Shown: piece after piece, positions 1 to 50,886 of the stretch | Layout: every line of letters starts with the position of its first letter | Numbering within the stretch: the first letter of the stretch is position 1 | From: Pseudomonadota bacterium | Lineage (GTDB): Bacteria > Pseudomonadota > Gammaproteobacteria > Burkholderiales > Burkholderiaceae_C | Direction of reading: 5' to 3' | Length of the DNA: 50,886 nt | NCBI GenBank assembly: GCA_021846025.1 | Contig: JAJZDV010000007.1 | Location: 1 to 50,886 of the forward strand | The notes under the pieces: generated by a model | Database searches by the model: none | Told to the model about the DNA's origin: nothing | What the model saw: only the letters and a program-made list of their open reading frames with translations | Position numbers and translations under genes: made by a program

Positions 1-1404
1 CTGATGCGCCGCCACCACCTGCAAGTTGCCGAACAGCGCATTGCCCGAGGTGTCGCTGCCGGAGAGAAACACCGCGATCCAGCCCAGGAACGCCGACACC
101 AGCGGGAACAGCGCACCGGTGGCGGCCACGCCCATGCCCAGCGTGTAGCTCATGCCCGAGTAGTTGAGCAGGAACGCCAGGCCCACGATCATCATCACCG
201 TGGCGATGGCGATGCGCGTCTGCACCCAGGTGCGCCTCACGCAGTCGAGGAACGCCCCCAGGCTCGTGCGCGTCCAGACTGCCGCGATGATGGCCGACAG
301 CAAAATGGCCGTGCCCGTGCCCATGGGCTGAAAGTCCCACAGTGCCACATAGGGCTTGTGGTACAGGGTGATGAACACCGCGTTATTCAGGCCGGGCCAC
401 AGCACCTTGGTGTCGCCGATCAGGAACAACTTGAGGTTGACCCAGACGATGACCACCACCGAGACCACCACCCACGGCATCCAGCCGCCGTAGCCCACGC
501 GCGCCGTGCCCTTGGCCGCGGCCTGCGTGCGCACCACGGCAAAAGCCGGATCGGGTTCGGGCTTCCAGGTCTTGAGAAAGGCCACGGTGACGATGAGCGA
601 GACCAGCGAGGCCAGCACGTCGGTGAGCTGGTAGCCGATGAAGTTGGAGGTGGCGAACTGCGTGAGCGCAAAGCTGCCGCCCGAAACCAGCAGGGCCGGC
701 CACAGCTTGGCGATCGATTTGAGTCCGCCGTACAGGCCGACGACATAGAACGGCAGCAGGAAGGCAAAAAACGGCAGTTGCCGCCCCACCATCGCCCCCA
801 GGGTGTCGGGGTGCATGCTGGTGACGGCTCCCAGCACCGTGATGGGCACACCCAGGGCGCCGAAGGCCACCGGGGCGGTGTTGAAGATCAGGGTGTAAGT
901 GAGGGCCTCCAGGGCCGGAAAACCCAGACCGATGAGCAGGGCGCTGGTGATGGCCACCGGGGTGCCGAAGCCGGCGATGCCCTCGAGCAGGCAACCGAAG
1001 GAAAACGCCACCACCAGCAGCACCAGGCGACGGTCGTCGGGCAGGTGGTCGAGCATCCATTGGCGAAACTGCTCGAAGCGCCCGGACCGGACCGCCACGT
1101 TGTACAGCAGCAAGGCATTGAAGACGATCCACATCACGGGCGCCAGCGCCAGCGCCATGCCGGCGGCCACGGAGTTCAGGGCCAGCCCCAGGGGCATGCC
1201 CCAAACTGCCACGGCCACGAGCAGGCCCACGAGCAGTCCGGCCAACGAGGCCTGCCAGGCGGGGCGGCGCAGCACCCCGAGCAGGATGAGGGCCACCGCG
1301 ATGGGGATGGCCGCCACCACGAACGACAGCAGCAGGGAACCGGCCACAGGTGTCAGTGGCTGCGCGAAAACAATGCCCGCAGGTGTAGCGGTCGAGGCAA
1401 TCAT
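1..1404 (-). CDS. lctP: L-lactate permease (LctP/LldP family), 3' end outside window
   Basis: This is a lactate:proton symporter of the inner membrane. The reading frame is open from an ATG at 1404 to the window edge, giving 468 codons; the family is usually about 550 residues, so roughly the last 15% is missing. Family hallmarks are visible: long hydrophobic helices throughout, the segment EGIAGFGTPVAIT, then NTAPVAFGALGVPI, NFIGYQL, and near the edge FLSGSDTSGNALF, which in E. coli LldP lies about 80 residues before the C-terminus. It is divergent from a GntR/FadR-type regulator, and the 286 bp between them carry two matching operators, so lactate-responsive control is likely. Glycolate transport (GlcA) is a close alternative. 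The family call is firm; the exact substrate is inferred. Confidence 0.9.
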   Translation of the reverse strand, partial: MIASTATPAGIVFAQPLTPVAGSLLLSFVVAAIPIAVALILLGVLRRPAWQASLAGLLVGLLVAVAVWGMPLGLALNSVAAGMALALAPVMWIVFNALLLYNVAVRSGRFEQFRQWMLDHLPDDRRLVLLVVAFSFGCLLEGIAGFGTPVAITSALLIGLGFPALEALTYTLIFNTAPVAFGALGVPITVLGAVTSMHPDTLGAMVGRQLPFFAFLLPFYVVGLYGGLKSIAKLWPALLVSGGSFALTQFATSNFIGYQLTDVLASLVSLIVTVAFLKTWKPEPDPAFAVVRTQAAAKGTARVGYGGWMPWVVVSVVVIVWVNLKLFLIGDTKVLWPGLNNAVFITLYHKPYVALWDFQPMGTGTAILLSAIIAAVWTRTSLGAFLDCVRRTWVQTRIAIATVMMIVGLAFLLNYSGMSYTLGMGVAATGALFPLVSAFLGWIAVFLSGSDTSGNALFGNLQVVAAHQ

Positions 1405-1549
1405 GGAGTCTCCTTCCAGGCAATGGGATGCATCGGGACTGGCTTGCGCTCTTGTGTGGCGTCAACCCGCACGCATGTGCTGCGTGGGCGACTCTCGGCG
1501 CAACCCCTGGTTGGAGTCTTTGTAGCCACGTTTTAAATCAATTGGTCAG

Positions 1550-1562
1550 TTGGTAAGACCAA
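1550..1562. promoter_or_regulatory. PdhR/LldR-type operator, box 1
   Basis: The sequence TTGGTAAGACCAA is a perfect TTGGT-N3-ACCAA palindrome, the known binding motif of PdhR/LldR-group GntR regulators. It lies 146 bp upstream of the lctP start and is paired with an identical-type box whose centre is 108 bp away. Confidence 0.75.
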
Positions 1563-1657
1563 TTGATATTAGAAATGCGTTCGTTTGTTTCGTCAAGAAA
1601 TCGGAAAACAAGACGGATTCAGTCGGGATTCGGATCGCGCCTGCATTCTCGATAAAA

Positions 1658-1670
1658 TTGGTCATACCAA
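1658..1670. promoter_or_regulatory. PdhR/LldR-type operator, box 2
   Basis: TTGGTCATACCAA is a second perfect TTGGT-N3-ACCAA palindrome, ending 20 bp before the regulator's ATG at 1691. With box 1 it gives two operators about ten helical turns apart, like the O1/O2 pair of E. coli lldPRD. It probably also gives autoregulation of the regulator gene. Confidence 0.75.
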
Positions 1671-1690
1671 ACAACCCCAAGAGGACAGGC

Positions 1691-2467
1691 ATGAACGTCA
1701 TCCGACTGTCGGACTCGATCGCCAACGATCTTGAACGCCGCATCCTCGAAGGCTCCTTGAGAGCCGGGGATCGTCTGCCGCCTGAGCGTGAACTGGCCGA
1801 GCAACTCGGTGTGTCACGGCCATCCTTGCGTGAAGGACTGCAGAAATTGGTTTCCAAAGGCCTCATCCGCACGCGTCAGGGCGGGGGCACGGTCGTGACC
1901 GACCGGTTGCAGGCGGGTTTCGTCGATCCGTGGAGGGAGATGCTCACCGGACATCCGACCCTGCAGCAAGACCTGCTGGAATTTCGCCACATGCTGGAAA
2001 GCCAGGCGGCGCTGCTGGCGTCGGAGCGGGCCAATGACTTTGACCTTCAACGCATCGGTGCGGCGTTCGATGCGCTGGAACTGGCGTATGAGCAGGACGA
2101 CCTTCCAGCCTGCATCAAGCAGGACGTTGAATTTCACCAATCGATCGCCGAGGCATCCCACAACGTCCTGATCGCGCATCTCAGCGCAAGCCTGCACCGA
2201 CTGATTCAGGATCATGTGGAACAGAACCTGCACTACCTGCATGCCCATCCCGAAAAGTGGCAACAGGTGCGCGAGCAGCATCGCGAGATCTGGAACAAGA
2301 TGCAGGCCCGCAATGCGCAGGACGTGGCGCAGGCCGCGAGACAGCACATCGCTTTTTTGCAGAAAAACATGTCCGAAACGGCCTTGGAAGCCTTGCGCAT
2401 CGAGAGTGCGAAGCGTCGAATTCAAACGGGGGCGGTCGTGTCGCCGGAGCACGGAGCCGCTTCGTAG
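1691..2467 (+). CDS. lldR: GntR/FadR-family regulator, LldR/PdhR-like
   Basis: This is a 258-residue DNA-binding repressor. Residues about 5-70 form the GntR winged helix (GDRLPPERELAEQLGVSRPS, then the wing GLIRTRQGGGTVV). Residues about 90-235 form an all-helical FCD ligand-binding domain with an E-F-R start and scattered His residues that usually bind a metal and a carboxylate ligand. An upstream in-frame start at 1550 exists, but the ATG at 1691 has GAGG seven bases before it and begins exactly at the domain. The gene is divergent from a lactate permease with two operators of its family's type between, so lactate or a related hydroxy/oxo acid is the likely effector. PdhR-like pyruvate sensing cannot be excluded. 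Confidence 0.82.
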   Translation: MNVIRLSDSIANDLERRILEGSLRAGDRLPPERELAEQLGVSRPSLREGLQKLVSKGLIRTRQGGGTVVTDRLQAGFVDPWREMLTGHPTLQQDLLEFRHMLESQAALLASERANDFDLQRIGAAFDALELAYEQDDLPACIKQDVEFHQSIAEASHNVLIAHLSASLHRLIQDHVEQNLHYLHAHPEKWQQVREQHREIWNKMQARNAQDVAQAARQHIAFLQKNMSETALEALRIESAKRRIQTGAVVSPEHGAAS

Positions 2468-2561
2468 TCTCCAAGCGCACGGGCCGGCAGTGTGCTCAAC
2501 GCCTGTCCGCAGCCGGACCGGCCGGGCTCGCATCGCGACAACAAGTTTCCTGGAACATTCG

Positions 2562-3821
2562 ATGAAGGTGGTCGTGCTCGGCGCCGGTCTGATCGGTATT
2601 GCATCGGCATACTTCCTGCGCCAGCAAGGGCATGCGGTCACCGTGATCGATCGCCAGGCCCAACCTGCTGCGGAAACCAGTTTTGCCAACGGAGGGCAGA
2701 TCTCCGTCAGCAATGCCGAGCCCTGGGCCAACCCGAGTGCGCCGTTGCAACTGTTGAGGTGGCTCGGAAGGGCGGATGCGCCGCTGCGCCTGCGCTGGCG
2801 CATGGACCCAAGGCAGTGGCGCTGGGGCATGCAGTTTCTGTCGGAATGCCGCCCCGGGCGAACGCACCGCAACACGGCGCAACTCATTCGCCTCGCCACC
2901 TACAGCCGCGAGGTGCTGCGGCAGCTCCGTCGGGAGCGCGGCATGACCTATGACCAGCGCGCCCAGGGCATTTTGCATTTCTACAGCAGCCAAAAGGGAT
3001 TTGAGGCTGCGGCGGCAACTGCCGCCCGCATGCGTTCCCTGGGCTGTGATCGGCGCGTCATTTCCGCCGAGGAGGCCGTGCGCATCGAACCTGCATTGAA
3101 GTCCCTGGGCGCCCGGCTCGCCGGGGCCACCTTCACGGCCGAAGACGAGTCGGGGGACGCGAATCGTTTTGCCCGCGAGCTGGCCCGATGCTGTGAGGCC
3201 GATGGCGTGCAGTTCCTGATGAGCCACACCGTGACCGCCCTGCGCGAAGCGGGAGGCCAGATCGATCACGTCGAGGCGACCGACGGGGAGGGTTGCTTTC
3301 AAAGCCTTCGCGGCGATGCCTATGTGCTCGCGTTGGGATGTCCGAGCGCCAGGCTCGCCAAACCGCTGGGCATCGAGCTGCCCATCTATCCGCTCAAGGG
3401 CTATTCGGTGACCATGCCGGTGAAGGATCCCGTGTTGGCCTACCAGGTTTCGTTGACGGACGAGGCCCACAAGCTCGTGTTTTCGCGCCTCGGCGATCGC
3501 TTGCGCATTGCCGGTACGGCCGAGTTGAGCGGCCATGAGCGCAGCCTTGACCGCCAGCGTTGTCAGGCCATCCTCAAACGGGTCGTGGAACTCTTTCCAG
3601 GTGCGGGAGACACGGCACAAGCCCGCTTCTGGACCGGTCTGCGCCCGGCGACGCCGGGCAACATCCCCATCATCGGCCGCAGTCGCCTGAGCAATCTCTT
3701 TCTGAATACCGGCCACGGCAGTCTGGGCTGGACCTTGTCTTGCGGTTCGGGCAAGAGCATCGCGCGCATCCTCAGCGGGCTCAAGCCGGAAGCCGATGGC
3801 ATGTTCGTCGGCGGTCCCTGA
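2562..3821 (+). CDS. dadA: D-amino-acid dehydrogenase, small-subunit type
   Basis: This FAD flavoprotein oxidises D-amino acids (typically D-alanine) to the 2-oxo acid and ammonia and passes electrons to the membrane quinone pool. It has 419 residues, close to the family's 430. The N-terminus is the Rossmann dinucleotide site VVVLGAGLIGIASAYFL. Residues about 42-50 (SFANGGQIS) and the C-terminal run GLRPATPGNIPIIGR...NTGHGSLGWTLSCGSGK are diagnostic of DadA rather than glycine oxidase. The start is the ATG at 2562, where the flavin fold begins; the frame is open further upstream, but that part does not resemble the family. The gene follows the regulator by 94 bp in the same direction and may be co-controlled. 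Substrate range is not readable from sequence. Confidence 0.88.
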   Translation: MKVVVLGAGLIGIASAYFLRQQGHAVTVIDRQAQPAAETSFANGGQISVSNAEPWANPSAPLQLLRWLGRADAPLRLRWRMDPRQWRWGMQFLSECRPGRTHRNTAQLIRLATYSREVLRQLRRERGMTYDQRAQGILHFYSSQKGFEAAAATAARMRSLGCDRRVISAEEAVRIEPALKSLGARLAGATFTAEDESGDANRFARELARCCEADGVQFLMSHTVTALREAGGQIDHVEATDGEGCFQSLRGDAYVLALGCPSARLAKPLGIELPIYPLKGYSVTMPVKDPVLAYQVSLTDEAHKLVFSRLGDRLRIAGTAELSGHERSLDRQRCQAILKRVVELFPGAGDTAQARFWTGLRPATPGNIPIIGRSRLSNLFLNTGHGSLGWTLSCGSGKSIARILSGLKPEADGMFVGGP

Positions 3822-4127
3822 CACATGCGTGCCAACCACCTGACAACCGCCTGGCTGGGCGCAATCCCGTGCCGCCTTCGGCACCTGCCTCGACCGCTGG
3901 ATGGACCGACGCTCCGGCGCCTGCACGACTCAAGAGCCGCCGCACCCGCTCGCGGCTCGAGATTGCCGAGCGTGCATGCGCCGGCGACTGTTTGGGCCAT
4001 GCCGCATGCGAACGGCGCTGACCACACACGTCACGGCGGCACGGCAAACCTGCAAAGCGCCTTTGCAGGCAGCCCCAGGCTCATTTGAGACCTACCGTTC
4101 GCTTCAAATTGACCAAGGATCCATGCC
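3822..4127. other. intergenic stretch without a recognised gene
   Basis: These 306 bp separate dadA and thiG. I looked for a thiamine-pyrophosphate riboswitch because thiG follows, but the conserved CUGAGA and downstream helix sequences are absent. A 6-bp hairpin (GTGCCG/CGGCAC, 3869-3884) lies 48 bp after dadA without a T-run, so it is at best a weak terminator. AAGGAT at 4115-4120 is the ribosome-binding site of thiG. Confidence 0.6.
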
Positions 4128-4928
4128 ATGCATCGGGAATCAACGGCAGACACAGGTTGGCAGGTCGCGGGTGTCAAGCTCCAGAGCCGGTTCCTGCTGG
4201 GCAGCGCCAGCTACCCCTCGCCGCAAGCCCTGCGCGATTCGATCCGCGTTTGCGCCACCCAGGTCGTGACCGTCGGTCTCAAGCGGGTTCTTGCTGCGCA
4301 GGAACCTGACGGCTTCGTCGCCGTGCTGCGCGAGACCCTGGAGGCATGCGGGGCGCGCTTGCTGCCCAATACCGCCGGGTGTTACAGCGCGCGTGATGCG
4401 ATCGACATGGCGCACATGGCGCGCGAGCTCTATCAAACTCCCTGGATCAAGCTCGAAGTGATTGGCGAGGCGCACACCCTGCAGCCCGACCCTGTCGAAC
4501 TCGTGGAAGCCGCGCGCGTGCTGGTGCGCGAGGGGTTCGTCGTCTGGCCTTACTGCACGGACGACCTGTTGACCTGTCGGCGGCTGCTGGACGCGGGCTG
4601 CGCGGTGTTGATGCCCTGGGGCGCGCCCATCGGTTCCGGGCAGGGGCTGCTCAACCCGTTCGCCCTGCGCACGCTGCGCGAGTGCCTGCCGAACGCCACC
4701 CTGATCGTGGATGCCGGCATCGGGACCCCCTCGCATGCCGCGCAAGCCATGGAGATGGGGTTCGATGCCGTGCTGCTGTGTTCGGCGGTGTCGCGCTCAC
4801 GCGATCCGGTTGGGATGGCGCGAGCCTTCGCGCTGGCGATCGAGGCCGGGCGCGGGGCTTGGTGCGCCGGTGCCATCGCCAAGCACGATCGGGCCATTCC
4901 GAGCACACCCACGGGCGCGAAGCCCTAG
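4128..4928 (+). CDS. thiG: thiazole synthase
   Basis: ThiG builds the thiazole-phosphate half of thiamine from deoxyxylulose-5-phosphate, dehydroglycine and sulfur delivered by ThiS thiocarboxylate. The protein has 266 residues and a TIM-barrel pattern. The catalytic lysine region is present as WIKLEVIGE (Lys about 108, Glu about 110), followed by the loops MPWGAPIGSGQGLLNP and VDAGIGTPSHAAQAMEMGFDAVLL. The start at 4128 has AAGGAT seven bases upstream. No thiS, thiO, thiE or thiC neighbour is visible, which is unusual because thiG normally travels with them. It follows a flavin amino-acid dehydrogenase and is convergent with a TPP-dependent decarboxylase. The family call is firm; it could be a second copy. 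Confidence 0.88.
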   Translation: MHRESTADTGWQVAGVKLQSRFLLGSASYPSPQALRDSIRVCATQVVTVGLKRVLAAQEPDGFVAVLRETLEACGARLLPNTAGCYSARDAIDMAHMARELYQTPWIKLEVIGEAHTLQPDPVELVEAARVLVREGFVVWPYCTDDLLTCRRLLDAGCAVLMPWGAPIGSGQGLLNPFALRTLRECLPNATLIVDAGIGTPSHAAQAMEMGFDAVLLCSAVSRSRDPVGMARAFALAIEAGRGAWCAGAIAKHDRAIPSTPTGAKP

Positions 4929-5017
4929 ACGTCTCGGGTCTGCGTGCCGGCCCGCGTCGCACCATCCGCTCGCGCGCATCGCGTCTGCAGGTCGGGCGCC
5001 GCATCGCGCAGATGTGC

Positions 5018-6727
5018 TCAGTGCCGCTCGATCTCAGGCCCTTGCTGGCGCGGTGGTTCGGCAGCAGGGCATGGGGCTGTCGATGCGTTCGGCCCGGCCG
5101 CAGCCGACAACCGCCGCACAGCATGCACATAGCGTTCCAGGGTCGGGGACAGCGCTCCTGGAGCCAGCCGAATGTCCAGCAGCTGAAAGCGCCCTCGCGA
5201 GGCGTGGGCATGCTCCAGCGCGTGTTCGAGTTCCCGGCGCGTGCGCACCACGACGCCGTCACCTCCCATGCCGCGCGCCATCGACGCCAAGTCCCATGTC
5301 GGCAGTGCGGTGAAGCGAGCACCGGGTTCGAACACCTGCAGCATTTCCCACGCCGAGTTGTTGAAGACCAGAACGATGGGGTCCCATCCATGCCTGCTGG
5401 CGTTGCCCAGTTCCCATCCGGTCATCTGGAAAGCTCCGTCACCCACCAGAATGATGGGGCGTTGCCCCGTGGACGCCTGCAAGCCCAGCCCTGCCGGAAC
5501 GCCATAGCCCATGGTCGCGTAGTAGCCTGGGGCGATCAGCTCGCTCGGCCCGATGTCCATGGCCGTGAACAGGCAATCCCCGACATCGCTGGCGAGCGGC
5601 ATGGGGCCATGCCGTTGCATCAATGCGTTGACCGCAGCAGCAATGTCGAGCGGATTGACCGGGGCGTCTTCGGCAGCTTCAGCGCCGAGTGGAGCGGACT
5701 GCGCGCGTTGTTCGATCCGCCGAACGCGTGCCGCCGGAACCCGTTCCAGCAGGGCATCGATCAGCGCCGCGAGCGGCACATCGGGGTAGACGTGATGCCC
5801 CATCACCACGCGACCCTCCAGGGCCTGGATCGCGTGCCGAAGATCGATGCGTTGGGCCGACACGGCGAAGTTGGTGTCCGACACGATCACCCCGAGCAGC
5901 AGCAGCCCGTCGGAGTCTTCAACCTCGGCGGCGATGGCCGGGTCTCCAGCCAGACCGAGATAGGTGCCGCGCAGCGCCACCTCGGCCGAGGCCAGCAAAC
6001 CGCGCCCCATGAAACTGGTCACCACGGCAATTCCCAGCCTGCGCGAGAGTTCGGCCACGCGGGACTCCAGCGCGTAGCGCCGCACTTCCACGCCGACCAT
6101 CAGGACGGGGCGCTGCGCCGCTTGCAGGCGCGACAGCAGTTCATCGGCACAGGTGGCCAGGGCCTCGGCGTCCGGGCTGGGCCAGGGGAGGGTGGGGACC
6201 GCTCCGCAGATCCGCCCTGGCATGTCCCGCGGGATCTCGATGTAGACCGGGCGCGATGCGCGCAGCGCCGTGTCGAGCACCCGGGCCATGTGCTCGGGGG
6301 CGGAGGCCGGATCATCCAGCCTGGCACGATCGACGGTGATTTCCTGATAGATCTTCCACTGGGAATCCAGGGTCTTGACCTGATGGTGCAGCAGATAGCC
6401 GCTGGCGGCTTCGTGCGTGGCGGGTGCGCCGGAGATCACGACCACCGGAACCCGTTCGGCGTAGGCGCCTGCCACAGCGTTAACCATGTTCAAGGCGCCG
6501 GCCCCGTAGGTGACGGCTGCCACGCCCAAGCCGCCGCGCACGCGGGCGGCGGCATCGGCCGCGAAACCGACGCCGGGCTCGTGGGACAAGGTGTAGAGCG
6601 GCAGGGTGGCACAGCGCTCGAATTCGCGAAACAGCGGGAGGGCGAAGTCGCCGGGAATTCCGAAAATTTCAGTCGCCCCGCGTTGTTTCAAGGCCTGGAG
6701 CAGGCGTGCGGTCAGTGTGGTCGTCAT
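5018..6727 (-). CDS. ipdC: phenylpyruvate/indolepyruvate decarboxylase (TPP enzyme)
   Basis: This thiamine-diphosphate enzyme decarboxylates aromatic 2-oxo acids to aldehydes, as in the route from indole-3-pyruvate to indole-3-acetaldehyde. It has 569 residues with the three-domain layout of the acetolactate synthase/decarboxylase family. Glu50 in TLSHEPGVGFAADA activates the cofactor; the Mg-TPP motif runs from GDG at 429-431 to NN at 456-457. The segments LLHHQVKTLDSQ, SDTNFAVS and GDGAFQMTGWELGN resemble, from memory, the Azospirillum brasilense phenylpyruvate decarboxylase (IpdC), which separates it from acetolactate synthase. The ATG at 6727 is chosen over one at 6775 because family proteins start there. 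It lies 114 bp behind ubiT, at the end of the leftward gene train. Confidence 0.85.
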   Translation of the reverse strand: MTTTLTARLLQALKQRGATEIFGIPGDFALPLFREFERCATLPLYTLSHEPGVGFAADAAARVRGGLGVAAVTYGAGALNMVNAVAGAYAERVPVVVISGAPATHEAASGYLLHHQVKTLDSQWKIYQEITVDRARLDDPASAPEHMARVLDTALRASRPVYIEIPRDMPGRICGAVPTLPWPSPDAEALATCADELLSRLQAAQRPVLMVGVEVRRYALESRVAELSRRLGIAVVTSFMGRGLLASAEVALRGTYLGLAGDPAIAAEVEDSDGLLLLGVIVSDTNFAVSAQRIDLRHAIQALEGRVVMGHHVYPDVPLAALIDALLERVPAARVRRIEQRAQSAPLGAEAAEDAPVNPLDIAAAVNALMQRHGPMPLASDVGDCLFTAMDIGPSELIAPGYYATMGYGVPAGLGLQASTGQRPIILVGDGAFQMTGWELGNASRHGWDPIVLVFNNSAWEMLQVFEPGARFTALPTWDLASMARGMGGDGVVVRTRRELEHALEHAHASRGRFQLLDIRLAPGALSPTLERYVHAVRRLSAAAGPNASTAPCPAAEPPRQQGPEIERH

Positions 6728-6841
6728 GGTCGGATTCGTTGGGTTTCCAAGCGTTGCCTGTCGGTGTGGCTCCACCCGTCGGCCGAGTGGCCAGGCCCGA
6801 TTCGTCGGCTCGCGCAGGTTGCAGGTCTCGCTGGCCAGGAC

Positions 6842-7339
6842 TCAGCGCCAGAGGGGGCCGATGGCGTCGAGCGTGTTTTTCACCATCAACCCGAATTCCG
6901 TGTCGCCTTCCATCACCAGCTCGCGCTCAAAAAACAAGCGGTCGGCATCGTCGATGCCACGTGCCAGTCGCCAGAGGCACGCGCTCGTGCTGCGGATGGT
7001 GATGGCAACGGGGGCACCGCCTGGCGCCACGCCGAACCCCCGAGCGTCGAGCCGCAAACGAAGCCGCAGTCCGAGGTCCTCGAGATCCAGGCAAACCACC
7101 CGCCCAGACCACGCCCGATGCATCGCGGAGTCCAGGTGCGGGAGCAGCACGCGATCCAGCAGGCGTGCCAGCGCCAACGATGGGGGTTGCATCGGCAACG
7201 CGCGAACGACCCGGCGCAAGGGTTCGGGAAGGGAGGTGGCGAGCTGCACGGCGGCATGGCCCAGCGCATCCAGCCAATGGGCAGGAGTGCCCGGGCGAGG
7301 GTCATGCGAAATCGCGAAATCGTGCTTCGACATGGACAT
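6842..7339 (-). CDS. ubiT: SCP2-domain accessory factor of O2-independent ubiquinone synthesis
   Basis: UbiT is a lipid-binding SCP2-like protein thought to hold hydrophobic ubiquinone intermediates during oxygen-independent hydroxylation by UbiU-UbiV. The protein has 165 residues (about 170 in E. coli). It shows the YhbT-type pattern: an N-terminal helix with PEPLRRVVRALPMQPPSLALARLLDRVL, then alternating beta strands (VVCLDLEDLGLRLRLRL, APVAITIRST) ending in ELVMEGDTEFGLMVKNTLDAI. Of three close ATGs, the one at 7339 has AGGA nine bases upstream. It sits 48 bp after ubiV on the same strand. Sequence alone would only say SCP2 protein; the neighbours make the assignment strong. Confidence 0.85.
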   Translation of the reverse strand: MSMSKHDFAISHDPRPGTPAHWLDALGHAAVQLATSLPEPLRRVVRALPMQPPSLALARLLDRVLLPHLDSAMHRAWSGRVVCLDLEDLGLRLRLRLDARGFGVAPGGAPVAITIRSTSACLWRLARGIDDADRLFFERELVMEGDTEFGLMVKNTLDAIGPLWR

Positions 7340-7387
7340 GTGCAACATTCCTGGATGAAGTTTTGCCGCAGCAACGCCGCGTCGGCG

Positions 7388-8356
7388 TCAGGCACGGTGC
7401 AGAACAAACTGCATGCCGGGCTGGCGGTGGACGTAACCATTGACCAAGGTTCCCGGCAAACGCAGCGCGCGCAGGGTTGCCAGTGCGTCCTCGGCCGAGG
7501 CTCCCTGGTTGTAGACGGCGTCGAATTGTGCGAGCACGTCCATGAAGCCTTGGCTGCAGGGCGACAGCCGAAGACGCGAGACGCCGGCCTGTCGCAAGGC
7601 CTGGGCCTCTCCGATCAGGGCCTGCACGCCGGCCGACTGAACCTGGGTTCCGTTCAGGCCAAGGAAGGGCTGGCCCTCGCTGCTGCTGAGCAGCAGCCCA
7701 TCGGCATCATCCAGGCAGCGGAACGCGCAGGAGTCCTTGTGCAAGTGGTGATGCCGCGCGGTGAAGCACCGCGCCGAGAAGGCGAGTGGCAGGCGCCCGA
7801 AAGCCCAAATCTCGGTGGGGATCGCGTCGCCGCTGATGGCGCGCACCGGGTTGTCCCTTGGGTTCACGCAGGCCAAGGCTTGCAGCGACAACTCCACCGG
7901 CGCAACCCATCGCCCTGCGCCCCATGCGGCATGTTCCGAAAGTGCCTCGCGGCTGTAGATATTGAGGTGCGGGCCGAGCACGAAGGGCTGGGCATCACGC
8001 GCGTCACGCCGCACCTCCACAAGGGCCTGGACGGCCGACATGTCGCCGGCCTCCACCGCGAATGCGTCCTGATTCACCAGATCGCGCACGGAGCGCAACT
8101 CGCTCTCGCTCATCACCAGCGCCTGAGAAGCCAGGATCACTTCCTTGCCGGCGGCCTGCAATTCACGTCCCAACGCCATCCAGTCGGCAAGCTTCATCTC
8201 GCGCCGGCGCGAGCAGACCACCTCGCCGAGCACGACCGTGTCCGCAGCGCTGTCGGCGACCTGCGCATAGAACCGCAGCAACGCAGATCTTGGCCACCCG
8301 TAGTGGACGGGGCCGACGGTCAACGCGAATCTCGTGGTGGTGACGGGGTCAGTCAT
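7388..8356 (-). CDS. ubiV: O2-independent ubiquinone hydroxylation protein UbiV
   Basis: UbiV is a U32-peptidase-like iron-sulfur protein that, with UbiU, adds hydroxyl groups to the ubiquinone ring without oxygen, using prephenate as oxygen donor in E. coli. The protein has 322 residues. The four cluster cysteines fit the family: one at Cys48 (GEVVCSRRREMK), then three in a group (SARCFTARHHHLHKDSCAFRC). The segment VGPVHYGWPRSALLRFY marks the N-terminus. A longer frame reaches 8542, but that extension overlaps ubiU and is not conserved, so the ATG at 8356 is used, 34 bp after the ubiU stop. Confidence 0.9.
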   Translation of the reverse strand: MTDPVTTTRFALTVGPVHYGWPRSALLRFYAQVADSAADTVVLGEVVCSRRREMKLADWMALGRELQAAGKEVILASQALVMSESELRSVRDLVNQDAFAVEAGDMSAVQALVEVRRDARDAQPFVLGPHLNIYSREALSEHAAWGAGRWVAPVELSLQALACVNPRDNPVRAISGDAIPTEIWAFGRLPLAFSARCFTARHHHLHKDSCAFRCLDDADGLLLSSSEGQPFLGLNGTQVQSAGVQALIGEAQALRQAGVSRLRLSPCSQGFMDVLAQFDAVYNQGASAEDALATLRALRLPGTLVNGYVHRQPGMQFVLHRA

Positions 8357-8390
8357 GCTGTGGATCCGTTGCGGGACGCCGTGCGCGTCG

Positions 8391-9416
8391 CTAGCGCCAG
8401 GGCCGGTCATAGGCGCCCAGCGTGTGTTGTTGCCCTTCTGCCCAGCGCGCAAGTTGTGCCGACCATGCGGGCAGCACCGCATAGCGATGGGGCGATACGG
8501 CCAGATCGATGGCGGCACGCCAAACCCGGGTGACCTCGGCAACGTAGCTGGGGCTTCGCTGCCGGCCTTCGATCTTGATCGCCCTGACCCCGGCGTCGAT
8601 CAATTGCGGCAGCAGTTCGAGCGTGTTCAGGCTGGTGGGTTCTTCCAGTGCGTAGTCGCGCACCCCGCCGACATCGAACCGGCCCTTGCACAGGGTTGGA
8701 TAGGCCCGTGGTTCATCGGGCGCGTAGCGGTCGATGAGGACGTCGTTCAGGCGCGCCTCGACGCTGTCGTGACGATCGACCCAGCGCACGGCCGAAGGTG
8801 GCGAGCACACGCCGGCCTGGTTGGGCGACTGCCCGGTTGCGTAGGAGGACAGGGCGCAGCGTCCTTCCACCATCACGCAAAGGCTTCCGAATCCGAACAC
8901 CTCGATGTCGACGCTGGTGTGCCGGATGACCTGTGCCACTTGCGACAGGGTCAGGACGCGCGGCAGAACGGCGCGCTGAATGGCGTATTGCTCACGGTAG
9001 AACTCGATCGCGGCGTAGGAGGTTGCCGAGGCCTGCACGGACAGATGCAGGCGCATGCCGGGGTGATGGCGGCGTGCATGGGCCAGCATGGCGACATCGG
9101 CGACGATCAGCGCATCGGCGCCGAGTTCGACGGCGCGATCGACGGTCCGAAACCAGGGCTGTGGGTCTTGCCCTGCAGCAAAGGTGTTGAGTGCCATCAG
9201 GACCCGGACTCCGCGCCTGTGGGCGTAGTCGACGCCGGCACGAATCTGGGCATCATCGAAGTTCAGACCGGCGAAGTTGCGCGCATTGGTGGCTCCGCGC
9301 AAACCCAGATAGACCGCATCCGCGCCGGCATCCACCGCCATTTCCAGGGCCCGCAGGGAACCTGCCGGACAGACGAGTTCGGGCGGTTTCCTGGTCATCG
9401 AAATCATCGATTCCAT
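8391..9416 (-). CDS. ubiU: O2-independent ubiquinone hydroxylation protein UbiU
   Basis: UbiU is the partner of UbiV in anaerobic ubiquinone ring hydroxylation and a U32-family 4Fe-4S protein. The sequence matches E. coli UbiU along its length: ELVCPAG near the start, GADAVYLGLRGATNARNFAG, HLSVQASATSY, FGFGSLCVMVEGRC, then LDxLG-free but conserved YPTLCKGR, ALEEPTSLNTLELLP and KIEGRQRSP. The cluster cysteines fall in FGSLC, EGRC, AGVC and TLCKGR. Three in-frame ATGs occur (9416, 9407, 9398); 9416 is used because it lies only 8 bp after the nrdG stop, though 9398 aligns best with the family N-terminus. The gene lies inside a leftward operon with anaerobic ribonucleotide reductase genes. Confidence 0.92.
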   Translation of the reverse strand: MESMISMTRKPPELVCPAGSLRALEMAVDAGADAVYLGLRGATNARNFAGLNFDDAQIRAGVDYAHRRGVRVLMALNTFAAGQDPQPWFRTVDRAVELGADALIVADVAMLAHARRHHPGMRLHLSVQASATSYAAIEFYREQYAIQRAVLPRVLTLSQVAQVIRHTSVDIEVFGFGSLCVMVEGRCALSSYATGQSPNQAGVCSPPSAVRWVDRHDSVEARLNDVLIDRYAPDEPRAYPTLCKGRFDVGGVRDYALEEPTSLNTLELLPQLIDAGVRAIKIEGRQRSPSYVAEVTRVWRAAIDLAVSPHRYAVLPAWSAQLARWAEGQQHTLGAYDRPWR

Positions 9417-9424
9417 GAACGGTC

Positions 9425-10156
9425 TCAGCTTGGATTCAGCATGGATGGAGGGAGTCGAATGGCGCCGGCATCGTCGCCGCGCAGCTTGAAACCTGGCCGC
9501 TGCAGACCCTGGATTCGCTGGCTCAAGGCGCTGCGATTCAGGCTCGCTGGATGCAGCCGTGTTTGCCCGGGCAAGCGGCAGTCTTGCACCATCCATTGGT
9601 GCACGCCGAGGTCGGCCAGCATCGTGCCCAGCGACAACAGTTCGGCTTCGCTGAAGAGTCCCGCATGCCAGGTCGTGCGGCATTCGAAGGGCACTCCCGA
9701 AGCCACAAGATGATCCAGGGACGACCTGGCGCGGCGGCCGCTGCCCGGGGTGCCGGTGATGGTGTCGTAGAGACTCCACGGAGCCTTCACATCGAACCCC
9801 ACCCAATCGATCAGAGGGAGCAGCGTTGCGAGGCGCCGGGGATACATGCCGGCCGTGTGCAGCGCAACCTCGAAGCCCATGTCGCGCACCTGCTGCATGG
9901 CCTCGGCCAGTCCGGCCTGCAGTGTGGGCTCGCCGCCGGAAAACACCACGCCGCTCAGCAAGCCACGTCGGCGTTCCAGGAAATCGAGCACCGACGGCCA
10001 GGTCTGGCCCACGGGAACCTTGGCCTCGAGCAGGTGCGGGTTGTGGCAGTATCCGCAACGCCAGGGGCACCCCTGGCAGAAGACCACGGCAGCCAGCTTG
10101 CCGGGGAAATCAAGGCTGGTCAGGGGCGTGATCCCGCCCACACGCAAGGTGTTCAT
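9425..10156 (-). CDS. nrdG: anaerobic ribonucleotide reductase activating protein (radical SAM)
   Basis: NrdG uses a 4Fe-4S cluster and S-adenosylmethionine to create the glycyl radical on class III ribonucleotide reductase. The protein has 243 residues, the longer NrdG type. The radical SAM CxxxCxxC motif is at Cys30, Cys34 and Cys37 (CPWRCGYCHNP), preceded by the family segment TSLDFPGKLAAVVF and followed by SGGEPTLQ, which contacts SAM. It starts 13 bp after the small glycyl-radical gene and ends 8 bp before ubiU, so all are probably on one transcript. The target glycine is carried by the separate small protein upstream. Confidence 0.92.
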   Translation of the reverse strand: MNTLRVGGITPLTSLDFPGKLAAVVFCQGCPWRCGYCHNPHLLEAKVPVGQTWPSVLDFLERRRGLLSGVVFSGGEPTLQAGLAEAMQQVRDMGFEVALHTAGMYPRRLATLLPLIDWVGFDVKAPWSLYDTITGTPGSGRRARSSLDHLVASGVPFECRTTWHAGLFSEAELLSLGTMLADLGVHQWMVQDCRLPGQTRLHPASLNRSALSQRIQGLQRPGFKLRGDDAGAIRLPPSMLNPS

Positions 10157-10169
10157 GCGTCGGAGCGCT

Positions 10170-10364
10170 TCAGGCGCCGGGCATGCCTGGCCGCTCGGCG
10201 AAAAATCGCCGCTCCAGATGCTCGCCCTGCTTGCCGATGTTGAAGCTTGACACGGGCCGGTGGTAGCCCATGACGCGGGTCCAGACCTCGCAGGGCTGGC
10301 GCTCGTCGTCGAGCAGTCGTGGCGGCATCAGGTTGGAGGCGATGGGATGGTCGGGCTGAGACAA
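10170..10364 (-). CDS. nrdD: stand-alone glycyl-radical domain of class III ribonucleotide reductase (split NrdD)
   Basis: This 64-residue protein is the C-terminal piece normally fused to NrdD. The segment CEVWTRVMGYHRPVSSFN carries the glycyl-radical site (Gly33 in RVMGY), followed by the usual GKQGEHLERR tail. The start codon is TTG at 10364, with GGAGA six bases upstream; a later ATG at 10328 has no ribosome-binding site. It is in the same frame as the large NrdD gene, separated from that gene's UGA stop by 17 sense codons. It could therefore be a separate protein that docks on NrdD, as the glycyl-radical spare part GrcA (YfiD) does with pyruvate formate-lyase, or the product of readthrough. 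The good ribosome-binding site favours a separate protein. Confidence 0.82.
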   Translation of the reverse strand: MSQPDHPIASNLMPPRLLDDERQPCEVWTRVMGYHRPVSSFNIGKQGEHLERRFFAERPGMPGA

Positions 10365-10415
10365 GGTGGTTCTCCAGAAGGGTTGATGTGAGCGTGAAGA
10401 CCCTGGTGGGCGTTG

Positions 10416-12446
10416 TCAGGCGGCAAGCAGGTTCTGTTTGCGCGCGAGAATTTCCGCATCGCACTTGGGGCAGAAAGGGTGCTCGCCGGACAGATACCCG
10501 TGCTTGGGGCAGATCGAAAATGTGGGCGTGACGGTGATGTAGGGCAGGCGAAAGCGCGTCAGCGCGCGGCGCACCAACGCTTTGCATGCCGCGCCGCTGG
10601 ACAGTTGTTCGCGCATGTAGAGATGGAGCACGGTGCCCCCGGTGTACCTCGACTGCAAGGGTTCCTGACGTTCGAGCGCCTCGAACGGATCGTCCGTGAA
10701 GCCGACAGGCAATTGCGACGAATTCGTGTAGTAAGGCCGTTCCGCCGTGCCGGCCTGGAGGATGTTCGGATAGCGTTTGCGATCTTCTTTGGCGAAGCGG
10801 TAGGTGGTGCCCTCAGCGGGCGTGGCTTCGAGGTTGTAGAGATGCCCGGTTTCTTCCTGAAAGACCACGATCCGGCTTCGGACGTGGTCGAGGAGGCGCA
10901 CGGCAAAGGCCTGGCCCCAGGGCGTGGTGATGTCCTGCGTGCCAGCGGTGAAGTTGCGGATCAATTCGTTGATGCCGTTGACCCCCAGCGTCGAAAAATG
11001 GTTGCGCAGGGTGCCGAGGTAGCGCTTGGTGTAGGGGAACAGGCCCTGGTCCATGAGACGCTGGATGACCTTGCGCTTGATCTCGAGGCTTTGCTTGCCC
11101 ATCTCCAGCAGCACGTCCAGCCGGTCGAGCAAACCCGTCTCGTCACCGCGGTGGAGATACCCGAGTCGAGCGCAATTGATCGTGACCACACCGACCGATC
11201 CCGTCTGCTCGGCCGAGCCAAACAGACCATTGCCGCGCTTGAGGAGTTCGCGCAGATCGAGCTGTAAACGGCAGCACATGGACCGCACCATGTGGGGAGT
11301 GAGGTCGGAGTTGATGAAGTTCTGGAAGTAGGGCAGCCCATACTTGGCCGTCATCTCGAACAGCCGCTGGGCATTCTCGGATTCCCACGGAAAATCGGCG
11401 GTGATGTTGTAGGTCGGGATCGGAAAGGTGAACACGCGCCCCTTGGCATCACCGGCCGTCATGACATCGATGTAGGCGCGGTTGATCAGATCCATCTCGA
11501 CCTGCAGTTCGCCGTAGGTGAAGGGCATCTCCTCGCCTCCGATCAGGGGGTTCTGGCCACGCAAGTCCTCGGGGCAAGTCCAATCGAACGTGAGATTCGT
11601 GAAGGGTGTCTGCGTTCCCCAGCGGGAGGGAACGTTGAGGTTGTAGATCAGCTCCTGGATGCACTGCCGCACGGCCGGATACGTCATCTGGTCGCGACGC
11701 ACGAAGGGCGCCATGTAGGTGTCGAACGATGAGAACGCCTGGGCGCCGGCCCATTCGTTTTGCAGCGTTCCGAGAAAATTGACGATTTGCCCAACGGCCG
11801 ATGTCATGTGTCGCGGGGGGCCGGCCTCGACCTTCCCAGGAACCCCGTTGAGCCCCTCGTTCAGCAAGGTGCGCAGTGACCATCCGGCGCAATAGCCCGA
11901 CAACATGTCGAGGTCGTGAATGTGGAGATCGGCGTTGCGGTGCGCCTCGCCGATCTCGGCGGGATAGACGTGCGACAGCCAATAGTTGGCGGTGACCTTG
12001 CCCGCCACGTTCAGGATCAGCCCCCCCAGGGAGTAGCCCTGGTTGGCGTTGGCATTGACACGCCAGTCGGCTCGGCTGAGGTACTCGTTCACCGAACTCT
12101 CCACGTCCACCAGGGCCTTGCAGTCTTGCCGCAGCTTGGCATGCTGCTCGCGATAAACGATGTAGGCACGCGCACTCTGCACCTCATGGGCGGCGATGAG
12201 GGTGTGCTCGACGACATCCTGGATCTGCTCGACGGTTGGCGCCTGATTGCCGAAGCGGTGGATGAGGACTTGGATGGCCTCGTCGCCCAGGGCCTGGGCC
12301 TCATCGGACCCGAACTCGCCGGTGGCTTCGCCGGCCCGGCGCAGGGCCGAAACAATCTTCTGCGGGTTGAAGCTCACGCGAACGCCATTGCGTTTGACGA
12401 CCTCGCGGGGAAGGCTTGGATGGTGCTCCGTTGCTTGATGGTTCAT
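10416..12446 (-). CDS. nrdD: class III anaerobic ribonucleoside-triphosphate reductase, large part without glycyl-radical site
   Basis: NrdD reduces ribonucleotides to deoxyribonucleotides under anaerobiosis. The protein has 676 residues. Residues about 12-105 form the ATP-cone regulatory domain (VVKRNGVRVSFNPQKIVSALRRAG). The catalytic barrel follows, with SMCCRLQLDLRELLKRGNG, which should include the thiyl-radical cysteine, and GVVTINCARLGYL. The C-terminus has the zinc ribbon CPKHGYLSGEHPFCPKC and then stops at LARKQNLLAA, before the RVxGY glycyl-radical motif. That motif is supplied by the next small gene. The start ATG at 12446 has AGGAGA six bases upstream. NrdR boxes and an FNR-like palindrome precede it. 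It heads the operon nrdD, small nrdD, nrdG, ubiU, ubiV, ubiT. Confidence 0.92.
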   Translation of the reverse strand: MNHQATEHHPSLPREVVKRNGVRVSFNPQKIVSALRRAGEATGEFGSDEAQALGDEAIQVLIHRFGNQAPTVEQIQDVVEHTLIAAHEVQSARAYIVYREQHAKLRQDCKALVDVESSVNEYLSRADWRVNANANQGYSLGGLILNVAGKVTANYWLSHVYPAEIGEAHRNADLHIHDLDMLSGYCAGWSLRTLLNEGLNGVPGKVEAGPPRHMTSAVGQIVNFLGTLQNEWAGAQAFSSFDTYMAPFVRRDQMTYPAVRQCIQELIYNLNVPSRWGTQTPFTNLTFDWTCPEDLRGQNPLIGGEEMPFTYGELQVEMDLINRAYIDVMTAGDAKGRVFTFPIPTYNITADFPWESENAQRLFEMTAKYGLPYFQNFINSDLTPHMVRSMCCRLQLDLRELLKRGNGLFGSAEQTGSVGVVTINCARLGYLHRGDETGLLDRLDVLLEMGKQSLEIKRKVIQRLMDQGLFPYTKRYLGTLRNHFSTLGVNGINELIRNFTAGTQDITTPWGQAFAVRLLDHVRSRIVVFQEETGHLYNLEATPAEGTTYRFAKEDRKRYPNILQAGTAERPYYTNSSQLPVGFTDDPFEALERQEPLQSRYTGGTVLHLYMREQLSSGAACKALVRRALTRFRLPYITVTPTFSICPKHGYLSGEHPFCPKCDAEILARKQNLLAA

Positions 12447-12467
12447 CGTGTTCTCCTGGCGACGTCA

Positions 12468-12483
12468 ACACTATATCTAGCGT
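12468..12483. promoter_or_regulatory. NrdR box 1 in front of nrdD
   Basis: ACACTATATCTAGCGT matches the NrdR consensus acaCwAtATaTwGtgt at about 14 of 16 positions. NrdR represses ribonucleotide reductase genes according to ATP/dATP levels. The box lies 21 bp upstream of the nrdD ATG, with a second box 32 bp further on. Confidence 0.75.
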
Positions 12484-12499
12484 TTCGAGGCCAGGTTGA

Positions 12500-12515
12500 C
12501 GACTAGATGTAGTCA
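12500..12515. promoter_or_regulatory. NrdR box 2 in front of nrdD
   Basis: CGACTAGATGTAGTCA keeps the core CTAGATGTAG but fewer flanking matches than box 1. The cores start exactly 32 bp apart (12471 and 12503), the three-turn spacing typical of tandem NrdR boxes, which strengthens both calls. Confidence 0.65.
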
Positions 12516-12528
12516 TGACCTAGGTCAA
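12515..12528. promoter_or_regulatory. FNR/ANR-like palindrome upstream of nrdD
   Basis: ATGACCTAGGTCAA reads TTGACctagGTCAT toward nrdD, close to the FNR consensus TTGAT-N4-ATCAA, with the invariant TGA and TCA halves kept. Oxygen-responsive activation would fit an operon for anaerobic dNTP and ubiquinone synthesis. I see no convincing -10 at a set distance, so its exact role is uncertain. Confidence 0.5.
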
Positions 12529-12649
12529 GGAAGATGAAGATTTCGGGGCGATTGCTGGGTGCGCAGTGCGGCGATCGGCCGCTCCAGCACGAGCTGCGAA
12601 TCCAGGCAGGCTCGGTGCCATCACCGAGCAGGCGCCCAGCCGTCAGCCC

Positions 12650-12895
12650 TCAAACGATGTGGCCGGAACCCGCCGCTGGGGCATCCCGAACGGCGGGTTG
12701 TTCGGCTGATCCAGCCTCGCGAGCGGCAGAGGCGTCGAGTCCGAAGTCGAGCCAGTCCTCCCCCAAAAGCTCCGCGGGATGTTGCGTGCGCTCCGACCCG
12801 TTGCCGCAGCGCATGGCGTCCGCAGCACAGTACTTCGCGCACCCCCAGCAGATGCGCTCGGGGTGAATCGGGTGAGTCGGGAATTTTTTGGCCAT
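12650..12895 (-). CDS. small cysteine-rich DUF3079 protein
   Basis: This 81-residue protein of unknown function has the DUF3079 signature: MAKKFPTHPIHPERICWGC, then KYCAADAMRCGNGSERTQHP and GEDWLDFGLD. Four cysteines in an ICWGC-x2-YC-x5-RC arrangement suggest metal or iron-sulfur binding, but I know of no established role. The C-terminal 25 residues after the conserved block are low-complexity and probably not conserved. The ATG at 12895 has a CGGAG about 8 bases upstream. It sits between the nrdD promoter and ytfE, all on the same strand, so an anaerobic or redox role is only suggested by position. Confidence 0.75.
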   Translation of the reverse strand: MAKKFPTHPIHPERICWGCAKYCAADAMRCGNGSERTQHPAELLGEDWLDFGLDASAAREAGSAEQPAVRDAPAAGSGHIV

Positions 12896-12968
12896 GACCG
12901 ATGGCTCCGCTCCACAGCCTAGGCAGCCATCGCTGTCCGGATCGTGGGGACACGCGGGTCCGGAATGC

Positions 12969-13133
12969 TCACTGCATCACGCCGGCACGCCCGGTGTTCA
13001 TGACTGCACGATCGTGACGCCGATCAACACACCGTCCAGAGGTCGGGACGCTGACGCAATGCGCTCCGTCGCCGTCGCGCTGCCGAGCTTTTGCAAGCCA
13101 TGCAAGCGGATCATGCTTGCCGAAGAACTTCAT
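12969..13133 (-). CDS. possible small ORF behind ytfE
   Basis: A 54-codon frame starts at an ATG 28 bp after the ytfE stop, with AAGG close upstream. Its product begins MKFFGKHDPLAWLAKARQRD and then becomes compositionally poor (SGRCVDRRHDRAV). I recognise no family, and the first 20 residues are the only protein-like part. It may be a remnant or noncoding. Nothing else is seen in the 12896-13161 gap. Confidence 0.18.
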   Translation of the reverse strand: MKFFGKHDPLAWLAKARQRDGDGAHCVSVPTSGRCVDRRHDRAVMNTGRAGVMQ

Positions 13134-13161
13134 GGCCTTGGCGTGGATTGGATCGATGGGC

Positions 13162-13845
13162 TCAACCCTCGAATTTCGGAAACAGCACGTTGTTTTCAGC
13201 ATGGAGATGCTCCATGAGGTCGTCGGTGAATTTGTGAAGTCCTGCGTGGAGTGCGTGCCATGTGTTGCATGCCCCGGCAGGGAGTTCCAGATCATGGGTG
13301 AGCATGTGCAGGCGCTGAAGCATCCGACCATGATCCTCGTGTTCCTCACGCATGCGTGAAAGGGGCGGCGCCAGTAACGCGCCGGGGTTTGCGCGCATCA
13401 AGGGGAACAGAATGGTCTCCTCCTTGCTCATGTGCGCCTGGAGTTCGACGAGCATGTCCTCCAGTAGCGCAGCCAAGCCGGCCGGAACATCCGGATGGTC
13501 GCGGTGCCGCTGTTCGACCTTCGTGGCGAGCACGATCAACTCGGGCAGTTCCTGGCGATGCACGTCGTGGTAACGGCTGACGATGAACCCGATCAACTCC
13601 GCTGGGTTGTCGGGCAAGGCCAACGGCGCCGCGGCATCGAGCTGTTGCAATTCGCGCTCGATCTGACGGGAACTGATGCCCCGTTTCTGCGCGGCCTCTT
13701 CAAGGGTGGCATCGCCGCCGCAGCAAAAGTCCAGTCGATAGCGGCGAAAGACGGCGGTCGCGCCTGGCAAGCCGCTTGCCAGTTCTGCCAAGCGGCGCGA
13801 ATTCAGTCCGGCCGCGTTTGCTTCGTTCCGTGTCGGAGCTTGCAT
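13162..13845 (-). CDS. ytfE: iron-sulfur cluster repair di-iron protein (YtfE/RIC/ScdA)
   Basis: YtfE is a di-iron protein that restores iron-sulfur clusters after nitric oxide or oxidative damage. The 227-residue protein has the N-terminal ScdA/DUF542 helix motif with LDFCCGGDATLEEAA (residues about 38-52), followed by a hemerythrin-like domain. Its iron ligands are visible as SRYHDVHRQELPEL, MSKEETILFP, REEHEDHGRML and HLHAENNVLFP. The ATG at 13845 has AAGGA about 8 bases upstream and is preferred over a TTG at 13881. It is divergent from an NsrR-type regulator whose known targets include ytfE, so control by nitric oxide is very likely. Confidence 0.93.
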   Translation of the reverse strand: MQAPTRNEANAAGLNSRRLAELASGLPGATAVFRRYRLDFCCGGDATLEEAAQKRGISSRQIERELQQLDAAAPLALPDNPAELIGFIVSRYHDVHRQELPELIVLATKVEQRHRDHPDVPAGLAALLEDMLVELQAHMSKEETILFPLMRANPGALLAPPLSRMREEHEDHGRMLQRLHMLTHDLELPAGACNTWHALHAGLHKFTDDLMEHLHAENNVLFPKFEG

Positions 13846-13944
13846 GGGATCGTCCTTCGTGGTGGGTTTTGACGATAACAAGTAACATGAATACCACTAT
13901 AGGATGCCTTTGTGGCAAAAACAATACCTCTTTGGCGCTTGCTC

Positions 13945-14385
13945 ATGAAACTCACCGCTTTCTCCGATTTCGGGCTACGCGCCCTGCTCGTTCTGGCCAG
14001 CAGCGATCGGCCGAACTGGCCAAGCGCCGAGCTGGCGGCCAAGCTCGATGTGTCGCGAGATCACTTGATCAAGGTGCTGCAGCGCCTGGCTGCCGGAGGC
14101 TATGTGCAAACCATGCGTGGGGCGGGTGGCGGAGTGCGGCTGCTCGTGCAGCCAACGGCCATCCGGCTTGGTGATGTGCTGACCTGGCTGGAAGACGAGC
14201 AGGCACTGGTCGAGTGCTTTCGCGAAGATGGCGGGCACTGCGTGCTCACAGGCTTTTGTGCCTTGCGCCCCAGGCTGGACCGCGCACGCCACGCGTTTTA
14301 CGCAGAGATGAACACCAGCACGCTGGCCGATTGCATCAATCCGGCACTGCGCCGATTTGTGCAAAGCAACGACACCGTGGCCTGA
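13945..14385 (+). CDS. nsrR: Rrf2-family nitric-oxide-sensing repressor NsrR
   Basis: NsrR carries an iron-sulfur cluster that reacts with nitric oxide, releasing the DNA of detoxification and repair genes. The 146-residue protein begins with the Rrf2 winged helix MKLTAFSDFGLRALLVL and the recognition region AAKLDVSRDHLIKVLQRLAAGGYV. Three cluster cysteines, Cys91, Cys99 and Cys105, lie in the NsrR-typical place after ALVE, close to Cys91/96/102 of E. coli NsrR. The ATG at 13945 fits the family start; the frame is open to 13912 but that part is not conserved. The 99 bp between nsrR and ytfE should hold its operator, but I could not fit a full NsrR consensus there. Confidence 0.88.
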   Translation: MKLTAFSDFGLRALLVLASSDRPNWPSAELAAKLDVSRDHLIKVLQRLAAGGYVQTMRGAGGGVRLLVQPTAIRLGDVLTWLEDEQALVECFREDGGHCVLTGFCALRPRLDRARHAFYAEMNTSTLADCINPALRRFVQSNDTVA

Positions 14386-14411
14386 CCGACCGGTGCGCCA
14401 GCGCGTGCTGT

Positions 14412-14816
14412 TCAGACTTGGATGTCGACGAAAAGCCCTTTTTCTTCGCGCTCGAAATGATGCTCAAGCAGGTGCTGCAATGGCAGGGTGGCATCGAGCA
14501 GGGCCAACCGTTCCTCGCCATCGCTGAGTCGGGAAGGCAAGGTCGAGAGTGCATGGCGCCATTCGGTGAGCATGGCTGAAAGCTTGCCATGCTCGGCAAG
14601 ATAGACCTTCGCCGCCCATCGCGCCGAGGCAGGAAGCCGCGGAATCAGGGCCCCTTCCTCATGAGCGATGTGGGCTTGTTGCAGTTCATGCAAAGCCCCG
14701 AGCGACTCTCGTGCTTGGGCGATGTCGCCAAGCAGCAGCGCCAGGCGTGCCCGCCGCATGATGCCGAGCATCTGCTCATGATCCGCAACCAGATCCTCAT
14801 GCAAGGTCGTTGACAT
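14412..14816 (-). CDS. hemerythrin-domain (HHE) protein
   Basis: This 134-residue all-helical protein probably binds a di-iron centre. The ligand pattern of hemerythrin-like HHE domains is visible: VADHEQML, QQAHIAHEEGALIPRL and LLEHHFEREEKGLF. Unlike YtfE next door, it lacks the ScdA N-terminal domain, so oxygen or nitric oxide binding or sensing is more likely than cluster repair. The ATG at 14816 has GGAG seven bases upstream; a longer frame to 14924 adds an unconserved N-terminus. It is convergent with nsrR, 26 bp apart, and belongs to the same small nitrosative-stress cluster. Confidence 0.8.
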   Translation of the reverse strand: MSTTLHEDLVADHEQMLGIMRRARLALLLGDIAQARESLGALHELQQAHIAHEEGALIPRLPASARWAAKVYLAEHGKLSAMLTEWRHALSTLPSRLSDGEERLALLDATLPLQHLLEHHFEREEKGLFVDIQV

Positions 14817-14998
14817 CTCAAGCTCCAATCGGTGGCGGCGTAACGTCAGATCCGGCAGTTTGAACGGGGCATGAACCGGGGATGAGGGTGCATTGAGGCC
14901 ACTTTGGTTTTCCTTGGAGATCATCGTGACAACTTGCCTGGCTTGGCTCCGTCATTGGAATCATTGTGCACGGATCGGGCACGAAATTTATATGGTTG

Positions 14999-15868
14999 TT
15001 AATGCGCGAATTCAGAGCGTTGCATTTTAACCAGCGTTTCCAGCACTCGCAGCTCGTTCTCGGTGAGACACATGGCAGCGGCAACCCAATCATTGACAAC
15101 ACAATTCAATTCTTCATAATTGAGCGCCGTCAATCTGGCTTTGGCATTCTGAAGGGCTTGCCTGGCTTTTCGGCGTTTACTGTGCTCCACAATGAATTCC
15201 CCGATCGCGCTTTCGCCGGCCCCAGATGGGCAAACAAGGTCAATGATGCCGATTTCCTCCAATTCATGTGCGGAATAGATCTTGCCATTGCGCATGATTT
15301 TTTCTGCCTCATGCACGCCAACTCGACGTGCCAGCAAGCTCATGCCTCCGGTGCAGGGGAACAGGCCGAAGAGAATTTCCGGGAAACCGAATTCTGCATG
15401 TTCTTCTGCGACAATATAATCCGCTGACAAAGCCGTTTCAAATCCACCACCCAAGGCGCGCCCTTGGATTAAGGCTATGGTGGTACTCCGCTGAGTGATC
15501 GCGGTTGCCCATTGATACATCATGTCGAGGCATTGCACGGAATAGATGCGGAGAGAGTCTGAATCACCTCGCCGGATGCACTCTAAAAAATGATTCAGAT
15601 CACCCCCAACGTTGAAATACTCAGGATGCCTAGACCGCAGGACAGCATAATGAATTGGATTTTCACGATCATCGTTGTTCCACACGCTATTATTGATGCT
15701 GATGTAATTAATTAAACCTTGGAGCGACTGGAGCAGCAGTTGGGAAAAATTCTGCGGTCGGTTTCTCTGGATCGCCATACTGATCCACAACACATTCAGT
15801 GCAGGATCAAAGTCTGTCTCGACAAGAGGCTTAGCGAGTGTGACGACATTTTCGTCCGTACTTAACAT
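14999..15868 (-). CDS. rpfF: DSF synthase of the crotonase family (RpfF-like)
   Basis: RpfF makes the diffusible signal factor, a cis-2-unsaturated fatty acid, by dehydrating a 3-hydroxyacyl-ACP and then hydrolysing the thioester. The 289-residue protein matches the Xanthomonas RpfF length and pattern. The oxyanion region FNVGGDLNHF precedes ALGGGFETALSADY and FGFPEILFGLFPCTGGMSLLARR. The two catalytic glutamates, Glu144 and Glu164, are exactly 20 residues apart, as Glu141 and Glu161 are in RpfF. It follows the ketosynthase by 8 bp with no clear ribosome-binding site, so translational coupling is likely. Base composition is lower in GC than flanking housekeeping genes. A generic enoyl-CoA hydratase is the alternative, but the rpfG/rpfC neighbours argue against it. 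Confidence 0.88.
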   Translation of the reverse strand: MLSTDENVVTLAKPLVETDFDPALNVLWISMAIQRNRPQNFSQLLLQSLQGLINYISINNSVWNNDDRENPIHYAVLRSRHPEYFNVGGDLNHFLECIRRGDSDSLRIYSVQCLDMMYQWATAITQRSTTIALIQGRALGGGFETALSADYIVAEEHAEFGFPEILFGLFPCTGGMSLLARRVGVHEAEKIMRNGKIYSAHELEEIGIIDLVCPSGAGESAIGEFIVEHSKRRKARQALQNAKARLTALNYEELNCVVNDWVAAAMCLTENELRVLETLVKMQRSEFAH

Positions 15869-15876
15869 GGTTCAAT

Positions 15877-17106
15877 TCAGTCGAATGTGGATGACCGCAC
15901 GATCAGCGCTGCATTGGTTCCGCCGAAGCCTGCAGATAGACTCATCGCATGGCGTACAGGACGATCGTGTATTGTCTCCGTCACGTGCTGAATGCCTCTG
16001 CACTCCGGATCTATGTCGGTAAGGTGCGCAGTAGCAGGGATGAACGAGTGGCGCAAGGCTAGGACACAAACCAGCAGTTCCATGGCACTGGCAGCGCCGA
16101 GCATGTGGGCATGCAAGGCCTTCGTCGCGCTCACTGGAACTGTCTGGGCTGCGCTGCCAAGGACCTCCTTCAAGGCGGCTACTTCAATGGGATCACCGCC
16201 TCGCGTTGCGGTTGCGTGGGCATTGATATAGTCAATCTCCGAGGCATTGATGCCAGCAATCCGAAGGGCCGAGCGCATGGCAGCGATCTGCCCACGCTGG
16301 TGGGGTGAACCGATGTGATGGGCGTCCGAGGCGATCCCCCAGCCAGCGACGAATGCATGGATTGTGGCTTGACGTCGCTCGGCATGTTCACGCGATTCCA
16401 ACACGAAAAACACGCTTCCTTCCCCCAGGACCAAACCGGTGCGCGAGCGCGAAAATGGTCGACAACTCCGGGATGGAACATCATCAACCTCCGCTAAAGC
16501 GCGAAGCCCGTCCCATGCCCCAAGAAATACAGGTGTCAGCGCCGCTTCCGCTCCACCGGCAATGGCAATGTCAATTTCTCCACATCTAATTTGTCTACAG
16601 GCATCCGCAATTGCAGACCCTGAGGATGAGCAAGCCGATGTATGACTTGCTGTGGGCCCATACACCTGATGGCGGATAGAAATCTGCGCGGCTCCAGCGT
16701 TAGCCATGCATCCCATGATCACATAGGGCTTGGCGGTTTTCTTTTCGCCAGTGTAAAACTGACGTGTCCACTCCCATTCAGTTGCTCCACCGCCACGGAC
16801 CGTCCCAAAAAAGACTCCGGCACGTTCGCCAAATGAGGAATAGTTCACGATTCCTGCGTTTTCCGTGGCTTGCTGGGCTGCCAGGATCGCCAACTGGGTC
16901 GTACGATCAAGAAAAGGCAATTCGACGCGCGTGAAGGCGTCATGGAACAGAGCGTCAACGGAGGCCATCGGAAATGACCTCGACAAGGCTTGAGATTCAA
17001 ACGCCCTGACACCTGAGCGCGAATTGAGCAGACTGTCCAAGACAGTCGCCTCCGTCATCCCGATAGGGGAGATGACGCCGATACCTGTGATGGCGATATC
17101 AATCAT
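15877..17106 (-). CDS. beta-ketoacyl-ACP synthase (FabF-like) of the DSF locus
   Basis: This condensing enzyme of 409 residues extends acyl-ACP chains by two carbons. The full catalytic set is intact: Cys159 in HTSACSSSGSA, a His in NAHATATRGGD, then Lys and His in SATKALHAHMLGAASAMEL, and the GFGG gate loop in LSAGFGGTNAALIV. The ATG at 17106 (MIDIAITGIGVISPIG) is the family start; an ATG at 17151 adds unconserved residues. Its start overlaps the acyl carrier protein gene by 8 bp and rpfF follows by 8 bp. This tight packing suggests it elongates the chain that RpfF turns into the signal. It differs from a housekeeping FabF by its unusual loop residues and its place outside a fab cluster. Confidence 0.85.
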   Translation of the reverse strand: MIDIAITGIGVISPIGMTEATVLDSLLNSRSGVRAFESQALSRSFPMASVDALFHDAFTRVELPFLDRTTQLAILAAQQATENAGIVNYSSFGERAGVFFGTVRGGGATEWEWTRQFYTGEKKTAKPYVIMGCMANAGAAQISIRHQVYGPTASHTSACSSSGSAIADACRQIRCGEIDIAIAGGAEAALTPVFLGAWDGLRALAEVDDVPSRSCRPFSRSRTGLVLGEGSVFFVLESREHAERRQATIHAFVAGWGIASDAHHIGSPHQRGQIAAMRSALRIAGINASEIDYINAHATATRGGDPIEVAALKEVLGSAAQTVPVSATKALHAHMLGAASAMELLVCVLALRHSFIPATAHLTDIDPECRGIQHVTETIHDRPVRHAMSLSAGFGGTNAALIVRSSTFD

Positions 17107-17365
17107 GACCGCTCGCTTGCATGTTTTTAATAACCATATCAGCGACATCACGTAATGTTGGGTTCTTGGGTAGGTCGATATTTTTTATATTTTGACCAGT
17201 GATATCTTCCAGGCTCATGATGACATCGAGAATTCCCATGGAATCCAAACCCAGATTTCCAATCGGCATGCTGTCTGGCTTTCCGGATATATCGATATCG
17301 AAGGTCGATAGAACTATGTTATTGATTTCTTTGATGATTTTAAATTCATCCCAAATTTGATTCAT
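17099..17365 (-). CDS. dedicated acyl carrier protein of the DSF locus
   Basis: This 88-residue acyl carrier protein has the phosphopantetheine attachment serine at Ser42 within NLGLDSMGILDVIMSLED, the expected four-helix pattern, and an acidic character. Its sequence differs from a housekeeping AcpP, which has GADSLDTVE. It is the first gene of the leftward operon ACP, ketosynthase, RpfF; its stop overlaps the ketosynthase ATG. There is no strong ribosome-binding site before the ATG at 17365. Codons are strikingly AT-rich compared with genes outside the rpf block. Role inferred from position: it carries the acyl chain from the ketosynthase to RpfF. Confidence 0.85.
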   Translation of the reverse strand: MNQIWDEFKIIKEINNIVLSTFDIDISGKPDSMPIGNLGLDSMGILDVIMSLEDITGQNIKNIDLPKNPTLRDVADMVIKNMQASGHD

Positions 17366-17604
17366 AATTTTTTACACGTTGAGTTTATTGAGCCTGCATC
17401 ATTGCGTACCAATCGTTGGAATCCATTTTACTGTGACTTATTGCGCCTCATTGAGAAATTTTGACATGTTGCCTTGATGACTCGATGCCGTTTGTAAAGC
17501 GTTGATCTGCCAAGCAGTCAATCTGGCGAACGTTGATAAATAAGCTCCTCATGATTTAACACAGCTAAGTTGCTGAAAATACTTAATTTAATATATTCTA
17601 AAAA
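17366..17604. promoter_or_regulatory. AT-rich divergent promoter region of the rpf locus
   Basis: These 239 bp separate the leftward ACP-ketosynthase-rpfF operon from the rightward rpfG-rpfC pair. The DNA is clearly richer in A and T than anything else in the window, with runs such as TTAATTTAATATATTC. It must hold both promoters. I could not single out a -35/-10 pair with confidence because many AT hexamers fit. Confidence 0.5.
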
Positions 17605-18672
17605 TTGAAGACAAGTCACGTTAATGATTGGGCTTTTGCGCCAGCGATAATAATAGTCGATGATCAGGCGACGAATCGTCATTTATTGTCTGAAATTTCT
17701 TATAATATTTGCCCGCAGGCAAATATTATGTCATTCGAAGATCCTTTGGTTGCACTTTCGTATGCCAATAGCCACCCTGTTGACCTTGTTTTAACTGATT
17801 ATCGCATGCCTCGAATGAACGGGGTGATGCTGGTCAAAGCACTGAGATCGCTGGAACATCTGGCCGAGCCTCCCATCATCTGCATCACGGCGGTCGACGA
17901 TCTGGCCGTGCGGTACGACGCCTTGGATGCTGGCGCCAACGACTATCTTAGCCACCCCTTGGACTACCGCGAATGCGCTGCCAGATGTCGCAACCTCCTC
18001 AACCTGCGCCGATTCCAGCTGGCTACTCTTCGTCATGCTGACGAGTTGGAACGTCGGGTCGAGCAGGTCATCCAAGATCTGCAAAAAGAAAAAATGGAAA
18101 CGCTGTTTCGTCTTGCCAAGGTGGCTGAGCAACGTGACACCGACACCGGAGCGCACCTCAGCCGCATCGGCCGCTACTCGGCCTTACTGTCACGCAATTT
18201 AGGTTGCAGCGAAACATTTACGGCTGTTTTGGAAATGGCAGCGCCGCTCCATGACATCGGGAAAGTCGCTATTCCCGATCATATTTTGCTGGCTAGACGC
18301 AGCTTGACGTCGGAGGAGTGGACCGTCATGAAGACCCACACGGTGATTGGGCACGCCATGCTCTCCGGCGGACACACAGAGCACATGAAAATCGCCGCTG
18401 AAATCGCGCGTTCGCATCATGAGAAATTCGATGGCAGCGGGTATCCGGATGGTCTCTCGGGACAAAACATTCCACTGTCGGCGCGAATCCTCGCAGTGGT
18501 TGATGTTTACGACGCACTGACTTCCAGGAGACCATATAAAGAGGCATGGACACATGAGAAGGCACAGGATTATTTGCGTCAACATGCTGGATTACACATG
18601 GACCCCGAATTGGTCAAGGTCTTTTTGGCGGACTTGGCAGGCTTGACTGCGATCAGCACAAGCCTGCCCTAA
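17605..18672 (+). CDS. rpfG: RpfG-like response regulator with HD-GYP cyclic-di-GMP phosphodiesterase domain
   Basis: RpfG links DSF perception to cyclic-di-GMP breakdown. The 355-residue protein has a receiver domain (residues about 13-130; acidic pair Asp19/Asp20, phosphoacceptor Asp65 in LTDYRMPRMNG). A linker and an HD-GYP domain follow: HDIGK at 216-220, HHEKFDGSGYP at 271-281 and VDVYDALTSRRPYK. The HD and GYP signatures are intact. The usual receiver lysine (TKP) is replaced by histidine (LSHPLD), which may change phosphorylation-driven switching. An in-frame stop lies at 17599-17601 and no ATG exists nearby, so the likely start is TTG at 17605, without a clear ribosome-binding site. 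The kinase gene follows 71 bp downstream. Confidence 0.88.
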   Translation: MKTSHVNDWAFAPAIIIVDDQATNRHLLSEISYNICPQANIMSFEDPLVALSYANSHPVDLVLTDYRMPRMNGVMLVKALRSLEHLAEPPIICITAVDDLAVRYDALDAGANDYLSHPLDYRECAARCRNLLNLRRFQLATLRHADELERRVEQVIQDLQKEKMETLFRLAKVAEQRDTDTGAHLSRIGRYSALLSRNLGCSETFTAVLEMAAPLHDIGKVAIPDHILLARRSLTSEEWTVMKTHTVIGHAMLSGGHTEHMKIAAEIARSHHEKFDGSGYPDGLSGQNIPLSARILAVVDVYDALTSRRPYKEAWTHEKAQDYLRQHAGLHMDPELVKVFLADLAGLTAISTSLP

Positions 18673-18743
18673 AGCCACGCGGATCACGGACCCCTTGGAC
18701 CCAAGCCCGTACTGGAATCGACGCTGAATAAAGGAAATGCATC

Positions 18744-20900
18744 ATGGAAAAGCCGAGCATTTTTGATTTCACAACCGCCCTAAGAGGGCAAGCACAATTA
18801 CGGGTGTGGTTGGCGAGCGTATGCATCGCAATTTGGTTGTGTGTGATTTTTGTACTGAAATCGCCTCAATTGTATGTCTTTCTAGTGGCATCTGTGCATC
18901 TGACTTATGCAGTTGCACTCTATGTCATGACGCATCGAAGCCGCAATATTTGGCCGAAATGGGTGGGATATCTGACGGCGGTCCTTGATCCGTTGATCCT
19001 GACCGCTTGGGTCATTGTGATGGGGCAAACAGCAGTACTTGTTGTCCCCTTATTTATCTTCACGTCTATTGGCTACGGTATGCGTACGGGAAACAAGGCA
19101 ATCATGCGCACTGCGCAGGGAGTTGCTATCGCTGGACTTGCAATAGCACCACTGCTGGCATCATACTGGCATGATCATATGCTGTTTTGGGTATCCAGTT
19201 TGATTTCTATTCTGATGATTCCTGGCTATGTTGCTGTTTTGATGGACAAATTAAATCACGCCATTATTTTTGCTGAACAAGAGAGTCGCGCAAAGTCCGA
19301 TTTACTGGCAAGAGTCAGCCACGAATTGCGTACTCCATTGGGTGGAATTTCCAATGCCGCGGAGCTTTTGCAAGCGGAGGCAAACACAGCGAGGCCTAAA
19401 CAATTGGCTGCCACAATACTGACACTCAGCGGCCACTTGCTTGCTGATATCAATGATCTGCTGGACCAAAGCAAACTGACGCTGACCAAGATACAACTGA
19501 AGGCAAATCCTATTAATATTGCAGATCAAGTGGAAGTGGTCCGGGCGGCGGTGGAAACAAATGCCAGAAAGAAGGGGATCGGTTTCTCGAGTGTGATCGA
19601 TCCGAGAATTGTCGATCAAGTCGTCGGTGACGCGCATTGGCTGACGCGTCTATTGATTAATCTGGTCGGCAACTCCGTAAAATTTACCGAATATGGATCC
19701 GTGGCATTGAATATTTCCCTCTTGCGGGAATCGCCATCGGATTATCTCCTGCGGTTTAGCATAAAAGACTCGGGTGTTGGAATACCTCAAGAATTCCAGG
19801 ACAAGATTTTCGACCCGTTTGTGCAACTCAATACAAAAAATCTGCAGCATCCAGAGGGGACAGGCCTTGGATTGGCCATCAGCAGGCAAGTCGTCGAGGT
19901 GATGGGCGGGACTTTGCGTGTCAGCAGCGATGTCGGCGTAGGCAGCACATTTTGGTTCGATCTGCGCCTGCCTCGCTTTCTTGTGGGGCAGCATGGATTC
20001 GAAACCGCGAGCGATCTTGGTGATTCGGATCGGCACCATGTGTTCGAGCGGCGACGCATTCTGATCGTTGATGACAATGAGACCAATCGCTATCTGTTGC
20101 AGGAAATTTTACAGAAAGAGGGGCACTCCGTCATTTTGGCCGATAGCGGGGAACAAGCGCTTGATATCCTGGGAAGTACAGACCAGTTCGATTTGATTTT
20201 GCTTGACTATAATCTTGGTGACATAGACGGCAGCACGGTGTTGCAAACCTATCGGTTCGGCTGTCGCAATCCTGTCCCTGCCTATTTTTTGACGGCCGAC
20301 GCGTCTGCATTAACCGCCTCAAGGTTGAAAAATACTGGCGCAGTTGGAGTCCTCACAAAACCAGTTCTGGCCCAGGAACTGCGTGATGCGATCCATCAAT
20401 CCTGCTTTTCGATTGATGCGCGGCGGACATTGTCCTCTGCGCCGATTCTTTCTGAGCGCAGGGACGTGTCACCGGAATCCGCTGAGTTGCAACATTTGCG
20501 CCCTGTTCCTACGGTTTATATCGATATGAATGTCATCGATAAACTCAAGCAAATCGGCACAAGGCGTGACTTTATCAAGGAATTGCTGGAGCGCGCCAGC
20601 ACGGACATCGAGCGCAATGCCACGCGCATTCTCGACGCGTTGGACACGGGAAATCATAATGGCGTGTACGATGCCGCTCATGCGCTGAAGGGTGTTTGCA
20701 TGGAAACCGGTGCCATGCGTCTGATGAGTCTTGCAATCGGAATCATGCGTACGGATAGCGCAATTCTGACCGAACAGAAGCAAAGATTGGCGCAGAATTT
20801 GCAGGAATCGACGTCCAAAACCCGAGAGGCTCTGCGTGATGTGATTGCGGAAGCCAGGCAGGTCGATGCTCACGCCGACAAGAATGTCGATTACGGATGA
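18744..20900 (+). CDS. rpfC: RpfC-like hybrid sensor histidine kinase for DSF
   Basis: This 718-residue membrane kinase should sense the DSF signal and phosphorylate RpfG. Residues about 20-168 hold about five hydrophobic segments. The kinase core follows: His193 in SHELRTPLGGISNA, N-box NLVGNSVKFTE at 306-316, and G-boxes KDSGVGIP and GTGLGLAIS. A receiver domain spans about 437-552 (Asp488 in LILLDYNLGDIDG, Lys539 in TKP), and a C-terminal Hpt domain carries His646 in AAHALKGVCMETGA. This membrane-HK-REC-Hpt order is that of Xanthomonas RpfC. The ATG at 18744 has AGGA eight bases upstream. It is the last gene of the rpf block and shares its lower GC content. Confidence 0.9.
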   Translation: MEKPSIFDFTTALRGQAQLRVWLASVCIAIWLCVIFVLKSPQLYVFLVASVHLTYAVALYVMTHRSRNIWPKWVGYLTAVLDPLILTAWVIVMGQTAVLVVPLFIFTSIGYGMRTGNKAIMRTAQGVAIAGLAIAPLLASYWHDHMLFWVSSLISILMIPGYVAVLMDKLNHAIIFAEQESRAKSDLLARVSHELRTPLGGISNAAELLQAEANTARPKQLAATILTLSGHLLADINDLLDQSKLTLTKIQLKANPINIADQVEVVRAAVETNARKKGIGFSSVIDPRIVDQVVGDAHWLTRLLINLVGNSVKFTEYGSVALNISLLRESPSDYLLRFSIKDSGVGIPQEFQDKIFDPFVQLNTKNLQHPEGTGLGLAISRQVVEVMGGTLRVSSDVGVGSTFWFDLRLPRFLVGQHGFETASDLGDSDRHHVFERRRILIVDDNETNRYLLQEILQKEGHSVILADSGEQALDILGSTDQFDLILLDYNLGDIDGSTVLQTYRFGCRNPVPAYFLTADASALTASRLKNTGAVGVLTKPVLAQELRDAIHQSCFSIDARRTLSSAPILSERRDVSPESAELQHLRPVPTVYIDMNVIDKLKQIGTRRDFIKELLERASTDIERNATRILDALDTGNHNGVYDAAHALKGVCMETGAMRLMSLAIGIMRTDSAILTEQKQRLAQNLQESTSKTREALRDVIAEARQVDAHADKNVDYG

Positions 20901-20939
20901 ACGTTGTTGCGGCGTTTTTTCAATCCGTCAAATCTTTAA

Positions 20940-20961
20940 GCCTGGAAGAAAAAATCCAGGC
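20940..20961. terminator. hairpin between convergent rpfC and hydrolase genes
   Basis: GCCTGGA and TCCAGGC form a 7-bp stem around an A-rich loop, 40 bp after the rpfC stop. There is no T-run directly after it on the + strand, so it is a weak candidate terminator. The rest of the 152-bp gap holds no gene. Confidence 0.35.
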
Positions 20962-21052
20962 GGTGCTGAATCGTTTTTGACCCGCCATCATGCCGATTGC
21001 GGCTGCGAGAAACTCATCCAACTGGCGCTAATCCGACGGATTTCCAGGGTCG

Positions 21053-21928
21053 TCAGCGCAAATAGGCATAGATTTCCTCCAAGAGGGCGTCGGGGGCTTC
21101 TTCCGGAATGTAGTGCCCGCAATCCAGGGCACGGCCACTGACTTGTTCGGCTACTTGGCTCCATTCACGCAAGGGGTCGAACAAGCGCCCGACGATGCCT
21201 TGGCGCCCCCACAGCACGCGCAACGGGCTCGTGATGCGGCGGCCTTGCTGACGGTCCCATCGATCGTGATCCAGATCGATCGTCGCTGAAGCCCGGTAAT
21301 CCTCGCACATGGCCTGTACAGCCCCCTCGCTTCGCAGAGCGGACCGATAGGCTTCCTGTGCCTCAGGCGTGAAAGGAGCCATGCCAGCTGAACGATTGCC
21401 CATCACGGCATCGATGTAGGCATCGGGGTCGCTGTTGATCAATTTCTCCGGAAATGGTGCGGGCTGGATCAGAAAAAACCAATGGAAGTAGGCGGTTGCG
21501 AAGGCCCGATTGGTTTGCTCATACATGGACAGGGTCGGGGCGATGTCGAGCAAGATGGCTTTGCGCACCGCGGCAGGGGCGTCCAGGCACAGTCGGTGTG
21601 CAACTCGGGCACCACGGTCATGGGCGCAGATGTCAAACGACTCGAAACCGAGGCTTTGCATCACCGCAACCTGATCTTCTGCCATGGCGCGCTTGCTGTA
21701 GGTGCTGTGATCGGCTTGCCCCGGAGGTTTCGACGATGCGCCGTAGCCGCGCAAATCGGTTGCAACGACGGTGTAATGTGCCGTCAAGGCGTCAGCGATC
21801 TTGTGCCAGATCATGTGCGTCTGGGGATGGCCATGCAGCAACAGCAACGGTGGTCCGCTGCCGCCCATGCGACCTGCGATGCTCGAGGTGCCGGTCTGTA
21901 TGCGAATTGGGTGGAAATTCTTGAACAT
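21053..21928 (-). CDS. alpha/beta hydrolase resembling fluoroacetate/haloacetate dehalogenase
   Basis: This 291-residue enzyme has the alpha/beta-hydrolase fold: oxyanion segment LLLLHGHPQTHMIWH, nucleophile Asp104 in AHDRGARVAHR, Asp128 in LLDIAPT and a C-terminal catalytic His in CGHYIPEEAPD. From memory of fluoroacetate dehalogenase (RPA1163 type), the halide and carboxylate contacts are also present: Arg105 and Arg108 after the nucleophile, His149-Trp150 in YFHWFFL, and a Tyr in EDYRASATID. A 2-haloacid dehalogenase activity is therefore plausible; an epoxide hydrolase is the main alternative. The ATG at 21928 has AAGGACG seven bases upstream; the longer frame to 22141 crosses the tonB relic and is not conserved. 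It is convergent with rpfC. Confidence 0.78.
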   Translation of the reverse strand: MFKNFHPIRIQTGTSSIAGRMGGSGPPLLLLHGHPQTHMIWHKIADALTAHYTVVATDLRGYGASSKPPGQADHSTYSKRAMAEDQVAVMQSLGFESFDICAHDRGARVAHRLCLDAPAAVRKAILLDIAPTLSMYEQTNRAFATAYFHWFFLIQPAPFPEKLINSDPDAYIDAVMGNRSAGMAPFTPEAQEAYRSALRSEGAVQAMCEDYRASATIDLDHDRWDRQQGRRITSPLRVLWGRQGIVGRLFDPLREWSQVAEQVSGRALDCGHYIPEEAPDALLEEIYAYLR

Positions 21929-22058
21929 GCGTGCGTCCTTTTCGAGCGTGGGTTGCCGACTTGGCCCAATCGGTGTGCGAACGTTCTTCCGGGTTCGAGT
22001 GCGTTGCGGTTGCCGATCGGGGAGCGAGCGACCCTGCGGTTGGTGCCGGCGCCGAGCC

Positions 22059-22160
22059 GGAGATGACCGGACCGGCAGCCAGAGCGGGAGTGAAACTCCA
22101 GTGTTGAACTGCACGCACCGCCGCAGCGTCGAACTGAGCATAGCCGGACGATTGCTGCTC
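22059..22160 (-). pseudogene. relic of a TonB C-terminal domain
   Basis: The frame reads SSGYAQFDAAAVRAVQHWSF then TPALAAG, which follows the TonB C-terminal pattern SSGxxxxDxAAxxAVxxWxFxPA. The expected preceding strand (NPxPxYPxxSRR...) and any intact N-terminus are missing, and the frame before it is unlike TonB, with a Pro/Ala-rich stretch in a different frame. I read this as a degraded remnant. With only about 30 residues, coincidence is possible. Confidence 0.45.
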
Positions 22161-22706
22161 GCAAAGGGTGCGGCTCAACCGCGTGCGCGGTTTGGCGTGT
22201 TGGCGCAGCTTGGCGCGGCGGCGGCTGGAGTTCGGCAGCCTGGCGTGGAAGGGCTCGCGTCCTTCATCGCCATCGCCAAGGAACGAAGGCATGCCTGGAT
22301 GGCGATTGGAGGCTGCGCATGGCGGTTGTGCTGACAAGGCCTTGACGAGGATGAGCGACGGTCTGATCAGCCAGGGCGTCTTCACGAGGCCGGATCGAAG
22401 CGTCCCATCGCCACCGCATGCGGTGCCAAAACCGCCGCAATCGACGGCCCGCACTGGATTGCCGGGGGCATCAGCCCCCAAGAGGTGAAGTCCGCGCGGA
22501 TGTCGCTGGTGGGATTGGCACGGACTGCCGAGGCGAGTGCCGCGGATGGTTCAGGGCATTGCCAAGCCCAGGCTCGCGGCGATGGGCGGTGAGCGTTTCG
22601 TCTCGCTGAGGGACCTCCAGGACAGGGTCGACACACCGCATCCGATCGACGAAGAGGGCCAGTCAACCTGTGTGCGAAGCTGGGTGAGGCGGGTGGGTGG
22701 CATGGC

Positions 22707-22712
22707 TATAAT
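22707..22712 (+). promoter_or_regulatory. likely -10 element of the carA promoter
   Basis: A perfect TATAAT lies 133 bp upstream of the carA ATG. No good TTGACA is found 16-18 bp before it, so this may depend on an activator or an extended -10. Downstream, CGGGT/ACCCG (22750-22768) and AAACAC/GTGTTT (22778-22792) can form two small leader hairpins. Confidence 0.45.
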
Positions 22713-22845
22713 TCAAAGGCTTTGCGTCATGTTGGGTCAAACTCAAAAACGGGTTGTTCGTGCACCCGACGCCCCCCAAACACAGCGTGTTTTCAACGCT
22801 ACAACACAAGCCACGCGACACCTAGCGCGTCCGGAGAACCAATCC

Positions 22846-24009
22846 ATGCTGCCGTTGCAACCCAAAGCGATTTTGGCCCTTGCCGACGGTTCGGTCTTTC
22901 ACGGCATCTCCGCCGGCTCGGTTGGAGAAACCACGGGTGAGGTGGTGTTCAACACGGCCATCACCGGTTACCAGGAAATTCTCACCGACCCGAGTTATTG
23001 CCGGCAGATCGTCACCCTGACCTATCCGCACATCGGCAATGTCGGCGTGAACCCGGAGGACGTTGAGGCTGCAAACATTCATGCCGCCGGGCTGGTCATC
23101 AAGGATTTGCCTCGACTCGATTCGAATTTTCGTAGAACCGAAGGCCTGGGCGATTATTTGCATCGCACCGGCACGGTTGCCATCGCTGGCATCGACACCC
23201 GCAAACTCACCCGCTTGTTGCGCAGCAAAGGCGCGCAGAACGGCTGCCTGATGGCATGGCCCCCCGGCCAAGTTGTCGGCCCGGCCGACGTGGCGCAAGC
23301 GCTTGCCAGAGCCCGCGGCTTCAGTGGTCTGGCCGGTATGGACCTGGCCAAGGTCGTGAGCACCGCCGAGCCCTATGTCTGGGGGCAGACGTCCTGGTCG
23401 CTTGAACAAGGCTACGGCGAGTTGGGCAAACCTGGCTTTCACGTCGTCGCCTACGACTTTGGCGTCAAGTTCAACATCTTGCGTTTGCTGGCCTCGCGTG
23501 GCTGCCGCGTCACGGTGGTTCCGGCGCAGACCACAGCCGAAGCGGTCCTGGCCCTGCAACCCGACGGTGTGTTCCTGTCGAACGGGCCGGGTGATCCTGA
23601 GCCCTGTGATTACGCCATCGCCGCAACACGCCGTTTGATCGAACATGGCGTGCCCACATTCGGCATCTGTCTGGGCCACCAGATCATGGCCCTGGCGGCA
23701 GGCGCGCGGACTTTCAAGATGAAATTCGGTCACCATGGGGCTAATCATCCGGTGAAAAACCTCGACACCGGGCGCGTGAGCATCACCAGCCAGAATCACG
23801 GCTTTGCTGTCGATGCCGACACTCTGCCGCCGCATGTGCGCACCACCCATGTCTCCTTGTTCGACGGCACACTGCAGGGCTTTGAATTCCGCGACAAACC
23901 TGCGTTCTGTTTCCAGGGGCATCCTGAAGCCAGCCCTGGCCCCCACGATATTGGCGAACTGTTCGACCGCTTTGTCGGCTTGATGCAGCGTCAACGGGCC
24001 GCGGCCTGA
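22846..24009 (+). CDS. carA: carbamoyl-phosphate synthase, small (glutaminase) subunit
   Basis: CarA hydrolyses glutamine and channels ammonia to CarB for carbamoyl phosphate, the entry to arginine and pyrimidine synthesis. The 387-residue protein has the N-terminal CPSase small domain ([31 protein letters not shown]) and a class I amidotransferase domain with the nucleophile Cys in [12 protein letters not shown] and the His-Glu pair in [13 protein letters not shown]. The ATG at 22846 has GGAG nine bases upstream and begins the family sequence [12 protein letters not shown]; the frame is open further upstream but unconserved. It is followed by leuE and then carB, so the two subunit genes are split by a transporter gene. 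Confidence 0.96.
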
Positions 24010-24027
24010 AGTCTGGGCCTGGCCGCC

Positions 24028-24681
24028 ATGCACGATTGGTTCGGCATCACCGATCTCGGGCTGTATGTGCTCGGTGCGGTCTTCATCGTGCTGTTGCCGG
24101 GGCCAAACTCCCTCTACGTGCTCAGCGTGGCGGCACAGCGCGGGGTGAAGCAGGGCTACCTCGGAGCTTGCGGCATCTTCATCGGCGACACGGTGCTCAT
24201 GGTGCTGGCCGCCGCAGGCCTGGCGAGTCTGCTCGAGGCGGTTGCCTGGTTGTTCGTCGTCGTCAAATTGTTCGGCGCGGCCTACCTCGCCTGGATTGGT
24301 CTGAACATGCTGCGTGCGGCGTTACGTCGCTACAGGCAGGCCGAAGCACCGGTCGCGCCGGCGGCACGGGTCGATGCGGCACATCCCCTGGGCAAGGCCT
24401 TGCTCATCAGTCTGCTCAACCCCAAGGCCATTTTCTTCTTCATATCGTTTTTCATTCAGTTCGTCGATCCGGCCTATGCACATCCAGCACTGTCCTTTCT
24501 CATCCTCGGTGGCATCGTGCAATTGTTCAGCCTGCTCTATCTTTCCACGCTGATTTTCGCCGGTTCACGCCTGGCCGAGGCGTTCCGCCGCCGTCGCCGC
24601 CTTGCCGCTGGGCTCACCGGCGTGGTGGGCGCGGCATTCATGGCCTTCAGCGCGCGTCTCGCCACGGCGACGGTCAAGTGA
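24028..24681 (+). CDS. leuE: LysE-family amino acid exporter, LeuE-like
   Basis: This 217-residue membrane protein belongs to the LysE/RhtB exporter family. It has about six hydrophobic segments and the signature [24 protein letters not shown]. The segments [39 protein letters not shown] and C-terminal FSARLAT are close to E. coli LeuE, so leucine or related amino acid efflux is likely. It lies between carA (18 bp gap) and carB (40 bp gap) in the same direction and is probably co-transcribed with them. The substrate is inferred from similarity only. Confidence 0.85.
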
Positions 24682-24721
24682 GCCGGACCAATTTTCCCCT
24701 GCATTCCACCTGCATCGCCCC

Positions 24722-27700
24722 ATGCCCAAGCGCACAGACATTCAAAGCATCCTGATCATCGGTGCTGGCCCCATCGTCATCGGCCAGGCTTGCGAGTTCG
24801 ATTACTCCGGAGCCCAGGCCTGCAAGGCCTTGCGCGAAGAGGGTTACAAGGTCATTCTGGTCAACAGCAATCCGGCCACGATCATGACGGACCCGGAAAC
24901 GGCCGATGTCACCTACATCGAGCCCATCACCTGGCAAGTTGTCGAGACCATCATGGCGCGCGAGCGGCCTGATGCGATCCTGCCGACCATGGGCGGGCAG
25001 ACCGCCCTGAACTGCGCTCTCGACCTTCACCACAACGGTATTCTGGCCAAGTACGGCGTGGAACTCATCGGTGCCAAACCCGAGGCCATCGACATGGCCG
25101 AAGACCGGCAAAAGTTCAAGCAGGCCATGACCCGGATCGGCCTGGGCTCGGCGCGTTCGGGTATCGCCCATACGCTGGAGGAGGCCTGGGGTGTGCAGAA
25201 GACCATCGGCTTTCCCACCATCATTCGCCCCAGTTTCACGCTCGGTGGAACGGGTGGCGGCATCGCCTACAACCCGGAAGAGTTCGAGGCCATTTGCAAG
25301 CGCGGTATCGAAGCCTCTCCCACCCGTGAGCTGTTGATCGAGGAGTCGCTGATCGGCTGGAAAGAGTTCGAGATGGAGGTGGTGCGCGACAGCGCGGACA
25401 ACTGCATCATCGTCTGCTCGATCGAGAACCTTGACCCGATGGGGGTGCACACTGGCGATTCGATCACCGTCGCTCCGGCGCAAACCCTGACCGACAAGGA
25501 GTACCAGGTCATGCGCGATGCCAGCATCGCCGTGCTGCGCGAAATCGGGGTGGATACCGGCGGATCGAACGTGCAGTTCGCGGTGAATCCGGCTGACGGA
25601 CGGCTGATCGTCATCGAGATGAATCCGCGCGTGTCACGTTCTTCGGCGCTGGCCTCGAAGGCCACGGGATTCCCCATTGCCAAGATCGCCGCCAAGCTGG
25701 CTGTGGGTTACACGCTGGACGAGTTGCGTAACGACATCACCGGAGGCGTCACCCCGGCGTCGTTCGAGCCGACCATCGACTATGTCGTCACCAAGGTTCC
25801 GCGCTTCGCCTTCGAGAAATTCCCCCAGGCCGATTCACGGCTGACGACGCAGATGAAGTCGGTGGGTGAGGTCATGGCCATCGGCCGGACCTTTCAGGAA
25901 AGTTTTCAGAAGGCGCTGCGAGGTCTGGAAGTCGGCGTCGACGGCCTGAACCAGAAAACCACCGACCGCGAAACGCTGGAGCGTGAACTCGGTGAGCCCG
26001 GCCCGGAGCGTATCTGGTATCTGGGCGACGCCTTGGCGCAGGGCTTCAGTCTCGATGACGTGCACCAACTCACCCGCATCGATCCCTGGTTCCTCGCGCA
26101 GATCAAGGACATCGTCGATACCGAGCTGCAACTCGAGCGCACCCTGCTCGAAGCGCTCGATGCCGACACGCTGCGCTGGCTCAAGCGCAAGGGTTTTTCG
26201 GATCGGCGCATGGCCTATTTGCTCAAGTCCACCGAGAGCGCCGTGCGCAAGCGCCGCCATGAGTTGGGCGTGCGCCCGGTGTACAAACGGGTCGATACCT
26301 GCGCTGCCGAGTTCGCCACACAGACTGCCTACCTCTATTCGACTTACGAGGACGAGTGCGAGGCCGAGCCCTCCGATCGCCGGAAAATCATGGTGCTGGG
26401 CGGTGGACCCAACCGCATCGGCCAGGGTATCGAGTTCGATTACTGCTGCGTGCATGCGGCACTCGCGCTGCGCGAAGACGGCTACGAGACCATCATGGTC
26501 AACTGCAACCCCGAAACCGTCTCGACCGATTACGACACGTCCGACCGGCTCTACTTCGAGCCGCTGACGCTGGAAGATGTGCTGGAAATCGTCGACAAGG
26601 AAAAGCCCGCCGGCGTCATCGTGCAATACGGCGGGCAAACGCCGCTTAAGCTGGCGCTGGCGCTGGAAGCCGCGGGCGTGCCGATCATCGGCACCAGCCC
26701 CGACATGATCGACGCTGCCGAGGATCGCGAGCGATTTCAGCATCTCATCAACGATCTGGGTTTGCTGCAACCAGCCAACCGCACGGCGCGCTCCGAGGCG
26801 GAGGCCATCGCCAAGGCCGAGGACATCGGCTATCCGCTGGTGGTGCGCCCCAGCTATGTGTTGGGCGGGCGGGCGATGGACATCGTGCATGAGCAGCGCG
26901 ATCTCGAGCGTTACATGCGTGAGGCGGTCAAGGTGTCGCACGATTCGCCGGTGCTGCTCGACCGATTCCTCAACGATGCCATCGAATGCGATGTCGACGC
27001 CATCTGCGATGGCCATGACGTGTTCGTTGCCGGTGTCATGGAGCACATTGAACAGGCGGGCGTGCACTCGGGCGATTCGGCCTGCTCGCTGCCGCCCTAT
27101 TCGCTGTCGGCCACCACCATCGCCGAGCTCGAGCGCCAGACCGTGGCCATGGCACATGGACTGCATGTGGTCGGCCTGATGAACGTGCAATTCGCGATTC
27201 AGCAAGACGGTGGCGAAGACCGCATCTTTGTGCTCGAGGTCAACCCCCGCGCCTCCCGCACCGTCCCCTTCGTCTCCAAGGCCACCGGCCTTCAACTGGC
27301 CAAGATCGCCGCGCGCTGCATGGTGGGCCAGACCTTGGCGCAGCAGCGTGTTCCCGCTGGGGTCGTGCCCGGCTACTTCAGTGTGAAAGAGGCGGTTTTC
27401 CCTTTCGTCAAATTCCCCGGGGTCGATCCCATACTCGGCCCCGAGATGAAATCCACCGGCGAAGTGATGGGTGTGGGCCGCAGCTTTGGCGAGGCCTTCG
27501 TCAAATCGCAAATCGCCGCGGGTTCGCGCTTGCCGGAGGCAGGCGTTCCCGGAAGCGCCAGAGTGTTCCTCTCCGTCAAGAACAACGACAAGGCGCGCAT
27601 GGTTGACGTTGCGCGCGAGTTGGTGGCCATGGGGTTCCTGCTCACGGCCACACGCGGTACGGCTGCATCCCTGGCGGCAGCCGGCCTGCCCGTGGACGTG

Positions 27701-27964
27701 GTCAACAAGGTCACCGAAGGCCGACCCAATGTCGTCGACATGATGAAAAACGGCGATATCGTGCTGGTGGTCAACACGGTGGAGGAACGACGCAACGCCA
27801 TTGCCGACTCACGTGCCATCCGCATCACCGCCCTGGCCAGCCGCGTGGCCACCTTCACCACGATCGCCGGGGCCGAAGCGGCAGTGGAGGGGATGAAGTG
27901 CCTGCGGCAATTTGAGATCTATTCTCTGCAGTCTTTACATCAGTCGCTGCGTTTGGCACACTAA
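24722..27964 (+). CDS. carB: carbamoyl-phosphate synthase, large subunit
   Basis: CarB makes carbamoyl phosphate from bicarbonate, ammonia and two ATP. The 1080-residue protein has the duplicated ATP-grasp architecture: first half with [21 protein letters not shown] and second half with [20 protein letters not shown], each followed by its own carboxyphosphate or carbamate domain, and a C-terminal allosteric domain (about 940-1070). The usual length is about 1073. The ATG at 24722 starts the family sequence [14 protein letters not shown] but lacks a strong ribosome-binding site. A hairpin plus T-run terminator follows the stop, so carA-leuE-carB probably forms one operon. Confidence 0.97.
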
Positions 27965-27982
27965 GCCGGTAGACCGATGAAT

Positions 27983-28016
27983 CGCCGTGGCAGTGCGCTG
28001 CTGCGGCGTTTTTTTT
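27983..28016 (+). terminator. rho-independent terminator after carB
   Basis: An 11-nt arm CGCCGTGGCAG pairs at nine positions with CTGCTGCGGCG around a TGCG loop, followed by eight T residues (28009-28016). It lies 18 bp after the carB stop and 27 bp before greA. Confidence 0.85.
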
Positions 28017-28043
28017 GAAACTCCATCACTGGATGCACCACCC

Positions 28044-28517
28044 ATGCCCACACCCATGACCCGCCGTGGCGCGGAAAAACTCAAGGCCGAACTGCAACGC
28101 CTCAAATCCGTGGAGCGTCATGCCGTCATTCAGGCCATTGCCGAGGCACGGGCACAAGGCGATTTGTCGGAAAACGCCGAGTACGAAGCAGCCAAGGATC
28201 GCCAGGGTTTTATCGAAGGCCGTATCGCCGAGTTGGAAACCAAGCTGTCGTCGGCGCAGATCATCGATCCCGCCGAACTGCATGCCGAAGGTCGGGTCGT
28301 GTTTGGCGCCACTGTGGAGTTGTCGGACGAGGAAAGCGGCGATGCCGTCGTCTATCAGATCGTCGGCGACGATGAGGCCGATCTGAAGCTGGGCATGATT
28401 TCCGTGAGTTCGCCCATTGCTCGTGCCCTCATCGGCAAAGAGGAGGGCGATATCGCCCAGGTCATGGCCCCAGGCGGCGTGCGCGGCTACGAAATCGTCA
28501 AGGTGAAATACGCATGA
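28044..28517 (+). CDS. greA: transcription elongation factor GreA
   Basis: GreA binds the secondary channel of RNA polymerase and stimulates cleavage of backtracked transcripts. The 157-residue protein has the N-terminal coiled coil with the acidic tip [21 protein letters not shown] (Asp and Glu at the tip) and the C-terminal FKBP-like domain ending in [14 protein letters not shown]. The ATG at 28044 fits the family start [17 protein letters not shown]. Its stop overlaps the next gene's ATG by four bases. It lies directly after the carB terminator, a common betaproteobacterial arrangement. Confidence 0.96.
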
Positions 28518-28960
28518 ATGCGCGCCTGCAATTGCGACTGAGCTACGTGCTCGCCGCCTTGTGGCTGGGTGGCTTGGCAGCCGTTGGCCTGATCGGCGCG
28601 CCAACTGCCTTTGCCATCGTGCCGGAGGCAATGTTGGCCGCGAGGGTGGCCAGCCGCATGTTTTATCTGATGACCCTCGCCGCGCTGATTCTCGGCCTCG
28701 CGCTGGCACTGCTGGAGCGTCGTTACGCCAAGCCGCTCTCGGCGTCAACGCCCTTCTTCCTGGTGCTAGGCGGCATTTTCTTTGCCGTGCTCGGCGAATT
28801 CGGCGTCGTTCCCAATCTGATTCAAGCTGCCGTCAACCATGCACCCGATGCCGGGATGTGGCATGCGGCCGCAAGCTTGGTCTACCTGTTGCAGGCGGTA
28901 TGCGTTTTGGCGTACGTCTGGAAGCTGCCGGTCGCGGCTGACTGGCGAGCCGGGGCTTGA
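28514..28960 (+). CDS. DUF4149 membrane protein
   Basis: This 148-residue inner-membrane protein has about four hydrophobic segments (residues about 10-35, 48-66, 78-98 and 118-138) and the pattern of DUF4149 ([42 protein letters not shown]). Its function is unknown. It overlaps greA by ATGA, so the two are translationally coupled. The stop is followed by the convergent yhbY gene 33 bp away. Confidence 0.8.
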
Positions 28961-28993
28961 GCCAGGCGGTTCTGGTGGCTCGCGGGAACGACT

Positions 28994-29473
28994 TCAGCCC
29001 AGACGAATTTTTTTGATGCTGGATTGACGTGGCTTGGCGCGCTTGACTTTGCCTGTGGCGGTCAGCCGTTCGTTTCCCAGTACGGTGACGCGTTTGATGC
29101 GGGCGCGGTGGGTCGGGCTGGTGGAGGGCACGACAACTTTCACCTGCTTGGGCCCGGCGCCCCTGGTTTTTCCCGTTGATGCGTCGTCGCTCTCGAGCGG
29201 AATGGGCCGGAACAGCACCAGCACCTTGCCAATGCTTTGCACCGGTGCGGCACCGAGCGTTTCACAGATGCGTTCCAGGCCTTCGGCGCGGGCTGAGCGA
29301 TCATCCGAGGCGATACGCACCTTGATGAGCCCGTGTGACGACAGGGCACGGTCGATTTCGGCCACGACGGCTTCGGTCAGGCCCTGGTCGCCAATGAGCA
29401 CGGTCGGTTTGAGCGAGTGAGCCTGGGCGCGCTTGGCGCTGCGGTCGGCTGGGGTGAGGTGCAAGGTGGTCAT
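28994..29473 (-). CDS. yhbY: ribosome-assembly RNA-binding protein YhbY (CRM domain)
   Basis: YhbY is a CRM-domain protein that associates with pre-50S ribosomes. The 159-residue protein has the core in residues about 10-100 (RAQAHSLKPTVLIGDQGLTEAVVAEIDRAL, then ELIKV-like GLIKVRI and QSIGKVLVLFRP). A basic C-terminal extension of about 55 residues, rich in Lys, Arg, Ser and Thr, exceeds the E. coli length of 97 and may add RNA contacts. It is divergent from rlmE, 72 bp apart, the standard arrangement of these ribosome-maturation genes. Confidence 0.92.
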   Translation of the reverse strand: MTTLHLTPADRSAKRAQAHSLKPTVLIGDQGLTEAVVAEIDRALSSHGLIKVRIASDDRSARAEGLERICETLGAAPVQSIGKVLVLFRPIPLESDDASTGKTRGAGPKQVKVVVPSTSPTHRARIKRVTVLGNERLTATGKVKRAKPRQSSIKKIRLG

Positions 29474-29545
29474 ACCTGAATTATCCGTCTTCTGCCGATG
29501 GCGCCCTCTGCAATTTCAAATCGTTTCGATGAAATCCCTGTTCCC

Positions 29546-30199
29546 ATGAAAAAAAATCGTTTCAAGAAAGCCTGGCTGAACGAGCATTTGCACGACCCTT
29601 TCGTCAAGCGGGCGCAAAAGGACAACTACCGCTCGCGCGCCGTCTACAAACTGCAGGAAATCGACGAGGCCAACAAGCTGGTTCAGCCCGGCCATGTCGT
29701 GGTGGATCTCGGCAGTGCACCTGGAGCCTGGTCCCAATACCTGAGTCGAAAGCTGGCCAGTCCGGAGGGCGGCCTGCGCGGAACCGTCATTGCCCTGGAT
29801 TTGCTGCACATGGAGCCGGTGACCGGTGTGCAGTTCATTCAAGGGGACTTCCGCGAGGCCGACGTGCTGGCCCAACTCGAAGCGGCGCTGCAGGGCAGTC
29901 GGGTGGATGTTTTGCTCTCGGACATGGCGCCCAATCTTTCGGGCATTGCCTCAGCCGACGCTGCGCGCATCGAACACCTCGCTGACCTTGCGCTCGACTT
30001 GGCCCGCAACTGGCTGAGCGAGGATGGTGTGATGCTGATCAAGAGTTTTCACACGGGCTATTTCAGCCAGATCGTCAACCGTTTCAAATTGCAGTTCAAA
30101 ACCGTGAAGGCCATCAAACCCAAGGCTTCGCGGGATCGCTCGGCCGAGGTGTTCATTTTGGGGTTGAATCCCAAAATTGCCGGCCCCATTTCCGGGTGA
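29546..30199 (+). CDS. rlmE: 23S rRNA 2'-O-ribose U2552 methyltransferase
   Basis: RlmE (FtsJ/RrmJ) methylates U2552 in the A loop of 23S rRNA in late 50S assembly. The 217-residue protein has the SAM site [16 protein letters not shown] and the K-D-K-E catalytic tetrad: Lys35 in [11 protein letters not shown], Asp in [11 protein letters not shown], Lys in LIKSFHTG and Glu in SAEVFILG. The ATG at 29546 begins the family's [15 protein letters not shown]. It lies upstream of ftsH in the same direction, as in E. coli, with a 183-bp gap that holds a heat-shock-like promoter. Confidence 0.95.
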
Positions 30200-30285
30200 A
30201 CTATGGTTTTGATAATTTTCATAGCCATTGACTAAAAATTTCCTTCGGCCTTGTGGGTTTACTCGGAGAAAACCAGGAGTCCACG

Positions 30286-30311
30286 CTTGATTCGCCTAGA
30301 ATCGGCCCCAG
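30286..30311 (+). promoter_or_regulatory. sigma-32-type heat-shock promoter in front of ftsH
   Basis: CTTGAT, a 14-bp spacer and CCCCAG (30306-30311) match the sigma-32 consensus CTTGAA-N(13-15)-CCCCAT with one mismatch in each element. It lies 71 bp before the ftsH start. E. coli ftsH is heat-shock controlled, which supports the call. Confidence 0.6.
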
Positions 30312-30382
30312 GTTGAGTGCTGCGACATTGAACGTGCTGCAATTCACGCGTTTGCTCCACGCCGGAGCCCCAGGAGTTTGTT

Positions 30383-32284
30383 TTGAACAATCAATGGTTT
30401 TCCAAAGTTGCAATCTGGTTGGTGATCGGATTGGTGCTTTTCACCGTGTTCAAGCAGTTCGATCGCACGGCACCGACCGACTCCGTGAGCTACACCCAGT
30501 TCATGCAGGAGGCCAAGCAAGGCCGCGTGAAGAAGGTGATCGTGCACCAGAGCGGCACCTTGGACGTGACGACGACCGAAGGCCGGCGCTATGCGCTGAC
30601 TTCACCCGGCGACTTGTGGATGGTGGGTGATCTGATCAAAGACGGCGTGCAGGTGACCGGCGCTCCGCGCGAGGAGCAGTCGTTCTTGATGCAAATCCTG
30701 ATCTCCTGGTTCCCCATGCTGCTGCTCATCGGCGTGTGGGTCTACTTCATGCGCCAGATGCAGGGCGGCGGCCGTGGGGGCGCATTCAGCTTTGGAAAAT
30801 CCAAGGCCCGTTTGCTGGACGAATCGAGCAACACCGTGACTTTCGCCGACGTGGCCGGATGTGATGAAGCGAAGGAAGAGGTCAAAGAACTCGTCGACTT
30901 CCTCAAAGACCCGCAAAAATTTCAGAAACTCGGCGGACGCATCCCCCGTGGTGTCCTGCTGGTCGGCCCTCCCGGTACAGGTAAAACGTTGTTGGCCAAG
31001 AGCGTGGCCGGCGAGGCCAAAGTGCCTTTCTTTTCCATTTCGGGTTCCGACTTCGTCGAAATGTTTGTTGGCGTGGGCGCTTCCCGCGTGCGCGACATGT
31101 TCGAGACCGCGAAAAAGCACGCCCCATGCATCATTTTCATTGATGAAATCGACGCCGTCGGGCGGCATCGCGGCGCAGGTCTGGGTGGTGGCAATGACGA
31201 GCGTGAACAAACACTCAACCAGATGCTGGTCGAGATGGATGGTTTCGATACCAATCTCGGCGTCATCGTGATCGCTGCCACCAACCGCCCTGACATTCTC
31301 GACCCGGCACTCCTGCGGCCCGGTCGCTTCGACCGCCAGGTGTATGTGCAGCTTCCAGACATTCGTGGCCGTGAGCAAATCCTGATCGTGCACATGCGCA
31401 AGGCCCCCATCGGCCCTGACGTTCGTGCCGACATTCTGGCGCGCGGCACGCCCGGCTTTTCGGGCGCCGATCTGGCCAATCTGGTGAACGAAGCATCGCT
31501 CTTCGCCGCTCGTCGCAGTGGTCGGCTGGTGGAGATGGAAGATTTCGAACGCGCCAAGGACAAGATCATGATGGGCGCCGAGCGCAAGGGCATGGTCATG
31601 CCCGAGGACGAGCGTCGCAACACGGCCTACCACGAGTCCGGACATGCATTGGTCGCCAGGCTGATGCCCAAGACCGACCCGGTGCACAAAGTCACCATCA
31701 TTCCACGCGGCCGCGCCCTGGGGCTGACCATGCAGTTGCCCGAGAACGATCGCTACAGCATGGACCGCGACCGTATCCTCAGCATGATCTCGGTGCTGTT
31801 CGGCGGGCGTATCGCCGAGGAGGTGTTCATGAACCAAATGACCACGGGCGCCTCCAACGACTTTGAGCGCGCGACGCAACTGGCGCGTGACATGGTGACG
31901 CGCTACGGCATGTCGGACGCTCTCGGTCCGATGGTCTATGCCGAGAATGAAGGCGAGGTGTTCATCGGTCGCTCCATCACCAAGACGACGCATGTCTCAG
32001 AGCAGACCATGCAGAAGGTCGATGGTGAAATTCGCCGCATCATCGACGAGCAATACGTGTTGGCACGCAAGCTCATCGAGGACAACAAGGACAAGATGCA
32101 TGCCATGGCGCAGGCCTTGTTGGAGTGGGAAACCATCGACTCCGACCAGATCGAAGACATCATGTCGGGCCGTCCCCCGCGCGCCCCCAAACCCCCAGGT
32201 GCAACCACCACAGGGCAACAGCCGCCTGCCACGGGACGGCCCAGCGGCTTGTCTGCTGACGCGCCATCGGCATCGGCAGCCTGA
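30383..32284 (+). CDS. ftsH: membrane-bound ATP-dependent zinc metalloprotease FtsH
   Basis: FtsH extracts and degrades membrane and short-lived cytosolic proteins such as sigma-32 and LpxC in E. coli. The 633-residue protein has two transmembrane segments (about 9-24 and 102-122) flanking a periplasmic domain, an AAA+ module (Walker A GPPGTGKT at 195-202, Walker [36 protein letters not shown]) and the zinc protease motif HESGH with its third ligand in ASNDFERAT. The start is a TTG at 30383 with GGAG six bases upstream, giving the usual MNNQWFSK N-terminus. A perfect hairpin terminator follows. Confidence 0.97.
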
Positions 32285-32300
32285 GTCGCTCCTTCGAGAA

Positions 32301-32330
32301 AACGGCCCGGTAGACACCGGGCCGTTTTTT
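32301..32330 (+). terminator. rho-independent terminator after ftsH
   Basis: AACGGCCCGGT pairs perfectly with ACCGGGCCGTT (11 bp) around the loop AGAC, followed by T residues to 32330. It starts 16 bp after the ftsH stop. Confidence 0.93.
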
Positions 32331-32364
32331 CATCGGCAAACCACCACGCCTCGATCGAGATTGC

Positions 32365-33192
32365 ATGCCTCAAACCTGGTCAGCGGGCCGATTCCAGTTG
32401 ACGCTTTCGCGCCCCCTGGTCATGGGCATCGTCAACGTCACGCCCGACTCGTTTTCCGACGGCGGCCAGCATGATGATGCCAGTTCTGCCATCCGGCATG
32501 CCAGCGCCCTGGTGGAGGCAGGCGCTGACATTCTCGACATCGGCGGCGAGTCCACGCGACCCGGTTCCCGCGCCGTCGATGCGGAGGTCGAGTGGGCGCG
32601 CATCGGGCCCGTGTTGCTCGAGGCCCTGCGCTGGGGCGTGCCGATTTCGCTCGACAGCTACAAGCCCGAGACCATGCGGCGTGCGCTCGACCTGGGCGTG
32701 GACATCGTCAACGACGTCTATGCCCTGCGCATGCCTGGCGCGGAGGCTATCGTCGCAGCTTCGCAAGCCGGGGTGTGCCTCATGCACATGCAGGGCGAAC
32801 CCGGCACCATGCAACTCCAGCCAGACTATGGTGACGTGGTTGCCGAGGTGCGTGATTTTCTCTTGCGGCGAACCGCCGCTCTCCTGGCACTGGGTGTTCC
32901 CGCGGCTCGTCTTTGCCTTGATCCTGGTTTTGGTTTCGGCAAATCCCTGGCTCACAACATCGCGCTGGCGCAGGGGCTTGAAGCGTTGGTGTCCTGCGGT
33001 TATCCAGTCCTGGTGGGAGTTTCACGCAAGTCCATGATCGGCGGCACTTCTGGGCGCCCGGTTGCCGAACGGCTTCCCGGCAGTCTTGCCGCGGCGCTGG
33101 CTTGCATCGCTGCTGGCGCGCGGATTGTTCGCGTGCATGACGTGGCCGCCACTGTCGATGCCTTGAACGTGTGGACGGCCTTGCGCGGTTGA
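32365..33192 (+). CDS. folP: dihydropteroate synthase
   Basis: FolP joins p-aminobenzoate to the pterin diphosphate in folate synthesis and is the sulfonamide target. The 275-residue TIM barrel shows the pterin and phosphate motifs: [31 protein letters not shown] in place of the common [18 protein letters not shown] and [10 protein letters not shown]. The ATG at 32365 is 35 bp after the ftsH terminator, so it likely has its own promoter in the short gap or relies on readthrough. glmM follows 88 bp downstream in the same direction, the standard ftsH-folP-glmM order. Confidence 0.95.
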
Positions 33193-33280
33193 TGGCTGTC
33201 TCGCCTCGTCCCGCAATCACGGCTTGGCAAAATCCGACCTCATGCCTACAGTGCTCGGATCTTCTCGCGATGGAGCCAAC

Positions 33281-34603
<1,323 letters not shown>

Positions 34604-34698
34604 AGGCCGCAGCGGTTTGAGGCGGCGCGACGTGCTCGATCCGCTTGGCTTGGACTGCGCGGATGTGTCAACATGTGAGAGATGTGACGAAATGGACA

Positions 34699-34716
34699 TT
34701 GTCACGGGACTGTCAT
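34699..34716 (+). promoter_or_regulatory. Pho box upstream of pstS1
   Basis: TTGTCACGGGACTGTCAT contains two 7-bp repeats 11 bp apart, close to the PhoB site CTGTCAT-N4-CTGTCAT. Ten bases further is TTGAAT (34727-34732), a possible -10. This places the transcript start near 34739. Confidence 0.7.
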
Positions 34717-34742
34717 GGAGCCAGGCTTGAATGTGGGCTGAA

Positions 34743-34760
34743 CACCGCACCTGAGCGGTG
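34743..34760 (+). other. stem-loop at the predicted 5' end of the pstS1 mRNA
   Basis: CACCGC pairs with GCGGTG around a 6-nt loop, just after the predicted transcript start and 22 bp before the pstS1 ATG. It may protect the 5' end. A stronger stem-loop holds the same place before pstS2. Confidence 0.45.
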
Positions 34761-34782
34761 CCCATCTCCAGGAGAGTTCCTC

Positions 34783-35865
34783 ATGCCTACACCGATGTCC
34801 CGCCGCAGTCAGATCAAGGTCCTGCTGCTATCCGCCGGCCTCAGCCTCGCCGCTTCGGCGTTGCCGCTCACGGCCCATGCCGCTACGGTCAGCCTGCTCG
34901 AAACCGGCTCCACGCTGCTGTATCCGCTGTTCAACATCTGGGTGCCGGATTACACCAAGATGCACGGCGACATCAAGATCACGACCCAGGGCACGGGCAG
35001 CGGCACCGGCATCGCCGAAGCCATTTCCGGTGTGGCGCAGATCGGTGCCTCCGACGCCTACATGGCCGATGGCCAGATCAAGCAGAACCCGAGCATTCTC
35101 AACATCCCGCTGGCCATTTCTGCCCAGACCATCAACTACAACGTCCCCGGTTTGAACAAGACCCACCTCAAGCTCGACGGCCCGGTGCTGGCCGGGATTT
35201 ATGGCGGCACGATCAAGAATTGGGACGACGCGGCCATCAAGGCGCTGAACCCCGGCGTCAAGTTGCCAGACCACGCCATCGTTCCGATTCACCGCACCGA
35301 CGGCAGTGGCGACACCTTCATTTTCAGCCAGTACTTGTCGTTTTCCACGCCGAAGTGGAACGACAGCGTCGGCTACGGCACCTCGATTTCCTGGCCTGCC
35401 GTGCAGGGTGGCGTGGGCGCCAACGGTAACCCCGGCATGGTGCAAGCCAGCCAGCAGACGCCGTATTCGGTGGCCTACATTGGCGTGAGCTTCCACGCCG
35501 AGGTCGCCAAGGCGGGGCTGGGCACGGCGATGATCAAGAACCGTGCGGGTCAGTTCCTGCTGCCTACGGCTAAAACCGTGAGCGCCGCCGCCGATGGTCT
35601 GATCGCCAAGACCCCAGCCGACGAGCGCATCAGCCTGGTGTTCTCTGCCGGCGCAGATTCCTATCCGATCATCAACTACGAGTACGCCATCGTCAACGCC
35701 AGGCAGGCCAACCCACAGACCGCCAAGGCGATCAAGGATTTCCTGAGTTGGGCGGTTGAGTCCAAGGGTGGCAACGCGGCGAAATACCTGGACGTCGTGC
35801 GCTTCATCGCTTTGCCGGCGCATATCCAGCAATTGAGCAAGGCGCAGATCGCCAAGATTCAGTAA
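34783..35865 (+). CDS. pstS: periplasmic phosphate-binding protein, first copy (divergent type)
   Basis: PstS captures phosphate in the periplasm for the PstCAB importer. The 360-residue protein has a signal peptide (residues about 1-33, ending in TAHAA) and the phosphate-site patterns ETGSTLLYPLFNIW, GTGSGTGIAEAISG, IGASDAYM and HRTDGSGDTFIFSQYL. It is clearly a different subtype from the second PstS at 37911, with little residue identity outside the ligand loops. The ATG at 34783 has AGGAG about nine bases upstream. It heads pstS1-pstC1-pstA1 behind a Pho box. A different affinity or selectivity, for example against arsenate, is possible but cannot be read here. Confidence 0.9.
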   Translation: MPTPMSRRSQIKVLLLSAGLSLAASALPLTAHAATVSLLETGSTLLYPLFNIWVPDYTKMHGDIKITTQGTGSGTGIAEAISGVAQIGASDAYMADGQIKQNPSILNIPLAISAQTINYNVPGLNKTHLKLDGPVLAGIYGGTIKNWDDAAIKALNPGVKLPDHAIVPIHRTDGSGDTFIFSQYLSFSTPKWNDSVGYGTSISWPAVQGGVGANGNPGMVQASQQTPYSVAYIGVSFHAEVAKAGLGTAMIKNRAGQFLLPTAKTVSAAADGLIAKTPADERISLVFSAGADSYPIINYEYAIVNARQANPQTAKAIKDFLSWAVESKGGNAAKYLDVVRFIALPAHIQQLSKAQIAKIQ

Positions 35866-35932
35866 CCGCAGTAACGATTGCTTGCAGGCATCTTCCCTGG
35901 TGTCGCCTACATTGGCGGCCCAGGGCTTGTGC

Positions 35933-36931
35933 ATGAACCGCCCACACCATCACGCTCGACGGCTCGCAGCATCCTCCATGCGTCTTTTTCGTCCTGGTCT
36001 TCAAGCAGTCTCGGCCATCATTCCGCTGGTTCTACTCGCGGTTTTCGTTTTTCTCACGGCCTATTCCTGGCCGGCCATTGAATTCAATGGCCTGCATTTC
36101 CTCTTTTCCAACACGTGGAGTCTGGGCAATCTCTACGCCAACCCAGTTCAACACAACGGCTTCACGGTGCCGAGGGGCGCCCATTACGGCATCGCCGTGT
36201 TCATCGTTGGCACCCTCGCGAGTTCGGCCATTGCGTTGTTGCTCGCCGTGCCCGTTGGCGTTGGTGTCGCCTTGTTTTTAGCCGAGTACGCGCCTCACCG
36301 GTTGCGCGGAGTGTTCGCCCAGATCGTCGAATTGCTGGCCATGGTGCCCAGTGTGGTCTACGGTTTGTGGGGCCTCGAGGTGCTGGCCCCTCTGACCATG
36401 AAAGTCATCGCGCCGTTCCTGGCCCACGCCCTCCCTTTCATCCCTTTTTTCTCGGCTCAAGCCACCAGCGGTTATGGCCTGCTCACGGCTGGACTGGTGC
36501 TGGCCTTGATGGTGCTGCCGGTGATTTCCAGCACGCTGATCGAAGCCTTGCAGCGCGTGCCCAAGGAGTTGCGCGAATCCTGCTTTGCCCTCGGTGCGAC
36601 GCGCTCCGAAATGCTGCGCAAGACGCTGCTGCCAGCCGTGCGCGCGCCCCTCATCGGCGCAGTGATTCTGGCCTTGGGACGCGCCCTGGGTGAAACCATG
36701 GCTGTGCTCATGGTCAGCGGCGGCGCGCTGAATTACTTGCCCGACAACATCTACAGCCCCATCACCAGCATGGCGGCATTCATCGCCTCCCAACTCGACA
36801 GTGCCTTGCAGGACCCGAGCGGCATGGCCGTGCGCTCACTGGCGGAAATAGCCCTGGTCTTGCTCATCATTGCGGTCATCGTCAATGTCATCGCTCGCCT
36901 CCTCACCCAACGTGCCAAGTTCGCAGGCTGA
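35933..36931 (+). CDS. pstC: phosphate ABC transporter permease PstC, first copy
   Basis: This 332-residue inner-membrane permease has about six hydrophobic segments and the BPD transport signature EALQRVPKELRESCFALGATRSEMLRKTLLPAVRAPLIGA region that docks on the ATPase, followed by ALGETMAVLMVSGG. The segment AIELLAMVPSVVYG (as VELLAMVPSVVYGLWG here) is typical of PstC. The ATG at 35933 is preferred to a TTG at 35882. The gene ends inside pstA1, an overlap of 47 bp, so they are translationally coupled. No ATPase gene is adjacent; the only pstB lies after the second set. Confidence 0.92.
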   Translation: MNRPHHHARRLAASSMRLFRPGLQAVSAIIPLVLLAVFVFLTAYSWPAIEFNGLHFLFSNTWSLGNLYANPVQHNGFTVPRGAHYGIAVFIVGTLASSAIALLLAVPVGVGVALFLAEYAPHRLRGVFAQIVELLAMVPSVVYGLWGLEVLAPLTMKVIAPFLAHALPFIPFFSAQATSGYGLLTAGLVLALMVLPVISSTLIEALQRVPKELRESCFALGATRSEMLRKTLLPAVRAPLIGAVILALGRALGETMAVLMVSGGALNYLPDNIYSPITSMAAFIASQLDSALQDPSGMAVRSLAEIALVLLIIAVIVNVIARLLTQRAKFAG

Positions 36932-37778
36932 TCCTGCCCTTCGGCGCTCCCTGCCGCGCGGCCGCCGCTACGGCAACACGCTGTTCGGCGTGGCTTGCAC
37001 CCTGGCCTTCATCGTGGTGGTCGTCCCCCTGGTGGACATTCTCTGGACCGTGCTTTCGCGCGGCGCCCAGGCGCTGAACTGGACGGTGTTCTCCCAGGTG
37101 ACCAACGGCATCAGTGGCGGCTTGCTCAATGCGATTGAAGGCACCTTGGTGCTCAGCGGTGGAGCTTTGCTGTTCGCCGCGCCGATTGGCGTGCTGGCGG
37201 GTGTGTATCTGGCCGAATACGGCGCCGGAACCTGGGGGCGTTTGGTGCGCTTCCTCGCCGATGTGCTCACGGGTGTGCCATCCATCGTGCTGGGGTATTT
37301 CAGCTACGTCACGCTGGTGGAGGAAATGGGCTGGCAATTCTCGGCGCTTGCCGGGGCCATCACCCTGGCCATGTTGATCGTGCCCTATATCGCGCGGTTC
37401 ACCGAACTGGCGATGCGGCAAAACCCGTCCAGCCTGCGCGAGGCGGCGTATGCCCTGGGCTGCAAGGAGCAACAAGTCGTGTTCAAGGTGCTGTTGCCGG
37501 CAGCACGCTCGGGCGTGATCACCGGCGCCCTTCTGGCGCTGGCCATTTCGGTGGGCGAAACGGCGCCGTTGATTTACACCGCCGGCTGGTCCAACTACCT
37601 GTGGAATGGCCAACTCACCCACGAGCCGATCGGCTACCTCACCTACGTGATCTGGAGTTTCATCAACCAGCCCTTCGCCTCGGCCCATGCCCTGGCTTAC
37701 GCGGCGGCTTTCATCGTGATCGGCGTGGTGCTGCTGATCAACATCGCCGCGCGACTGTTGCTGCGACAGCGGCTGTGA
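36885..37778 (+). CDS. pstA: phosphate ABC transporter permease PstA, first copy
   Basis: This 297-residue inner-membrane permease pairs with PstC1. It has about six hydrophobic segments, the PstA signature [27 protein letters not shown] and the coupling loop [26 protein letters not shown], then ISVGETAPLIYTAGWSNY. The start is the ATG at 36885, inside the pstC1 end; a TTG at 36870 is also in frame. The gene ends 39 bp before the second Pho box, so the first set lacks pstB and phoU. Confidence 0.92.
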   Translation: MSSLASSPNVPSSQADPALRRSLPRGRRYGNTLFGVACTLAFIVVVVPLVDILWTVLSRGAQALNWTVFSQVTNGISGGLLNAIEGTLVLSGGALLFAAPIGVLAGVYLAEYGAGTWGRLVRFLADVLTGVPSIVLGYFSYVTLVEEMGWQFSALAGAITLAMLIVPYIARFTELAMRQNPSSLREAAYALGCKEQQVVFKVLLPAARSGVITGALLALAISVGETAPLIYTAGWSNYLWNGQLTHEPIGYLTYVIWSFINQPFASAHALAYAAAFIVIGVVLLINIAARLLLRQRL

Positions 37779-37816
37779 CGCATGTTCACGGTTGATACAA
37801 CTGCGAACGACCATGA

Positions 37817-37834
37817 CATTCATTGTTTTGTCAT
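37817..37834 (+). promoter_or_regulatory. Pho box upstream of pstS2
   Basis: CATTCATTGTTTTGTCAT holds two 7-bp repeats 11 bp apart; the second (TTGTCAT) is strong, the first weaker. Ten bases on is TAGAGT (37845-37850) as a possible -10, the same geometry as at pstS1. The transcript would start near 37857. Confidence 0.65.
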
Positions 37835-37857
37835 ATTCTCTGCTTAGAGTGTTGACT

Positions 37858-37883
37858 TGCACCCGCGTGGCCCACGCGGTGCA
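37858..37883 (+). other. strong stem-loop at the predicted 5' end of the pstS2 mRNA
   Basis: TGCACCCGCGTGG and CCACGCGGTGCA pair almost completely, with one bulged C and a minimal loop. The stem begins right at the predicted transcript start and ends 27 bp before the pstS2 ATG, leaving the CGGGAG ribosome-binding site free. Confidence 0.6.
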
Positions 37884-37910
37884 CCCATCAACCTCGGGAG
37901 AGCATCCGTC

Positions 37911-38942
37911 ATGAAGATCGTGTTCAAAAGCTTGATCGCCGCCGCCGTGCTGGCCACCTCGACCGGCGCTTTTGCGCTGGATGTCACGGGCGCAGGATCG
38001 TCCTTCGCCAACCCGCTGTATTCCAAATGGGCCGATGCCTATCAGCAGGCCGGTGGTGGCCGCCTGAACTACCAGTCGGTGGGCTCCGGGGCCGGCATCA
38101 AGCAGATCCTCGCCAAGACGGTGGATTTTGGTGCTTCGGACATGCCGCTGACCGATGAGCAACTCGCCAAAGACGGCCTGGTGCAATGGCCGACCGCGGT
38201 GGGCGGCATCGTCCCTGTGGTGAAAATCGAAGGCATCAAGAGCAACGAACTCAAGCTCAACGGCGCCGCGCTGGCCGACATCTACATGGGCAAGATCACC
38301 AAGTGGAACGATCCTGCCATTGCCAAGCTGAATCCGGGTGCGAAGTTGCCGAATGCGCAAATTGCCGTGGTGCGTCGCGCGGATGCTTCGGGCACCTCGT
38401 TCGGCTTCACCAACTACCTGAGCAAGGTCAACCAAGAGTGGGCCGAGAAGTACAAGTTCGGCACCACGGTCGACTGGCCGGTTGGCGTCGGCGGCAAGGG
38501 CAACGAGGGCGTTTCGGCCTTCGTGCAGCGTCTGCCCAATTCCATCGGTTATGTGGAGGTGGCCTACGCCAAGTCGAACAACATGGCGATGGTCCAGCTG
38601 CAGAATGCCGATGGCAAGTTTGTTGCCGCCACGGACGCCAATGTGAAGGCCGCTGCTGCGGGCGCCGATTGGGCCAAGTCGTTCTACCAGATCCTGACCA
38701 ACCAGCCCGGCGCCACCGCCTGGCCCATCACCAGCGGCACCTTCGTGCTTGTGCACAAAGTGTCCGACAAGCCTGCGCAGACCGATGCGGTGCTGAAGTT
38801 CTTCAACTACGGGTTCGACAAGGGCGATGCGGTTGCTGAGCAACTGCAATACATCCCCATGCCCGACTCGGTGAAGGCGCAAATTCGCAAGGAATGGGCC
38901 GGCATCAAGACGACCTCAGGCCAGACCGTGTGGAAGAACTGA
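37911..38942 (+). CDS. pstS: periplasmic phosphate-binding protein, second copy (classical type)
   Basis: This 343-residue protein is a classical proteobacterial PstS. It has a signal peptide (residues about 1-22, ending in AFA) and the phosphate-binding loops [38 protein letters not shown] and [16 protein letters not shown], plus the Trp-rich [19 protein letters not shown] segment. The ATG at 37911 has CGGGAG about 11 bases upstream. It heads pstS2-pstC2-pstA2-pstB-phoU-phoB. A terminator-like hairpin directly downstream probably makes pstS2 mRNA more abundant than the rest of the operon. Confidence 0.95.
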
Positions 38943-38963
38943 AAACGTCCTTGATGGTCCGAG

Positions 38964-39002
38964 ACCGGCTTGCTGGGCCTGGTGCCACGCGAGCCGGTTT
39001 TT
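38964..39002 (+). terminator. attenuator-like hairpin between pstS2 and pstC2
   Basis: ACCGGCT (38964-38970) pairs with AGCCGGT (38992-38998) around a 21-nt loop, followed by a short T-run (38998-39002). It lies 22 bp after the pstS2 stop. Partial termination here would leave more binding protein than permease, as is common for Pst operons. Confidence 0.5.
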
Positions 39003-39021
39003 GCGTCGGAAAGACCCCACC

Positions 39022-40035
39022 ATGTCCGTGACATCGTCCTCCGCCAATCTCAAGCCCGCTTCGCGGGTGTTGGGCGCCCGGGTCGAGCCGGGACAGCGCC
39101 GCGGCCCAGGTCGCCTCGGCGATGCGTTGTTCGGCGCCGCCGCGTGGCTGGCCGCGTTCATCACCTTGCTGGCCCTGGCTGGCATCATCGTGTCGCTGTT
39201 CATCGGCGCTTGGCCAGCGATCCAGGCTTTCGGGTTGAAGTTTCTCGTCACGAGCCGCTGGAACCCGGTCGACCATGTGTTCGGTGGCTTCACCATGATT
39301 TACGGCACGGTCCTGAGTTCGTTCATCGCACTGCTCATCGCGGTGCCGGTGAGCTTTGGCATCGCGTTGTTCCTGACGGAGCTTTCGCCGCGCTGGTTGC
39401 GCCGGCCGTTGGCCACAGCGATCGAGTTGCTGGCGGCCATTCCCTCCATCGTTTTTGGCATGTGGGGCCTGCTGGTGTTCTCGCCGTTGTTCTCCAGCTA
39501 TGTGCAAACACCGCTGCAGAACTGGTTCGGTGAGGTGCCGCTCCTGGGTGCCCTGTTCCAGGGGCCGCCTGTGGGCATTGGACTGCTGGCGGCGGGCATC
39601 ATTCTCGCCATCATGATCATTCCCTTCATCGCTTCGGTGATGCGCGATGTGTTCGAGACCACGCCGCCCATGCTCAAGGAGTCGGCCTATGGCGTGGGCT
39701 GCACCACCTGGGAGGTCATGCGCAACGTGGTGCTGCCCTACACGAAAACCGGCGTCATCGGCGGCATCATGCTCGGCCTGGGGCGGGCGATGGGGGAGAC
39801 CATGGCGGTGACCTTCATCGTCGGCAATACCAGCCATTTCAACGGAGCCTCGCTCTTTGAGGCGGCCAACACCATCACCTCCGTGTTGGCCAACGAGTTT
39901 GCCGAGGCGTCCACCGAGCATCAGGCGGCTTTGTTCTATCTCGGACTGGTGCTGTTCTTCATCACCTTCCTGGTGCTGGGGCTGTCCAAGCTCTTGCTCC
40001 GCCGCCTGGGCCGGTTCGAGGGGAGCCGGACATGA
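39022..40035 (+). CDS. pstC: phosphate ABC transporter permease PstC, second copy
   Basis: This 337-residue permease has a basic N-terminal tail and about six hydrophobic segments. PstC features are [20 protein letters not shown], the coupling loop [25 protein letters not shown] and [16 protein letters not shown]. The ATG at 39022 ([11 protein letters not shown]) is chosen over an alternative start at 39001. Its TGA overlaps the pstA2 ATG (ATGA), so translation is coupled. It differs widely in sequence from the first PstC, so the two sets are not a recent duplication. Confidence 0.95.
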
Positions 40036-40907
40036 ACGCCACCACGCCCCCGCTGCAGCGTGACTTTCGCCTGCAGCGCTTTCGCAAGCGCAAGATCATC
40101 AACGCTCTGGTGCTCACCCTGGCAATGGCGGCGATGCTGTTCGGCATGATTTGGCTGGCCTGGATTTTGTATTCCGTTCTGGCGCAAGGCCTGGGCGGCA
40201 TGAGCGTGTCGGTGTTCACACACATGACGCCGCCTCCTGATTCCCCGAACGGTGGGCTGCTCAACGCGATCTATGGCTCGGTGCTCATGACCGGAGCGGC
40301 CACGCTGGTGGGCACGCCCGTCGGGGTCATGGCTGGGGTCTACCTGGCGGAATACGGCGGCAAGACCGCTTTCGGCCGCACCACGGATTTCATCAACGAC
40401 ATCCTCCTGTCCGCACCGTCCATCGTCATCGGCCTGTTCGTCTACGCGCTCGTCGTGGCCAACACCCAGACCTTTTCCGGCTGGGCCGGGGTGGCAGCGC
40501 TGGCGCTGATGGTTGTGCCCGTGGTGGTGCGGACCACCGTCGACATGTTGCGCCTGGTGCCCAGTTCCTTGCGCGAGGCGGCGTACGCCCTTGGCGCGCC
40601 GAAGTGGAAGGTGGTGTCGGCGATCATCCTGCGCGCCGCGCGGGCTGGAGTTCTCACCGGCATCATGCTGGCGGTGGCACGGATTGCCGGCGAAACCGCG
40701 CCCCTGCTCTTTACCGCGCTGAATAACCAGTTCTGGACCACCGGCCTGTCTCAGCCCATGGCCAGCCTGCCGGTCACCATCTACAAGTTCGCCATGAGCC
40801 CCTACACCAACTGGCAACAGCTCGCCTGGGCTGGCGTGCTGATCATCACGGGCGGCGTTCTGCTCATCAACATCACGGCCCGACTGCTGATCGGGAAGAA
40901 AGACTGA
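40032..40907 (+). CDS. pstA: phosphate ABC transporter permease PstA, second copy
   Basis: This 291-residue permease pairs with PstC2. It shows the PstA pattern [32 protein letters not shown], the coupling loop [23 protein letters not shown] and [20 protein letters not shown]. It has about six hydrophobic segments. It overlaps pstC2 by four bases and ends 3 bp before pstB, so the group is one tight operon. Confidence 0.95.
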
Positions 40908-40910
40908 ACC

Positions 40911-41696
40911 ATGAATACTCCAGCCGCTCAGGTCAATCCGCCGCCGCCACGCTTATCGGTGCGCAACCTCAATTTTTACTACGGCAAATACAAGGCGATC
41001 AAGAATGTCAGCCTGGACATTGCGCAGAATCAGATCACCGCGTTCATCGGCCCTTCGGGCTGCGGCAAGTCGACGCTGCTGCGCGTGTTCAACCGCATGT
41101 TCGAGCTGTACCCTGACCAGCGGGCCGAAGGTGAGGTCTTGATCGACGGCCAGAATATTCTCACCTCGGGCGAGGATGTGTCCCTGGTGCGCGCGAAGAT
41201 CGGCATGGTTTTTCAGAAGCCCACGCCGTTTCCGATGTCAATCTACGACAACATCGCCTTCGGCATCAAGCTCTACGAAAAGCTGTCGCGCGCCGAAATG
41301 GACGAGCGCGTGGAATGGGCATTGACCAAGACGGCGCTGTGGGACGAGGTCAAGGACAAGCTGCAGCAAAGCGGCATGAGCCTGTCGGGCGGCCAGCAAC
41401 AGCGCTTGTGCATTGCCCGCGCGATTTCCATCAGACCCGAGGTGCTGCTGCTCGACGAACCGACATCCGCGCTCGATCCCATCTCCACCGCCAAGGTGGA
41501 GGAACTGGTGACGGAGTTGAAGAAGGACTACACGGTTGCCATCGTCACGCACAACATGCAACAGGCGGCCAGGGTGTCAGATTTCACCGCATACATGTAC
41601 CTGGGCGAGATGATCGAGTTTGGCGACACCAATCAAATCTTCCTCAAGCCCAAGCGTCAGGAAACCGAGGATTACATCACCGGCCGATTCGGCTGA
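40911..41696 (+). CDS. pstB: phosphate ABC transporter ATPase
   Basis: PstB energises phosphate import. The 261-residue ATPase has Walker [10 protein letters not shown] at 47-55, Q-loop [20 protein letters not shown] signature [14 protein letters not shown] and Walker [13 protein letters not shown], followed by the H-loop [14 protein letters not shown]. All catalytic residues are intact. It is the only pstB in the window, so it probably serves both permease pairs. It is followed by phoU 14 bp downstream. Confidence 0.97.
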
Positions 41697-41710
41697 AGCG
41701 GAGAGCAACC

Positions 41711-42415
41711 ATGGGTGACAAGCATATTTCCACGCAGTTCGATGCCGAGATCAGTGCCATCTCCACGCAGGTTCTGGAAATGGGCGGTTTGGTCGAATCG
41801 CAAATCGCGCAGGCGGTGTACGCCCTGCGCCACTTCGACGTCGAGGCGGCGCGCGGTGTGCTGCTCAACGAGAAGCGTGTGAACCAGATGGAGGTGGAGA
41901 TCGACGCCGATGTCACCCAGATCATCGCCAAGCGCCAGCCCACGGCGCGCGACCTGCGCCTGCTGATGGCCATCTCCAAGACCATCACCAACCTGGAGCG
42001 TGTCGGCGACGAGGCGGACCGCATCGCCCGCATGGCGCGCGACCTGATCGAATCGGGCTCCAACCTCGGCATTTCGTTCAACGAGATCACCCGCGAATCC
42101 GATCTGGCCATCGCCCAGATTCGCAAGGCACTCGATGCCTTCGCCCGACTGGACGAAAAGGCCGCCGTGGAAATCGTGCATGGCGACACCGCCATCGACG
42201 ACGAGTTCGACTCGTTCATGCGCAAGCTCATCACCTACGTGATGGAAGACCCGCGCAACATCTCGGCCAGCCTCGATCTGGTGTTCATCGCCAAGGCCAT
42301 CGAGCGCATCGGCGACCACGCCAAGAACATCGCCGAGTTCGTCATCTACGTGGTGCGTGGCACCGATGTGCGCCACAACAAGGACGCCTTCAACGAGGTG
42401 GCCAGCTCACTCTGA
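41711..42415 (+). CDS. phoU: phosphate signalling complex protein PhoU
   Basis: PhoU connects the Pst transporter to PhoR and keeps the Pho regulon off when phosphate is plentiful. The 234-residue all-helical protein has two three-helix repeats with metal-binding motifs (NLERVGDEADRIARMA and AIERIGDHAKNIAEF). The ATG at 41711 follows a GAGAG 5-9 bases upstream. It lies between pstB and phoB, 2 bp before the latter, as in typical pst operons. Confidence 0.96.
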   Translation: MGDKHISTQFDAEISAISTQVLEMGGLVESQIAQAVYALRHFDVEAARGVLLNEKRVNQMEVEIDADVTQIIAKRQPTARDLRLLMAISKTITNLERVGDEADRIARMARDLIESGSNLGISFNEITRESDLAIAQIRKALDAFARLDEKAAVEIVHGDTAIDDEFDSFMRKLITYVMEDPRNISASLDLVFIAKAIERIGDHAKNIAEFVIYVVRGTDVRHNKDAFNEVASSL

Positions 42416-42417
42416 TC

Positions 42418-43158
42418 ATGACCATGGCCAGCAATATTCTCGTTGTCGAAGATGAACCAGCCATTGCCGAACTGCTGGCGGTCAACCTGCGCCATGCCGG
42501 TCACTGCCCGATTCTGGCCGGCAGCGCCGAAGAGGCCCTGCGCCTGATTCGTGACATCCTGCCCGATGTCATGCTGATCGACTGGATGCTGCCCGGCATG
42601 TCCGGCCTGGCCCTGGCGCGCGAGCTACGCCAGGGCGCCCGCACGCGCAGCATCCCGCTCATCTTGCTGACCGCGCGCAGCGAAGAGGCCGACACCATTG
42701 CCGGCCTCGATGCCGGTGCCGACGACTACATCACCAAGCCGTTCTCCCCCAAGGAATTGCTGGCCCGCATCCGCTCGGTACTGCGCCGGCGCTCGCCCCA
42801 GCTCACCGACGAGCCGGTGCGTGCCGGTGGCCTGGCGATGGACCCGTCCACGCGCCGCGTCAGCTTCACCGGCGGCACAAGCGAGCAGGACTTGCGCCTG
42901 GGTCCGACCGAGTTCAAGCTGCTGCATTTCCTGATGACCCACCCCGAGCGTGTGCACAGCCGAGGCTCACTGCTCGACAAGGTGTGGGGCGACCATGTCT
43001 TCATCGAGGAGCGCACGGTGGACGTGCACATCAAACGCCTGCGTGAAGCCCTGGCCCCCGTGCACTGCGCCGAGCTGGTGGAGACCGTGCGCGGTGCCGG
43101 CTATCGCTTCACGCTGCGGCAAAATGCACCTGCGCCGCAGCTCGCGCCCGGGGCTTGA
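42418..43158 (+). CDS. phoB: phosphate regulon response regulator PhoB
   Basis: PhoB activates Pho-box promoters when phosphorylated by PhoR. The 246-residue protein has a receiver domain (Glu11-Asp12, phosphoacceptor Asp55 in LIDWMLPGMSG, Lys in ITKPF) and an OmpR-type winged helix (RLGPTEFKLLHFLMTHPERVHSR, then RTVDVHIKRLREAL and RGAGYRF). Two in-frame ATGs (42418 and 42424) are equally possible. The C-terminus has a short unconserved tail. It starts 2 bp after phoU and is followed by phoR after 142 bp. Confidence 0.96.
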   Translation: MTMASNILVVEDEPAIAELLAVNLRHAGHCPILAGSAEEALRLIRDILPDVMLIDWMLPGMSGLALARELRQGARTRSIPLILLTARSEEADTIAGLDAGADDYITKPFSPKELLARIRSVLRRRSPQLTDEPVRAGGLAMDPSTRRVSFTGGTSEQDLRLGPTEFKLLHFLMTHPERVHSRGSLLDKVWGDHVFIEERTVDVHIKRLREALAPVHCAELVETVRGAGYRFTLRQNAPAPQLAPGA

Positions 43159-43300
43159 AGCCGCCTTATCGGCCAGCGCCTGAGGTGCTGCTGCAGGTGC
43201 GCGCTGGCAGGCCGCTGCATGCATCCAGGCGACCCCGAGCCAAGTCCGCCACTCGCCTCGCAACTTCCCGCCGTTTGCTCCGCCACCCAGTCCAATCCTC

Positions 43301-44674
43301 ATGCGCGCCGTCGTCCTCCGTCTGATCGGTGTGATCGTCCTGATGCTGTTGAGCGCAGGTCTCAGCGGCTGGTGGTTCGGACCCTTGCCCGCCGCGCTGG
43401 TGGCGTGCGCGGTGGCGCTGGTGGTGATCGGCGCCGATACCGCCGCGCAGCTGCGGGTCCTGGCATGGTTGAAATGGCCGCGACATGACAACATTCCCGC
43501 AGCACGTGGTGTCTGGGCCGAGATGCTCTATCGCGCTGCGCGCCAGCTGCGCCTGTGGGAAACCCGCGTGGCGCGCGAGGAAGACAAACTCAAGCGCTTC
43601 ATCGAGGCGCTGCAGGCTTCGCCCAACGGCGTGATCCTGATGGACGCCAGTGACCAGATCGACTGGTGCAACGATACCGCGGCAGCGCATTTCGGGCTGG
43701 ACCCGAAACGCGATCTGCGCCAGCATGCCGTGCACCTGATCCGCAACCCCGAGTTCTTCGCCTACATGGGCGCCAAGCGCTTCGACGAGCCGCTGCTGAT
43801 GCGCCGCAACGGCAGCTACGGCCCCTTGCTGCTGAGCGTGCAGGTCATTCCTTACGGCGAGGGCGAGAAGCTGCTGCTGTCGCGCGATGTCACCCAGGTT
43901 GAGCGCACCGAAGCCATGCGGCGCGACTTCGTCGCCAATGTCTCGCACGAGATCAAGACACCGCTGACCGTCATCGCCGGTTTCGTCGAATCCCTGCGCA
44001 CCCTGGAATTTTCCATCGAGGAGCGCAACCACATTCTCGGGCTGATGCAGGAGCAGTCCGACCGCATGCGCCATCTGGTCGACGACTTGCTGACCCTGGC
44101 GCACCTGGAAGGCGACCCGCATCAACCGGCCGAGGAACGCATGGACATGCGGCAGATGGTCGAGGGACTGGCAGCCGACGCACGCGTGCTGTCGGCCGGG
44201 CGCCATCGCATCGAAGCCAGCGCTGACGCGGGTGGTTTGCGCGGCGCACGCACCGAACTCACCAGCGCATTCAGCAATCTGGTGAGCAATGCCGTGCGTT
44301 ACACCCCGCCAGGCGGTGAGGTGCGCATCACCTGGCGCGTGCTGCATCCGGATTACGGCGAGCCCTACGCCGAATTCTGCGTCAGCGACACAGGCATCGG
44401 CATTGCGCCGGAACACATCCCCCGCCTGACCGAGCGCTTCTACCGTGTGGACCGCGGGCGCTCGCGCGAATCCGGCGGCACCGGGCTGGGGCTGGCCATC
44501 GTCAAGCATGCACTGCTGCGGCACCAGTCGGAGTTGCGCATCAGCAGCCAACCCGGGTTGGGCAGCAGCTTCAGCGTGCGTTTTCCGCTGGCGCGGCTGG
44601 ATCTGGCCAAGCCGGATCAGGCCACCCAGGCGCCGGACACGCCTCAGGCCGACCGCGAGTCGATCAGCGCCTGA
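43301..44674 (+). CDS. phoR: phosphate regulon sensor histidine kinase PhoR
   Basis: PhoR phosphorylates PhoB under phosphate starvation. The 457-residue protein has two N-terminal transmembrane helices (about 5-25 and 28-48), a short charged linker, a PAS domain (about 97-200, ALQASPNGVILMDASDQIDWCN), the kinase His216 in NVSHEIKTPLTVIAGF and the ATPase domain (NLVSNAVRYTPPGG, SDTGIGI, GGTGLGLAIVKHAL). The last 31 bp overlap the 3' end of ppk on the other strand. The 142-bp gap before it holds no gene. Confidence 0.95.
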   Translation: MRAVVLRLIGVIVLMLLSAGLSGWWFGPLPAALVACAVALVVIGADTAAQLRVLAWLKWPRHDNIPAARGVWAEMLYRAARQLRLWETRVAREEDKLKRFIEALQASPNGVILMDASDQIDWCNDTAAAHFGLDPKRDLRQHAVHLIRNPEFFAYMGAKRFDEPLLMRRNGSYGPLLLSVQVIPYGEGEKLLLSRDVTQVERTEAMRRDFVANVSHEIKTPLTVIAGFVESLRTLEFSIEERNHILGLMQEQSDRMRHLVDDLLTLAHLEGDPHQPAEERMDMRQMVEGLAADARVLSAGRHRIEASADAGGLRGARTELTSAFSNLVSNAVRYTPPGGEVRITWRVLHPDYGEPYAEFCVSDTGIGIAPEHIPRLTERFYRVDRGRSRESGGTGLGLAIVKHALLRHQSELRISSQPGLGSSFSVRFPLARLDLAKPDQATQAPDTPQADRESISA

Positions 44675-46719
44675 TGACTGCCGCGGCCCGTGCGACCTCC
44701 GCGCGGACGTTTCCACAAACCCTGCGCATTCATGTCCCAGGCGTTGCCCGGGGACGACCAGTGCACCTTCAAACCTTCGGCGATGACCTTGAGCTTGGCC
44801 TTGGGGGTCAGCACAGGGGTGGCGATCTCGACCCGGCGGAACAGGTTGCGTTCCATCCAGTCGGCCGAAGAAATCCACACGTCCTCCTTGCCGCCGTTGA
44901 AAAAATAGAACACCCGCGAATGCTCCAGGAAGCGGCCGATGATGGAGCGCACGCGAATGGTTTCCGACAGCCCCGGCACGCCCGGCCGCAGCATGCAGGG
45001 CCCGCGCACCAGCAGACGAATGTCAACACCGGCCTGCGAAGCCTTGTACAACGCCTCGATGACCGTGGGCTCCAGCAGTGCATTCACGCGCGCCCAGATG
45101 CGCGCCCGCTGGCCCGTTCTGGCGATGCGGGCCTCGTTGCGGATGGCTTTGAGCAGGTTGTCCAGGAGCGAGAACGGCGACTGCCACAGACGCTTGAGCG
45201 GCTCGAACTGCGATGAGCCGGTGATTTCCAGGAACACTTGATTGACATCGGCGCAAATGGCCTCGTCGGCCGTCATCAGGCCGAAATCGGTGTAGAGGCT
45301 GGCGGTACGCATGTGGTAGTTGCCGGTGCTCACATGCACGTAGCGGCACAGCTGCGGCGCACGTCGGCCGCGCTTTTCGCGCCGCACCACCATCAACATC
45401 TTGGCATGGCATTTGAAGCCCACCACGCCGTACACCACGTGCGCGCCTTCGGCCTCCAGGCGCGCGGCCCAGTTGATGTTGGTTTCCTCGTCGAGCCGCG
45501 CCATCAGCTCCAGCACCACGGTCACTTCCTTGCCGTTGCGGGCGCCTTCGATCAGAGCTTCCATCAGCGCCGAGTTGTGGCCGGCGCGGTAGATGGTCTG
45601 CTTGATGGCCAGCACGTCGGGGTCGCGCGCGGCGGCGCGCACCAGGTCCACCACCGGAGCAAACGCGTCGTAAGGATGGTGCAGCAGCACGTCGGCGGTG
45701 CGAATGCGATCGAACACTTCGGCACCGGCCCCCGGCCAGTGCGGAATCGGAGCCGGTGTGTGCGGGATGTATTTCAGCGTCGGCTCGGCCACCATGTCGA
45801 TGACGGTTTGCAGGCGCATCAGGTTCACCGGCCCGTCCACCGGATAACAGTCCTCGGGCTTGAGCCCGTTCTCGCGCATCAGCCGCTCCACCAGGGGCTG
45901 CGGGCAGCCGGCGGCAACCTCCAGGCGCACGGCATCGCCGTAATGGCGGGCCCGCAGTTCGCCCTGCAAGGCGGTGCGCAGATTGGTGATTTCATCATCG
46001 TCGACGAACAGTTCGCTGTTGCGCGTGACGCGGAACTGGTGCACGCCAAGCACGCTCAGACCCCTGAACAAATCGCCGGCGAACGCCTGCATCAACGACG
46101 ACAGCAACACGAAGCTGTAGCGGTGCTGGCCCAGTTCCTGCGGCAGGGCCAGCACCCGGGGCAGGGCGCGCGGCGCCTGGATGATGCCGAGGTCGACATT
46201 GCGGCCAAAGGCATCGGTGCCATCGAGCAGCACGGCGAAGTTCAGGCTTTTGTTCACCACCTTGGGGAAGGGGTGCGCCGGGTCGAGGCCGATGGGGGTG
46301 AGCACGGGCATCACCTCGCGCTCGAAATAGCTGCGTGCCCACTGCAGTTGCGCCGGCGACCATTCGCCGCTGGTGACGAAGCGTATGCCGACCGACTGCA
46401 GCAGGGGATAGATGCCTTGTTGCAGCACGCGGTACTTCTCGGTGACCAGGGCGTGCGCCTCCGCTGCAACGAGTTGCAGCGCATCGATCACGCGCAGCCC
46501 GTCAGGCGTCATGCTGCGGGTGTCATGCTCCAGCAGATCCTGCAGTTGGGCCACTCGGGTCTCGAAGAATTCGTCCATGTTCGACGAGACGATGCACAGA
46601 TAGCGCAGGCGTTCCAGCGGCGGAATGGCCGCATCCTCAGCCTGTGCCAGCACCCGGCGGTTGAAGGCCAGAATGCCGAGTTCGCGGTTGAGCAGTCGTG
46701 GATCGGGGTTGTCGGGCAT
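44644..46719 (-). CDS. ppk: polyphosphate kinase 1
   Basis: Ppk1 reversibly builds inorganic polyphosphate from ATP. The 691-residue protein has the four-domain layout: N-terminal RELGILAFNRRVLAQAED, head domain, then two phospholipase-D-like catalytic parts. The phospho-histidine is in CRYVHVSTGNYHMRTASLYTD (as YVHVSTGNYH) and the second site in ISSADWMERNLFRRVEI. The start ATG at 46719 follows the family N-terminus. It converges on phoR with a 31-bp overlap and is divergent from ppx; a Pho-box-like repeat faces it. Polyphosphate storage thus appears tied to phosphate starvation. Confidence 0.96.
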   Translation of the reverse strand: MPDNPDPRLLNRELGILAFNRRVLAQAEDAAIPPLERLRYLCIVSSNMDEFFETRVAQLQDLLEHDTRSMTPDGLRVIDALQLVAAEAHALVTEKYRVLQQGIYPLLQSVGIRFVTSGEWSPAQLQWARSYFEREVMPVLTPIGLDPAHPFPKVVNKSLNFAVLLDGTDAFGRNVDLGIIQAPRALPRVLALPQELGQHRYSFVLLSSLMQAFAGDLFRGLSVLGVHQFRVTRNSELFVDDDEITNLRTALQGELRARHYGDAVRLEVAAGCPQPLVERLMRENGLKPEDCYPVDGPVNLMRLQTVIDMVAEPTLKYIPHTPAPIPHWPGAGAEVFDRIRTADVLLHHPYDAFAPVVDLVRAAARDPDVLAIKQTIYRAGHNSALMEALIEGARNGKEVTVVLELMARLDEETNINWAARLEAEGAHVVYGVVGFKCHAKMLMVVRREKRGRRAPQLCRYVHVSTGNYHMRTASLYTDFGLMTADEAICADVNQVFLEITGSSQFEPLKRLWQSPFSLLDNLLKAIRNEARIARTGQRARIWARVNALLEPTVIEALYKASQAGVDIRLLVRGPCMLRPGVPGLSETIRVRSIIGRFLEHSRVFYFFNGGKEDVWISSADWMERNLFRRVEIATPVLTPKAKLKVIAEGLKVHWSSPGNAWDMNAQGLWKRPRGGRTGRGSHQALIDSRSA

Positions 46720-46801
46720 GTGTGGAGCAAGACGAGGCGCGGGTTTGCCGGGTGGGGCAGGGGGAAAACAAGAAGACTAGCGCTTAGGATGTCATTCTTT
46801 G

Positions 46802-46819
46802 ATGAAATCGGCATGACAG
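46802..46819 (-). promoter_or_regulatory. Pho-box-like repeat facing ppk
   Basis: Read leftward the site is CTGTCATGCCGATTTCAT: one perfect and one 5-of-7 repeat, 11 bp apart. Ten bases on is CATCCT, only a poor -10. Another CTGTCAT occurs on the + strand at 46830-46836, toward ppx, without a good partner. Confidence 0.45.
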
Positions 46820-46859
46820 CTTCCAATGCCTGTCATTGTTCGGCACTGCAATCTCCCCC

Positions 46860-48386
46860 ATGTCCCTGAACATCCAACACCTGGCAGCAGTCGATCTGGG
46901 CTCCAACAGTTTTCGCATGCTGGTGGGCAAGGCCAGCGAGAACAGTCACGGCGCCCAGATCTATCCGCTGGATTCGCTGCGCGAGCCGGTGCGCCTGGGC
47001 GCGGGGCTGGATGCGAACAAGAACCTCACCGAAGAGTCGCAACAGCGCGCCCTGGCGACACTCAGCCGCTTCGGCGAGCGCCTGCGTCAATTCCAGCCGG
47101 AGCGGGTGCGCGCCGTGGCCACCAACGCCGTGCGCGTGGCGAAGAACGCCCATGTGTTTCTCGAGCGTGCCCAGGCAGCCCTTGGATTTCCCATCGAAGT
47201 CATCGCCGGGCGCGAAGAAGCGCGACTGGTCTATATCGGCGCGGCGCACTCGGTGGCACCTGCTGCAGGAAACCGGCTGGTGGTCGACATCGGCGGCGGC
47301 TCCACGGAGTTCATCATCGGGCAGGGCCACGAGCCGGGGTTGATGGAGTCGCTCTACATCGGCTGCGTTTCCATGAGCCGCGATTTTTTCCCAGGTGGAT
47401 TGGTGGACGAGCAGCGCATGAAGGCCGCCGAACTGGCCGCCCGGCGCGAGGTGCAAATCATCGCGAGCGCCTTCCGCAAGACCGGCTGGACCAACGCCGT
47501 GGGCTCCAGCGGCACGGCACGGGCGCTGGCCGACATTCTGGTCGGCAACCAACTCAATCCGCATGGACAGTCGCTGGGCATCACCCGCACCGGCCTGCGC
47601 GAGTTGCGCAAGATCTACGTGCGTGCGGGCAACCTTGAAACCCTGAGGATGGTCGGTCTCAAGTCGGACCGCATTGCCGTGGCGCCGGGTGGTCTGGCCA
47701 TCATGCTCGGGGTGTTCGAGGAACTCGGCATCAAGGACATGGAAGCCACCGACGCCGGCCTGCGCCTGGGGGTGCTGTACGACTTGCTCGGGCGCGAGCA
47801 GCAGCAGGACATGCGCGAACTCACCGTGCAGCAATTCATGCAGCGCTACGCCGTGGACGTGAAGCAGGCCGAGCGCGTGGAGGAGCAGGCCCTGGCGCTG
47901 TTCCTGCAGCTCAACCCGGATGCGACCTCGACCCAGCAGCAAACGTTGCGTTGGGCGGCCGCGCTGCACGAGGTGGGGCTGTCCATATCCCACAGCGCGT
48001 ATCACAAGCATTCGGCCTATATCGTGGCCAATGCCGACATGCCCGGCTTTTCCCGCAGCGAGCAGGCGACCATGGCCGACATGGTGCTGAGTCACGGCGG
48101 CAAGCTGAAGAAGCTCGGCGGCTTGGACAGCATCAATCTCGACCTGCGCGCCGTGCTGGCTCTGCGGCTGGCCGTGCTCATGGCGCGCAATCGCCACGCG
48201 ATCGAACCCGGTGGTCTGCGGCTGCTGCCCGGCACGGGCAAGAGCGGTGTGCTGGGGGCGCGCATCGAGGCCAGTGCCCGTTGGTTGAAGGCCTCGCCAT
48301 TGACGCAGTACAGCCTGGAGCAGGAGGTCGCGGAATGGCAGCGCGCCGGGGTCGAATTGCAACTCGACACCGTTGCTGCGGTGTGA
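46860..48386 (+). CDS. ppx: exopolyphosphatase / pppGpp phosphohydrolase (Ppx/GppA)
   Basis: This enzyme removes terminal phosphates from polyphosphate. The 508-residue protein has the ASKHA phosphatase domain: AAVDLGSNSFRMLVG, VRAVATNAVRVAKN, the catalytic Glu in VIAGREEARLVYIG, VVDIGGGSTEFIIG and GSSGTARAL. A C-terminal HD-like helical domain (about 315-508) includes ALHEVGLSISHSAYHKHSAYIV. The ATG at 46860 is preferred to a TTG at 46836. It is divergent from ppk and ends 3 bp before olsB on the other strand. It could favour pppGpp, which sequence alone cannot exclude. Confidence 0.93.
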   Translation: MSLNIQHLAAVDLGSNSFRMLVGKASENSHGAQIYPLDSLREPVRLGAGLDANKNLTEESQQRALATLSRFGERLRQFQPERVRAVATNAVRVAKNAHVFLERAQAALGFPIEVIAGREEARLVYIGAAHSVAPAAGNRLVVDIGGGSTEFIIGQGHEPGLMESLYIGCVSMSRDFFPGGLVDEQRMKAAELAARREVQIIASAFRKTGWTNAVGSSGTARALADILVGNQLNPHGQSLGITRTGLRELRKIYVRAGNLETLRMVGLKSDRIAVAPGGLAIMLGVFEELGIKDMEATDAGLRLGVLYDLLGREQQQDMRELTVQQFMQRYAVDVKQAERVEEQALALFLQLNPDATSTQQQTLRWAAALHEVGLSISHSAYHKHSAYIVANADMPGFSRSEQATMADMVLSHGGKLKKLGGLDSINLDLRAVLALRLAVLMARNRHAIEPGGLRLLPGTGKSGVLGARIEASARWLKASPLTQYSLEQEVAEWQRAGVELQLDTVAAV

Positions 48387-48389
48387 TGT

Positions 48390-49256
48390 CTACAACGCCG
48401 CCAGGCCCGTTCGAGCGTCCGCGGCATGCAGGAAATGACGCGCATAGCGTGGGTTCACGTCGGCCAGGCGCATGAGCAGGGGGAAGTCGGCGGTGTTGAA
48501 GTCCGGGTCCCAGGCGGGCGCGCCGCAGATCCTTGCCCCCACCCGCAAATAGCCCTTGAGCAGCGGTGGGGCTTCGGCCGGGCCATCCTGCCGCAGGCTG
48601 GCCACAGGCAGCGGCAGGCGTGGTTGCATCCGATCCTCCACCGCGGCGAGATGGGTCTTGCGCAGCCTCGCCCAGAGGCTGGCGGCGTTATGCCCGCCGT
48701 CACGCATGGAGACACTGGCGCAGCCGATCATTGCGTCCAGCCCATGGCTTTGCATGTAATGCGCCAGACCGGCCCACAATGCCAGGATGACGCCGCCGCT
48801 GCGGTAGCCCTGGCGCACGCAGGAGCGTCCCAGTTCCAGCAGGCGCGGGCGCAGGTGGACCAGACGGGTGATGTCGAACTCGGTCTCTGAATACAGCCCG
48901 CCCACGCGCTGGGCCTGGTGCGGCGGCAACACGCGGTAAGTCCCCACCAACAAGCCGTCGCCGTTGCGCACCAGCAGGTGATCGCAGTAAGGGTCGAAGA
49001 TGTCGATGTCGTAACCCGGCGAGGGCGTGGCCATGCGTGCCCCAAGCTCTTCAGCAAAGACTTTCCAGCGCAGCCGCTGGGCTTCGAGCACCTCGTGCGG
49101 CTGGCTCGCCCAGGTCAAGATCAGTCCTGCGCAGTCGGCCGCGTCTTCCCCACCCTCGGCGGCTTTGCGCGTGACATGAACCTGGTTTCGCCAGCGTGAC
49201 GATGCAGGCTCACGAAAGAGCCCTGTCCCAGGCCCGAATTCTTGGTGTTGGTGCAT
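48390..49256 (-). CDS. olsB: ornithine N-acyltransferase OlsB-like (GNAT, Acetyltransf_5)
   Basis: OlsB transfers a 3-hydroxyacyl chain from ACP to ornithine to make lyso-ornithine lipid, a phosphorus-free membrane lipid. The 288-residue protein has the family pattern: SQPHEVLEAQRLRWKVFAEELGA, DIDIFDPYCDHLLV, LVGTYRVLPPHQAQ, FDITRLVHLRPRLLELGRSCVRQGYRSGGVILALWAGL and MIGCASVSM. The N-terminal 45 residues are unconserved, so an internal start is possible; the ATG at 49256 has GGAG six bases upstream. Four 11-bp Pho-like repeats precede it, so phosphate-starvation control is likely. No adjacent olsA is visible. Confidence 0.82.
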   Translation of the reverse strand: MHQHQEFGPGTGLFREPASSRWRNQVHVTRKAAEGGEDAADCAGLILTWASQPHEVLEAQRLRWKVFAEELGARMATPSPGYDIDIFDPYCDHLLVRNGDGLLVGTYRVLPPHQAQRVGGLYSETEFDITRLVHLRPRLLELGRSCVRQGYRSGGVILALWAGLAHYMQSHGLDAMIGCASVSMRDGGHNAASLWARLRKTHLAAVEDRMQPRLPLPVASLRQDGPAEAPPLLKGYLRVGARICGAPAWDPDFNTADFPLLMRLADVNPRYARHFLHAADARTGLAAL

Positions 49257-49263
49257 CGATGGC

Positions 49264-49294
49264 TCCTGTTCCTATCGATACGATACGAACAGGA
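49264..49294. repeat. 8-bp perfect inverted repeat at the olsB promoter
   Basis: TCCTGTTC (49264-49271) and GAACAGGA (49287-49294) form a perfect inverted repeat with a 15-bp centre that itself contains ATCG/CGAT. One arm includes the AGGA of the olsB ribosome-binding site. The predicted -10 (TATCGT, 49285-49280) lies between the arms, so an operator is more likely than an mRNA hairpin. Confidence 0.5.
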
Positions 49295-49295
49295 T

Positions 49296-49335
49296 GTGAC
49301 GGTTCGATGATGGTCACATGCCGATGTGATGACAC
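49296..49335 (-). promoter_or_regulatory. four Pho-box-like 11-bp repeats upstream of olsB
   Basis: Read leftward, the 7-bp units are GTGTCAT, TCGGCAT, CCATCAT and CCGTCAC, each followed by four bases, so they repeat every 11 bp. They match CTGTCAT at 6, 4, 5 and 5 positions. The last unit ends ten bases before TATCGT, the same spacing as at pstS1 and pstS2. The rest of the 168-bp gap before the cupin gene holds nothing recognised. Confidence 0.6.
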
Positions 49336-49424
49336 GTTTTAGCCGCGTCGTTCATCAAGCGGCCAGATTGCCGCAGCCGGCGCATCGCGTTGTGCGGGAG
49401 TCCGGGATTGCGACGCCTGCTGCC

Positions 49425-50483
49425 TCAGGCCGTGGGTATGCGGATGTTCAGGGGCTGCGCCGAAGGCTCGGGGCTGGCTTCAGCGGAAATGGGAGCGAGT
49501 TTGGCCGGGAACACCAGCGCGCGCGCCAGATGCGGCGCCGTCGTTTGCAGATTTTCCATCGCTCGCATCACGGCACCGGCGCTCTGCAGATAACGCTGCT
49601 TGAGCAGGCGCTTGAATGGTCGTGCCGGGTCGGCGGCGCAGACATCGTGCACGAAGCCGGGCCAATTCGAGCGGTCCAAGATGGCGGTGCAAACCGATAT
49701 GGAAACCGACAGTGGCCGCGCAGCGTGCCACCAGCCCATGGGGATGAAAATCATCTGCCCCGGCTTGAGGATGGCGTGGTGAGGCGAGGCTTGTGCCATG
49801 CGTGGAAAGCGCTGCAGATCGGGCTTGTGTGGCTGGTCGATCTGCGACAGGTTGGACTGCACCGGCGAGGGGTAGAGCAAGGGCGTGTCCTCGGGCGGAA
49901 ACAAGTAATACTCTTTGTCGCCATGGATTTCCGTGATCTGTGCATGGGCATGCTCCAGGTCGTAGTGCATCACCGGAAACTTGCTGCCAGGTCCGCCCAT
50001 CAGCAGCTTGAGAAAACCATCGGGGCGCCTCCAGCGCTCTGGCATCAGGGGGCTGACATGGCGCAGCGGAAAGCCGTAGGGGTTCTGCGGGATCAGGTCG
50101 GGCAGCAACTCGGGCAAGTGCTCGTGGAAGAACAGCCGGAACAAATAGGGGCCAGGGCTCAGTTCGCTGGAGGCCAGCACGGCGTCGGCAAAATCGGCAA
50201 AGGCCATGCGCTTGGTGTAGGACACCTGAACCTGACGCTGGCCGAAGTGCTGCTTGAAATAGTGCGGCGTCCATTTTCGCAACGCCGGCCAGGCGGTCAC
50301 GGCGTTGTCGATGACCACGGGCCGGTTCGCACGCAGGTAATGCCGGAGAAAATCGGCATAGGGCAAGTCGCTGGCGCGCACCACGTCCAGGGCTCTCGGT
50401 GCTGCCGGGCCGTTGTTCTGCCCCGGATTCGGCCATTCGGGCGCGGAGTCTGCGTGTTGCATGGAGAGGGAAACCGTGGACAT
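49425..50483 (-). CDS. cupin-like JmjC-family protein (Cupin_8)
   Basis: This 352-residue protein resembles Fe(II)/2-oxoglutarate oxygenases of the Cupin_8/JmjC type. The N-terminal part has YLRANRPVVIDNAVTAWPAL, typical of the family. The metal triad is visible as His-x-Asp in FPVMHYDLEHAHAQI and a distal His in IPMGWWHAARPLSVSISV. EIHGDKEYYLFPPEDTPLLY fits the central strands. Possible roles are protein or small-molecule hydroxylation; the substrate is unknown. The C-terminus (about 300-352) is proline/alanine-rich and unconserved. Starts at 50483 and 50462 are both possible, and neither has a strong ribosome-binding site. Confidence 0.75.
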   Translation of the reverse strand: MSTVSLSMQHADSAPEWPNPGQNNGPAAPRALDVVRASDLPYADFLRHYLRANRPVVIDNAVTAWPALRKWTPHYFKQHFGQRQVQVSYTKRMAFADFADAVLASSELSPGPYLFRLFFHEHLPELLPDLIPQNPYGFPLRHVSPLMPERWRRPDGFLKLLMGGPGSKFPVMHYDLEHAHAQITEIHGDKEYYLFPPEDTPLLYPSPVQSNLSQIDQPHKPDLQRFPRMAQASPHHAILKPGQMIFIPMGWWHAARPLSVSISVCTAILDRSNWPGFVHDVCAADPARPFKRLLKQRYLQSAGAVMRAMENLQTTAPHLARALVFPAKLAPISAEASPEPSAQPLNIRIPTA

Positions 50484-50713
50484 CGTGGGTCGTCAAGGAG
50501 TCGGCGCCGCGTGCTCGACTGGAGATCGCCAGGCCCACGGGGTTGGCTTGCCGCAGGAGGGGGCCAGACGTGCGCCACGCCAGGCACGTTGGAGCCATCG
50601 TATGGGCGGCAGCCGCTGAAAGGGGGGTTCCTGAAGGCGTAGACAATTTTGGTTGCAGATTTCGCATCGGGTTGCGAGCATCGCCCTGCGGGACCGGCCG
50701 TGGGTGGTGCGCG
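50484..50713. other. gap without a recognised gene
   Basis: These 230 bp lie between the sixA stop and the cupin-like gene start on the same strand. I see only short frames of biased composition and no clear promoter or terminator. Confidence 0.5.
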
Positions 50714-50886
50714 TCAATCCAGCAGATCGGCGCTGATGCAGGCGCGCAACACACGCGCGGGGGCGCTTCCGCGCTGGCGTTCCGCCACCCAGACGAGTCC
50801 GCTCTTGCGCAGACTGAAGGTTTGCTCGCAACCACTCAGCCAGCGCAGCGCGGCGCTGCCGATGCTGGGCTGGTGGCCGCACAGCA
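50714..50886 (-). CDS. sixA: phosphohistidine phosphatase SixA-like, 3' part only
   Basis: The frame is open from the window edge to a TGA at 50714 and encodes the last 57 residues. It reads LCGHQPSIGSAALRWLSG, then FSLRKSGLVWVAE and VLRACISADLLD. The GHQP histidine is the second catalytic His of the phosphoglycerate-mutase-like SixA family, and the LRKGxxWW-like and final SPDLL-like patterns fit beta- and cyanobacterial SixA. SixA removes phosphate from histidine in phosphorelay proteins. The N-terminal RHG motif lies outside the window. Confidence 0.72.
   Translation of the reverse strand, partial: LCGHQPSIGSAALRWLSGCEQTFSLRKSGLVWVAERQRGSAPARVLRACISADLLD

Follow-up and report, generated by a model that had tools for sequence, protein, structure and literature searches.

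The locus at positions 14,999 to 20,900 of the window (the whole stretch of DNA analysed, 50,886 nucleotides) raises the question of where a DSF synthase obtains its acyl chain. In the prevailing view, DSF signals are drawn from housekeeping fatty acid synthesis, and their mixture is set by substrate supply. Passages of PMC5941067 and PMC5011732 trace the substrate of Xanthomonas RpfF to the general fatty acid pathway, and parts of PMC4504480 describe the RpfF substrate as 3-hydroxyacyl-ACP and the signal mixture as dependent on its supply. Cerulenin, which binds FabF and FabB, lowers DSF output (in a section of PMC5011732). We estimate a probability of about 60% that the locus is of the DSF type, with RpfF as synthase, RpfC as sensor and RpfG as c-di-GMP phosphodiesterase, and that an acyl carrier protein (ACP) and a beta-ketoacyl-ACP synthase (KS) encoded beside them would form a dedicated acyl supply for RpfF.

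The packing of ACP, KS and an RpfF-type crotonase, divergent from RpfG and RpfC, as claimed in the preliminary description, was confirmed by the ORF coordinates and Pfam. On the reverse strand lie the RpfF-like DSF synthase (289 aa, 14999-15868, PF00378), the KS, here called rpf-KS (409 aa from ATG, 15877-17106, PF00109 and PF02801), and the ACP (88 aa, 17099-17365, PF00550), which carries Ser42 in the motif GLDS. The ACP and KS genes overlap by 8 bp (17099-17106), an alternative longer GTG frame of the KS reaches 17151, and a gap of 8 bp (15869-15876) separates KS from RpfF. The forward strand encodes the RpfG-like response regulator with HD-GYP (355 aa, TTG start, 17605-18672, Response_reg and HD_5) and the RpfC-like hybrid sensor kinase (18744-20900, HisKA, HATPase_c and Response_reg). 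Both point away from ACP-KS-RpfF, and the 239 bp between the two groups (17366-17604) are presumed to be a common control region.

Among solved structures, the best match of the RpfF-like protein is RpfF 3m6m (E 3.8e-44), and crotonases other than RpfF matched at 1.9e-17 or weaker. The protein passes PRK08788 (281 bits, cut-off 177) and scores below the NCBIfam RpfF equivalog NF053515 (184 bits versus a cut-off of 550); the same cut-off was failed by all six other RpfF-like proteins scanned (166-243 bits), a set without a Xanthomonas control. Glu144, Glu164 and Trp261 correspond to Glu141, Glu161 and Trp258 of Xanthomonas RpfF, and are conserved in 92/93, 93/93 and 93/93 RpfF rows, respectively. 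The Glu pair is presented as catalytic in parts of PMC9864630 and PMC4958263.

RpfG possesses both a receiver and an HD-GYP domain, with the motifs DLVLTDY, HDIGK and HHEKFDGSGYP. In RpfC, a simple hydropathy scan detected about 5-6 hydrophobic segments, and HisKA (SHELRTPL), HATPase and REC were present. HPt was assigned from the motif HALKG alone, with no HPt match in Pfam, and with it RpfC has the domains of the sensor of an Rpf two-component system (membrane segments, HisKA, HATPase, REC, HPt). Similar to the Rpf/DSF system of Xanthomonas (rpfB-rpfF, rpfC-rpfH-rpfG), the window encodes an RpfF with both catalytic Glu residues, a hybrid kinase of the RpfC type, which has REC and an HPt motif besides several membrane segments, and an RpfG with HD-GYP. 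However, the synthase genes of the window are divergent from rpfG-rpfC, ACP and KS are added, and an acyl-CoA-ligase-like gene is absent from the five genes. Ligase-like homology was found several kb away in 3/26 stretches, with an Aas-like query and not Xanthomonas RpfB.

Similar to FabF (KAS II), the KS belongs to the same fold family, and has the GFGG loop and the Cys-His-His residues, which are intact at the E. coli FabF positions and kept in 25/25 rpf-KS rows. However, it is about 35% identical to the FabF of its own genome, scores 356.9 bits against a cut-off of 493.75 for the FabF equivalog TIGR03150, and has substituted gate residues. Arg replaces the FabF gate residue Ile108 in all 25 rpf-KS rows, and besides Arg108 the KS of the window has Trp115, Phe198, Trp202 and Ala398, where E. 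coli FabF has Ile, Glu, Gly, Phe and Phe. Arg at the Ile108 gate and Phe198 are unlike an ordinary long-chain KS, so the KS may build a chain of another kind than fatty acyl. In the KS tree the 25 rpf-KS rows form a single clade (support 100/100) separate from FabF, and a joint clade of rpf-KS and FabFs was rejected (AU p 0.005). The FabF of the same genome adjoins acpP on contig C23; this pair, the identity of about 35% and the tree placement ruled out that KS and ACP are the housekeeping FabF and AcpP. That the KS might be an ordinary FabF in sole genomic copy, which would refute the preliminary description in its own terms, was not the case according to the tree and the own-genome search. 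The PP-binding domain (PF00550) of the rpf ACP scored 26.8 bits (cut-off 20.8), versus 61.1 bits for the acpP product of C23. A single-sequence structure prediction of the KS had a mean pLDDT of 30 and was set aside as evidence.

The KS was found in 21 of the 28 genomes of the window's genus, which are not independent samples. RpfF is present in all of these 21 genomes, in 19 by genome search and in G041 and G043 as read solely in the fetched stretches (L102 and L103), and it was absent from the six KS-less genus genomes searched (the seventh, G042, lay outside the search). An rpf-KS of the same orientation lies upstream of all 26 RpfF copies read (25 in the genus, one in a sister genus), at a distance of 345 bp or less in 24 copies; RpfC intervenes in two. 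KS and RpfF were duplicated together in L055 and L056. In L040/L100 and L041/L101 a KS remains beside RpfF, and a second ACP-KS lies beside RpfG elsewhere. In G021 and G022 ACP-KS adjoins RpfG, without RpfF in the stretch read. G006 has the order RpfC-KS-RpfF, without an ACP within a 12.9-kb stretch, the part of this 82% complete genome in which the ACP was sought. The search for relatives among genome contigs revealed one match, L007 (JABEVE010000053.1, Burkholderiales MAG, 87% RpfF), which was taken as the same record as G001:C96. The co-inheritance in the same 21 genomes, the constant KS beside RpfF and the joint duplication support the view that KS and ACP belong with RpfF.

At class level, both ACP and KS were found at 6/65 rpfF places and an ACP at 9/65, and every ACP adjoins an rpf gene. 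An ACP-KS pair is thus present at other rpf loci too. The KS was not seen at the remaining 59/65 places, an absence that is weak at short contigs (4/65 stretches are below 6 kb). Gene order ACP-KS-RpfF occurs in just one of the six ACP+KS places, L196. In G1055 an ACP adjoins RpfF, and a KS of the L192 type is encoded elsewhere, which speaks against a fixed ACP-KS supply. The preliminary description would be refuted by a common triple, and this applies by half: the triple is common within one genus and occurs in one sister genome, beside the ACP+KS at 6/65 class-level places. The ACP profile was built from an alignment that included five of the nine class-level ACPs (L190, L192, L196, L209 and L217); plain tblastn recovers these five and those of L216, L265 and L269, and the ACP of L264 was detected by the profile only. 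Among the matches listed in open-access full-text papers, with subscription papers and preprints outside this scope, none describes an ACP-KS-rpfF locus, and within these matches the arrangement had not already been reported.

The KS searches in family and order scored only the best 4 candidates per genome. KS rows identical over a 200-residue stretch were collapsed beforehand, hence neither G004 nor G016 is represented by a KS row, and the G024:C224 fragment is absent as well. Of the 57 remaining rows, nine were dropped before the main KS tree (five second copies of one gene from overlapping loci, three near-copies that belong to a single genus of the order, and one fragment), which left 48. 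A second KS tree contained 25 of the 48 rows, four new gamma rows and 11 of the database matches. The rpf-linked KSs fall into three supported clades, and tests of joint clades, with groups named after the tree had been seen, gave AU p values of 0.038 and 0.143 for the main tree and 0.068 for the second. The trees favour several separate recruitments of a KS, while the AU tests are compatible with one as well as with several. That such loci recur in separate lineages points to a route taken repeatedly, or to an old one that few have kept.

Beta-branching cassettes with HMG-synthase contain ACP, KS, HMGS and two ECH, and their KS is decarboxylating and lacks the Cys. The window is similar in that ACP, KS and a crotonase adjoin; however, its KS keeps the Cys, its crotonase is of the RpfF type, and RpfC/RpfG are linked. 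The Cys of the KS and the absence of HMGS among the five genes ruled out such a cassette. The dspI cluster of Pseudomonas aeruginosa is presumably of a dehydrogenase and hydratase type, and not ACP-KS. It resembles the window in that an RpfF homologue lies amid fatty-acid metabolism genes, and differs from this RpfC-linked locus in that its sensor is given as unknown in the relevant part of PMC4504480.

The gene content suggests a dedicated line for signal building, and not simple borrowing from ordinary fat synthesis. The small ACP would be phosphopantetheinylated at Ser42, and the KS would load an acyl group and condense it with malonyl on the private ACP or on AcpP. The housekeeping ketoreductase FabG could reduce the KS product to a 3-hydroxyacyl-ACP, which RpfF would dehydrate to a cis-2-enoyl-ACP before cleaving the thioester and releasing the free signal acid, to be read by RpfC/RpfG. 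The KS would thereby set the choice of chain that reaches RpfF. As proposed in the preliminary description, the signal may differ from known DSFs in chain length or branching, and its synthesis may be insulated from that of bulk lipids. We infer the enzymatic coupling of KS and ACP to RpfF, as well as the partner ACP, the chain structure and the sensing by the RpfC of the locus. Ketoreductase, malonyl transferase and PPTase were not detected by Pfam among the five genes; a fully private line is therefore unlikely, and such steps would be shared.

ACP and KS could instead serve another pathway, whose small polyketide or lipid would be a co-regulated output of RpfC/RpfG, with RpfF using AcpP-bound housekeeping chains. 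In the trees, the non-rpf KSs that lie nearest are of the accessory kind, and several of them adjoin an ACP (L156-L159, L161); contig C120 of the same genome carries an accessory KS and an ACP beside FAD monooxygenase-, methyltransferase- and type III PKS-like frames. ACP-KS-RpfG without RpfF in L100 and L101, a CMAS-like methyltransferase in two gamma loci and a radical SAM gene in one point the same way. However, within the genus the KS occurs exactly in the RpfF-positive genomes among those checked and was duplicated with RpfF, and crude ORF clustering found no tailoring family in the majority of loci, the commonest extra neighbour being an HDOD-domain protein (10 loci). We regard a separate product as unlikely. 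Less probable still is a role of the RpfF-like protein as a tailoring crotonase instead of a DSF synthase; it would then dehydrate or isomerise a polyketide that the KS builds on the ACP, and RpfC/RpfG would sense the outcome. In this lineage the RpfF clade sits on a long stem (1.31 changes per column, in a tree that covers 60/65 class places), which agrees with a changed function, as do the failed NCBIfam cut-off and the unusual KS gate residues. Nonetheless, the protein retains the pocket Trp and the two catalytic Glu, the closest solved structures are RpfF proteins, the RpfF of L164, rpf-linked and without KS, fails the same cut-off, and the rpfC-rpfG linkage is shared with many rpf loci of the class that lack a KS.

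The genome carries several KSs and ACP domains, so an ordinary second FabF/ACP pair could have landed anywhere, including beside an rpf cluster. The layout is conserved in the genus, which makes a chance layout very unlikely, and the arrangement is kept across two genera with a distinct KS lineage and constant odd residues in 25/25 rows. At class level, the six KS places compare with about 1.1 expected from own-genome density, a rough figure in which one of the two ACP densities ('4 stand-alone') is the author's estimate, and 9/9 ACPs adjoin rpf genes.

If the dedicated supply of RpfF by ACP and KS is true, a synthase with its own chain-builder would account for the fixed dialect of a lineage, signal structure would be predictable from a linked gene, and the origin of signal specificity would become testable via one KS gene. 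A wider reading is tentative, and we consider it rather doubtful: rpf loci of several lineages may be small biosynthetic clusters, in which ACP-KS was recruited repeatedly, in some cases with a CMAS-like methyltransferase or radical SAM gene, giving RpfF chains beyond ordinary synthesis. The constant gate Arg of the KS in the window might then select for acyl groups that are unusual in being short, polar or charged, and the resulting signals would form a class apart from the known DSF family, private to the bacteria that make them.

The five-gene locus spans 14999-20900 of the window. On the reverse strand it encodes an acyl carrier protein (ACP; 17099-17365, Pfam PP-binding, with the GLDS motif and Ser42), a ketosynthase (KS; 15877-17106, ketoacyl-synt N and C) and an RpfF-like crotonase (14999-15868, ECH_1), and on the forward strand RpfG (17605-18672, receiver and HD_5) and RpfC (18744-20900, HisKA, HATPase and receiver). 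The tight packing reported in the preliminary description is present in the window sequence, with an 8-bp overlap between ACP and KS, an 8-bp gap between KS and RpfF, and RpfG and RpfC divergent from them. RpfF, RpfC, RpfG, ACP and KS are each of known kinds; the new part is their combination and its recurrence. Among the matches listed in open-access full-text literature, no description of an ACP-KS-rpfF locus was found. The window is one complete contig (C132) of a draft genome of 2.93 Mb in 203 contigs, with a completeness of 89.8%, and the Burkholderiales MAG JABEVE010000053.1 (L007) is a near relative.

Adjoining the rpf locus, hemerythrin-like genes surround an Rrf2-like regulator (13162-14924; by eye, except for a hemerythrin match at 14412-14924). 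Frames resembling anaerobic ribonucleotide reductase and its activase were seen by eye at 9425-12446, and the contig has another two-component set at 42436-44665, with further receiver and histidine-kinase homologies.

The closest solved structures to the RpfF-like protein are RpfF proteins. Its Glu144, Glu164 and Trp261 align with Glu141, Glu161 and Trp258 of Xanthomonas RpfF, and are kept in 92, 93 and 93 of the 93 RpfF rows, respectively. The window protein passes the cut-off of the wider crotonase model, and with 184 bits it lies below the 550 needed for the NCBI RpfF model, which was also failed by all six other rpf-linked proteins scanned (none of them a Xanthomonas control).

The KS had been described as intact and taken for a private condensing enzyme. 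The alignment shows the complete catalytic triad, and a KS tree with 48 rows groups the 25 rpf-linked KSs of this lineage (rpf-KSs) in one clade (100/100) apart from FabF, with a stem of 1.58 changes per column. A joint clade of rpf-KSs and FabFs was rejected (AU p 0.005). The housekeeping copies of the same genome, acpP followed by FabF, are located on contig C23, and this FabF shares about 35% identity with the window KS. All 21 lineage ACPs read possess GLDS and LP(K/R).P(T/S)L.DVA; the latter motif was not found in the two AcpPs or the five class-level ACPs of the same alignment.

Contig C120 of the genome harbours another KS, 41-42% identical to the window KS, together with an ACP (L104, 8795-14055); their neighbours include frames resembling FAD monooxygenase, methyltransferase and type III PKS (by eye, no profile). 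The KS tree places KSs of G011, G014, G019, G023 and G024 in the same clade as the C120 KS. Contigs C54 and C21 encode several PP-binding domains in NRPS- or PKS-like open frames of 893-1689 residues.

A structural study (PMC7138838) names FabF Ile108 and Phe202 as acyl-pocket gating positions. Position 108 is Arg in 25/25 rpf-KS rows and in 0/23 other rows, and position 202 is Trp in 25/25 and also in 16 of the 23 others. Trp115, Phe198 and Ala398 are constant in the 25 rpf-KS rows and occur in none of the 23 others, of which one has a gap at 398. These residues, mapped by alignment, argue for an rpf-KS substrate other than the ordinary long chain.

PMC4504480 describes RpfF as dehydrating 3-hydroxyacyl-ACP and then cleaving the thioester, and holds that substrate supply, more than RpfF, decides which signals appear; cerulenin, as stated in PMC5011732, binds FabF/FabB and lowers DSF. 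The linked KS and own ACP would fix the substrate supply of RpfF, and would be a natural place for that control. Since none of the five genes performs them, 3-keto reduction, malonyl loading and ACP activation have to be supplied by shared enzymes. We infer these steps, which go beyond gene content.

Within the genus, the KS search revealed an rpf-type KS in 21 of 28 genomes (61-100% identical), and none in seven. RpfF was detected in 19 of the 25 genomes searched (48-100%; six negative), in agreement with the KS in all 25, and in two further KS-positive genomes (G041, G043) RpfF adjoins the KS. The comparison thus comprises 27 genomes, KS-negative G042 being left out of the RpfF search, and the co-occurrence of 21/0/0/6 gives a Fisher p of 3e-6 for genomes that are related, not independent. 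In 24 RpfF stretches (the window, L038-L057, L102, L103, and L112 from G091 of a second genus), an rpf-KS lies upstream of 26/26 RpfF copies on the same strand, at a distance of up to 345 bp in 24; in L051 and L112 RpfC intervenes. The G012 and G013 locus has RpfG, ACP-KS-RpfF, RpfC and then a second KS-RpfF, and in G021 and G022 RpfG with ACP-KS is at one place and RpfC with KS-RpfF at another; hence, where RpfF is moved or duplicated, the KS goes with it. G006 possesses RpfC and KS-RpfF, and no ACP was found within the 12.9 kb read. In L055 and L056, two KS-RpfF pairs share a locus with a single ACP and a single RpfC, an arrangement that may yield two signals. An HDOD-domain protein recurs near the RpfC end in ten genus loci, e.g. 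L048 3365-4381 (Pfam for L048 only).

At family level, RpfF was found at E 1e-40 or better in 6/200 genomes, as the close type in G000, G023 and G091 (52-100%) and as a distant type in G048, G143 and G207 (36-40%); no KS or ACP was detected in the stretches of the latter three, one of only 3.8 kb. The rpf-type KS occurs in 6/399 family genomes, confined to two of 141 genera, and among 399 order genomes only in the window's own (next best 44-46%). In other families of the order, L059 and L060 contain RpfF-like genes without a KS, and their neighbours by eye are a MerR-PAS-GGDEF-like protein and a fused acyltransferase/AMP-ligase-like protein.

At class level, 65/369 genomes encode an RpfF-like protein at 1e-35, own genome counted. 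The 65 rpfF places in 64 genomes, own genome excluded, include RpfC-like matches (at least 80 bits) in 54, RpfG-like matches (at least 200 bits) in 30 and both in 29. ACP and KS lie beside rpf genes at six places (L190, L192, L196, L209, L264, L265), and ACP without KS at three (L216, L217, L269), none with an RpfC match in the stretch; neither was found at the other 56. All nine ACPs adjoin an rpf gene, 20-541 bp off or as in the L196 row, and no further ACP was detected at 12 bits across 810 kb of class stretches. Own-genome density gives a rough expectation of about 1.1 KS and 1.1-2.8 ACPs across them. L196 has the window's ACP-KS-RpfF order, with a gap of 169 bp before RpfF. In L190 and L192, ACP-KS and a CMAS-like methyltransferase sit between RpfC and RpfG; in L264 and L265, RpfF is divergent from ACP-KS, with RpfC after the KS; in L209, ACP-KS is divergent from RpfF.

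The three rpf-linked KS types (window, L190/L192, L196) form three clades, each 100/100, with non-rpf KSs between them in two trees. Holding the window type with four gamma rows, the L190/L192 type or the L196 type gave AU p 0.038, 0.143 and 0.068, respectively. Mapped on the RpfF tree, presence of the KS requires four or more changes (L264 and L265 not included). From these sequence comparisons, several separate origins appear likely, not proven. Among 258 class genomes, the full-length L196-type KS was found in four, all RpfF-positive: it lies beside RpfF in G889 (the L196 genome), G898 and G1019, and in G937 KS and ACP are on a 4.1-kb contig and RpfF near the end of another. The remaining matches were partial, with FabF-like match length. 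The L192-type KS exceeded 45% only in G887 and G1055 of the 258. G1055 has RpfF next to an ACP, but its KS is on a separate contig, with no RpfF or RpfC match in the 19 kb read, which counts against strict linkage.

The CMAS-like SAM methyltransferase of the gamma loci, between KS and RpfG (L190 12073-13143, L192 12058-13140), may serve to produce DSF signals that are methylated or carry a cyclopropane. A radical SAM gene (L196 9828-11423) adjoins the ACP of the ACP-KS-RpfF row, and in L267 (G1015, 6044-6822) the RpfF-like match is split in two, which points to a possibly interrupted copy.
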